A DNA stretch of 64,000 nucleotides from Clavelina lepadiformis (Eukaryota; Chordata; Ascidiacea; Aplousobranchia; Clavelinidae), in NCBI RefSeq assembly GCF_947623445.1, contig NC_135247.1:14448501-14512500 (forward strand), written 5' to 3'. Below, piece by piece: positions 1-64,000 of the stretch (positions are counted from its first letter, which is position 1; the number at the start of each line of letters is the position of its first letter). Both the position numbers and the translations under genes were made by a program. Under the pieces are notes generated by a model. It saw only the letters and a program-made list of their open reading frames with translations. It was not told the origin of the DNA and did no database searches.

Positions 1-408
1 ACCACTATATTTTATCCCAATACATTTCGTAGTAATATTTTGATTATCAGTATTTGTAATCAGTTATACTAATCTGTAAACAAAAATAAATTTTCCCGCA
101 GTAAATTTCATTATTGAGCGACCGCGGAGCCATCGTCACTAATGTGTTTGTGTTACCGCATCTACGCTATAACTGACCTAATAACAATAGGTTATAGCCC
201 AATCTCACGCCTATTACCAAGGCCTAAAATGACTGCAAATTCTGCCAAAAGTAGCACGACAGTAAAAGCCACAAAATATATGCACTGCCATCGACAGAAC
301 AATCAATTATTCAGACCTACCCTGTATATCGCTTATGATTAAGTCTACTCAATTTCGATGTAGTGTTGTTTAAGGTTTACTATCGCATCTCAACTGACAT
401 CTATTTAC

Positions 409-3400
409 CTGCCCATTCGCTCCAACGCAGCTTCTAACCGAGAAGGTCATGCCCCCACCGCACGATGTTGAGCAGGTAGAGTATGCTGACCATGACGTCC
501 ATTCATGAAATGAATCACCTATTTATAAAAATATAGTTGGAGAGCAAAGCTCGACTAACATTGCAATAAATTTAATAGTCTGTTATAGCTGTCACTACTC
601 ACGGGGTTAGAAAGTATAGTTTCTTGGTGTAATAAAAATGTTAAGTCGTGGAGGTTACAGTACGCTATTCGTACTGTGAATAATATAGTGTTATTGTTTG
701 AAATACATGTTAATCTTCTTTATGAATAGATTTACACCGAAAACTTACAGGAACGCAAATTACAAGTTCGGTGCTGTTCGTGCTGGTTGTCAGAGAGCCA
801 TGTTGCGCACAAAGACCTATGCACGATGACACCACTATTTTCCACTAAAACACATTCTCTGTTACGCTTTGTACGACCTTCTCCACACGATGCTGAACAG
901 TATTCCCAGCTTCCCCAGTCATCCCAGTTTATAACCTTTGCTGGACAAGGTCCTCGCGAGCAGTTACGGTTTTCGGTAATATTGAAAGAACAATCTTGAT
1001 CTGGTGCTATTGTGCTGTTAAAGCAAGCTCTCGTTCGTTGCTGAATTCCCTGCTCGCAAGTGCTTGAGCAGTCAGTCCAAGGTCCCCATTCATTTATAAC
1101 CACGCAATTTTCTTTTGTGAAACAGGTTTGAGATTCAGAGCTTTTGCCAACGCATAAGTCAACGTTAACCTCCTCGCCATTTATTACACACAAACGATGC
1201 CTCGTTTGAGTATCAGGCTTACCACATGAAGCTTGACAAGCTTCAAACGGACTCCATTTATCCCAAATGGGGCAGCTCAATCCGTTGCAAACACTGTCTT
1301 CGACTGGCGAACCGTGGCACAACCTTGAGTCGGCCGCAGCCTGAGGCTCGCTATCGTATATACAGTAGCGACGTCGTTGCTGTCTTCCAGCTCCACAGCT
1401 GGCAGAACAGTCTTCCCAGGCCTGCCATGTACTCCATTTGACTGCAATGTGGGTGCAGTTTTTTGAGCAGGACTGTGTTTCTTTCGACAAACCGTCACAC
1501 TCTGTAAAGGGCAATATCTCTCTTGGTGGAGCATGTTTAGCGCAGTGACGCTCTCTTTGCTGAGTTCCGTATCCGCAGCTATGTGAGCAGGTTGACCAAC
1601 TGTTCCATGAAAGCCAGGCACTCCCAACTTCCTGAACTCGTGGCGGTGTTAAATTAGATTCAGAATTTACATTTCTTGCTAAAACCGGGGAGTTCACCGA
1701 ACTCGGTACTGGCTTCTGCAATGATATTAAAGTATATTTGAACCACTCAAAGATTTGTTTGGGTTAACAGCTACATTTCCAAAGCAATTGCTTGTTTTTT
1801 ATACTCTGTTTAATTGCAATAGTCTAGTGTCTGTACAGTCACAAAAATATGTCTGAATCATAACAAATTAATTTTGTCTTTTCACATTTTTACTCACGAA
1901 TTTGCGATGGTAGCAAATGTAGTGGGAGCAGCAACCAATCACGGAATCGCTCAAATTAGGCAGACCCGGGAAAGGGAAATATTTGTACGGACAATAGTTA
2001 TTCGTATAAGTTGACACCCGCGGTTGTACTCCTGAAATCAGAGTTAAGTATGCCAACAGGTTGTCGTTATTTATTCCCGTCAGCAAGTTTGGGCTTTTCT
2101 GCTGCAATTCGAAAAGGAGTTCTTGAGTTACGCCTTCGACAGACGGTAATCTGTTCACTGTGGGCGAAAAGTCTCTACAACAGCCAGAGCTCTGGCACTG
2201 TAGAGTATAAGTGAGATTAAAGTCACTGGTCCTCGGAAACAAGCAAGGTAGTCGGCGGAATGTTGATGGCTTGATTTCCGAGTCCTGTAAAACTATTCAC
2301 ATTTTATTCCGAGAAAATCGTTTCAGTAAAATTTGTTTGATTTATAAGGATATTTTTCGCGCTACACCATACTTTAACGCAATTTATATTATCTTTAATT
2401 GTATTTTTTCTGATGCTTATGAAAGCTTGTGTGCAGTTATGGAATGTAAAGATATTTGACAACGGGATCTAGGACGACTCCTCTTATAATAGTAAACATT
2501 GCAACATTGCCCTAACATTGCATTTTACCCAAAGATGTTCTTAAAACTCACCGTAGAGCATTCCATGTCTTCTTTGCTTTCTGCTATTAGCTCGGGATGT
2601 GATAGCGCAATGTCAGTATGTTTGCTTAGCCTTAGGTTAGGGTAATTGCATTCACCAGTTATGTCGTCAAAACAGCAATCTTTAAGTCTACATTCCAGCT
2701 TTGTTATACCTGGTCGTGAAATATGATATAGCTCTTATCGAGAAGATAATCTGGTTGTTCTCCGTCTATTAAGTACCATTTGTCACAAGTTTTGTATTTA
2801 TCATTCGACTATCTAACGTTTAGGGTCAAATATGCAAATTTAACTTCATTTTATTGTATCGACAAGTTTAAGACGTTTCGTATTTTTTACACACAAAGGT
2901 CTTTTGAGTTTGCTAGATCGAGCTATTTTACAAAAACAAGGTCATTACCTATCCAACCACATACAGTTTGTCGGATCAGTGTATGTGTGAATCTGTTGCT
3001 CACGGAACAAATTGCTTGCTTAAAGTCAATGGTGTTGTTGAAACCTGACACGAAAAGGTCCACCACGGTCTGCTGAAAGAATGGATTCCAGGGTTGGATT
3101 CGACTTGCAATGTCACTAAAAACATCACTAACTGTATCGAGTTCTCAGATACGAAACCATGTCAGTTAAATGCACAAGTTGCGTATGATCAGCTTGCAGG
3201 ACCTGATATACACAACCTTAAATTTAAATAACCGTACATGGCGCTTGTTTACATTTGTCGTTTCACAGTGTGACGTTTAAGTGAGGCGATTAAACGGATC
3301 GTAAGGTTAAGAGAAGGATTCTGCTAACACCTATCTTTGCTTACTAATAACGTTTCGAAGTTGGACCATAATAGCAAACTGGTGCGCTGTCCATGTAATG

Positions 3401-4340
3401 ATCTCCTAACATTCGTTTATGCAAAAGCAAGTCATCATCAAAGCAACATCTAGGATCTCTCAAACAAACCCCCGCATCAGTCTCGGCTTCGGGAATGTCC
3501 CTTGCACATCTTGTTCTAAGATTTTAATAAAATGATACATTTATATTTTTAAGTTTCCAATTTCGGTGAAGAGGTTTTACCTTTACCTCTGGCAGATTGG
3601 GACTCTGACTGGACAGTTTGGTAACTTTTCTCCAGCTAAAAGAGATATGTCCAAGCTCGTCTTTTGGATGTTTATCTACAAATACAATCCAATTACGTCA
3701 ATAAGTTTTTGTCGAATGCTCATTTATATTTGTTTATACTATAAGTGTGCTACGCAATCTGGAACATATACAGCTGTTTTGTTCAGTGTACAAACTGATA
3801 ATAGTGGTTTAAACTTCTAGTTATATGTGAACAATTACAAACAATGTAGGTTCTCTATCTTTGTAAGATTTTGTTGTTACGCTAAAAGATGGTGTAATCT
3901 ATTAACTTTGGATGATTGATAACAGTAGGCGACACATAGTTACTACATTCAAATTTTCTGGTTATAATTTGCTTTTTCAGCAATGAATAACACGTTTTTC
4001 ATTTCACGTCAATCCTTCAATCTCTGTTATATGTCAAAATAAAAAACATTTTCATTTCAAGATTACTGCCTTACATTGGGCAACCCGTATTTTTGCAGTA
4101 AGCCAGCATTTATTACAGGATCCATGCTGTCAGGTAACCGAATGCCATGTGAAGCCTGCAGTTGCTTTTCAAGTTCCGTATACCAGCCTTGCGTCGACAC
4201 TGCAATTTGCAAAACAACGAGTCTCATGAAATTATTACACCACTTTTGAATCACAAATTTATATCATACCATATATACATACCTGAGCCAAGATTTGCAA
4301 ATGCTGTGAGGAACGTGAGCAGAAGTGCAATGATGTACAT
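409..4340 (-). CDS. Gene A: secreted trefoil-like/TSP1 repeat protein, paralogue of gene B (3' end not found)
   Basis: Hand-built model, minus strand. Exons in order: 4340-4283, 4199-4075, 3675-3587, 3515-3345, 3115-2949, 2709-2552, 2284-1898, 1715-749, 518-409. All junctions are GT-AG and phases join without a stop for 744 residues. Residues 1-19 are a hydrophobic signal peptide (MYIIALLLTFLTAFA). Small cysteine modules with CC pairs follow, for example RDPRCCFDDD and LKDCCFDD. Six TSP1 repeats come next: five in the 967-nt exon, with W-x-x-W and CSxSCGxG motifs, and a sixth in exon 518-409. Exons 3515-3345 (171 nt) and 3115-2949 (167 nt) match the lengths of their counterparts in gene B, and RRLPC and IQPWNPFFQ are shared. 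Gene A lacks B's exon 2, the first trefoil-like module. Exon 518-409 ends in a donor, so coding continues beyond it, probably off the window. TSP1 and trefoil modules are extracellular binding and adhesion folds; the role here is unknown. Confidence 0.85.
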
Positions 4341-6564
4341 ATTGACTAACTTTAATACACATGCAAAGCAAACATTGTCCAAAATACGACAGTCTTTATT
4401 ATATCTGCATGAGAATATGTGATTACTCCTGTTTGTAAGAAACCTACACAAACTACAAATCTTGTTTATTTTGTGAACTCTTTGTATCCTATCTACCCAA
4501 CATGTGAGTATATGACTACTGCAAGCTGATCTGGTTCACTGAACACTCACGCCTATGTTATTGCTCGAACCGGGTTTTGTTATCATCACTGTTTCCAAAA
4601 ATTACCAGTGTTACCACTTCAATACGACAACTTTTCGCCGTAGGTGCTTACTCGACTAATGACTATTAAAGAGAAGGCGTGGCAGCCATCAAAAGTGTCA
4701 GGAGCTAACTACTGAGGCTCACGGTTGTCAGCTTTGAAAAAACCTTTGAGGTAGGTCTTTATTCAACATTTACCGAGAGCACTGTGCACAAAATAGACTT
4801 ACTCGTCATATACTGTTGTAGTTAATGGGTGTCGTATAGCCTGGGGCCATATAATCATTTATTTTTTTATTGTGCAACTCTATTTGATTACGCTTAATCT
4901 CAGGTTACATTAATTGGATGAGGGCATAGACCTTCTTAATGGTCAGAGTAACTTCAAAAGAGAGTTGAGATTCATAACAGATACATTTAATATTCCAAGT
5001 TATGTTTGCTCAATCTGACCGGTTTTGTTGTATTTCTACTGCGGAGAAGACACGATAACCCAAAATACAAAGTCAATTAATTTATACAAAACTAACTTTT
5101 TGGTTTATCCGCGTAAAGCAAGCATTTACTAACAGACAAGAGGTTTATAGTAACAGTAATCAAAATTTTTCTTTCTAAAATGTGGATTGATTCTTAAATT
5201 TTACAGCCCGTTTACGGGAGTCAAAACACCATGTCTCTCACAAACCCTGTTTATCATAAACCGACGCAAAACAAGTTGACTTCAAAAAACGGATAAAATT
5301 TTTTGTACGTTATATGCCGGGATATGTAGTCATAGTTATACTACGATATCATGGCTCAGTCTAGTGATTAAAAGCGATAAGAATGTACATCACAAGATGA
5401 CGCACTTGTGGTATGACACATCAGTATCACGTCGTGGCATGTCAACAGTTGCGTTTTAATACAAAACAGATAAAACAGGGAAAAGAGTTAAGCCCTTTCG
5501 TTTTAAGCCTTTTTTTGGTTTTATCATTTTCCCCGTGCATTAGCGCGTGCTAATAGCAATTAGCAACTATAGCAATTGTTCATTCCAGCCGCGCTAATGA
5601 TCAAAAACAAAAGTACTGATTTATTGGTACATTCATTTGAGACCGTATGACAATCGAACCAAAGCTGCGTTCCTTTTTCAGTAAAACTCAAACTTAACCT
5701 GAGGGTAGTTGGAACCAAGCAAGCGGTACTGAGATTATGTTATGCACTTTTCCAGAGCTAAAAAAACTGCATTACGTTTTTTTATGCAAAGTGAATGTTC
5801 TCGATTGTTTTTGGAATATGTTAGAAAATAGGATAGGCAAGTGTTTGAAATGGAGTTACAGCGACCAAGCGTATAATTCAATTTTTGTTACTGCTCAAGT
5901 AAGTTTTGCTTTGCAAACTTGTCAGTTCCTTGTTATTAATACCTCGACTTCAGAGTACCGCGCAAAATATGTTAACTGTCAACAGTGTATTACTTTTTGG
6001 AGCAGCCGATTATTATTAATATGAATTCATTGGTTGGATGAAGAGAAACCCAGAGAAATGAAGTAAAAGATTGTTTACAGAAAATGGATGGCCTGCCGTG
6101 CCTTGATTCGCATTTCTAGTTTAAATTCCCATATTTTAATTTGCTGTTCTTTGTGTGTTCTTTTGCTGTTTGTCTCAAAATATTCTAAAATCGATTGCTA
6201 TTAAAATACGTTTTGAAGGTTGTTAAGTTCTGAAAGCAACCAGAGAGAAAAATTGCATTGTTTACTTTTTATGATAATTGGATTTTAAAATAGCAAAATC
6301 TTTAATTTTGTTACTGCCATAAAAGTTTTTTTTGGTAAAAAAGGAATTTTGCTTTTCTCTTGGCTCAAAGTTCTACAGTTTTGTCCCAGTCCGATCAACT
6401 ATAAATCACCTTGACTATATAAAATTTTGCTGTATGAATTGTTTCTTTTCACAATATAGAAATTTTATTCAGGCGCAAAATGTTTTCCTCACAGAAAAGG
6501 TATTTTACAGTATTCAACTTTATTGGTTTTACAGCCAACAATTCAATGCAAACGTTGTTTGGAA
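4341..6564. other. Intergenic region between genes B and A
   Basis: No supportable exon on either strand. It should hold the promoter of A and the 3' untranslated region of B. The only clear structure is a 10-bp inverted repeat, CATTAGCGCG at 5538-5547 and its complement at 5590-5599, 42 bases apart. Confidence 0.5.
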
Positions 6565-9500
6565 CTAACAAGCGGGACAGTTATAACGGTCAAAGTTTGG
6601 CTGTTCATTTCTGCAAGTTGGATTTAAACATCTGCAAAGTAAAAAGAGTATTAGATATGCATGTGGTTACCTTCGTTTATAAACAAGATTTTCTAATTCA
6701 ACAGTGATCTTTGTTTCAGATCTTGCCTAGGCCGAAAACAATGACAAAGTTGTGTAGATTTTCACTCCATGCTACATGTGTGTTACCTGCATCGTACACG
6801 AGTTCCACCACACGTGTCGGGGCACGCCGACCATTCGCAACAATAGTAATTTGGAGGACAAGAAGGAAGGCCACACGCTGGGCACGGTCGAGTTTCCACG
6901 TCACTGCCCGGACATAAGTTTGAGTTGACCTGCCACAAAATGTTTTTTATTCGACTTATGTTATACTTTACTGGGACTCAAATAGGAGCATTCTCGCTCA
7001 CTACATTCCGCATGAATTTTAACAGTCATATAGGCCGCAGCGGTTTTGCAGAAAAGATTGGAAAGCGGTCAAAAAGTGTTTTCTGTCAATATTTTTTCGA
7101 TTTTACCTGAATCAATTGACCAGCATTATTCCGTCGGAAACATCGACGAGATCTTTGCTGATTTTGCCCAGGACTGCATGGTTGTGAGCAAACTGTCCAT
7201 GCAGAAAAATCACCCCAAAAATACTGCGTTGGTTGGGTTGCAAAACCTAAAATATTGTTCAAACATTCACTAATGAGCTTCTAAAAAAATAGAGCCCAAG
7301 AAATAGCTCGATTCGCACAAGGCATAACAAAACTATTCATATTTCAGGGCGATAGCAAACAAGGGTCATATGTGATAAAACAGTTTTAAGCAGCACTGAC
7401 ACACAAAATTATGGCAATTATAGAGTATATACTTACAGGGGCCAAGGTTACAAGTTTGACTTTCTTGCAACTCCCCTCCGTAAGCACAAATACAAAACTG
7501 TGGATGTATTGGTGAGTTAGATCTGCCTCGATAATAGCATGGTCTCTCCCTGGTTCGTGTACCTTGACCGCAGGTTCTAGTGCAAGGAGTGTATTGGGTA
7601 TAATCACCCCAAACGACCCATGGAGTAGACGGTGTTGGCAAGCAAGTACCACCAGTGCATCTCCCTTCTTGACTCAGTTGGTTTGGTAAGCAATTGGAAG
7701 GATTAGTTGGCTGATTGTTCCTATCCAGGCAATCACGGCTTCGGTAACGAACACATTCACTTGTGCATGGACTCCACGGTCTCCACGCACCAACTCTATA
7801 GCAAGGGGGACCGTTACATTGTCTCGATTCCTGCCTCGGTCCTTGACAGCCACTTCCTCCGATACAAGATCTAGATCGGATTTCCGTTCCAGCACCACCA
7901 CATTGGGCGTTGCAGTTACCCCAGGGTCCATATGGGCCCCAGCGAGAGCAAGATGATCCTGTACATGGGCGGGTACTAGTTGATGAACCTGGACAACCAC
8001 CTGATGGCCGGCCATTGCTAAGACATGTACGAGATCGTGTTTGAGTTCCTCCAGAACCACAAGCAACACTACAACTACCGTACGGTCGCCAGCCGCCCCA
8101 GGCTGCGCAAGGGGGTCCTACACAAGATTGCGTTTCGACCGCAGACCCTTGGCAGGTGTCTGATTGTCGTCCATCTGAATGTAGGCACTGACGTGATCTT
8201 GTTTGAGTTGCACTAGAACCACAACCCTGGCAAGGTCCAAATGGCCCATAACTTCCCCATCTTGCTTGCGGTACAAAGGGTGGTGGCTGGAAGACCTGCA
8301 TTAGAACATATTTGGTTTAGCAATTTTGGATTCAGTTTGTGATGTGCAAGCATTTATTTTCAAATAAATAATTAATTTAAACTTGCGCTGACCAAGTTTG
8401 TGAAAACTGAATTTTCGCTGACGAAAAATAATATTGTTTAATAATCGTATAGTATACATTAGTAACCGGTTCGGTTAAAAAGCCCAAATCCTATCACTTA
8501 CGGATATCTTTTTGTGGTAGCAGCTGTGTATTGTGCAACAGTTGTCAGTAAAATCATCTAGATCTGGAAACCCTGGAATCGGGAAGTAAAAATAGGGACA
8601 GAAAAAATCTGTAAAGTCTACATTGGAGAACCCTTGTGAAAACAGAACTGGCGTCAACAATGGATTGGAAGTAAGAAGGTTTGGCGGGACACCACCACTT
8701 AATGCGGCAAAACCGCTTAATTCAGGAAGCAGGCCAAGGATGTTTTGACAACAGTTTGAGGTTTGACATCTGAACAAAAGCGACGTGTAACCGGATATAT
8801 CAGAATTGCATTGGCAGGGCAATCGACGGAAAATGTTGGGATTAAAAGTTGGACTGAAAGGCTAAAACAAAGAAAATTGTCAGACAATTAGTACAAATGG
8901 CAAATATTATACCAAACATCAAAAATATACCAAGTTTTAAATACACAACGAAGACAAACATACCGGTTGACAAACAGCCTCATCTGGAGTTTGAGCGATT
9001 AGCTCAGGATAATATTCCTGTGACGGAAGATTTCCGAAGCCGAAGTTTCCAATAGGATTGTAAGGTTGATTTACCAGCTGTCCACCCAGTGTTGTAGGAT
9101 AATTACAGCGGTCATCGTCATCGTTGTAGCAGCAACCTTTCAGGTTGCATTGTAGCTTGGTGATTCCTATAAATTAAGATCATCAAATAAGTTTAGAACA
9201 GTTTTATGGTTTGTAAACACTCAAGATTATATTAATTTAAAACACGCTGTAAACATCTACCTTCATTTAGTTGTAAACAATTTTTTCTCACCTTCCCAAC
9301 CACACTTTACTACTCCAAATCCTTGGGGTAGTAAACTGGTAACTCGGCATATAATTTGTTGTTGAAAGTTTAAGGCCGTGTCAAAAATATCTTCGAAAAT
9401 ATTTACCACAGCTTCTTGAAAAAACGGATTCCATGGTTGAATGCTTGCAGCGATTTGCCTGACAAATGGCAACATACAATGGGTGAAAGACAATTCATTT

Positions 9501-10964
9501 ACGTAGGCTATACGAACAATCAAAACGACAATGGATAGTCTGCTAAGTTGCTTTGGTATCACTAACAACAAAAAATCCAATGATTTTGACCAATAAAAAT
9601 TGTTCAGTTAATGAAATTTCAATAACTTAATAGTTAAACAACAAATGATAAAAAATTTGTAATACGCAAGTACCTGTATCTAGAGGCAGTGGGGCCATTA
9701 TAGCAGACAGGGGCACCTCCCATGTATCCAGGCCCAAAAACAGCTTTGTAAAGAAATAAATCTTTGTCAAAGCAACAGGATGGATCTTTATAACACTCTA
9801 TTGGGTCAAACTCGGCAGCTGGATTTTGAACATTACAACGCGTCCTGTAAATATAAAACACTTTTTAAAAGCTACGAAATAAGTTAATCACTTTATAAAA
9901 CATAACTAAGTCAGTTTTGCACTTATGGCTCGGCTATTTTGAATACAGTATCTTGGGTACCTGTGACAAAAAGGTGTGGGCACAGCACATGCTGGAAAAT
10001 CGAGAGCAAAGCCTAGCAAGCTGTTGCCACCTCCGAAGTTTAAGCCACGTGCTTGGACTCTGCCGGTAATTTCCTGCGGAGCAGACATTTGGTAATCAGT
10101 GAAGTTGGAAAACTTTTTTTATTGTTAAGCTGTGTCAAAAATGCGCAAAAAAATTGTGAAAAACGTAATGGTTGTTTTTCTGAAAACCTACTGGTTCAGC
10201 TCCGGTTAATGCTCTCGCCTGCTCCGTGACAGAGTTAAAGTTATCTGGCTTTTCTACTTCGCGTAACCGGCCCTCTGCCTGTTCTTTCATCCGGTTTAAT
10301 GCCCGTGATCTACCTGAAAAATTCATAACGATTTGCTACATGTCATAATAGGGTATAGAAAGCAAGTAAAAGTGATGTAGGAATCGTTTCCGGAAACATA
10401 CATATTTATTATACTTATAGTTAGTAATTTTTCGTTGGTTATAATGCCGTTATAAGGTTCTACATAGGGGAGAATTTTACCAAAACTATTTAAAATCTAT
10501 AATTTATAACATGACACAGATCTGTTTTAATCTTATCGGTTGGAATACTGACCTCTAGCTGCCTCCTCAGTAAGGAAGCAGTAAGGCCTTTTCAAAGTGG
10601 CGTCAAAACAACATGCTGTGCTGCATTCATCTTCCCTGTCACTTGTGCCACAAGGTGTTCTCTGTGCTCTGTTATTACAAGTGGGACGCTGCGCATCTAC
10701 GAAGGAAAATAAAAAATTAAATCCTAAAAAAAATTGAGGTTTAAAACTTGTTAAAACTTTTCTATCATTTCAGCGTTTATTTTATTGGAACTGGCGGATA
10801 AAGCAGACACAAAACAAGCTTCAGAAATACTATATCTTATATCATATTGTGTGCACTTTAATGTTTCATATAAGCATTTATTAAACTAACTAAAAATATT
10901 GTGTTTTACCTGCCACAGTGAGGAAAGCTGCGATCAGCCCTATAAAAGCTGCTATTTTAACCAT
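6565..10964 (-). CDS. Gene B: secreted trefoil-like/TSP1 repeat protein, complete 12-exon model (847 aa)
   Basis: Minus-strand exons: 10964-10910, 10696-10553, 10313-10192, 10073-9961, 9844-9674, 9458-9292, 9166-8964, 8861-8502, 8295-7437, 7246-7107, 6929-6787, 6631-6565 (stop TAG). Phases agree at every junction and the total is 2544 nt. Residues 1-18 are a signal peptide (MVKIAAFIGLIAAFLTVA). Residues 19-66 are a P-type trefoil-like module: C, then R-T-P-C-G, then ECSTACCFD and YCF. A second CCFD module follows at about 145-200, then CC modules at 260-445. Residues 446-731 carry five TSP1 repeats rich in Gly, Ser and Thr. A sixth repeat (FSAWTVCSQPC) and a seventh, shortened one (WSACPDTCGG) lie in the last exons. 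Many first-Trp positions of the W-x-x-W motif are Tyr, Phe or missing. It is the tandem paralogue of gene A. The protein is presumably secreted; the ligand is unknown. The small terminal exons are supported by phase and cysteine pattern. Confidence 0.87.
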
Positions 10965-12150
10965 TTCTCAAAATAACCTGGAAAATATGATTATAACTAT
11001 TTACCCGAGCTTATTTCAGTTTTTATTTTTTATTGAAATATGCATGTGCAGCAACATATTGCTGAGGGTAAAATTGATGTCATTTTTAAACTTATCGAGA
11101 AGAAATGGTTCAAACCATGTAGTCTATAAGAAAAAAGTTCTACAGAAACTTATAAGACCAATGCGAACACGAACCCTATTTATACATTGTTCAAAGTTTT
11201 GGTACAAAAAATTTGTACCAGGACGCTTAATTTTTGGTTTCACATGTTTGATTATTTTACATGGCGCTAGTCCTTCGAGATACGTTGTTGTTACTGTGTA
11301 ATCCAATTAAATAAGAAAAGAAAAAAAAAATAGAAGTAGGCTATAATAGAAAAAATATTTATTTTTAATACATGACGTGGGTATTACTCAGTTTGACAAG
11401 AACAAACATTGATCACAATTTTTTTGCTGAATATTGCTTTTCGAGGCTAAAACCTCAGCACGGATTGCTCCAGGGCAAAATTTCGTGATAACCTCCAATA
11501 AAACAAATTTTGAAATATTTGTACTACATTGCCTATAATTTAATTATACTCACGAGTAAATGAGTAATCCGGTTTTTTATTTCTATAACCGCACCAAGAC
11601 CATATGGCTTCGGTAACTGGCGGTGCCAGCAACAATGTTTATGGAAAAACCAATGGCAACAATTTCCGTGTTGTTGCGTTTGAAAATGCATATTTTTGAA
11701 TATTATTTATGTTTGAAGTGTTACAGTATCATGCTCGAAAATATAAGTGCTCGATTCATACTGTATACGATTTTTAACTAACATTGAAATAACAAAAAAA
11801 AATAACCTATAAATCATGAATTTGGTTCGATTGCATTGAGTTTTGAAACGTAAAAGTATGCTTAGGCAAAATTTAGGCGAATATTTAAAGATTATATTTA
11901 CTACTAATAAATAAGATTGAAGTAACAGAGACAAAAATCTAAAAGCGCATGAATTACATAGGCCTATAAGTTAGAAGTTAGAAGACCTACGTATAGCTTT
12001 ATTCACAGTTAGTAATAGTGTAGAAACATACCAATTGCAAACCCACGAATACAGAAATGTTTTCGTTAACAAAACGTGAGAAAGGGAATAAAGTTACGTT
12101 TTGTAATTGCCAAAAAAAATAAATAAAACGCAACAGTTAAATAAAACAAT
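10965..12150. repeat. Upstream region of gene B, copy 1 of a diverged tandem duplication
   Basis: This stretch aligns by eye with 12550-13585. Shared blocks include TTTTTAAACTTATCG near 11088 and 12783, the run around CCGCACCAAGACCATAT at 11592 and 13168, and CAGCAACAATGTTTATGG at 11629 and 13207. The offset is about 1.57 kb. Several small indels separate the copies. No coding exon is seen inside. Confidence 0.75.
11176..11184 (-). promoter_or_regulatory. Probable TATA box of gene B
   Basis: The minus strand reads TATAAATAG about 210 bases upstream of gene B's ATG. The equivalent spot in the decayed upstream copy (near 12860) reads more like CATAAACATA, so the box is lost there. An 8-bp palindrome with a 3-base centre (GGTACAAA...TTTGTACC, 11201-11219) lies just upstream. 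Placement is by motif only; no start site is known. Confidence 0.4.
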
Positions 12151-12481
12151 TTTAAAGAAGAGTTTAGGTTCAAACACCACCAGTATTCCGAATACTCAAC
12201 CAGAGTTTAGAATTCATCCAACTACAGCTATGAGTGGCGTTAAAATAAATGCACTGTAGCACTTACACAAAATTTTTTATTTGGTGTTGGCTGCACATTG
12301 CCTCATATACAATAGTACTATGCGCGGTTTCATTCGCTTTTCTCTTGCTGCAATCCATATGAGTGCGATTTGCACTTAGCCAATTACCTTTCATTTTCAC
12401 GTATCTGACCCAAACTAAGCGAGCGAGGCGCGTTAAAATATTAGCCACTTTGCTTCGAATGATTTTAATTTATATATTTTA

Positions 12482-12556
12482 CTTATAAAAAAAAACAGAA
12501 TACGGCCTAAAAATTCTTGTCGAAGCTAAAATAGCTTCTAATCTATTTATACTCAT
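12482..12556 (-). pseudogene. Degenerate copy of gene B exon 1
   Basis: The minus strand reads TGAGAAATGAGTATAAATAG, which lines up with TGAGAAATGGTTAAAATAGC at gene B's start codon. The frame after the ATG runs 25 codons (MSINRLEAILAST...) to a stop, without the hydrophobic signal-peptide character or the GTAAAA donor at the expected place. I read it as the decayed start of a third gene copy left by the duplication. No downstream exons were found. The resemblance is short, so confidence is limited. Confidence 0.35.
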
Positions 12557-13585
12557 TTCTCAAATTAACGTGAAAAATGATAAACCATTTAATTTTCCTT
12601 CACTGAAATAAGCGCTTGTTGCACAGATTATGCGCTCAGTGTAGCAACAACTGATGGTTCTGACTAAGCCTATGCGTTGATCAAAGTTTATATAAAAGCC
12701 GAAAGTTTTTTTTTTGCTTTGATTACTGTGTAGACCGTTCATAAGCCAAACGGATTAATGCTTAGGGCGACATTGATATCATTTTTAAACTTATCGTAAA
12801 GTGGTTCTCACTGGTACGGAATTAGGTGCTACAAACGTCAAGCCCAATGCAAGCACGTAGTATGTTTATGATTTTGATTCTTTTAACAATACTGAAATAA
12901 ATCGGCCAAAAACGTATGTTTATGGCTTATAAAGAACAATTGTTTATTATTTTCAACTAGCATATTCAGTTTGACATAATTTAACAAACAGGGATCACAG
13001 TTTTGCTGAAAGTGGTTATTCAACTCTAAAAACCCAAGCGTGGGTTGCTCTAGGGCATAATTTCGTGATAACGTCCAGTGAAATAACTTTTGAAATATTT
13101 ATAATACATTGCCTATATACGTCAATATTCCCGGGTAAAGGAGTGATCCGGTATTTTATTTCTATAACCGCACCAAGACCATATAGCTTCGGTAACTGGC
13201 CGTGCCAGCAACAATGTTTATGGAGAAGCCAATATACTTTCCGTTTTTGATATAGGCCAAAAAGACATTTATTTGAATATTATTTATGTTTGAAATATTG
13301 CAGTAACCTGCGCCAAATAACAGTAGGCTACTAGTTTCATACTTGATGTGATTGCTGGCTGACATTGAAATAACAGAGATAGATTGTGTATTAATCATGA
13401 ATTCGATGCATTTGCTTTGAAGTTCAAAATTATTGAAGTACGCGATATAGGCTTATGTACTAATAATAAACCCATTTACAATCAAATACAGAAGTTGTTT
13501 TCCTTAACAGCAAGTGCTTATGTGAATGAAGTCACGTTCCATAGATGTTAAAGTTACAACTAAATAATAAAATTTTGAATAAGAA
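12550..13585. repeat. Upstream region of gene B, copy 2 of the tandem duplication
   Basis: Diverged copy of 10965-12150. It keeps the block around the two CAGCAACAATGTTTATGG words and the ATTATTTATGTTTGAA run, but its TATA-like sequence is degraded. It ends near a degenerate copy of gene B's first exon (12482-12556), so the duplication took in the promoter plus the start of the gene. Confidence 0.7.
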
Positions 13586-16500
13586 ATCTTTATTTTAAAA
13601 AATCAGCATTTTTCCATAAACTAGCAAACATTTTTGAGCCGATGCATAAATGAACTTTGTTACAAACTTTGACCTTAAAACTTTGTTCCAGGTGATTTTG
13701 GTTGATATATCACTCATAACTAGACAGAACATGTCCAAAACATTTATGTCGAGGTAAAAAGTAAGTATAAGTGGCTTGAATATAAGCTTGCCAGATAAAT
13801 GCGTTTTAAATACAAAGGTCACTTATAGAATAACAGCAACTATAACGTTAATTCTTTCAAAAATAGTTTTTGAAAAGGATTTTTCCGTGACATTCCTACA
13901 CATTTATGCTTACCTTTGATATACTTAGGTATAAAAGTCTGCAGTCAATAATAATTTAATTACACTTTGCTCGATCATAATCTATCATTATATGATCGCA
14001 GATATGAATCTACGACCTATACCCGCAAACTGGGTTTGCCTTTAGGTATATGTAAAAATAAAGAAAACTCTTTAAAACTGAAACTATGATTGTGTATTGA
14101 TAATACCATATGTAGTTATTTTTCTCGAAAACCTTATTTTTTATCAATTGGATCCGAAGACCTTGGCTTTTTCACGTTTGAGTTTTCTTCCGCACACTGC
14201 CGCCGACTGCCTATATTCAAAGCTTTTCAACAGCACAACTCCAATTGCAGCTTATATATAATTAGCCCCGATACGTTATGTTGTGCAAAAAAACGTTGAC
14301 GATGAAGTATATTTAACTTGATAATTTTTTTTACTTGCACTAATAAAAAGCTCAAGTCCTACGTATTACGCTTATTGCTTATTTTTATTGTTTTATGGCA
14401 CTGCAAACCTCGCTATATAGGGAAGTTTATACAAGCGGTCGTATGTCACTCTATTTCACAAACAGTTTTATCAAAATATTTGCGTCAAAGTATATGCTAA
14501 ATATGAATTTGACCAGGGTTTAGATGCTGTTCTTCCGTTTACGTGCAACTTTTCTACTTCATTTGGTCCTTCTAAAAATCGTTTGTTGTGTATCTTTGGA
14601 GGATATGTCATCTTCAGCTTTAATTGAGTTTCAAAGCCCAGAGATTCGCGGTCAATGCGCGGTCGTGTTGGTCTGTTTTAATTGCAACGCGTTAATGTAA
14701 GGTTTACGTTTAGATATTGCTTTTCATAGATCCCGGTTTTATATTTATTAAGGAGTGAATCCCGTCCCAAGTAATGAGAGACAATATGAAAGTGTTTCAA
14801 AAATTTCTTCTGATGTTATAAGGTTAACAATGACATCGGCTTCGAGTCAGTGCACAATGTTCTTGGAAACCTACGTGATAGAAATAATCCGCCACAATCA
14901 CGAACAACATACAACTTAACTGGCGTTTTAAAACATGTTTAAAAAATGTTTCTGTTATTTTCAGAAACAATTTGATAATTTTAAATAAATCAAAATTTTT
15001 AGATTTAAAAAAAATATTTTTGAGTACTTTCAGTTTGTTCTGTCATAAAGAAAGACTGCAAAGAAACGCCAACAGCTTAAAGAGGCAGCAATTGGTCGTT
15101 ATAAATTCAACATTTCGCGGTAAACTTCGTGTTAAAAAGTATAACAAAAACGCTCAAGGGCTTACAATTAAACCCGGCACTTGTACGGCCCAGTACATGT
15201 TTTTCTCAGCAATAGGGCACGGCTTCCTCTCCTATAATTAGCAGAACTTCTGGAAAAACTACGTAGGCCTATAGGGGACTTTTCGCTTATCTGCAACATT
15301 AAAATTTCGTCACAGTTTTGATCCAAGATCTTACTCAAAATAGATGCAGCCGGGTATAAATTTCAACTCAAGATTACTAGATTTTGACGCCTGGGGTGTT
15401 TTAGGCTAAAATAGTTTTGTCGTTAAGTTATTGGCATGACCTTATCTAATAGTTTGCAAAAATTTTTTGCCATTACACAATTTTAAACATGCACGCGTAT
15501 TTAGCACGGGCATAAACTGCTAGAGGGTAATTTGTTGTCGTTTTGGGTTTTATCGTAAAATCTGTGACGTTACATGTCTTTGAACTTTTACAGAACTTTC
15601 TTTACACGTTTTTCTTTGTATATGGCTCGACCCGCCCGTCATGTAACCACAGTTTATGACTGATGTTCAATGTTGTTTTTTTTGTATTTAAGCTTGAAAA
15701 GTCTTCGTAAAGTCAAGTCTCTTACATTCATAAACACCTGCTTAAGCCTTGCTTTATTAACGTTCCGCCCAATATTTATCAAAGGCTTAATATAGCAAAC
15801 TATGCCATTTTGTGGCAGTTTCCCGGAGTTTCAACATATTTTCAGTTTAAATAACTGTTACTGTACCAACGAAAACCTTCATCCTTGAACGCAACATTCC
15901 ATGCTTAGATATAATATCTCACCTTGTTGCTCTTAGTGGTGGAATATAAAGTGATCAAAGAATCATTCAAGCTTATGCCTCGCAGTGATACGATTTTACA
16001 AAGCCTGTGATAGCACGTTTTCCGGTGATGGTAGGTTTTACGATGGCAAAATTACACTTAGAAATAATCCTCGATCTCCTTTAAGTTGACAAACGTGTTG
16101 GCATTAAAATTAAACGTATCGTATGCATACGCTTGTCGTTCACATCAGAGCGCTTTTACAACTTCCTAACTCTATGGTAATTATTATCGCAATGGTCGAC
16201 AGTGAAAGAAACCTTAGGTAAAATTATGTGACTTCAGTAACTATGTTTGCATTACTCACAAGAAATAAATTTCGCAAAACATGTCGTAATTCGTCGAGCT
16301 TACAAAAGCAGTCAAATTACCAGCAATTTAAACTGGAGTAACTGCTCAGAATTGTCTGCAATCAGACTACAATAAATTAACCCGAACTATCAGACTTCCT
16401 GGTTGTGAAAAATTTACACGAGCTTCGAGACTCATAAATCAATGGACTAGAAATTACAATCTACCACGTGCTGCAACTTTGTAACTTGATGGTGTGATCG

Positions 16501-17269
16501 CTTAGTTAAACTACAGTTCTAACACAACCCTGTCTTTTGTTACAACCGCATTCGATTTTAAATTTATATTCACAAAACATGTTCATTAATCCTGGGGTGC
16601 GTATTTATGAAATACAGAATGCAAACAATTGTAAAGCTTATCAAAGTTGATCGCTGTTTTCTCATTGATTTAAACAGATGTTCAATCAACAATTTATTCA
16701 TATGTTTTATTTTTGTCACCAGCGAGGTGTGGAGGAAAAACAATCTCAGTTACCTACTGTAATAAGTTGCCGATAACAACTAGCGCGGCCACTAAACCCG
16801 ATTCACCTCATTCCTGTTTATTGTTTACATTCAGCAGAGTCTTGATAAGGTTGGTAGCCTAGCCTCATTATTCATGACAAATTTAAATTATTTAAAACTC
16901 ACATGAAGGTCTAGTTAGTAAACTCCCTATCAAGTTCAGCGTGCTTAGATTTTTACAAACGTAAAGAGTATATAGCTAATATAGGCTCATAGTAAAAATA
17001 CATTTTGTTGAGGTTACGCCTATTGTAGATTTATCAGTAACATCGGTAACCATGTACGATGATATATAAAGCGAGCAGTAATTTTGGTAAAATCAAACGC
17101 AATAATGCACGCAATGCTATACTGCTGACATTACTTTTTTACTTTAACAAAAAATTCGTTTTCACTATTGTACATTTCTACTCCTTTCAATACTAAAACT
17201 TCTTTGATTTCAATACTAAAACAAGTATTAAAAAGTACGCAGTTTTTAGATTTTTGATTTTATTTGGTT

Positions 17270-17540
17270 GTACGTAAATTTATTTGATTTCTGATTTATT
17301 TATTTTAGTGTGTATGACACATTTTAATTTACATAACTTTATTTTAAACTTTATATTATGTATTCAAATTTACAAAATCTATTTCCTTTTCCGTGAATTA
17401 GTTTGAGTTTATATACGTTTACATGATATTATTTAAATTTATAAAATGATTTAAGTTTGTCTACTTTTTTACATGAACTTGTATGAATCTATCTAAATTT
17501 GTATAAATTTATTCAAATTTACAATCTTTATGAACTTATT
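17270..17540. repeat. Degenerate AT-rich low-complexity tract
   Basis: Loose repetition of words such as AAATTTATA, TTCAAATTTACA and ATGAACTT with variable spacing. No fixed period is evident. It looks like a decayed minisatellite or simple sequence. Confidence 0.45.
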
Positions 17541-20500
17541 TTAATTCACAACTTCTACAACACTTAACAAGTGATTTAACAGATTGCCAACTCAAACTGC
17601 GAAAAAGTAACTGAATAAGAATCAGAAAACCAACTTCACATTTTCAGTTAGTCCGGTCATTCAATAAGTAACCAAGGAACCGGTAACGAATTTCATGCTA
17701 GTAGAAATAGTGAGATAAAATTTAGAAAAATTCTGATTTGCCGATAAGAATAGCTTTTTTGAATTGCTGTTAGTTTGTACGATAGTATTGAATAGAATCT
17801 AAAATTACCTTAGTTGCGTTGTTAAATTTTCCATGTATAGTTTAAAATGTTTGGCGTAAAGATTAAGGCATGGAACATTTAAGTAGGTTTTAGGGCTAGG
17901 CTGTAGTTATATGCATGTTCAAGTTAGCTCGATTATTGCCTAATAGCGCAGCCAAGCGGGCTAGTGGAAGTTAAATTATTTTAAAATCTTTAATACATAA
18001 AAAACTTAAGTTAATCTTAACTTCTTATCAGTCTGGCTTGCTATGTAATAACAGTTTCCAATTGAGGCTACAACAAATGGCTTATTGAGATGCGAATATT
18101 TTCTCCTACATTATAAACATTTTTCCGATACTGTCAAAGAAACTGCTATTATTTTGTTGGACTTCGACAAGATATGATTTATTGCGTGTTGTCCTACTGT
18201 TACCTACGTACCATCCAACCATTATCGCACATTTAAAGCATTTTTTGTTATTTTTAGGATTTTATGTCATTAGACATTTATAAAAAAGATTAGTCTACAT
18301 AGCCTATTCAACTTTATGGACTTTATACATCTCGAGTTTGGCCTTACCAGCGGACAAATATCCTTACGCATTCAGTGTACAAATAGTTAAGCTACTTAGT
18401 CGCAACGTCAGTACAGAAACAATGCGATTAATAAAAATAACGATAAAAACCAAGTCGTGAGAGAAGCAAAAGCTAATACCTGTAATTGAGAAATAGAGCC
18501 GCGACTACTGCGTACCGACAAAAGGTGGGCACGTTAATTCGCAAATGAGAGAAGGTAATATACCGTGACTACTAAAGAGTAACTCCAGAGGCCAAAAACG
18601 CTCCAAAAACTCCAAAAACGCCGAATACAAACCGGTATAAATAGGGACAGGAAATAAAAACACTGAAAAAGAATTGGAAAAATGTTCCTACGCAGGGCGG
18701 AAAGACAAATGGTTGCTGCAAGAATTTGTACAAAGTGCTGCGCATAATCAACCGCAGGTGCAAAAAGTGCCTAAGGGCTGGGGAAAGGTGCTCAGAGTAA
18801 AACGGCAAACCGAGGAAAAACATGGTGAAAGCTAGTAAAGTTGGGTAACCAACCACAGGCACAAACACAGATTATACACAACAGACAAACCAATTATACC
18901 AATACAAAACTTGTTAACTATAAATTATTCTTGCAATGTGTTCTGTCCCATCGTCACTGACGTTGGCTGTCAAACACATGTGTTTCATAATTTAGGGTTA
19001 GATTTCATGCTGCCTAATTCAGTTTGCTGACATTCCAAACTGTGAAAACTAAGCCCGATACCATCGGTACACAATACTGTTAAAAAACTTAAAGGTCAAA
19101 ATCAATGTAAAATTTAAGACCTTTGTGTATAAAACTACAGCATGTGAGAAGGATACCTAATCTAATTATTGTATTATCTTTCAATTTTATATAAGACAAT
19201 GCTGATTTTAAAAAGCAAAAAAATGATACAGCTAATCACGATACATTAATGTAATTTTCTACTTTTCACGCACCACGTGCTCATGTGGAAACAATCGCCT
19301 GCAACCGCGTTGAAGCGTTCTACTGATGACAAAGACAAGCTTTAAGGACAGAACATATATAGGGCTTATGGTAATAACATAATGTTTAAAAGTTATGCAA
19401 GCAGTGTGTAATAGTATACTTATGCAGTTTAAACGCTGCTAACTCTGCCTCGAAACAGAGGAAATTTTACAAAGCGGATTTTATTTCTACGAAACAAAAT
19501 ACGTAACATAAACATAATAAAATACAATGTTTTTTGAATCGCAGAAGATCGACAAGCGTGATTAATTTACTACAAGTTACCAGTTGCATACATCTTTCAC
19601 AATGAACAGAGAACAACATCACAGGCAAACGTGTCATATGCATTGATTTCGTTTGATAGGAAAGAATGGTATAAGGCTAAGCTATGAACGTAGAAGCTTA
19701 CAGACATATAGCAAATTACTGTGCAGAAATAAACATGTACATGTTGTTTTTACGATACGTGCACAGCAACATAAGCAAAAACAAAATATTTCCAGTACCA
19801 TTGAATATTGTGTTAAGTTCAATAGCAAATAAACACGTAAATATTTCACAGCCAGCTGTTTTCCATAAAGACTGGATTGGTGGCTACAAGCACCCTAGAA
19901 ATTGCAAAATGTCTTCAAGCCAATCAAAAGAATCAACCAAACATTTCCTGCGATGCGTATGTCATGTACAGAAAGCCATCTTCGTCAAGATTGTCACGAT
20001 AAATTTCTGCTATTGTGAGCGCCATACCCGGCATGTGTCTTTTGTTCACAGTGAAATAAATTGCTTGGGATGAGCCAATGCACATGCGATTCCTGAAAGA
20101 AAATCTGTTATTTAGGATCGGTCAATACATATAGTATGATAACTGGCTGCCGGCTATACAATTGGTATTACACCGTTTGACTCAATGGGATTCAACAGAT
20201 TATAGTTTTTCAAACCAGAAAATTGACAAAGGAGAGGTCGCCTATAGAAGGGTGTCGATGCAGTCATGATTAATAGGAAAATAACAAAAGTAGGCTATAA
20301 CATGGTATGGCCTGCTACATGCATACTTGCCTGATAATGGTGGCAAATTGGCTCATTGTCATTTCTTGTGGGACGAGATATTTTGTCTTATCCAATATGG
20401 GAAGGTATTTTTCTTTTTTGTAGCGCTCCACAATTATCTAAAATGCAATTTCAAGCTTGTTTGTAAACAACAAAGTTTACGTTACTGTGCACAAAAAACT

Positions 20501-23500
20501 ACAGGAGGAAAGCATCACGGCAATTGACCAATACAATAGTATTGTCTGTCACCGGAGTTCCAAGCACACATCCATCGAAATGCCAAGTAATCAGTTTTTA
20601 AAATTATAATGCTACATGTTTGATGTTTATAGTGATAATGGTCCCATATTTGTAACATGTGTTACAAGTACCGGCACATTCTGTTGCACAGGTAAATTAG
20701 AATTTTAATGCAAACTATCGCTAAAAATAGAATGAATGTCGCCAAGGTATATTAACCTGTAGACTGCAACTGCATGGCGACTCAGATATCGCAACCATAT
20801 TTTCAAAGATATCCCATGTTAATTTCTTCAGCGCTATAATACCACCACTGGCACAAAACCGACAATAACCACCGGAGTAGGACCATCACCCAACGAAACA
20901 GACCAACAACTTTTTAAGTTAATAGCAAAGACATGTAGAGTCGAAAAACTACTTTCCTATACAAATCTTTAGGCCTGTTTAAAGTAATTTTATGGATGAA
21001 CTTCAGAAAAACGCGTCTGCACCAGTCGACCTACGTGTACAATGTAAGAACAATTGCCCGCAAATTAACAGTAAGTGAGAACAATCGATAACAACAGAAA
21101 TTTCTTGTCGTCAATTGTGATATATCTCGCTTGTAAACACCAATTAAACAGTGACGTATACGATGTCATCACGATGTTGCAAGTAAAAAAGCGCCAGACA
21201 ACAAACACATGGAATGTTTCACGATCTACGTGACATATAGTTCTAAAGGCGATTGCCTTTTAAGTCATTTGAAATGAAACGAGAAATTTCACAAGTCGCT
21301 GTCGATGCTGTAAATCACATGTACCGGCAAGCAGCTGCATCATAAGCCCACTCAATTGCACAGCACGACATATCAAAAACGACGGGTGCAAGTCACGCTT
21401 GATACAAAGTTATTTGGACTATGAACCTTCAGTATACACGAATTTTGTCTTAATTTCGACATAGTTGGTTGTAATCAAGTGGCAGCAGCAGCAATGGTTA
21501 TACACTTAGCATCGATACTGATTACAATGGTCTTACCGGTATTTTGGTAGGAAATTTCTCCCTGATTTTGTTTACTTCGTGTTTCCTTGTAACTGAAAAA
21601 CAGAGTAGTCTGGCTATAAGGCATGTCACGTTTTAAAGATATTAATGAAGAAATACATCAATCATTAATTGAAATATTGCTAAAACACAACCCGCAGGCA
21701 TTTACTTCTTGACTAAAAGAACCAGGAAATGAACCCACTTTTATGCTCATGTCAATCATACTTTGTTATCTATATAATTAACGACAGCAGCTTTCAAAGT
21801 AGAACTTGAATAGCGCAATGGCTTACGGCTACACAATATCTACACAAGAGCAAAAACTTACTGTATACTTTCTTTATGGACTTACGTAATGATTTAGTTT
21901 CTTTAAACGTTTTGTATCCAATCTGTGACTCTGCCCGCGCCATTACCATTCCACAAATTCAGAAACTACGTCTGTAACTAGCAATGTTTTGACTTACAGC
22001 AAATCAGCAGTGTAGTTCATCTATTTGCATCACTCCTTGTAAAGCAAGATGCACATATCAACTCAATCTTGTAAACTAAACCTCTGAAAAACAAAACCAC
22101 CAAACAATGAGATCGACCCCATTTCACCAGCTATACAAGCTGACACAATAACGTGATCAACAAGCCAGTGCGTCTTCGTGTTTCTTCTGCTGTCGTCTCA
22201 CGCGTCTGCCTGCGGGTAAATTGCGCCTAATCAAGCAGGCGTTGAGGTTGTCGCAATCACAATTTGAAGGCAGCAGCTGAACCAAAATGAAAGCCAGCGC
22301 TATTATTGGCCCTTACTCTATCCGCTGGACTTTGCCATCTCAAGCTGTTTAACACATCTAAATCAGACCATACGAAACACTAAGTAGTAAACGTACAAAT
22401 GAATGATTTTGCTTTGGCAACAGGTGTCTCGTGTCTTTCCCCAACGTGTTGTGCCTACGCATATCACCATTTCGTCTGCATGGACGTATTAATGCGTCAT
22501 GTTCATTCATGTGACACCAAATAACCAGAAATTTGCATAGCGTTTGATGATCACGATCATGCGAGCCTGTCATATTCAACAAAACGACAATATTTTCAAT
22601 GACCGTCAGAAATAGGGTTTCTTACATTGATATACCGTTAATATAGCTGCTATACTATTATAAATGAACTAGTCCCGAAGTGTCATTAATAGGTTGCACT
22701 CTTATGAAATTTTTCCGACCGGGTAAGCCAGCATATGGTAAAACATTCAAAGTGTTATATTCATTCCTAGTAAACGGAGATTTTTTTTCAAACAGTTATA
22801 CCGACAAACAGTTTATATAACTTTAAAAGGTGGCATTTGGCAATACATTGAACGCAGTATTCAAATTAATTTAGGAGTATTAGGGCACCACACCAAAGCG
22901 GACCTGTGTTCGAAAACAAAAATGTCAGCACTATCTTTTCTTTTAGATTATTTTATAACAAAAGGATTCGAAAATATGTTTTCGTTGGAGTCATCTACTT
23001 GGAACACAACAGAACAAACCCAATATATTCATCAACAAATTGATTTCTTACAATGCTGAAGGATGGCAACACAGAATTTCCAGGTAGATTTTTCAATTTT
23101 GTCATTCAAAATTTCGTCTGTCAGTAAACCTATTTTGGGAAAGTCCCGACATGAACTGTGGCGCCTTTAGTAACAATTGAGCAGGTTGTGGACTCAGCCC
23201 CCGAACCCTTTGTTCAAAATGGAAACGAATGAACATAAAAACGGTCTATATTTTATAACATACTGTATGTAATACAAATGTACGAGCAGTTCTCTATGCT
23301 GCCCGACCGCCTCATAATAGTTATTTTTTTTTTATTTCCATCATTTTCAAGGGCACTACCCTCATATTAACTTAAATAAGACTGGAGTTATGTTTGCATT
23401 CAGTTCAGTATTTTTTTCCAAACCAGCACCAGTGAATGATGCTGTTCCCAAACATTATCCCATTAACGAACCCTTAATAATTGTTGAAATCTGTAGGCCC

Positions 23501-24639
23501 CTACATATTAAAATTCCAGAAATTCATCTATTTATATTTTCCGTACGTCATATTTGCTACAATACAATGGCTACGCAACCACAAGCTAACCTTTTGCTGT
23601 CATATCCTGTTTCTGCAACGTGAAGCCAACCAGCGTATGCATGATGATTGATGATATTGAGATCAGCAACACACTAATTAAAATCTATCCTCACGAGACC
23701 AAGCAGCCATTACACTTCTTTGGCACTAACAAGGAGCTGGGTGAATCTCATCAACTACTGCACTGTCTGCACATACTTGTTCTCACACCAATCGAGATTT
23801 TCTTTCGGATTCCTTCATTAAATTTTTAACTACCCTTTCTGCTGATCCGTATAGTGCGGCGCGTGTCGCATACGGCCGACGAAAGAAGCCAGATGCTTAT
23901 AAGATCTTTTCATCCACGTAATTACACTTTTGATTCCAACGACTGAGTGCACAATTTCATTTTTATAAATGATTTCAACATTTGTAAAAGCTTTGATGTA
24001 GCCTACGTTGCGCTTGAAATTTTAACCAGTAGCTTCAATAAATAATTTTTCTTGTGTGTTTGCTGCTTCCTAGAAAATTTGTACTCTTTCTTTCAAACCA
24101 GTTCGATGTAATAAAGAATATTTTGTCACGACAATTCCCTTCCAATGTTTAAAATTTTTTCTTTGATTTTTAATTTGACTTAAACATCGGTGCGATACTG
24201 CGTAGAGGTAGCCGCGCTGTAATGTACTTTTATGTACCTTAGAAACCGTTGATCGAATTATTAAATATAAACTTTCATTGTATTATCAGTCACACATGTT
24301 TGTGGCGTCATAATGGTCTTTTATTGAGCAAAATTGCAGGGACGAGGTAATGAATTAGTGAGTCTACAGTACAGATCAGTAGATCGATTGAAGTGTAATC
24401 GAATAGATCGAGTTGTTGACCTGATTAGTATCCAATCAAATGTCCATCTCAGCTCTAGGCTATGGTGAAAAATGTGTCAGACAAAAACGTTTGCAGGCTG
24501 CTTGTAAATCATTTTTGACCACTTTGTCGTCCACAAAATTCAGTTGTCACCTTCATAATTGTTTTAGAACAGTCAATAACTAAATTAATGCTGCATCTAT
24601 TTAACCAGAAAAAATCGTACGTTCAAAGCTATTTTTCAC

Positions 24640-24790
24640 AGTTTCTTGTCAACCTAACTTAAATGTCATAACAGAATAACTTAAACTTAATCTAAATCTA
24701 CCTCCTAATTTAACTTTAACTCCAATAAAACCTAAAATAGCTAAAATTAACTTTTTGCTTTACCTTTCCCCTTATCCAAGCACCTATCTT
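24640..24790. repeat. Dispersed repeat, relative of 39020-39135
   Basis: A stretch rich in CTTAAA, CTAAATCTA and AACTTTAACTCCAAT words ends in a C-rich tail (CTTATCCAAGCACCT). The stretch at 39020-39135 has the same order of words (AGTAACTTAAA, TCTAACTCTAACTTCAATG, AACTTTTTTGC, CTAACCATATCACCT). The two look like diverged copies of one interspersed repeat. Confidence 0.5.
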
Positions 24791-26455
24791 TAACAACAGG
24801 CTGCGTGACCTAATACTTACGGTGAAATAGTCACTTTCTTAAATTAAAGTGTTTTATGCATAAAACCAATTTCGTATAAATGCTATGCTGATGTGAAATT
24901 TAAGCCCCTCCAGAATATTTTTGCTGCCCCCGCCCCTGATGACCTACCCTCGTTACAGCCTGTTGCGATCAAGCTGCAATTAGACCTGTGCCTTGGCGGA
25001 CACGACAGAAAATAGCGCCAGTGCAGAGTTGTATAATAGGAAAGCGTTGTCATAATCTGCAAAATAAGAACATTAAAGCTGTAGCACCTTTAGCTATGAT
25101 CTGGCTAAAATGAGTACACCAAAGTTTGTTGTAGGCTACGTTCAAACAATTTGTCAAAAAAAATGTAAAACGAGTTGTGTTCTTAGTTCTGACTAAAACT
25201 TGCAGACTAAAAAAGCCTAATTAAGACGAAGAGCAGGTGGAGTTTTCAAAAAACAGATGGCTTAAAATGCTTTACATCAATGGATGGGAAAAAAAAACAC
25301 ACATTAAAAGAAACCTCAACACGAGCAGGAACCCGGTTTTTGGTGGCCATGACAGTACTGCAGGTCGTTGCTGAAAAGATCGATTGAGATTTCAAATAAT
25401 AGACTTTGGTTGTAATCCTTTTAAAGTACGTTGACGATTGCAAATGACGTGATACAGCATTTATTTGCAGAATGTATCTTACGACGATGATGGAAATTAT
25501 TATAGCTCAAAGTTTTTCAAAGCTTTTGAGAGTAAGCCTATAGGCTTACAGTTGATGTTTTGTCAAATGCCGAGTGGCAAATTTTGCGCGGGTGGGTTAA
25601 ATAGGTATTGCGAAAGCAAATTGGAGACAGTTTAGATAACGAAAGATATTTAATTTAACAGACTCCAGAGCATTAGCAGTAGCAGTAGTATCAGTTTTTT
25701 TAAACAGAGCAATACTGTTAAAACAAATTGTTAAAACAAAATTGTTTGTGATTAAAAGATTACTCTGCAAGTTCATTGTTTTATCTAAAATCTCGCACCA
25801 CCTTCGGCCGATCTGGCGGCACTCTGGTTGAGAAATATTGCTCTACACTCTACATATAGACGTACAGTGTCGGCAATCATGGGACAACCCATTGTGTGCT
25901 CAACACGATTTGGGTAACACTTAGCAAAGGCAACCTACCTTTTTCATTTAGGTTTAAAACGATCTTGCATTGACATGTGCCGTGAGTTATTACTTATTCA
26001 CATAGACTACACAGTCAAATGGTAACCTAAGTATGGCCTACTGTATTTCAAAAATTTTATTTTTTAGCTGGTCACACGGTTACTCCAAAAATTAAGAACA
26101 AAATGTTATTCTGGGTAATGCAACGTAAGAATGTCTCTCTGGTTACTTGAGTCATAGGTAATACGTAACACGTATATTGAAAACAATGATTGAACGAACA
26201 ATACAGGTAGTCGGGAAGTTCATATTGGAAGGTAGGGCCTTTTAACCACGCCATTCAGAAGACGAAAGGGAAAATGGTAAAACTGAAATGTTTTTGAACT
26301 TATAGGCCGGCAAGTACAGTGTCAGTAGCGCATTGCTCCAAAGTTCTGGAGAAGCAATCTTAACTTTTGCCTTCTGAATGAATAGGTAAAGGTAAAAAGC
26401 TTTATTATTTTAAGAAGAATAAGATTTTTATGTGGTTATTTGAGGGAAGTTCATC

Positions 26456-26486
26456 CATAGATATCTTTAATTATAAGATATCTATG
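26456..26486. repeat. Perfect 12-bp hairpin
   Basis: CATAGATATCTT, a 7-base loop TAATTAT, then the exact reverse complement AAGATATCTATG. Short related words (GGTAAAGGTAAAAAGC, GGTAAGGTAAAG) flank it at about 26384 and 26501. It could be the core of a small foldback element. Confidence 0.5.
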
Positions 26487-26884
26487 ACCAAAACTTGGGT
26501 AAGGTAAAGTTTATTGAAAAAGGATTTCTTTCCCGCCAAATTGAAACTTAGGGTATAAGACTATAAGTGGTTTGCCCAAAGCAGGATTTCTAAACCGGGG
26601 GCTATGGGGGCGTTCTACGGTAGCGACGAGAAAATGCCTCACTAGTGAGCTAGCCTATAGCGTAGTAGTAGGGGAAAACGAAGCAAGGCGGGACAGAAGT
26701 TTTTCACAATTTGTGCTTGCTGTGCAAAATTAACAGCGCGAAGGCTACTGCACACGCATTAGAGAAGTAGGATAAAGAGTTTTGCAATAAACAATCCACG
26801 GATTTTGTGGGCCACTAACCATGTAAGGTTGAATACCACTGGCCCAAAGATTAGCCTGCCATAGTTGAAAGTGTGGCACCTGCA

Positions 26885-27000
26885 CGTACACGTATATGCA
26901 CGCTGAATATTTTACTCATAACGCCGATTTATAACAAATAAATAAAGAAAAGCTGGTTATATAAACGCAAATTTATAAAAAATAAACAGATAATTGAAGC
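26885..27000. repeat. Dimeric ~40-bp repeat, copy 1
   Basis: Contains AACGCCGATTTATAACAAAT followed about 40 bases later by a related AAACGCAAATTTATAAAAAA. It is the partner of 27363-27475, which starts with the same TGCACGCTGAA word. Confidence 0.65.
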
Positions 27001-27362
27001 TTTAGTGGACGACTGCACGCCATCATTTGCGTGTTTGCACACAAAACGTCTCGTCTAAAACAGCCTTACTTTTCAGTCGACCGAGTCGTGTCGCCGGATT
27101 TAAGTCGTACAAAGACTTTTCTCTGTCAGAGGATAAAGATTATACCATACCAAGATTAGGCTAGGTTAGAGGCCTACAGCTCCATAGTAATTTTTGATTA
27201 GGCCAGTTCAAAGATCATACTTAATCCCATAGGCATAAATCATAGAGTTAATTGAACATCACTGTCGATGTAGTCTATACCCCATGCCCAAAAAGACTCC
27301 ATTTCATCACGTACGTCTATGCCCAAGTAGCCTAGAAAGTGCGGAAGCTGGACGAACGAGAC

Positions 27363-27475
27363 TCATGAACGTGCACGCTGAACTTTTTTTATCTTAACGC
27401 CGATTTATAACAAATAAACCAAGAAAAGTTGATTGTTCAAACGCCAATTTATAACAAATAAACAAAGAATTGAAG
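27363..27475. repeat. Dimeric ~40-bp repeat, copy 2
   Basis: Second copy in direct orientation, about 480 bases after copy 1 and about 450 bases before the RFC3 start codon. It shows the same two-unit structure, AACGCCGATTTATAACAAAT then AAACGCCAATTTATAACAAA, and ends AAAGAATTGAAG like copy 1. Confidence 0.65.
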
Positions 27476-27928
27476 AAGGCTGGCGCTTGCTCAAAGAAAC
27501 AGGTTGTCTTTGTGTGAGCTGGTGTTTTTCAACCCTTTTTAGACGAAGATTTTTGTGATATCACCAATGCATGATATCATGCATGCTTTTATCCTTTAAC
27601 TATAACTCTGCAAATGAAAACGAGACCATGATTTTTTTGACCAGCAAGTTGCAACCAAAAGCCAGAGTTGTTTCAGTGCACAAAAGTGTTATGACCAGCT
27701 CTGATTGTGCATTACTTTCAATAGTGCCATTATTTTTTGGCTTGTTTTATATAAATGTGAATTGTAATAGGCCTATGCTAATTGTATCACTTAACAAAGT
27801 GTTTCAAAATGGGTACTCAAATGGGTCTTTTACATAATATGGTATGCTTGCGTGTATTTAGAAACCTTTTAAAACATAAGCTATCAGTACTATATAATTC
27901 TAAGGTGATAAAATCATCAGTGAATACA

Positions 27929-30900
27929 ATGAGCTTGTGGGTTGATAAGTATAGACCAAAGAGTCTGGCAAAACTGGACTATCATTTAGAACAAGCTGAA
28001 AACTTGAAGAAACTTGTGAAGACAGGAAATTTTCCTCATCTTCTTGTTTATGGGCCACCTGGAGCAGGTAGGGAATATATTTTTATTTCTTCCAATGTAT
28101 GTATGACGATGTCGGATTTTAGTGGGTGTGTCGGTGCCATGGCAACCAAATTTTGAATTGGGCATCCAACATTGAGCTGAATACCATTGTTTTTTTATGA
28201 TTGGTCTTCACTGCGCAATGAGGTTGCCAATGTGACTGATGTCTGGGTATTGCCATTGCTTAAGGTGTGATCTTTGACAAACTATGCTATGCTATGCGCA
28301 CAGCATGATGAGATTGTATTAAGGGATGTAGTTGCAGGAAATGACTCTGGAAATTGTAACCAGACCATTGAGAAGAAAAAGAGCAGAGCTTTTATGAAAT
28401 TTTACACCTAAAAAAGCTGTATGGTTGATTCTGTCTGTTAGCAGATTAAGCTTAGTTTGCCAGAGTTGAACATCCGACTTTTTCGAGGGGCTCCTATTTT
28501 TACAGAGCCAGGATGTCCAAGGACATCCACTAAAAATAGTTAAAGGTATTCACTGTATGACGTTTTGTTATCTGATTATAATTATATATATATATATGGA
28601 ATTTATTCGGTCAGTGTATTCGTCCTCACGTCACAAATAGGACATGCTTTTAACAGTGAGGTCTAGAGATTCCAAACTTTCAACGAAGGTAAAACCTGAC
28701 ACTGGAGAGAATACAATGACCTTTGATTAACTCTACAACGCCGCATCAGGATTGAAAAATCAGTTCCAGGCGATCACCAAGTTTTTTGAAAGAATCGGAA
28801 AAACACACACCTTTACTTTCGGAAACAGCTAGAAATTTGTTGAACTTAATAATTACTCAGGCATTGCAGGTTTGATTAATTGCGACGTTTGATCAACATT
28901 TCTAACATGGCAAAGCACTTCGTTAACTGCGATGACAAGTGAAGAAATCGAACATTTACCAACCAAACTCTTAACTTCAAATCAAAAGTTTCTTTCTTTA
29001 TCTTTAAGCATGTTTATTTCATGTGACCATTCAAATGACACAGTGTAGCTGCGAGGTTATATTAACAAGTGTGAATTCATACATGCTGGTTAAACCTATT
29101 GTTAAATGAGCTTGCCAGATACTTAACCACTGCAGTTGAATTGTGAGTGATTTTTGGAATAACTATTTGCTTATGGCATGCATCATTATTTTTAATATGA
29201 TAATGTAGAAAAGGTAAAATTCCATTGGCACATAGCTGGCGTTAGATGACAACATTTTATTCAGTATATATTGCACTTCAGAATAAAGATAACTTACCAT
29301 TAAAATATATATGTCAAAGCAATCGTGACAATGAAAGCTTTTCTAACACAGCCAGGAGTGGATACAGCTCGGGTGTTAAGATGTTGCAACACCACTCTCA
29401 GCAGTTGGCGAAATAATTTTGGCGCTTGCAGTTTATTTTGCTGGTTTAAAATAACCATTGCAACACAACACATTTTCTAAAATGCTTTCATGACAAGAGG
29501 CAAGCGTTTTTCTCCTCTCCCCGTTTCTCGCCTTTCTCTATTCCCATTGCCCAATATTTTTCCCGTACCCTCTTAAATACTTCCATCTGGTTTGAGCGCA
29601 GTCCAGCGGGAATTAAAACTGCATTGCTAGTATCAACAATGCCTTGGCTGAAATGCAATTAAAAGTTTCCCCGCACAAAGCGTGTAAGTGGCTCGTGTAG
29701 GCTTCTAGATGTTACATCATCAATTCGCTTAAGGAAATATTTTTCAGGAAACACAATGCATTGAATGCATAGCGGTACTGGAAGGCTCTACGCCAGGGGT
29801 TCCCAACCTTTTTATGTTCTCGTACCACTTAGCCACCACGGATTGTCAACACGTACCACTATTTTCAAAACAACTAATTTGATCCAATATTAAATTATTT
29901 GCAAGATGATGAATCTGGATGTAAAGTCAGCGAAAGTAGCAAAATTACAAATGTAATGCTGTTCAGGATTCAGCCACTACACGTCGGAAAACCAACATCA
30001 GAATAAACGCAATTCTGCAATTGCACAGACCACATTGCACAAGTAATAGTTTCGTCACAGACACCATTCACATTGCACACATAATAGTTTCGTCACAGAC
30101 ACCATTAAGTTCCCACAGCAGTATTGTATTAATAACAATGACAGCCGGGAGCAAGATCGACAAAAGTAGCTTACTGAGTGCAGAGAATTTAGTACGGAAA
30201 GAAATGAAAGTGTTGTTCGCATATTTTAGCAACTCAAAATTAAATTGTTATACTACTATATATCGCATGCAACGGAGAGCTGCTCGCGTACGACCTGAAA
30301 AGCCCCGCGCACCACTAGTGGTACGCGTACCACCGGTTGGGAACCCCTGCTCTACGCCTTTGTGACAAGAACAACTATCAGACTTGGGCGACAACACTGT
30401 GCTGCATGAAGGTTTGCATTTGCGCTAAACTACCTTGTCATTAAAATCGAAGGAAAACAAACGAAATAGAACCGGATACGATAGCCGATAGGTCACAATT
30501 TGCTGTTTGCTTATCTGGTCAGTAGTAATCATCGTGGTTATCTCATTTCATTCAGATTATCAATTAATACCTATATCCATTGCTGCACTCATTGTATGCA
30601 CTGAATACAATTACATTGTTTTGGTATTGTTATTGTAATTATGATATTACGTGTTCCCGAGTAATTTGCTTAACTTGCATATCTGACCCGCTGCCCACGA
30701 TTGATTGACAGGTGGTGGGATGGACACTTGCTCAAAAGCTCATTTATTTTTCTCTAATGAATATTTCGCTCAATGGTACCAAAAACTGTCATGTTTCTGT
30801 TTTTAATAACCATTAGAAAAAAAGGTTAGATGTGTCTAAAGCGTGTTGTTTTACTATAACAAGGAGCATTTTAATTAATAACCGAGAGCGGTAATGTACA

Positions 30901-33900
30901 CAGTTTGTGTCATTGCTACCCATGTTGTCATGACTAAGTTAAAAATGACTAACACAAACGGAGAAAAACTGCTCAAATCTCAATAATATTGAGATGTACA
31001 TATGTAATATTATAAACAAAAGTGTATGTGGTCTTCTTTATTTATTGTGTTGTATTTTTAACAAATAATTTTTTTACAAGGTTCTTTGACGTTACCTGAT
31101 TTCCTGGTTTTGTTAAACACTTTGTATCAAATATTCAAAGGCCATGACACAATACAGATATAGCCTTGCACTTGTATGTATGTGTGTGCACTAAAGCATT
31201 GTGTGAGTTGTGATGTAACAATCGCTTTTCAGATAACATTATCCAGGCATTGTTAACAAACCCATTTCATTTTTTCCAGAAGTATTAATGGCCAACGAAA
31301 ACCGTACTTAATGACATGGGTTACCCCCAGTAACCAACAACCTTTACAGATTTGCATGTAGTTTTATACTTTGAATAATTTTAACAAGGAAAGCAAACAG
31401 TGGGGTGAGCTTGGCTCAGAACAATTTAGTCAAAATTTTTCAAAAAAGCGCAAATATTTTTAGCTCATTAACCAGTACAATATGGATAGAAGTATGAAAG
31501 CAAGTAAACTAGCACAGAATAAACTTGGCAAAGGCCCCATTTCTTGGGGAACCCCCATTTTCAAAACTTGCGGTGAACGGAACACTCACTTATCAAATTT
31601 TCTAGATCTGCCCCAGAACACATTAAAGTGTTTTTTGTTGAACTATGAAATTTCTTTCTGTATTAATTAAGCCAAAAATGGAATATTTATTAGCTTTTAA
31701 AGCATTGGCCATGAAGTGAACTATTAGCAAGTGGAGTGGTCTCCCACTAGTTCCTAAAAGAAGTTTGCGCAGTTTTTCTCAGAAAAGTCGTATCTAGTCT
31801 TATGAATTTCCTTTATCATTTGGTGTTATTTTGTATGGCTAACCACTTTTCTTCTGGTTGTCATAAAGACTGCTGCTGATTTTTTTTATAATGTCCTGAG
31901 AAACTAGTAGCATAAATTTTCTTAACACCAAGTTAAGAACCAAGTTATTTAGCAGTAAGAAAATTCAATTTTGTTGCTAGCAGCAATCTGAACACACTTT
32001 AAATCTGTATGGTACTAATTTCACCCATTTTTGAGCATTTTATCAACAAAAATGATAACAAAGCTCAAGTAACTCCGATCTTAAAGCGGGCTAGAATGGT
32101 ATTATGTGTTAAGACAATGGACTTATAATAAGGTGAACATGACACAACAACAATTAAAGCATGATTTAATAACTAGAAAGTGATGTATAACGTATAGATA
32201 ACGGTGATTTTTTATGAGTGTTCCGATGTTTTTGCAAATGACTATTAATTATATTGGAAGGTAAGAAAACACGTATTATGTGCCTTCTGAAAGAGATGTA
32301 TGGATCTGGTGTAGAAAAGTTGCGTATTGAAAAGCATCATTTTACAACACCTTCCAACAAAAAGGTAGAGATAGCTACACTTGCCAGTAATTATCATATT
32401 GAAGTCACACCAAGTGATGCTGGATTTCATGACAGGTACCAGGCAAATATATACAGTTAATATGCCTAAATTATGATTATATTTGTATGTATAATTCTGC
32501 ATTCAATCTTCTAATTTTTCACTTTTACCATGTCCTGATGTCCATGCAGAGTTGTCATTCAAGAGCTCATCAAAACTGTCGCTCAATCTCAACAGCTTGA
32601 AGTGACAACTCAAAAACATTTCAAGGTTAATTTGTGATTTGTTTTAGGTCTAAGAAATGTGCAATTTAATTGTATTATAAAACAGTCTCATATCGTAAAT
32701 TTTGATGTTCAGCATTTCATGGACATGTAGTGCTGCGAATAAAAATCATACTAAAACCATTGCACTTAGAAGTCTGTTAAGGACGCGTACGGGTTTCAAA
32801 ACAGGGTCAATTTCTTTGTTTATTTCTATATGTAGTAAAGTTATTAAAAAGGCAAGGAGATCCCTGAAATTTTGCACGTAAACTAGGTTTGTCAAATACT
32901 ATCACATACTGGAATATGGTAAAAATCGCAATTCTCGTTACATGGGCACAAAGTCAAAAGTGGATTTTTGGGCCTAAAAACACACATTTCCCACTTTTTC
33001 ATAACAATTTCTATCCAAGTTTTCCGAGCAACCTGCAACTTTAAAACGCACCAGAAGTTATGGAAATTCCCAGCTAGAAAAAAACACCAATCATTCTGCA
33101 TTCTGATTAGTGTAAACACGTGCTTTGAAGTCCTACGTAAGAGTCTAACCAAATCAGAGAAATTTTTTGACCCATACACCTCCTAAAAAATTTTTCTCTG
33201 GCAATATTGGCTTATAATACTGGTTTCTGGGTTCTTACATTTATCCCAGTATTAAAATAATCTAAGTCACCTCATAAGAATCCAGACTATTGGTACATAA
33301 TTAATAATAATTATATGTGATAGTTTTGAATCTTATTTTACATTTTACCCAAAACTGGTCCGAACACTCAAAATTTACTTATCAGAATTAGCATTTGTCA
33401 ACTTAATTGTCATTTAAAGCTGTGTAAAATTTTTTTTTTTATTTAATTTTACGCTAAAATTTTAATGTATGAAACGTTTTTTTTTTAAATTAAACTCTCA
33501 ACACTGAAGTTAAATTGCCATGGAATAAATAAGTGGGTCTTTATTACACTTTTGGTTTTCGGTTTATTATAAGGCCACCACTGATACAGCTGGTAGATCT
33601 GATGTATCAATTCACTTTTGATCTCTTTGTTTATAAGTTCCCTTTGTTTATAAGGGAAGCAGCTGTCTTAATTCTGGTCGCAATATTTCATTTCAGTCAT
33701 ATTTTGCAGGTGATTGTTTTAACTGAAGTGGATCGTTTATCTCGGGATGCTCAACATGCTTTGCGTCGAACCATGGAAAAATATGTGTCAACATGTAGAC
33801 TCATTCTATACTGCAACTCTACCAGCAAGGTATTGATTATTTTAATAAGATGTTATCGATGTAACATAATGCATGCCATGATTATACTTTTTTACTTCCT

Positions 33901-35352
33901 TATACAATGCAGAATCCATTTGTAAATGACATATCTTGGCTTGATGGTTGTTGCGTGTTATGCTTTTAAAATTACCTACTTATTTGATATATATTACCAT
34001 TACCACGATGGTGGAGTCTTATCAAAACATATCTTTGCCAAAGTGGGTAAACAAAGGTTAAACTTATAACTGTACCTGCACTAGGTTCATTCAACAACAA
34101 TCATAATTCTGTTTTAACTGAATCACCTCCCTACTAAGTCTATGATGCACAGATAAGTAGTTTACATGGTGCTTTTATATATGTGTTATTAAAGCTCTGC
34201 ACGACTTGAACAAAGAACAAACAAACAAACAAACAACAAAACCTATGCAATTTTTGTGGTGTTGAACCACTAAAGAAGGAATAATTGTAAGAAAACCTTG
34301 TTTTTGTATGTCTTTATGCAATGCTGTGTTGTGATATAAATGTTAGGTCATACCTGCCATACAAAGCAGATGTTTGGCAATTCGTGTTCCAGCTCCCAAG
34401 GAAGAAGATGTCATCCAGATTCTTACAAATGTGTGCAGAAAAGAAGGTCTTACTCTTCCGCCTGAACTTGCCAAAAGGTAAAAATGCCAGCACTTGCTTA
34501 AGTCATTGTGCTTGAAATATATGTATGATGTTGGAATCTTTATCATCTGTCTGAGGAAATTCTTTGCACGAATAAAACTTTGGAACAATCCCTCATTGCT
34601 CAAACATGTAAACAAAGCCTGGTCGAACAGTTCTTGCCTTAATACTGTGGACTTTAAATTGTGCAGTTGTTTCTTTGTAGAGAAAGTTTTTTCTTCCAAA
34701 AAACAATTATTTGTTGTTCCCCAGAATTAGCATTGCCTCGAAACGCAACTTACGACGGGCGTTGCTGATGTGCGAAACTTGCAGAGTGCAACAGCAGCCA
34801 TTCACTCCCGACCAAGTGGTGATGGAGCCTGACTGGGAGGTTAGGAATTGTTTTTTTAAACTATTTCAAATTCTCAAAAGCAGTGCAATTTGTCAGTTTT
34901 GTAATGCTGTATAGATTTACTTACGGGAAACAGCAAATGCCATTGTGGCTGAACAGAGTCCGAAAAGGTTACTTGAAATAAGGCAGCGTTTATATGAACT
35001 CATAACCAAGTGTATTCCTCCCGATGCAATCATGAAGGTATGAGCATAAGATCACTTATTTTCAGATTTCACAGTTTTTTTTAAAGCTTTTACCATGGAA
35101 ATTTTGCCTAGAAAAAGATGTATGTTTTAAAGGAATATTTTTGTTGATTGTATTCTGCAGGGTATTTATGATGAATTAGTACACAATTGCGACGGAACGC
35201 TTAAAACTGAAATCACTCAGCTTGCAGCCGAATATGAACATCGCATTCACCTTGGCCAAAAGTCAATATATCATTTGGAGGCTTTCATAGCAAAATTTAT
35301 GAGCATTTATAAACACTTCCTAGAAGAGGGTTTAGATGCCATGATGTTCTAA
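27929..35352 (+). CDS. RFC3: Replication factor C subunit 3 (clamp-loader AAA+ subunit), 8 exons, 356 aa
   Basis: Exons: 27929-28067, 32261-32435, 32550-32625, 33710-33829, 34347-34477, 34725-34839, 34915-35037, 35161-35352. They join in phase to 1071 nt, and 356 residues is the usual length of animal RFC3. The start [10 protein letters not shown] is the conserved RFC N-terminus. The P-loop GPPGAGKKT is split by intron 1. The Walker B position reads [18 protein letters not shown], matching the RFC3-type degenerate DExx box. The SRC arginine-finger motif is in [11 protein letters not shown] (exon 5). The C-terminal collar ends in [11 protein letters not shown]...MMF. RFC3 is part of the RFC1-5 complex that opens PCNA and loads it onto primed DNA in the nucleus. 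An upstream ATG at 27782 is in frame but precedes the conserved start, and I chose 27929. Intron 1 is 4.2 kb and carries a hAT-type MITE. Confidence 0.97.
29794..30349. mobile_element. Non-autonomous hAT-type DNA transposon (MITE), 556 bp, in RFC3 intron 1
   Basis: Begins CAGGGGTTCCCAACC and ends in the exact complement GGTTGGGAACCCCTG. Both sides carry the 8-bp direct repeat CTCTACGC (29786-29793 and 30350-30357), a hAT-length target duplication. The subterminal GTACCAC words also occur in inverted form. There is no transposase. The perfect target duplication suggests a fairly recent insertion. Confidence 0.95.
30031..30106. repeat. Two 38-bp tandem units inside the hAT MITE
   Basis: Units 30031-30068 and 30069-30106 both start CACATTGCAC and end GTCACAGACACCATT. 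They differ at about three central bases. Confidence 0.85.
34216..34240. repeat. (ACAA)n microsatellite in an RFC3 intron
   Basis: About six ACAA units in a row in the intron before exon 5. A short (TA)n run also lies in intron 1 at about 28584-28598. Confidence 0.7.
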
Positions 35353-35563
35353 TTACACTTTTGGACGTGGTGTTTTTTAAATAGCGAAAATCTGTTTCGT
35401 TTGTGCGTTAATCTTGCATCCTGACGTAATTTTTTTAGTTTTTTACTTAAGTCCAGTTAAACACAAGTAAGTTACCAAATGTATTACGCAAGGTTTTGAA
35501 ACACCATAAGCAGTGTATGGTTTAACTTGATCTTGAAACAAGGAACACTTTTCTTCGTGGCTC

Positions 35564-37169
35564 CTAGTCACTTGAAGAAGATGAATAAACTGGAGGAGGC
35601 GGAAGAGGATCATTCCTCCTTGATCCTGAAGGAGAAGTTTTATTTTTCGTAATCTGCTGATGCCCTGTACTAATCCCACCTACCTGGTGTCGCTGGAAGC
35701 AAGTCGTGTGGATTCCTCCGAGCAGGGAGGCTCATCCATGGCCGGGATGGTCCAGGATTTGCTGGAGCTAGAGGAAGAGGATCACTGGGCAGTCGAGAGA
35801 CTCTGGGGATTTCAAATCATACTCACACAGTTACCATATTTTTTCCAAAAAAGCCGTCGATAGTATGTTTCTCTACTTCGCATGCTTACAAGAGCTAGCT
35901 GCATTGACTGGATTATAAAACTTGTCCATTCCAAAACTATTGCGTGATGTGCATTGTATTATCGTTAGTTGCACCAAACTTTAAGTATGCTACTTTGTAA
36001 TTAGGTGATGAGACCCAACTCAGTTGACGCGAGGTTATAAAGCGATTATTCTTCACTTTTTCAATGATCGTGTTATAGTTTTTTTAAGCTAGTAAAGCTT
36101 TTTGGGATGTCCGCCCCCTGAACGAAGCCGTTAGTTGTCGCACAGGGCCACGTTTAGTTACTCTAACGTTTCTAAAGCAGAATATGCCACCTTTTGCTAA
36201 TATGCTACCTTTTCCACCTTCCTTCCCGTAGACAGTCCAGACTCGATCTTTCCATAAATCCTACGCATCCATTTGACATAATTGGAAACTTTTGAGCGTT
36301 GAAGCCCACAGGCATGCGCCGGTCGTGCGCAAATTTCCTGTTATTTGTATCCATGTACTTGTTACCTGGCTGTTGCTCACCTGCGTAAATGCTGTCTGTT
36401 ATTTTCTCTGATTGGTTTAATTGGCTAAATGTTAAGTTCCAAACGCTTGCAATGGGAAAGTTAAACGAAATAAATCGCATAATGATGTAACCTTCAATTT
36501 TTATTTTTCCTTAAGTTTTAGTAGAGCACATTTTTTTAATATTTCGAATAGAATATCTCTGTGACGATTTTTGAAACAAATTACGAATGACCTTGCCAAT
36601 ATTGGTCTAGAAGTGGCCTACACTATTTCTTAGCTGTTCTACATTCTGCGACATACGTCTAAAACAATTCTTAGTAAGTAGACTAATTTCACTTAAGTGA
36701 TAACCTTTTCAGTACAGTATTTGTTTGAAGCATGCTTACCTATTGTTACGCTGACGCTAACTGATTGTGCATAAAACATTTCGTATATAACAAACAACTT
36801 CTTTACGTCAGCGAGTGCTGGCAGCCGTTTATCCAAAACCAGTTTTCCAAGTTCCATGCTAATAGACACATCAAAGCATTCGGTTCCGCTAATCTTTATT
36901 TTAACTGCCTTTTTCACACCATTTTTCATCCCTGATATGCGGTAGACATATCTGTAACGTTTCGAAATACTTTCAGGTTGGTGATGAAATACTGATACAT
37001 TGTGCGGAAATGAACTAAGTTGGCTTCTAAAATTTGCTCCACTCTCTCACAGGTTGTCAAAATTGTAGGCTGACAAAAGTTACCTGTCGTTAAAAGTATA
37101 TTCGTGCACCCGTTCTGGCTTTTGACGGAAAGCAGTTTTGTCCACTTGCGGCGCTGTTACGTTTGCCAT
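35564..37169 (-). CDS. Gene C: unrecognised five-exon gene, 216 aa, converging on RFC3
   Basis: Minus-strand exons: 37169-37084, 36951-36740, 36380-36209, 35802-35684, 35625-35564 (stop TAG). All are GT-AG and phases agree throughout (651 nt). The last intron is only 58 bases, with a clear TTCTCCTTCAG acceptor. The product starts MANVTAPQVDKTAF. Its middle, roughly residues 29-95, is an alternating hydrophobic/charged segment that could be beta-rich. The second half is basic and then proline-rich (SDPLPLAPANPGP), ending DPLPPPPVYSSSSSD. There is no signal peptide and no membrane segment. The stop lies 211 bases from the RFC3 stop, in convergent orientation. I do not recognise the family. The PI31-like impression from the Pro-rich DPL tail is too weak to use. 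Confidence 0.65.
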
Positions 37170-38157
37170 TGCTCCAATAATGGCGTAAGAAGACTTTTTC
37201 GAACCGCTGATAGACTACATATTACCAACATATGCTTAACTGTAGCTTTTCAGTTCTTGCTAACAACCATTGTTTTCTCACTAAACTTCGCACACGTGGG
37301 CTTAATTAGCTACGTAGGCTATATGCTTAGCTGCCTTACCGATCGCTTTTTCTGTTTGACTATCACGCCGAAAGGTACATAATGGTAAGCTTCGTCCAAA
37401 AATGGTACGGTAACGGCATCTTTCCCAAGCAGTTGAAATCCAACGTAATTTCTATGTGTTTTAATTAAGAAAAAAGAACCCAGTAACAGTAAATTTTTTT
37501 AAATATAGGGATGCTACACTATCAATCTATCATCATTCATCGTCCTGTAAAACACGATACGACAGCGTTTCTTCTAATTATTTGGAAAATCTGAAATGCC
37601 TTTTATGAAAACAACACAAAAGAAAAAATGTAGGCTACAAGGCATTTTAGAAGCTGGCAAAAATAGGCCTACACTAAATGAGTGAATTATTTTTCCAATT
37701 CTGCCACACAAAAAAAAGTGCCAAGTCATTATAAGCAAATTATATATAAAAAGAACGTTTTGTTAGTTTTTTCAGTATCACCTGAATAGAATTTCAATTT
37801 TTAAAAACGAAATTTCCTCCAAATAGAGGAGGTAGATACGGTAGCCCTACTTACTCATCACTTTCACCTGCAAAGTTCCCAGGCTAGCTCAGGGTCGCAT
37901 GTCGTCAGCTTATCAAATATATGTGGTGTCATAGGCTCGTCTATAGCCATTTTCTTTTTCGTGCGTTGACTTTATTTGAAGGAAGAATCTTCCGTAAAAC
38001 TGACATTTTAAGCAATTTTAATTTAACGGGAAATTTCTGTCATTGCATCCCGTTTACGTTACACTATCTAGTTGGCAACACCGTGCCTAGCCAATATTTT
38101 GCTATCATTTTCTTGATATAGGTATCCTCTATGACATCACAATTGTAAAGTGTTACG

Positions 38158-38433
38158 TCAAAAGTAATATGAGGTTTTTTGTAAAATACGATAATGCTCT
38201 GGTGAAGGCCGTTCCGGTGTACTGTTGCATACATAGGCCAACTGCCCCTGAAACTTATCTTTTCCGTTTGTGTTCTCTGAGGTGTACCTTGGAGGTTGAT
38301 AGTTATGTATCTTTTGTTGTATTTTACAACTAGATGTAACTATAATTTCTGTGGCAGTTTTCCCGCCCCCATCTATAACAATTATATCATTATTTCTATT
38401 TATCAATGAGTGATATTCAGTGGAGCAGTACAT
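38158..38433 (-). CDS. Unassigned open frame, possibly an exon
   Basis: 91 codons starting MYCSTEYHSLINRNNDIIVIDGGG and ending at a stop. The composition is protein-like, with balanced charged and polar residues and few of the Phe/Tyr/Ile runs that AT-rich noise gives. No family, partner exon or ATG context was recognised. It could equally be chance. Confidence 0.2.
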   Translation of the reverse strand: MYCSTEYHSLINRNNDIIVIDGGGKTATEIIVTSSCKIQQKIHNYQPPRYTSENTNGKDKFQGQLAYVCNSTPERPSPEHYRILQKTSYYF

Positions 38434-39019
38434 TGCATTAATTGGAAACCTTGAATTGTTTGAAAACTGTACGAGTCCAAAATCTTGAAGTTTTTCTGCT
38501 GTTTGAGGCTTTGAACTTACAGCTTACATGGTTAATATCGTCTTCATAATTTTTGCTATTAACGACAAAATATTTCATTTACCAATAAAAACTTAATTAT
38601 TTTTAAACTTAAAACTTAATAACTTAAACTTAAAACTTAATTAATGAACTAAAAAGATAAAACCACAATGGAATTTTTCTTTTTGCCCTTTGACGTGTTT
38701 CACCTCGCTTGTCAACAATGTACCAAAAGAAAAAAATGACATAAGCGCTGAAACGTTCATTAAGGTAACATGGTACCGTAGAGATTGTCTACCCTACTGT
38801 GACTGTGACTATAATGCGGTTTCGTGTATGATAACACCTGTTGCAAAGAAATAACTTCGCCTATGTATTGAATTTGTGTATAAGAACACTTTAATTATAC
38901 TGACACCACATTTCTGTCTCTTGAGTTCAAAAGGTTGGACATAAAATTAAGAACAATTTCAATTCAAGTAATAAGCGCACTAAGGTGACGCTAATAGCAA
39001 GAATACTGTATTCCATCAG

Positions 39020-39135
39020 CTTATTGTAACATAGTAACTTAAATTTAAACAAAATCTACACTTTAATCTAACTCTAACTTCAATGAAAATCTAAACAGCT
39101 TTAATCAACTTTTTTGCAAACTCATTCTCCTAACC
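39020..39135. repeat. Dispersed repeat, relative of 24640-24790
   Basis: Same order of CTTAAA, TCTAACTCTAACTTCAAT, AACTTTTTTGC and CTAACCATATCACCT words as the copy at 24640. It directly abuts the 131-bp repeat at 39159. Confidence 0.45.
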
Positions 39136-39158
39136 ATATCACCTCTGAAACCACCCCA

Positions 39159-39289
39159 TTCGTCAAGGATTAGCTCATAGGAAAGGGAAAAAAGAACGCA
39201 CGGATTACCCATTCGTATGGGCTAAAAAGAATATTTCCATCTCTTAAAATAATTGTTCGAAGGCTAATCGTGTTGGAATGAGTAATCCA
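39159..39289 (+). repeat. 131-bp dispersed repeat, copy 1
   Basis: Nearly identical (three differences by eye over 131 bases) to the reverse complement of 59197-59327. It starts TTCGTCAAGGATTAGC and ends GAGTAATCCA. An internal inverted pair, TTAGC(C/T)CATA and TATGGGCTAA, suggests a small foldback or MITE family. No target duplication is obvious. Confidence 0.9.
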
Positions 39290-41709
39290 TTTGGGCACGT
39301 CACATTGCTGGTAGCTGTGTAGAAAACAGACAGCATACGTGAATTTACAGTGACTTCATTGCATCTACAGTGTAATAAATAGTGTCATCCCGCATATAAG
39401 CTAGGGTGCTTGGCCTACATAGGCCTAAAACAATTGGCGGTAGTTGAAATACAGGACCCTGTATTGGCCTATAGCCTACATAATGTCCTTTGTAATGAAA
39501 TGACTTATGCCTACAGATTATATAGGTATATAGTGTAGGCCGTATAGTACAGGCTACCAGTATTCCAGTACTGCACCGACACACTAAAATGTTTGCAAGA
39601 AGGCCTATATGCCCTATAACTAACTTTGAAACACACTTCAGTAGAATATTAAATATGTTTGTAAATGATTGTCAGCTAGTGGTGGTAAGCATCCCGAACT
39701 GCTGAGTAATTGAGTTTGGAGTTTTTTTCCACATCATTAAGTATGAAAATTCACCGAAAGCTGTCAAGCCCAATATGCGACATTAACGTTTATGAAAAAC
39801 AATATTGGGTGCTTTCGTGCCTAACTTTGCAATTTGGGTGACATCTATCTCACCGACTGCCAGTTATACCCATTGTGGAATGCGTGGCAACTACACAATC
39901 AAGGTTTTTAAAGACTATGCTTGCTGCACCCGAATATTTCACATGTAAACACTACCTCTTGCAAACACAGGCTACAGTTTCTAGATTTTGCCAACCAAAT
40001 TGCAAAGTGTACCCCACCCCACCCCTACTCATCCTCCACCTAGTCATTCTAGTTTCAGCCATCTTGCACTTCTAAGATCTCGTTGAAAGGTGCAATGATT
40101 TCAGTGTGGTCAGATTCTAAATTCAGAAAAAAACTACAACTGTACATGCCTAGTCGGTTGCAGCTTACGCTATTTGTATTTTGCCAGTCTACTTGGGTCT
40201 TGAAATAGACACTTATTTCACTAGGTGCCAGTAGCCGAAGTAAGAAAATACAAATATGAAAAATGGCAGTTTGGCTAGTCTGTCACGTGGAAGGTTTGCT
40301 TCTCAGTATTTACGGTTCACAGTTGGGTAGTTGTGAATATAACATTGATTGCATGCATTGGAATTTTTCAACTTAACGGTTACAGCGTTAGACAGAATAA
40401 TCAACTTTTTCGTTACAGAATCACAACCTTTATCTTTGCGCAGCGTGACTAGAGTTTAGTAACTGAACTTGTTTTTGTCTAAGTTTCAACTTTTTTATTT
40501 GAATTTTTTATATTGTATTTCTCGAATTTGAAACTGTATAGTGAATTTGAAATAGCTAACTACGAGCGGTAGCAAGCTGAGCCAGGTGCTTTAACTGCTA
40601 CATCTTTGAGCTGGCATTTTGTGCAGGAGCTAATTTATAAGTACTGACTGTTTGAAAATCAAGGTCTTCCACACATCATACAGACTTTTGTTACCGTTAC
40701 AGGATTTCAAGGGCTAGATTAAGCATCATGGGTCAGCAGGTTGAGCTCCTGTGAGTCTTGCATAGTTCATTCTCCAGGCCCTGTGTACCCAATTGTAATG
40801 AAATGAACCTTGTAAATATTTGCTGGTTACCGTAGTAGAAAGTGTGGTGCAAGACTTAACTTACTTTAAATTGCTTAAATTTAATTTAAAATGTTAGAAT
40901 TCCATGTTACTTACTTCATAAGCAGATAGAATTTTACTCAATTTTTATTATATATTGTTGGTCTACATGAGCAGATCTTAACCAATGGGCTATTACTAAC
41001 CTATGCAATCCTTTTATGAACAAAAATTATTTGCACGAAAACGTTTTCTTGTTTATGAGTATATATTGTAGGCTACTGCCACTGGCTAAACAGACCCAAA
41101 AAGATGTGGATGACTCACATCTCACTGATAAGAACTTTCAAGTATTAAATATATTGCTGAGATATGTATACCTTATGTTTGTGGCATATATCATATCAAA
41201 TTGTCTGGGCAAGCAAGTCGCTGCCATGGTATGCAGGTATCATAAACAATAGACTACACTATGGTATGTACCTCCATGTTAATGCCTTGTTTATTCGTAT
41301 CACCGGTAAGTTTGGTAATTTATACATACAGTACTTGAAAAAGTCGCTAATATAGTTACATTAAATAATAATTATAATCTGCAACACTGTATTGTAAATT
41401 ATGAATCATGACATAGGATCATAATTTTTTCTTAACTGAGACAGCTATTGAGACCAGTTATTCTCAACTTTTGTGCAATCATATGCAGTATATTTTATAT
41501 ATACATTTGAATGTATTCCTTTTAGCTTTATTTTCAGATATAGGCTTCCCAGCTGATTCAAATTACACTACAAAATCTAACTGAGTTAGTAGTGATCTAA
41601 CTTTGAAATGAATATTGCATACTCTTACATAACCCCTCCCTCTTTGTAGGATTGAATTTATTGTTGTTATTGTTAGACAAAAATATCTATAGCACAAGAA
41701 TTTGCCTGT

Positions 41710-44700
41710 ATGTTTACTGCAAATGGAAACTTGACCTACGTGTCAAGAAATGGGAAAAATAAAAGGAGTAAGTACGTTTACTATATTTTACTATGTTTTT
41801 TACGTTTTTTATCTAACGTCTGTTTAAATGGGATAGCTAATAAGATAGTAATTAGTTTCTTTTCATACCAATCTCAAGCGTTAATACCAAGAATTTGTTA
41901 ATCTAAATCAGGGTAGTCCTGTTATTTTTTCTACATGGGGCAGCAATAATAGTGGTTAGAGTAATCAATATATTGATATATCTTTTCCATTGCATAGGGA
42001 ATTACAAAAGCTAAGTTTCGATATTGGGTAAAAGAACCCAAAAAAAGAAAACGACCCGTTTACCTCTTTGGCAAAACATTTGGTCCAGCGTTGAAACCCA
42101 ATGCAAACAGTCACATAGTTACAAGAGGTTCTGTGGAAGGTGATCTAACTGCTACAAATCCTGAAATACCAAGCACTAGTAATGTTAACAGTTCTTGTGG
42201 AGGTGAATGAAAGAAATAATATAAGGAGATTTACAATATATTTCACATTTTTATGCTACATTTTTTCTGAAAATAATCACTTAACAGTCATATTGAATAC
42301 TGCATTTTAATTTTCATGTTATCACAGAGTTGGAAGAAAATTTAAATTACAAAATCAGAAGAGAGAAGCTGTCTTCAGATTGGCGATTAGTTGAAGAAAA
42401 GTTGTTTAAGTTGTCCATAACCCTCTATTCTCCTGAGCGACGTACTTGCTGTGTATGCTTTGAAGAAGTTGCCAACATAATTCGTTGTGGAGATTGTGGG
42501 CCAAATGTATATTACTGTCGTCAGTGCTGGGATAACTGTCATTCTTTTGTTTGGTATCATTTGCCAGACATATGGATGGTAAATAATAATTATATACAAA
42601 TATCTTTATTTTTGTAAAGGTTATTCACAAAAAGACCACTCATTTATCTGGATATAAAAGGCCATTAATGTTTGTAAACATTTTAGTGCTGTAGGCAGTC
42701 TTAAGAAATGTTTATTAATTTGTCTGTTGATAATCAACAATAATTATTTCAAATGTATATATATAATAAGTTAAATACATTCGTCTACATAAAATAATTT
42801 ATCATACCTTTAATTAATTACCACAAGAAAAAGTGGTCACTGGCAGAATATTAGAGGAAAAGAAACAGTAGCTTACATTTCTTTAAACTGGTCTAGACAA
42901 CAATGTCATAGTTGCTTTTTGTGCAGTAGAATGTAAAAACTGTTTGGGTTAATACTGTAAACGAAGTATCTTTGCAATTATTCCTACATTTTTACCGGAA
43001 TGTATCGAATAATGTTGAACTTAGATCTCTGTTTACAATATTGTTGAAAACATTTTCACAGCTGAGAAATACAAAATGTGTCAAAAATGTATCTGAAGTA
43101 TAAAAAGTAAAAGACAATACTGGTGCCATATGTATGACACATTTTATTTCATGGCCTTCAAAAGATTCCCCTCCAACACATTTTTCAGAGCCCTTCCATT
43201 ATACCACTACTACTTACTAATAACACCTTTTTAAATGCTCAAACATCTCCAGGTCTCTGCCACATCAGTAATAGCAAGACTGGTAGCTGGAGAATGATGT
43301 TTGTGCTTGTTCTTTTTTTAGCTGTAAGTTGTTTCAAATCGCTCAATGTCATCAATTATATCAATGATAGGCAGTTATTCAGACAAATCTGGAACAAAAA
43401 ATTCTGTGCAACAAAGTGAAGCATCCAGGCATGATGAAATTATAGAATTAAAGTGGTGAAGGAGATTTTAAGTTAAGCATATATTTAGGGAAAACGTTTT
43501 GCAGTTCTTCGTTAAAGTTTAGCTGCTTCTGCTCACAATGTATCACAGAAGACAGTTGGAGTAAGATAAGGTTGTAAATGATTGCTTTTTGAGACAGCCT
43601 AAATATTTCAGTGTAGAAGCTATGTTACACGAAACCAAAAAAATGTGTTGTTGTGGTATTTGACCACATAGGAAAACAAAATTAAGCGGTAAGCTTCTAC
43701 CCCTGTTAAAATCGTTGATTAAAACAGACTTAGTTTTTTTACAGAACTATTCCTGTATTTCTTGTGTATGTACCAATATCACTTAGTTAAAATATCCAAA
43801 CACCCTCTTGCAATTTTAGTCAACATATTACTTGTAACACATTGTTAATGGTATTATTTACACTTTACAGGGTAACATGTTTTGCAAAATGGTCACTCCG
43901 GTACGACTTTTGAAGAGATTTGATGGTCATGAATGTCAGTCAAGTTACACTCGACACCTTACAGTGGTTGATTACAAAGGTATAATTTTTTTTATTCCTT
44001 TGCATTTATTATAAATCATCTCTGCCATTCTTTCATCCATTGTTTTCTTGTTCATTGGCAAAGTTTGCATTTTAGGTTTTGAAAATGTGGTTTCTGTACA
44101 ATTTTGCTATTGTGAGAGTGAGCCTGAAACTCTGTTAAGATTAAATCTGTGGACCTGTTCGCCCAAAAAGCCTAAACTAGCAGTATCCATTGACCTATTG
44201 GAATACTTTCGAGCCTTGTGTCTCGAAAAACATCTTTCCACTGAAGGATTTTGCCATGCTCTTGAAAATAGATTTTTGCGAGTACCTGGATATACAGCAG
44301 GGGTTAGCACTTTTTAGTGTTTTGTATTTCTAAGAAAATCCGAAACAACCTGTGGATGTTTCTTGTTTTTTTTTGTTTTAGGTAAAGTCTTTGTCAAGAG
44401 TTTTGCTACAAGAAGTGGTTGAGGCATATAGACACCATGTCTATAAGCTGCAACATCTGCATGGTTTGGTCTCTTCTGATGATATAGATACGGGTACCCT
44501 GTGTCCAGCATGTGAAGGGGTAAAGCTAAGAAGTGTGATTGAAAGTTCCCAGGCCTCTTTGATCGAGTGTAAATGCTTGGCTTTAACTGCGTTTTGTTGG
44601 TAGAATCCTGAAGGTATGCGGACATATTGCTTAGATGCAAATTTTGGTTTGGTGAGAAGAATTTTGTCTGGGAGTAAAAGCTGTGATCCTCACCACAAAC

Positions 44701-47700
44701 AATCTTTTTTTTTAAACCAAAATGAAGTCGACAGCTTTGTAGACACCTATGATGAAAACAAATATGGCTCGGCTGTAAGTTATTTCTTAACAGTATGTAC
44801 CAAAATGCATTAAAAATATTAAATCAAGTACATAACTTCAACAATTGATTTCCAATCATATTGTTATGGTCCTATTATACATTTCAAGGAATTTAATGCG
44901 TATTTATAAGAATAAATGCTGCATACTTATGCATTAATTAGAATCATTATTTTTAGTCCAAAAATTGCAATGACTTTCAAGCAGGCAGCATCATTAGATC
45001 GAAATCTAAAAGCAGTAAACTGGCTATCAAAGGTGTATTTGGTGTTTGTTGTAAACATGAGTTTCCGACAATGTTTTTTGACTTAAAACATGGTGAAAGG
45101 TAAAGTGTACATTCTTGCTTTAGTTGTTTTGTGGAAGGTGTATTACTACGGTATATGTAGAATTTGTGTATTAGTAATTGTAAACAATGTTTTTAAAACT
45201 GATTCTGTTGCAGGCTAGCATATGCAGTTTTAGCTATTGAAAAACTTCTGGAAAGAAACGAAAATAAAATAAGAGTTTTCTATGACATAGCTTGCAAACT
45301 GAAAGGTCATCTTCAGGTATACCTTTAAGAATTTACACATGATATTGTGTTAGTATGGCAACATTGATATACGTTTAAATTATAGGTATACAACCCATTT
45401 TTCGAAACATATTTTATTTGTAAGCAATCTACTCCTGGGTCATTGATTGCATGTCATTAGTGTTCTTAATGTTAGTGCATGCTGCAGACGATGCTGTATG
45501 TGCAAGTTAGTTAATCATTTTTGCTTACATAAAATACTGCATTTATGTTTAAATAATAATTAAGATTTTGTGATTTTCTTTCTGAATTCCAATATGATTT
45601 TATTATTTAGGTCCGAAAAAACTTTGCAATTCTTAATAAAATAACATTTGCAGTACCTGTTTTTCATTCATATGGCCATATTTTCTCTTGTCAGGTAAAC
45701 ATGATATTTTATACCTATATATTGTACAACTGTTAGGTCAAAGTCTTTTAGTTTTATTACACTGAGCACAAGAAATTCAGCGAAAATATCAAGGTCTAAT
45801 TTTGAAAAACTTGTTGTCTGTATGACAAAATCTTTATATAATGATGTATTCAAGTGTAATGAGATAGTTATCTCTCAGTTTTTTTGTTCTGTTTAAAATT
45901 TAGAAACAATTCAACCCGAGGTTCCTGGACGGGTTTGGACTTACGGATGGTGAAACTGTGGAGCGATTATGGGCATACCTTCGTGGATTTAACAAAATCT
46001 CAAAAGAGATGAAACCGGAACATCGTACTGATTTGCTTACCGATGGCTTGATTCATTATGGGCGCAAAATCAAAAAAAATTTGGGTAAGCCTTGTTTGTG
46101 ATTTGGTCCAGATTGACTTAAGATATCTTCACGCAATTAAGTAAACTTGCATGATTTAGGTTTTCTTTTTCTTCAGCTTTCAAACATGCACTAAATAACT
46201 AAAACAAATATGACAAGCTTTAAGCTCTGTTTCAAAGGTTGTGCATTGATGAACAAGCTGAAGAGAGCTAGCTGCAAAATGGAATTGGCCAAGAGTGAAT
46301 TAGAAGCTATGGCAGCTTCTTACCCTGGTGGTATGTATGATTATGTGTCTTTGTATATTTGTATTTGTATCATATATTTGAATTATTATATTCCATGTTA
46401 TTTATTTTCAGAAATGAGAGTATAACATTATACAATAAACCTTACAGGAACATTAACACAACATCAATTAAAAGCAATAGCTCTGCAACCAGAGCCGTAT
46501 TCTTCTGCAGAAATGGCATCTTTTTCTTGGGTAGAAGAATACTCACTTAAACTTCAAGAATACTATTGGTTGAAGTGAGTTGACTAAATGTTTTCTGAAT
46601 GATACATTTTTCAATACAATTTTGTGGTGTATAAAATTCACGCTAGTTACTGTTTGTGGGTTGTATTGCAAAAGTGAAAATTGCGAAACTGTTGAACATA
46701 CAAATTTAAGTACTGAATCCTTTAGGAATAGAATTTTGTATAATTGTATAGGAAACTATATAATTTTGTTAATTTGTAGAGAAGAAGTTGAAGATTTGAC
46801 CAAGGAAATAACGTCTGAAATACTTTCTGGAAAAGTTGACCAAATTGCTAAGTAAGCTGAAGGACATATCAATGTTAAATTGAGTTACTACAATAATTCC
46901 CCAGACATAAACGAATATTGTTACTTCCCACTGCTGCAACATCAGAAACCCTTAGAAAAGCTTATAAAACAGTAACAACAGTGTATCCACCAAATTTACT
47001 GTGATAAAGTTAAAACCCACACAATGATGGTGAAAATACAGTATATGGGAGTTCAATTGCCAAGAGTATTGTTTGCCAGGACATGATATATGCTTTCTTC
47101 ATCGATGTATTGCATGTTCTTCTATTTTACATATTGTATGCATTGTTTTGTAGACTTGACAGTCATCTTTCCAAAGTTGAAGTAGAAAACGGTATATTGA
47201 TTCGTTGGGATGTAAAAGATGATATGATGCTTAAATATTTGTCAAGTGCTGTGAAGAAAAAAAGAGCAGAAATTTTGGAGAACATTTATAAATTAAATAT
47301 CGAAAGAAAATTTTTATCTACTTTGATTCAAAAATACCCAGGTAATTTGTGCATGCACTATGCATGGGGTTACATTATCGATAAAGCTACTGTTCTGTTA
47401 TTTTCAAGTTTGTACATGATGATTTTTCAGCTGGTCAAACAATTGTTCAACGACTAGTGCGAAGCATCAGGAAGGTTAACAACAACATTCGTCATCAGAT
47501 TACTATGTATAATAAATACCAGAATGTTCCACAAAATGAAATGAAAAGCATAACTTTTGAAATGGTTGTCGGGTCTGGGCCAGTTAAAAACATACCTGGT
47601 TTTATTGAAAAAAAAATCAAGGAACAACATTGCATTCGGGAAAGGTGCAAAGAAGAAATGTGTCATTTAAAAGAAGATATGACAAGTGTGATGAACTTCT

Positions 47701-48014
47701 ATCAAAAGCAAATAAACATACTGTCTAATCTTGTAGAAGGCTGTGAGGTTGTGGAACCATATGTGGTTACCCATCAGTTGCAAGCAGAGATCGAACTTCT
47801 TTCTTTCATAAATGACATTAAGGGCACAGTACCTTTTCAAGCGAATACACCTCTGCTCAATGAGAAGCTAGGCACTTCCAATATGGCAAAATTGGACCCA
47901 ATGGAGAAAGAAGATGATGAAAGTGAATCACCAATAAATTTATCTGAGCTTCAACACATTTTAACTGAATTTGGCTCGGAAAGCGAAGGTTCAGATAACG
48001 AAGATGAAGCTTAA
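41710..48014 (+). CDS. KDZ (Kyakuja/Dileera/Zisupton) transposase-like protein with CxC cysteine cluster, ~16 exons, ~906 aa
   Basis: Exons: 41710-41767, 42011-42202, 42328-42578, 43871-43979, 44076-44302, 44382-44519, 44604-44774, 44957-45099, 45214-45316, 45611-45694, 45904-46084, 46238-46330, 46448-46574, 46780-46851, 47154-47341, 47431-48014. From 42328 on, every junction is GT-AG and in phase. The first two exons are less sure; an alternative acceptor at 41998 breaks phase. About residues 124-160 form a CxC cluster (CCVC...RCGDCG...YYCRQC), which in KDZ proteins precedes the transposase. The core shows YCLDANFGLVRR (Asp codon 44634), GVFGVCCKHEFP, HGER, VFYDIACK (Asp 45284), FHSYGHIFSCQ and GLTDGETVERLWAYL (Glu 45952). 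That gives a plausible D-D-E triad. A long charged helical tail ends acidic. No stop or frameshift interrupts it. It could be an active element or a domesticated nuclear DNA-binding or transposase-derived protein. Confidence 0.88.
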
Positions 48015-48223
48015 ACTAATTAGTTTTAACCCGTGTCCTTGAGTCAGTTATGCCACAAAATTACGTTCAACTGCATTTGTTTCCATTTTTTGTACGCATT
48101 TCAGTTATTAAACGTTCATTACATATATACTTGCCATATGTTTGTTTTGCCTCAGACACGTTTCCTAGGCAGTAGGCAGTCTATCAAATATTTCGCCTTT
48201 AATTGTCGGAAAGGAAGAGTACG

Positions 48224-49147
48224 ATGATTGCAAAAAGGAGCAATGCACGTCGACCTAAAACGTGGAAAGACCTCGACGAAATCCTCAAAGAATTCGAAAT
48301 CCAAGCCCCAGCCCGACTGGGTGTCGACAAATATGGCATCAAAGACCGAAGAAGGATATACAAAGTCAACAAGAAGACGATGGAGCGGCACCAACACCCA
48401 TCGTACCTATACCTGGGAAAACTGAGATGTGCGGTAAGTTACAACGGGCAAATCTCAACATGTTCTTACTGCACTGAACAGGGCCACAAATTCAAAGAAT
48501 GCCCCAACAGGATACAACCAAGTACCGACAACACGACTAAACAGGAACTTCCGAAAACACCTACGCGGGCTATAGATCCAGACGATGAAAAACCAGCAAC
48601 ACCCCCCAACAAAAGTAGCACAGTGGACCATGCTGCTGCCGAAACAAAAGAACTGCGACGAGGAACAGAACGAGAGAGTGCCAAGGATGCAAAAAAGAGT
48701 CGACCCACAACAGAGAATCCACAAGAAAATAGCCGGGAGCCCGACTCCTATGAGGGATCCTCGGAGCGAGAACACAGCGAGATCCGAGGAAACAAGAGAA
48801 AAAACATAAGCGGAGAATCGGATGAACAACAACAACAAGAAGAACCAGGATTTATGGACGAACAAATTCCACACGATGCTTCCTCGATACCACCTAACCT
48901 ATCACGCTTGATCCCTTGCTCATGCGGACAGCTTATTAGAATCCGAAGAAACAAGAGCTCACGGAAAACAACTCCGAATTTCCATCAACCGATCTACTGT
49001 GAACGTTGTACAACAGCCTTTATTAGATGTACTTGTACAAACTTCTCGATAATACGTATCAATAACAGATTTAAATCATTCCAATGCGAAAAATGTGAAC
49101 ACACCTACGAACCCAATCCAGCAGACCTTAATGCAACTGTAAATTAA
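48224..49147 (+). CDS. Zinc-knuckle, gag/LINE ORF1-like protein (307 aa)
   Basis: Single uninterrupted frame, 210 bases after the KDZ-like stop. The chosen ATG is the first in frame; the frame is open a little further upstream, so the 5' end may be truncated. Residues about 20-80 hold a segment ending KLRCAVSYNGQISTC. It leads into a CCHC knuckle CSYCTEQGHKFKEC, as in gag and ORF1 proteins of retroelements and some ZCCHC proteins. A long hydrophilic Lys/Glu/Pro-rich linker follows. The last 80 residues have three C-x-C or CxxC pairs (CSCGQ, CERC, CTC, CEKC) like a zinc ribbon. The composition is richer in G and C than the neighbours. It is probably the first frame of a non-LTR retrotransposon; the alternative is a co-opted host protein. 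No reverse transcriptase is visible. Confidence 0.55.
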   Translation: MIAKRSNARRPKTWKDLDEILKEFEIQAPARLGVDKYGIKDRRRIYKVNKKTMERHQHPSYLYLGKLRCAVSYNGQISTCSYCTEQGHKFKECPNRIQPSTDNTTKQELPKTPTRAIDPDDEKPATPPNKSSTVDHAAAETKELRRGTERESAKDAKKSRPTTENPQENSREPDSYEGSSEREHSEIRGNKRKNISGESDEQQQQEEPGFMDEQIPHDASSIPPNLSRLIPCSCGQLIRIRRNKSSRKTTPNFHQPIYCERCTTAFIRCTCTNFSIIRINNRFKSFQCEKCEHTYEPNPADLNATVN

Positions 49148-49405
49148 AGATTATAGATGTGTTTTGTGTGTGTTTTTTCCTCCGATAAAAACCCGTGTTT
49201 TTTTCTTTCCGACATTTACACGAGCAGATTTTTTTTAATTTTTATTATTAAGTGTGCCTTAATCGTTTAAGAGCGCTTAATAAACAAAAACGATAAAACC
49301 ATAGCTTTTTTACGGAGAGTAGCAGCCTAGTGCCCGAGCAAAAGCTATCATTTGTCTTTTCAAGGCGATCCGGGATATTCGTTTCTTGCGTAGTGACTCA
49401 AGTTG

Positions 49406-49458
49406 TCGACAAAACGTGAGCCAACTGTTCGAGTTCGACAAAACGTGAGCGAACTGTT
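49406..49458. repeat. 29-bp tandem duplication
   Basis: TCGACAAAACGTGAGC followed by CAACTG or GAACTG occurs twice at a 29-base period, downstream of the zinc-knuckle frame. Confidence 0.7.
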
Positions 49459-49679
49459 ATTCCGACTTATTTGGGGACTGGACAGAAGAGCGCGTAGATG
49501 TTTAAGAAGGAGTGCCATCGATCCTTGTGGGATCCCGTCTTTAAGGCGTCATAGCTTGTTTCGTTTATTGTGACCTGGGGTGAAGGTAAAGCTCCGTTTG
49601 TAAACTAGCTCCATGGTTATACGGATTATGTACCTGTTTCGTCTGGGAGTAGACGCAGCGGCTTGCAGGCAAAGCTTCG

Positions 49680-50150
49680 GTGCCATACTGTATCATAGGC
49701 AGCTGTAAGTTTATGAAGTGCAGCACCAGCCTTTTTGTTAATCCCGAAGCTTTTCGCGATGTTCTGGGTCATACGGGTGACCTGGAATTCAACCAGGGGA
49801 GAAGTTGTCGATTATGGTTTCGACGCAGGGGTAGACCAAGCGTTTGCGGACTTTCAAGAGGACACACAAAAGAGATAGGGGCAACAAATCTTCGGGCCCT
49901 AAATCACGATGATAAAAGCTCTTGAAATTTTGTGACCCAGAACCTTGCTTGGCTTTGTTTGATAGAGCACAGCAGCGAAGTCATTTGGAGAGAAATGGCC
50001 AGAGATGTTTTCGCCATCAGGGGTTTCTAACCTCTAAAGGTCAGACACTTCTTTTCCAACAAGTTTGGTCCCTCTTTTCGTGTATTCCGCATTCAGTCAG
50101 TTGCGTGGCGAATGTGTTGGATGAGAAAAAGCGCGGGCGTATTGACTAAG
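49680..50150 (+). pseudogene. Probable non-LTR retrotransposon ORF2 N-terminal remnant
   Basis: The frame 49680-49925 contains GDLEFNQGRSCRLWFRRRG. It resembles the SGDIxxNPGP and Arg-rich stretch that opens ORF2 of CR1/L2-type LINEs. After its stop the frame 49922-50149 has no recognisable motif. No endonuclease or RT domain follows before gene-free DNA at 50.2 kb. I read this as a truncated, decayed LINE of which 48224-49147 may be ORF1. The evidence is one short motif. Confidence 0.3.
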
Positions 50151-51652
50151 CTGACCGGCCAGCGAAATTGTTCAAGACACTGTGAGCAGTATTGATAGTA
50201 TTGAGCTTATAGATCTGTCCACAGCGCTAGCTTCTTGGGATTGGGTCTCTGCAAGAGAAGAGAAAAGAGCGTCAAGAGAAAAGAACGGCGGTAAAGGACG
50301 TGATGTGGTGTGTCACTAAGTTTTAAAGTTATAATTGCTGAAGCGATGCAATAAATAATAACAGTAGGTTGTAAGTCTTGCCAAGGTTTCTCTTTTGATA
50401 TTTTATTAAAATACAGATTTAATAAAAAAAAACTAACCATTTGAGAAAATTTTCTTTTCGTTAAACTTATTCATAATTTTAATAGTTGGCAAAACCGGCA
50501 AAAAGATCTAAAAATGCGTTTTATTGATCTTGTTTTACCATGTGAACCAGAAAGAGGATCAAAATGTCATACAACAAAAGGGTTATAGGCTACTTTTATA
50601 AACGCATGTTGAGTGTTAATAAGCATTTTAAATTCCGACATGATATTGTTGGAGATATTTATGACAAACTTGAATTTTATAGCCTTGCAGCGATTGAGCT
50701 CGCCTACCTCTTCAATAATATCAGGTCATAATATCATATCATACGACAGAAGAGATTATTACGATGAAATGTGTTCGACCCACACGTCAATAAGAGATAA
50801 GAGCTTTCAACTTATATTGCATAGAATTTTCATTGTTAGGTTGCGTCCTTTTTAAAGTGGTTAATTTAACCTTCCTAAAAAGGTGTGAGTAACATTTTGA
50901 AGTTAACATCACGATCTTCTGTTTTTAATGTGGCCACATCAAAATTAGCATGCGACCAACTTATCAAAGAAACCTCTTATCATGTTACGTCCATTTGTAT
51001 TCGTCACTTCATTGACTTTTAACGTAATCGTTTACAAGTTTGACTCGTTTAGGCTACATATCAAAGTTTTGCACATATTGCAACTACTTTTTAGTGAAAG
51101 TGTCACGAAAAGTGATATTGAACCCCCATATTACTATGGAATTTTGTTAAATTAAGTTAAACGTTAATGTTAAATTAAGCCTTAATAGAAAATCAATGTA
51201 CCAAAATACAGCAGTGAGTCATTATCACTAAAAATGCTTTGATTCAGCACAGTATATTTTCCGAAAGCGCAGTCAAAAAGTGAAAAGCAAAATTATGAAA
51301 ATATTGAAGACGGTGAAATAGGTAAAAAAACAACAAACAATTTTAACGAATGTTAACTTTATACAATGACGAAAATGCGGACATAAATAAAGGATGAGGT
51401 GCTAAAATGGAATGAATGATCGCAACTTACGTTAATAATAAAAGACTATAAAAGAGGCACACTACAAATCTAACTGTACAAATAAGGAAAATTAGCGAAA
51501 AGTAACTATCCGCTCATCAATACGTGTGTGATATAATTATATACTGTACAGTATATTAGCACAATAGGTTGGTCAGAAGAAATCATTGCACCGTTGTACG
51601 GCAATGTAAAAATAACAAACATTACCAAAACGAAACTGCCAAATGATGTACT
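50151..51652. other. Gene-free stretch between LINE remnant and MITE
   Basis: AT-rich, no exon or repeat recognised on either strand. Confidence 0.5.
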
Positions 51653-51924
51653 GTATTTTACGGACCATAAGGCGCACCGGGCTATAAGGCGCATTGTCAA
51701 TAAATTGCTTTGATTAGTTTTTTGTTCATACATAAGGCGTATCGGACTATAAGGGCATATGGCTATAAGGCACATGTGTTACCGTATAAAGCTCATTAAA
51801 ATACGTTGTGAGCATGCGCATACGCATTATGATCCATACATTAGGCGCACCGGCTTATAAGGCGCACGATCAATCTATGAGGAGAAAAAAGGATTTAAAG
51901 TGCGCCTTATGTTCCGTATAATAC
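51653..51924. mobile_element. Non-autonomous DNA element (MITE) with ~25-bp terminal inverted repeats
   Basis: The left end GTATTTTACGGACCATAAGG continues into CGCAC. The right end is its near-perfect complement, TGCGCCTTATGTTCCGTATA then ATAC. The interior repeats the word AAGGCGCACCGG(C/G)(T/C)TATAAGGCGCA in variant form near 51668, 51732 and 51843. No transposase frame is present. No clear target duplication was seen, so the superfamily is not assigned. Confidence 0.85.
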
Positions 51925-51969
51925 GGGAATTTTTACTCGTTATACATATAACACTGAATCACGAACAAA

Positions 51970-54900
51970 TTACCAATCTACTGTTCTATGTGTTGGTTCA
52001 GCAAAGTGCAAATGTTCCTCATTTTCACATTCTTCCGTTGTCACCAAAAGAACTAAATTGTTTTCTGCCAGCTCCAAATTACTATAAAGAGCAACAAGAA
52101 TAACAGAAAGCGCACAGCGTAAAATTTGCAATGTAATCCCTTTATGCATGCAAAGATTACAGAAATCCCATCACTTACCCCCTTTTCATAATTATAATAT
52201 TTTCTTGCTCATCTATAATTTTCTGGCAATCGACTGGACCATAACTGCCAGGATTTCGAAAGGGGATTCCACAAGGCATTCCAGTGATGCTGAACTCGTT
52301 AATTTTAGCATACGGCATACGTCCATTGGATTTGTGCATTGTCTCACCTGTAAAGCACCAGAGCAAAGATACCAAGGCATGCACAAACACAACTTAATAT
52401 AATTAAGATAAAACAATTAGCATCAATTCTATTGTATTACATTCTATTGCTTGGAAAAATACGCAACACTAATAATAAAATTTTTTATTTCACACCGTTA
52501 GGCTAAAGAAAGACAATTTGTTGTCATAAAAAGACTTACAATATTTCTTATTAAAAATTTTTCGAACTTTCATTTGCAATTCGGTGTTTTTTTGTCTTGA
52601 AGTACTGCAAGCTGTATACAAATATATAGCATACGTTACTTGTAATGAAAATTTTTTCATACTTTATGATTAACGTGATTAATAATGACACTAATATCAT
52701 TCAGGTTCATATGCAAAAAAAATCTTCAATGAGTTAAAGTTAAAAAATAAGTGCTATAAAAGTTCCTTTTAATATATGCTTGCAGTAAATGTAACTGTAG
52801 TTAATCATGTTCTTACAAATGTTTAGAAATATCACAGTAAATTACATAAAATTACCTTTTCCGCCATGTAAAATCTCAATAAAGCCACTTTGAACACTTG
52901 GCTCCAAGAAATATGGCCTTACATCCCTGCTTCCAAATGCATTGAATGTATCGTTAACAAATGCCATTCCACCAACCGCCACACCAATTTCTTCAAGTTC
53001 ACCACACTAAAACAGGAACAAGTTACCTTTGTTTCGTGTACAGCACGGTTACACCATAGTATAATATGAACAGCAACATACAGCTTGAATTATTCGAGCA
53101 ATTGCATTTTGTCTAAGTTTTTTTTTCATATTTCCATCCATTTCAGTTGGTGGTATGGAACTTTCAGAATTGAAGGTCTTTGCTTTCTCTTTCCAAACTT
53201 GTTTCGTTTGCTTCGGAAGTTCTCTCCACCTGCTACCCCAGAGTTTGAAATCTTGAAAAACAGCAATTAAAAATTAGTACAGAACATTTGAAAGCTTTAT
53301 AAAAAAATGAACATAAATTGAAAGTAAGGAACACTGAAAACAGGCAAGACCTTACTTCATGCAAAACACTTTGATAACTTGTCTAAACTAGTACTTTCAT
53401 TGTTCAGCTGTTAACATAGTGAAACCTTCATTTATGTAAATTTTGAAGTTGAGTAGAAGCTTACACCTCTTAAGATTTAACAGCGTCAATCAATGTTAAC
53501 ATCTTCGATATCTAAGGCTTTCTAATAACCAACATAACAGTAAACACATTTTTGGAAATTCATTACACACGTATCATGTGAGGTCACAAATAGCATGCAC
53601 TTCAAGTCATGCATCATTCATTATGTATCATGCTCTTCACTAATCCAACTAACACTGTGACACAAGTTTCACAATCAAACCGAGAAAAAAAAATTACGAC
53701 ATGCAAATTTAGTAACGAACACAGTAAGCATGAAATCAATGAATGCAATTTATCGGGTGAAAAACAATGAAAATTATTTTCAGTGAGAACTACATTTGTG
53801 CATTTAACGACATAATGCTAATGACTCAATGAAGCAAGCGATCAATTAAGCAAACCAGCCAGAATATCAGACCTTGTACATATCTTAAATGAAACACATG
53901 TGATGCTGTCTAGAAGCTTCTCCCTTGAAAATTTGGGAAGAAATCATGCAACTGTATTAAAAATACCAATATTCTGTTTCTTAATGGAAGAACAAAATAG
54001 ATTGTAGCCTGTGATTCTTCGTTTTCGAAAAGGTTTAACTTTTTGAACCCTTCGCCTTATTGATGCATTGTAATTGTAAATCCAGCGCTAAAACACAGCA
54101 GTTGTCAAAACGCTAGTAAACAAGCGGCAAAAGTATTTAGTAGTGGCAGTTTAACATACCATCATACAAGAGATCTGAGAAAGGGACAAACTTTAATCAT
54201 TTTGTAAGATCATGCAATAAACATGCAATAACTACTTTAAGTTGGAGAGTTGTCCCGGACAAGGAACAGAGCTTTTTGTCAGCCAACAAGATTATTTTGG
54301 CGAAGACAACTGTTGCAATCTTTGAACTTAAAGTACGTAATGGCATCTTTCAACCAGAGTTCTATCATAATAGCCTACTTCATGCGGAAATTACAGCATA
54401 GAGTTACAGTAATGAACTGTAACTTGTTTGTAAAGCAGGGAGTGCAGTTCTACAGCTTGCGGTAATACTGAAAGAGCTGATAACTATAGCAAGTATGAAT
54501 TATGGCAAATAAAACTTTAATCTACGATGAATAACCTTGATTTGGTTTTTACTTAAACCAGTATTAATGGTTGCTTCATTGAGGTGCTCTGACTTTGCAG
54601 TTCTCATACCTTTTGTTTCCCACAAAGATATAAGCATATCCCGCTGGCTTTGTGAAATGTCCTTACTGAACAATGCAAATCAAATCATTAATAAGTGAGA
54701 CACAAAAATTTTTTTTTTTAAATTGAAAACACAGCTTGTCTGTATCTACACGAAATATCTTACGTCCATCTGGACGGCAATTCAGAATAGCGTTTTATTA
54801 ACACTTTTAGTGACTTGCATGCAAATAAACAGAGTGACATGAAAAAAATGCCATACTATTACTAACATTTACTTATTTATGACCAAAGATCGAATTAAAT

Positions 54901-54973
54901 ATACAACAGATATATACATATAAGTTAGCTATTATACATGAAGAACTAACCGAGATCTTCTAGTGCTTGCCAT
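51970..54973 (-). CDS. Gene D: HMG-box-like protein with a GTF2I-like repeat (model incomplete in the middle)
   Basis: Minus-strand exons: 54973-54951 (ATG, MASTRRS), 54665-54610, then 54087-53967, 53251-53082, 53006-52856, 52347-52179, 52081-51970 (stop TAA). Phases agree within the first pair and within the last five. Between 54610 and 54087 they do not, so a small exon is missing or an acceptor is misplaced. A divergent HMG box spans two exons: ITGYNLFCSS, then LWGSRWRELPKQTKQVW and KEKAKTF. The 52347 exon carries RMPYAKI...FSITGMPCGIPF RNPGSYG...IIDEQENI. This matches the end of a TFII-I (GTF2I) repeat, whose signature is VPY...GLPxGIPFRxPxxYGIxxLExIL. The protein is likely nuclear and DNA-binding. 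A MITE lies 45 bases past its stop. Confidence 0.65.
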
Positions 54974-57419
54974 GTTACTCAGAAAAGAGCAAATAGTACG
55001 ACAAAATTTTAACAATTTTACAAAAATTAAAACATGCAATAAACTAAACTGTTTGGATAAAAATTAGTTTTGTAAGAAGTAATCACCACTCAATATGAAT
55101 TAAGAATAGAACATACACACATAAAGATAGTTGTCCTAATAAATAATATAACTTAGGGCACATGTTGCATTAAAAGCAAACGCTCAACACTAAAGTCTTA
55201 CAGATGTCAAAAATTTACTGTGCACAGATATGATTTTCTTGGTGCTTGGTAATCAACAGTAAGCGCCATGTTCCAACTGCAACTCCTTTTCAAATCATAA
55301 AGGCTTCAAAGATTATCAAGAAGTTTGGCCAACCCTTTTATGTATATGGTACACGTAAGTCTTTTCCTACAGCACTATAGTATTACAATATCACAATGTT
55401 CTTTAGGCTAATAGCTTATATGCACATACTTTGATGTGAATTAAACACTTAATCTGTGAGGTCATTGTCTGTCTCAGCAAAACCAAGTTATGGGCATTGA
55501 TGCTATAAAAATGTAAAAATATAAGCGATAGTAGCTGTGACATGAAATGACAAATGTTCCAAATCAATTTACTTGATATTTGTTTGTAATAAGCGATTGT
55601 TTTTCGGAGTAAATAGCCATTTATCTGCACAACTTCTTTGACCAGATTTTTGTTTAAATAGGCCATTCTTAAATGCAGTTGAGAATAAATTGCCAGCATT
55701 ACTGTTCAAAGTGGATGGCTTTTAAGAGGTGGCAAGTTGTTTACAAGCACTTTTAAGAGGATGTTTTAACTAAAATCCATTATATCATATATATTGTAGT
55801 AACCGGTGCCCTTCAAAAACTTTGCTAATCGTAACTTTCTTAATTGAAATGTTTGGTCTGAAAAGCATACAAAGTAGGTGGCTTCAGGAAGAAATTGAGT
55901 TTTATTTTGAAAACATTACACCAAAATGAAGTGCTGTTTTCAATCCTCGCAGAAAAGCAATCGTTTAGACAACAACAACCTATTATTTGTCGTAATTTTG
56001 ATGGCAGCCACTTGAGATGGTTGCTTTCGCATGGACTAAGATTCAAATCAAGAGCACTAGAGCCAAAGTACACATTTCAGTAATAACTCTAAACATTCTC
56101 TTGGAAAGGTAGAACAAATCTTACTGACACTTTTTAGTCGGAGGTAGTGGTATATTTTGAAATAATTACAAGAATATGTAAAACAGATAATAAAAAAGTC
56201 AAGACAGGCTTCAGAATTTCATGGTCCCAAACTAGGGTAAAGTTGGTACAACAACAACAACAAAGGTCAGTAAAGGGGTACACATGAAAAAACGTTTCCA
56301 AATTAAACAACTTCATGCATTATGTATTTACTTCCAAGTGAAGTTTCTCCCAAAATAACCAAGTTTCAGTCATTCACAATGTGCATCAAACAGAAGATTT
56401 CAGCTGGCAAACAATGTTTGGTGGTGGATAATGTTGCATTCCAAACAAATTAAAAAATTTAAATAGTTTTAATTTAAGAATTTAAAATACGAAATCAAAT
56501 CAAAATATTTTACTGTTGACAATAATTATTACCATCAAAAAAACTCTGCATAATCTAACAAAACCTTCTTTTGTCTTAAGTTAAAAAGCAATGAAGCACA
56601 TTCAAAAGTAATCAATTTCGCTAAGCGCAGCATCTTACATCGATTAGCAGAAAAATTCTCGGACAGCAGTTTTTGCCACAGCGTGTGCTCTGACTTACTC
56701 TGACTGCTGGTTGGTCACTATGTTTTGTTGTCTCTCTTTAAATTATTTTCTCCTAATCTCACTTGATGCCACTACTAACAGCATGATCTGCATATCAACA
56801 AGCACTTCCCAGATGTCTGCGTTGATGCCTGTCCTTTTTGGGTACGTTTGAAAACATCCCTGATGTGTAGTGCGGTACGAACTACACAGTATCGCTTAGT
56901 GGCTTGTTTACCATAGAAGGTCTTGAAGTATATCAGCATTCTTGCTGTGACTCACATGACTGAGTAAGCGCAAACAATGTCAACAGAGCAAGTTATGTAT
57001 GCTGAGCGAGTCCCCAGCAGATATGGACCTTGCCTCATGACACATGACTGTGATAATGACAGCATCTTTGCCAATAGACTAATTGTTCTTAATGAATGGA
57101 GATAAATAATTTATAATTAATTACCCATCACAGTTGAGCCAAGTGGTGAGTGAACTTAAATAACGACCCACCAAGAGATCGGGTACTCGGCCAAAAATTG
57201 GGAAACAGTGAGCTGACCCTTGGCCAATGCATATATCCAAAATTGGAGAATAAAGCTACCAATGAGTGTTAGCATCCATTTACCCTAACACCAAGGTAGC
57301 AAAACGTGAGCTTAAAGCTAACATCAACAGCTCACCTTGTGACACCTTGCAGAAAATTTAAATCTTTGGTCAAAAAATGACTAACGGGCATTGGGCACCA
57401 AATCTACACTGTTATAGTA

Positions 57420-57570
57420 AACAGCGTCCTGTGACTGGATGTAGACCTATAGAACCCCACAGCATGACAATTTTTCTGTTTTTGTGAGCATTGAACCTGC
57501 TGGGCTTCAGTGCGATAGAGTCACTCTTTACCTTGCACATTATGAAGCGGAGCCACTCTGATTGCTCCTC
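57420..57570 (-). repeat. Possible tRNA-derived SINE
   Basis: The minus strand contains GCAGGTTCAATGCTCACA (57483-57500), a good RNA polymerase III B-box context. A weaker A-box-like GTGGCTCC lies about 50 bases upstream. Boundaries are unknown. Confidence 0.22.
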
Positions 57571-58267
57571 CCAAAACTATTTGCCTCAGCAAAAAAGCAA
57601 GCCGGATAAATAAAATCAAGATACCCATTGCTCACTGGCTCTACACTGCTAAGGATGGCGTGGGGGACTTAATTGCCTGCTATCTGGAGATGGTTGTTTC
57701 TGTTCAACCCTGTAAAAATAGGGAATGGCAAACAGTGTAACTTGTGAACGTAGCACAAAGAAGATTGCAAAATAAAGATTACAACATATCCAGCTATTGT
57801 ATCCCCATGTTCCCCATGGAATACATAGTCATCAATTTTTGGATGGCAGCATTACCCAGTTGTTACTTGACTCAAGCTCAAACATCTAGTTTGTGTTGCC
57901 AAATAACATCTTGCTCAGAGGAAGCAGGCTGATGGTAAAACAGGGATATTTTTACACAAGACATTTATTTTCTAGAGGCCGTTTATTATCATTTTTAATT
58001 TGTAATAATCTGCAAACTCATGAATGCATATAATCGACAAATAGCACTCTTTGAGAACGATTGAAACCTTCGTTTATCGAAAGTCAAGACAAATTAAATG
58101 ATTGCCTTTTGCTTATGATCTGCATATCAGATGGATTTCCTTTTTGAAATACTACAATGTTAAGTTGTTCATTCACTCCACTCAGGATTTCGAAGTTCTC
58201 TGACAATCACACAAGATCACTGTACTCTGCAAGCTCGTTATGTAAGAAAGCAGCAATGTTGAGTAGT

Positions 58268-58450
58268 AGCCAGCTTTGTAGCCGAATGGTTAGAGCTGGC
58301 AATTAGGCAGTGTTCACTACCCAGTAGCACTACCATTGTTATGCCCTTGGGGTATTACCAATGCTTGCTCCAGTTCAGTGCTTCTGATAAACATACCTAA
58401 ATTCAAGCAATAAAAAACATATGTGTATCATTCCGAACTTGCTTAAGAGC
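58268..58450 (+). repeat. tRNA-derived SINE-like element
   Basis: TAGCCGAATGGTTAGAGC at 58279-58296 is a strong A-box in a tRNA-Leu/Ser-like context. The B-box position (TGTTCACTACCC) is degraded. The tail includes TTGGGGTATTACCAATGC and ends in an A-rich AATAAAAAAC. Not a functional tRNA, because the arms do not close. Confidence 0.45.
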
Positions 58451-58749
58451 TAGCCAGATAAGTGGGGCTGGAGCAATTAAAGATTACCACAAAGGTTAAT
58501 GGAAGCGAACTAAAATGACATATGAAGTTATACTTCTATCCTAGCCGCCAAATAAAGAAAACCATGTTGATTGCTGTGAAACGCTTTGACCTTATGCCAC
58601 AGCAGTGGTATGCCACCTGTATATAATTGATGCAATCACACCAGCTTGAATGCAAAACTATTTCAACCTGATGCTGAATAAAAGCACCATGCAATTACCA
58701 AAATTCAATTTAATACATTGCATGAGCACTGCAAACCCAAAAAAGTGAC

Positions 58750-58990
58750 TTTTGGCTACTAGAGTACCGGTCTATCGTTGGCTGGATTGCCAGTTCAAAC
58801 ACCATTGTGCATTGCACTGTGCAACAATTAAGCAGTCTTTAGAACTTGCTTGGATTCTACATTCAGTAAGTAGAAGCCCGAGGTAGATAACCTATATCTT
58901 GTCTACGAAACAGGACCGATTAAGCAGCGTTAATGCCAGACACACCAAACGCATGAAAGAACTGAAATCGAAAACTAGGCTATTTTGTTC
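58750..58990 (+). repeat. Second tRNA-derived SINE-like element
   Basis: TGGCTACTAGAGTACC (A-box-like, 58753-58768) and CCAGTTCAAACACC (B-box-like, 58790-58803) are spaced as in a tRNA gene. A non-tRNA body follows. The stems do not pair as a tRNA. Confidence 0.4.
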
Positions 58991-59196
58991 ATTTCAGCCT
59001 TTTCAGATTTTTAGTGAGATCCGTTTATAGTTTGTGCAAGGCATTCCAACATGCATCAATCACTATACAAACCTTATCCATACATACCGGTATAGATCTC
59101 AGTAGTCTACAACAGTAGCCTAAGCCATCCAATCGTACCGTACGATGACCAGCCACAGCAGTTCGACTGGATTACTTATTCGACCTATCGCTCGGT

Positions 59197-59327
59197 TGGA
59201 TTACTCATTCCAACACGATTAACCTTCCAACAATTATTTTAAGAGATGGAAATATTCTTTTTAGCCCATACGAATGGGTAATCCGTGCGTTCTTTTTTCC
59301 CTTTCCTATGGGCTAATCCTTGACGAA
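59197..59327 (-). repeat. 131-bp dispersed repeat, copy 2 (inverted relative to copy 1)
   Basis: Reverse complement of 39159-39289 with about three mismatches. Just outside it a second GGATTACTTATTC word (59169-59181) echoes the element's GGATTACTCATTCC end, so this copy may sit beside a truncated partner. Confidence 0.9.
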
Positions 59328-60268
59328 GCGGGTGCTGAAACTCAATTGATACGACCACGTTTGTCCGATCAAAGTTTATTACTGTTAAAGGCGTTGCACT
59401 AACTTCAAACCAAGCAGTATGACAAGTATCTGGTATAGAAAAATATCACCCGACATATCCTTGTGGCTAAAAGTTTTTTTTTCCATTTTGCAAATAAAAG
59501 CAACGTTGTCAAACGCAGAAAGATTCAAATTACGGTTGTCTCTGTCCAGGTACAAACACAATTTTTACGATCTTCGCATGGCGTATATACATACTACAAA
59601 AGAAAAGTGATCAAAGTGCTTGTGCTAACTAAATGCCTACGCGCTCGTAATACAGTAATCATTGAGTAAAGACTAACTCACTAGATGTAGCGTATTTATG
59701 TATGATCCATACATCGTCGCTGTTTTACGATAATATCCATAACAGAAAACACCATAAATTTCATGAAAGACGTATCCTTATAGGCTAATTTTACAACTCA
59801 AATTTGCGATAAAAATGTAAACAATAAACTAAAGTGCTCAAAATATCTGTGAAAAAGTAAGTAAACAAAGTCACTGTATTTTTTAGCATTTATGCCAAAA
59901 ATAGCTATGACATTCGTTAAGCGACAACGGAACAATACTGTTCATAGCGCGCACTGCATAAGACGGAATAAGTGCAGCAATTAAGTAAAGCAAGGAAAAC
60001 GAATACACATTAAGCAAATACTAAAAGGAATACCTTACACTTTGCAAATGGAAAGTATACTTACAGTTTAAAAGTTAGTTTACTTGTATAGCGTGTTTGC
60101 CAACGGATATACCGTAACGTGTTTTTACTAAACGCGCTTTTTATCATGTTGGAAAACACCACAGCAACCGTTTCTGGGTGCAGCCCTTCACTCGGTCGTT
60201 TCGCCTTATTCTGAACAATCATGTTGCTGGTGACATGTGACATCACGGCAATCGGATTACAAGACAAG

Positions 60269-61980
60269 CTACAACAACTGACACGGCCATGTAGCATTCA
60301 AGCCTGGAAGTTCACGTGCATATACAAAGCGCTCTGTACCAATTATCCAAGCTATGCCTTCTCCGCTCGAAGTCAAGCCACAAACCTCAGTGATAGGAAT
60401 AAGATTCACGACTTGCGTCTGTGACTAAAATTGCACTTATTTTAAAATCTTCATATTTCGTGACAAATTTTCCGAAAATCCAAGCAATTTTTTTATAATA
60501 ATCTTTTTCAATTCTTCAATCTTCAAAGTTATAAGTCGTTATATATGGATGAAGTTTATTTATTTACCTGCATTCTCTGTCTTCCCAATTTTGCAGTATG
60601 GTTAGTTTTATGTAACTCTATAAAGGCCTTGGATGCTTTAACCATTTCTTTGTTTAAGCACTCATTGCTAGGAATCGGGCGTATTTTTTTGCTACTTTCT
60701 TCGTAGACTGGAAGACCTTTACACTTCCATAAAAATTTGGTTCGAATATTCTCGTGAAGTTTTGGTTCTTCGGAATAATAATTTCCTGTTTTTGTTTTCC
60801 TAAATGAAGAAGAAATCATCTAAACATTGCTGTTAATGTTTAAAAGGGCAGTTTGTAGCTTTCCGGCTAATAACTCATACCAAAATGTTTAAGCCACTTT
60901 CTTACCAAGTTACGATGAGTTGTTCGTATTTTTCAACCTTGCCAGAATTAGAACACCTCTTGCAGGACCACTTGCCCTGGCCGCGACATAAACAGCATCT
61001 GATGGAAAAAATGTTCTACTTCAAAACGTAAAGTATCATATTGACTGTCGAAAAGAGTAACATAATCTGATACTAATGTTTCCAAATAAACGCAAAAGGC
61101 TTAATATTATACATTCATATAAATTCTACCTTGGTCAACTCACTCCAACCAAGCAGGTGCTCTAACCGCTATCAGGTTGGTTAAATATATAATTCTTTCA
61201 CCCCATTATGGCGTTTGTGACACAATCTTGAGAATAGCTCTCATACGAGGAAATTTTACCATGAAAACAATGCACACTTACTCTTCCATTCCCGCGCCCC
61301 CGCAATTGTGACAAGTCTCGTGCCTGGTACAACCACGGATCTCCTGATGTTTTGTCACTTGGTTCATCTGCAGGCAAAAAATAATGATAATAATCTATAA
61401 CTTACAGCAACTTATTACGTACTGTATTTCGGAAAGACTACTTTTCTTTGTATCAAAGCATTCTAAAGCCGTGATATGTCATCAGTAATTTTTCTTCAAA
61501 ACTATAGCATAAACCTCACCTCGTAGTGTGTTTCGTGCAACGTGCTGTGTCCGTTACCATGGCAACGCCAGCAAGCAACTTGGCCAGTTCTGCTGCATTT
61601 GGAACAAAAGTGGTGCCCTACGCCAATGCAACTATTGAAATAAAGGAAACAATCGTTAACGAGTTAAAAGTTCTTTTGCCCTCTATAAATTTAAAGCTGT
61701 GCTAAGAAGATACGAACGTTGCGACTGATTAGTAATCGCCATATACCTATCACATTCCAGAATTGAAGAAGTGTAAGGGATTTTTTCTTTTACAACTACT
61801 TCAAGATTTTTAGGCAGATCGACTTTGATGTCCCATATATCAGGCCGTTTTGAGTCATTCTTCTTCTGGCCAAAATCTAACACAAAGCGGAGGATTTTTT
61901 CAATTTCTCCAAAGCTATAGGGTTTAATTTGTTTTCGTTTCAAAGATGAGTAAGAATATTTATATTGATTATTGAAATAC
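60269..61980 (-). CDS. SSUH2-like zinc-repeat protein (5' end not found)
   Basis: Minus-strand exons: 61980-61747, 61631-61520, 61367-61282, 60998-60906, 60799-60568, 60424-60269 (stop TAG). All are GT-AG and in phase. The first exon includes KPYSFGEIE and KEKIPYTSSILEC, matching the conserved EPY...IxVPHTSxxxxC region of ssu-2 homologues. CxxC zinc repeats follow over three exons: CSKCSRTG, CWRCHGNGH, CHNCGGAG, CLCRGQGKWSCKRCSNSG. These are DnaJ-type CxxCxGxG repeats without a J domain. Next comes YEQLIVTWKTKTG, then LGRQRMQ|SQTQVVNLIPITEV, and a C-terminus near IIGTERFVYAREL...CQLL. SSUH2 proteins are linked in vertebrates to tooth and odontogenic gene control; the biochemical role is poorly defined. 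The N-terminal exons upstream of 61980 were not found; the extension to 62012 has no ATG. Confidence 0.85.
61133..61195 (-). repeat. tRNA A-box-like fragment
   Basis: The minus strand reads GATAGCGGTTAGAGCACC (A-box context, 61156-61173) inside an SSUH2-like intron. No B-box follows at the right distance. Probably the 5' stump of a SINE. Confidence 0.3.
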
Positions 61981-62012
61981 CTGATTTGGAATAAGGTGCC
62001 GCCACCTTGCAC

Positions 62013-64000
62013 GTGGACCGACGTTCAAAGACCGATTCGATATGGTACTGCAACGTAAGTTAGATGCTTTTTAGAATTTTAATTTGCTGCAATTAAGACA
62101 TTTTTTAGAGACACACTGTCAGTCATATAATAACATATGGATTCTGGAGTCTTTTAGTTAAGTAATTGCCATTTTCTTTATATCTTTATAACACCGAGTG
62201 AAATCAACTTACATGCCACGTAACTATGGTCTCAGTGTGTGTGATCTTGATTGGTTTAAATCTGCTTTCGCAACATTTTTGACTCGCGTAGTAGTCCATC
62301 AAGACTTCTTCAACGTCACTTTTATCCAAGTGGGGCACTCTGTAAAAACCACAATTTTAAAAATTGATGTTGCTGTTTTTAGTTTCATCATTATCAAATG
62401 TTGCCAGGAAGCTGACAACCTTCCGTTCATAATTGTAAAACATGTCAAATATTGTTGGCCTATCAATATAACCTGTCAATATGCGTATTACGTAACTAAG
62501 CAGTTTTTTCTTAATCATTCCCACGGCAGTATAATATAAATAAACCGTTTTTAGTCCCACGTTGAAATGAAAATCGGTAAGCCTACCCTACAAGAAAATA
62601 CACCATTTAATCAAGTGACGTACGGCGGAATAGTTAGTGATGATAATAATTAAATGTCTAAAATAAAAATAATCACAAAAGTCGGATTGCAGTGATTGAC
62701 CAGTATCCAAACTAATTTCGTTTGCGACGAAATCTGTTGGCCACGTTCAAGTTTCAAGAAGAATTTAAATGTCAGATTGTTTGAGACTTGGGCTATCGGG
62801 TTCTTAGGCGTGACTGTATTTTACTGATGGTCAAAATATTTTGGAGCATTGAGCCACGCAGAACATTGCTATTTGCTACCAACAAACAAAACGACTCCTT
62901 ATAATATGCCAGCAGTGCACTTTGACAGCTGACGATATACATACGCCTGTTGCTTTGAGTTTTCTGATACAGTCAATGCACTTGGGACCGTGAGAAAGTG
63001 ATTTAATGTGATGTCAATGTCATTGGCAGACCACGGACTACAACCAATGGGTAATAAAAATAACAACGTGTCGTAAATGTCAGTGGAGCGTAAATATCGT
63101 AGCAAAGACTGTTCCCATCAATACGCATAGGGCAACATAAAAGTGTAAAATAAAAATTTTAGCATGATTATCATGTAGTTGCAAATGAAAATCAATAAAA
63201 ATATGTAATTAAACTCAATTTTGCCTTAATTAAAAACACCAATATCCACGAAAACAAAAAGGTTTTCTCCGGAGACCAACACTTATAATCATCGTTAAGA
63301 AAATTTGATCATAGATTAAAAAAACATGTTTGTGTTTATGAGCAAGCCAGTATAGAAGAGCATGTGGTAGTCACCAACCACAATCAATGAACATGAATCG
63401 ACTATCTATTGTTATCGATCAATGACGATTGTGTACGTTGCTTTAATGACGTCAACAGCTGCGCGGGTAACAGAGGAGGCGCTATTAAAGCTTATGTTTA
63501 AACTCGTTTATACGCCTGATTTTGCTTGTTGCAATGTTGAATTAAATCAACTCCGCACGAGATGTAGATATTAGAGACAGTATTTGCCCTGACTCAAACG
63601 GCATATCGCCGTTTTAAATTAATACACACTGCCAGCGTTAAAGGTTGTGGTTAAATCGAATATGAAGGAAATATGAAGGGTAAAGGGAACTTTTCTCCAG
63701 TTTTACGGCAAATACCTCCTCATCAAAACGTTGCGGAGTTGACAAACTGCTGAAAAGTTTAAAAAAATCAACAGACGCGAAATCGCTTTTAGCCGGGTTG
63801 GCACGAAGCAGTGTCAGGCCAAGCCAGGTCACATGAAAAATTGCACTATTCGCTTGACATTGGAGACATTATGTTGATGAATTGCTGCAGGATGTAGCTT
63901 CGCATCACTTGCTTCCAATGGCACCTGTTGAATCACTCTCCTAAAAGCTTTCGCTTCGTTGACGAATGCATACCGGCTATTTTCGGTAAACATATATCGC
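62013..64000. other. Region upstream of the SSUH2-like gene
   Basis: It should contain the missing 5' exon(s) and promoter of the SSUH2-like gene, but I cannot place them. A minus-strand frame at 63638-63832 (MTWLGLTLLRANPAKSDFAS...) looks protein-like and has a possible GAG|GTATTT donor near 63714. I cannot tie it to a gene. Confidence 0.35.

Follow-up and report, generated by a model that had tools for sequence, protein, structure and literature searches.

We describe a KDZ transposon of Clavelina lepadiformis that spans 20,183 bp of the 64,000-nt stretch of DNA analysed here (the window, C8:14448501-14512500) and encodes, besides its transposase, a second protein, ORF2, with one GTF2I-like repeat. 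In our judgement it is quite probably a complete KDZ transposon with very recent activity, in which ORF2 serves as a DNA-binding accessory protein for the element ends. The element has been active very recently and is apparently autonomous. Its host is an ascidian with a 210.1-Mb assembly, according to the available part of the genome report (PMC10884593); our genome searches covered 209 Mb in 95 contigs. With its defined ends and target-site duplication (TSD), its open genes and its copies without differences over 20 kb, this animal element makes the little-tested KDZ superfamily assayable. Furthermore, the TFII-I-type repeat, called unique to the TFII-I family in the accessible text of PMC3493543, is now found inside a mobile element with an RGATTR-type core in its ends.

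Boundaries, transposase gene and recent mobility

The element occupies positions 39152..59334 (no strand assigned). It starts with CACCC and ends with GGGTG, as do all 13 full copies that were read, namely the window copy and 12 fetched from the genome. The inverted-repeat search placed terminal inverted repeats (TIRs) of 138 bp at 39152..39289 on the plus strand and 59197..59334 on the minus strand; the two arms are 96% complementary and form the sole inverted pair of at least 30 bp within 38900-59700. In the genome comparison, similarity breaks off sharply at 39152 on the left, and other copies have the same 138 bp again, inverted, at a distance of about 20 kb (40 of 143 candidates were scored in the genome search with the TIR). 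Flank reading and copy comparison identify the TSD, CTGAAAC, at 39145..39151 and 59335..59341 (unstranded). Direct repeats near the ends amount to a single pair of 19 nt, inside the right end. The first-pass annotation of this DNA correctly located the transposase gene in the interval 41710..48014, which is about one third of the real unit; it overlooked ORF2 and everything in the element's right half, and its statement that no TIRs were visible is wrong. When frames of at least 65 residues were listed across the element, none looked prominent by eye beyond the two genes and one frame at 48.2-49.1 kb. ARAGORN (bacterial settings) predicted no tRNA in the window, and Rfam gave no match at gathering score in 38.5-60 kb. 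As for the surroundings, RFC3-like exons are recognisable by eye at about 27.9-35.4 kb, and the element begins 3.8 kb beyond them. Downstream of the element, a cysteine-rich fragment of a host-like gene with CxxC motifs lies on the minus strand at 61500-62030.

The transposase gene is on the plus strand at 41750..48014 and, in our splice model, consists of 16 exons separated by GT-AG introns and joined into an open frame of 897 aa. The intron-rich open KDZ gene of about 16 exons and 900 aa with a CxC cluster, proposed earlier, is thus retained, except that its start moves from 41710 to the ATG at 41750, because a start at 41710 would not be in frame with exon 2. Pfam recognises the KDZ domain (PF18758, 155.1 bits versus a cut-off of 26.6) at residues 323-530 (44622..46044, plus strand, across introns), as well as CxC2 (46.6 bits) and CxC1 (36.2 bits), both above cut-off. 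By Pfam and the exon model, the CxC2 cysteine-cluster region covers residues 177-260 across an intron (43925..44272, plus strand). Codons of the D-D-E triad are found exactly where they had been placed before, at 44634 (D), 45284 (D) and 45952 (E), and in an alignment of 22 proteins both aspartates are invariant and the glutamate is at least 90% conserved. An RNase-H-like fold around the triad, which the first-pass annotation had proposed to check, is supported by the predicted model and its PDB matches, with moderate Z scores that helical PDB entries unrelated to transposases reach about as well as integrases do. Judging from the open gene and its acidic residues, the transposase would be catalytically competent. 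Three proteins named Clavelina lepadiformis match the transposase with 97-99% identity over the regions aligned, and the protein search also returned relatives from Ciona, Patiria, Mytilus, Physella and cyprinid fish. The transposase dN/dS between the window and C4:19.8 copies is 0.41, from seven synonymous and 11 nonsynonymous changes, small counts obtained against a broken copy.

The 3' half of the transposase gene is present at 98-100% identity in at least 24 loci of the genome (21 matching over the entire query or all but 17 bases, and three partially). A perfect 7-bp TSD flanks 12 of the 13 full copies; among 156 cross-pairings of left with right flanks there is no match. The window copy and the C1:11.89 Mb copy have zero differences over 20,183 bp, and the C1:10.56 and C7:17.67 copies none over 19,905 bp; in both pairs the TSDs differ. 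Transposase and ORF2 are both open in nine of the full copies. Of the two alternatives considered in the first-pass annotation, a recently active giant element and a domesticated gene with loss of mobility, the former is borne out. A host gene domesticated from a KDZ element would fit the open frame, the many introns and the retained acidic residues. However, the TIRs, the 7-bp TSDs and the many near-identical copies with differing flanks refute it for the window copy; many near-identical copies with target duplications were what that annotation itself had set against domestication. The element has multiplied, and we reject domestication as having practically no probability. It could also be argued that the identical copies result from segmental duplication, gene conversion or assembly error instead of transposition, given the extreme identity over 20 kb and the C8:7.64 Mb copy, the one that lacks a matching TSD. 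Yet the similarity ends at the TIR ends and the other 12 copies each have their own 7-bp duplication, making this explanation very improbable. In the C8:7.64 Mb copy, which is otherwise near-identical to the rest, the transposase frame stops early; perhaps this copy arose by recombination between copies.

Not all copies that spread are intact. Two of them, C3:15.1 (C3:15.13-15.15 Mb) and C3:9.2 (C3:9.23-9.25 Mb), lack transposase exons 11-13, and with them the catalytic-Glu exon, and have an ORF2 that ends 13 codons early. They are nevertheless identical over 21,322 bp and carry different TSDs. This is most simply explained if the transposase of another copy moved them, which suggests that very large defective elements moved in trans. 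The C4:19.8 copy has breaks in both transposase and ORF2. Miniature derivatives with both ends are found at C6:16854461-16854961 and C3:2681390-2681752.

The young copies differ from each other and from older ones in discrete segments. A stretch of 278 bp of the window copy (58854-59131) is absent from seven of nine other young copies, and these seven form a sublineage with at most eight substitutions within itself. The young-lineage segment at 48278..49293 (1,016 bp, plus strand) is wholly unlike the segment of about 0.9 kb that occupies its position in the older copies read. Most of a 307-aa frame (48224-49147) falls within it; a CCHC-like knuckle is discernible by eye in this frame, and two 95% identical copies exist elsewhere, at C7:9.18 and C3:24.56 Mb.

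ORF2 and the distribution of the GTF2I-like repeat

The ORF2 gene lies on the minus strand at 51970..54973, convergent with the plus-strand transposase gene. Its exons are 54973-54951, 54665-54536, 54087-53967, 53251-53082, 53006-52856, the cassette 52611-52540, 52347-52179 and 52081-51970, encoding 315 aa with the cassette and 291 aa in the seven-exon model without it. NCBI models vary in splicing: two include the cassette, and others skip either the cassette or the HMG exons. The cassette exon and the next one together encode the GTF2I-like repeat (PF02946; residues 210-274; 52179..52611, minus strand), which scores 36.1 bits with the cassette and 23.6 bits, under the cut-off of 27, without it. 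All eight PDB chains matched at E<=1 are repeats of TFII-I or GTF2IRD1 (best E 5.9e-6). The 315-aa protein has one such repeat and no array of several. Homeodomain-like and HMG-like stretches (53082..54665, minus strand) are weak and below Pfam cut-offs, and we treat both as leads only: the HMG-like stretch reaches 16.1 bits (cut-off 25.4; E 0.016 scanned alone), whereas the homeodomain-like one has no Pfam match and is similar to an engrailed PDB chain with E 0.37. The first 75 residues match no Pfam family, and the structure prediction of ORF2 is unusable (mean pLDDT 34.8).

Two protein searches for relatives of ORF2 returned four proteins, all from Clavelina, and then nine, eight of them named Clavelina and one a 59-aa ENA protein, with no other animal named; the second search scored only the 7998 candidates with most shared words. 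The viral contigs scanned with the ORF2 protein held no relative. Pieces of the transposon also stand in public gene sets as Clavelina genes, either ordinary ones or unnamed; one of these joins the start of a family B transposase to an I-repeat. One may ask whether the ORF2 repeat resembles those of TFII-I without being homologous to them, since it is a single short domain, the structural model gives no help and ORF2 is not found in other animals. Against this stand the score above the curated cut-off, the restriction of the listed PDB matches to TFII-I-family chains and five family B loci where the repeat passes the Pfam cut-off in its own right. We give a resemblance without homology hardly any weight.

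The repeat goes with KDZ elements throughout the genome. A search with a 71-residue query, in which 60 candidates were scored so that the counts are lower bounds, detected at least 35 loci at E<=1e-5, every match being to the main exon. All 35 fall in KDZ families: 24 in family A (93-100% identity), four in group A' (72%), four in family B (38%) and three in family B fragments. At this sensitivity no I-repeat was seen outside these groups. Outside its ends, group A' shares 71-85% DNA identity with the window, and its transposase and its I-repeat lie on opposite strands. In family B, the four I-repeat loci are 5.2-5.7 kb from KDZ matches, on converging strands. Of the fragments, that at C6:5.72 Mb also has a family B transposase exon. 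The other two, on C3, have no KDZ match beside them in the genome search, and we considered them as a possible host TFII-I gene; this was rejected, and we read them as family B fragments because pieces of 401 bases taken from them match family B element DNA over 234-297 bases with 96.5-98.2% identity. A 36th match, with E 0.12, is near the C7 family B copy. The family A loci at C2:15.13 and C5:2.89 Mb are missing from the list of loci matching the transposase 3' half.

The similarity between families extends beyond the repeat. The stretch of ORF2 preceding it aligns between families A and B with a score of 91, equalled in none of 2000 shuffles. In a separate codon comparison of families A and B, over 242 codons in five ungapped stretches and leaving out a sixth, gapped stretch and the C-terminal match, pN is 0.23 and pS 0.76, the values being saturated. 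KDZ copies of family B (on C1, C2, C4, C7 and C8) are 97-99% alike, except for one at about 92%, and have their own I-repeat gene at four of the places seen. The right part of the window element is 85-86% identical to group A' over 56876-58601 and 92-93% over its last 735 bp (58600-59334). Identity to A' across 56876-59334 is at least as high as that of the transposase exons, yet no gene was recognised there.

GGATTA sites in the ends and the putative role of ORF2

Each TIR has the hexamer GGATTA, on one strand or the other, at positions 16, 51 and 132, and the right end has a further one at position 161. In the window these are 39167-39172, 39202-39207 and 39283-39288 (reverse) on the left, 59198-59203, 59279-59284 and 59314-59319 on the right, and an extra site, 59169-59174, just inside the right TIR. 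The two terminal 400-bp stretches hold seven sites versus four in 18,183 interior bases; the arms being copies of each other, the independent count is three or four. GGATTA is the only 6-mer found at least three times in the left TIR, a number reached in 16 of 20,000 TIRs simulated with a first-order model. For the broader RGATTR the excess in the left TIR is weaker (283 of 20,000 simulations; Poisson 0.003), and over the whole window GGATTA is not enriched (24 observed, 29.15 expected). Related elements retain the sites: group A' has them at both ends, and the C3 derivative has all three in a full arm that is 82% identical and two in a 66-bp arm. It should be noted that GGATTA was chosen after inspection, the hexamer having been noticed first and its match to RGATTR in the literature afterwards, making it a strong but unplanned lead.

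Homeodomains classically recognise GGATTA as well, and the binder could therefore be the transposase or a different part of ORF2. The hexamer is at the same time an instance of the RGATTR core, and its binding by ORF2 is putative. In the available text of PMC3438194, RGATTR is the SELEX core common to repeats 4 and 5 of BEN (GTF2IRD1) and repeats 4 and 6 of TFII-I; the same study obtained an unrelated motif with full-length BEN. According to the accessible part of PMC3157005, GTF3/MusTRD1 is recruited by the bicoid-like motif GTTAATCCG. The literature searched, with most subscription papers outside it, held no paper mentioning both 'GTF2I' and 'KDZ' or both 'GTF2IRD1' and 'GGATTA'.

Based on these features, we propose that the DDE/RNase-H transposase would act on the 138-bp TIRs and insert the 20-kb element with duplication of 7 bp of target. 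ORF2 most likely binds GGATTA, three per TIR, and such binding may help to pair ends that are 20 kb apart, control transcription from the ends, or both. This role would most likely parallel that of the separate DNA-binding proteins of other two-gene transposons, such as Nuwa. Alternatively, ORF2 may be a mere passenger that goes back to a single capture of a host I-repeat gene by an ancestral element and is dispensable for transposition. There is precedent in the TET/JBP genes captured by fungal DNA transposons, including Kyakuja, Dileera and Zisupton, as described in the available part of PMC12730594; moreover, ORF2 was found only in Clavelina in the protein searches, and the two C3 copies spread despite an ORF2 13 codons short. 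However, ORF2 has been kept, in convergent orientation, in A, A' and B, even though the repeats of A and B are only about 38% identical. Between the window and C3:15.1 copies its nonsynonymous changes per site are fewer than the synonymous ones (7 and 5 changes, respectively; dN/dS 0.34), although the 12 changes are a small count and the C3:15.1 copy is broken. In addition, a hexamer fitting the known core of the repeat recurs in the TIR. We therefore consider the passenger status of ORF2 unlikely, if far from negligible, and favour an accessory DNA-binding function.

Related transposons and the origin of the TFII-I repeat

The element is a KDZ transposon and is Kyakuja-like by its TSD and termini, set beside Kyakuja by published description only. 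Kyakuja elements of Agaricomycetes (Kojima 2025, PMC12730594, available text) share with it the KDZ transposase, the 7-bp TSD and CA...TG termini. The two Laccaria families described there have these 7-bp TSDs and termini, no TIRs and a TET/JBP gene, unlike the present element with its 138-bp TIRs, I-repeat gene and animal host. Zisupton, known from fish and the nematode Pristionchus, is similar in having many-exon KDZ genes in animals, recent activity and reported TIRs (PMC9297572, accessible part). Nevertheless, Zisupton and one Dileera family have 8-bp TSDs in the described cases (PMC12730594), versus 7 bp here, which sets the element apart from both. In Pristionchus, TSDs of Zisupton could not be found, and an I-repeat gene goes unmentioned in the text available of that report (PMC9297572), whereas both are present here. 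The Nuwa lineage of Harbinger likewise combines a transposase gene with a separate gene for a DNA-binding protein; as characterised in the available text of PMC12730594, it differs in not being KDZ, in its Myb/SANT domain in place of the I-repeat and in its 3-bp TSD.

Members of the TFII-I family (GTF2I, GTF2IRD1 and GTF2IRD2) have the GTF2I-like repeat in common with ORF2, and their RGATTR core fits the GGATTA of the element ends. GTF2I and GTF2IRD1 are deleted in Williams-Beuren syndrome. The shared repeat is compatible with two histories, capture of an I-repeat from a host by the transposon and domestication of the transposon's gene by hosts. We mildly favour the second, because no other I-repeat was seen in the ascidian at the sensitivity of the genome search and because of the site match. 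A more specific version, which we put forward tentatively and hold somewhat less probable than its negation, is that the I-repeat of TFII-I descends from an accessory DNA-binding protein of an animal KDZ element recognising GATTA-type end sites, the host having then multiplied the repeat and kept the site preference. The protein searches with ORF2, in which every named relative came from Clavelina, lent host domestication no support from other animals. Alignment of the ORF2 domain before the repeat with the N-termini of human GTF2I and GTF2IRD1 was borderline at best, with shuffle counts of 43, 248, 612 and 759 of 2000 for the four pairs; a profile-to-profile comparison of these regions gave 8 of 150, and the hhalign match spans the repeat only. 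TFII-I proteins are multi-repeat host proteins, with RD1-5 in GTF2IRD1 according to the accessible text of PMC3493543, in contrast to ORF2, a transposon gene product with one repeat. A separate and later transposon link is that of GTF2IRD2, which the available part of PMC10641963 describes as joined with a transposase of the hAT type (Charlie8).
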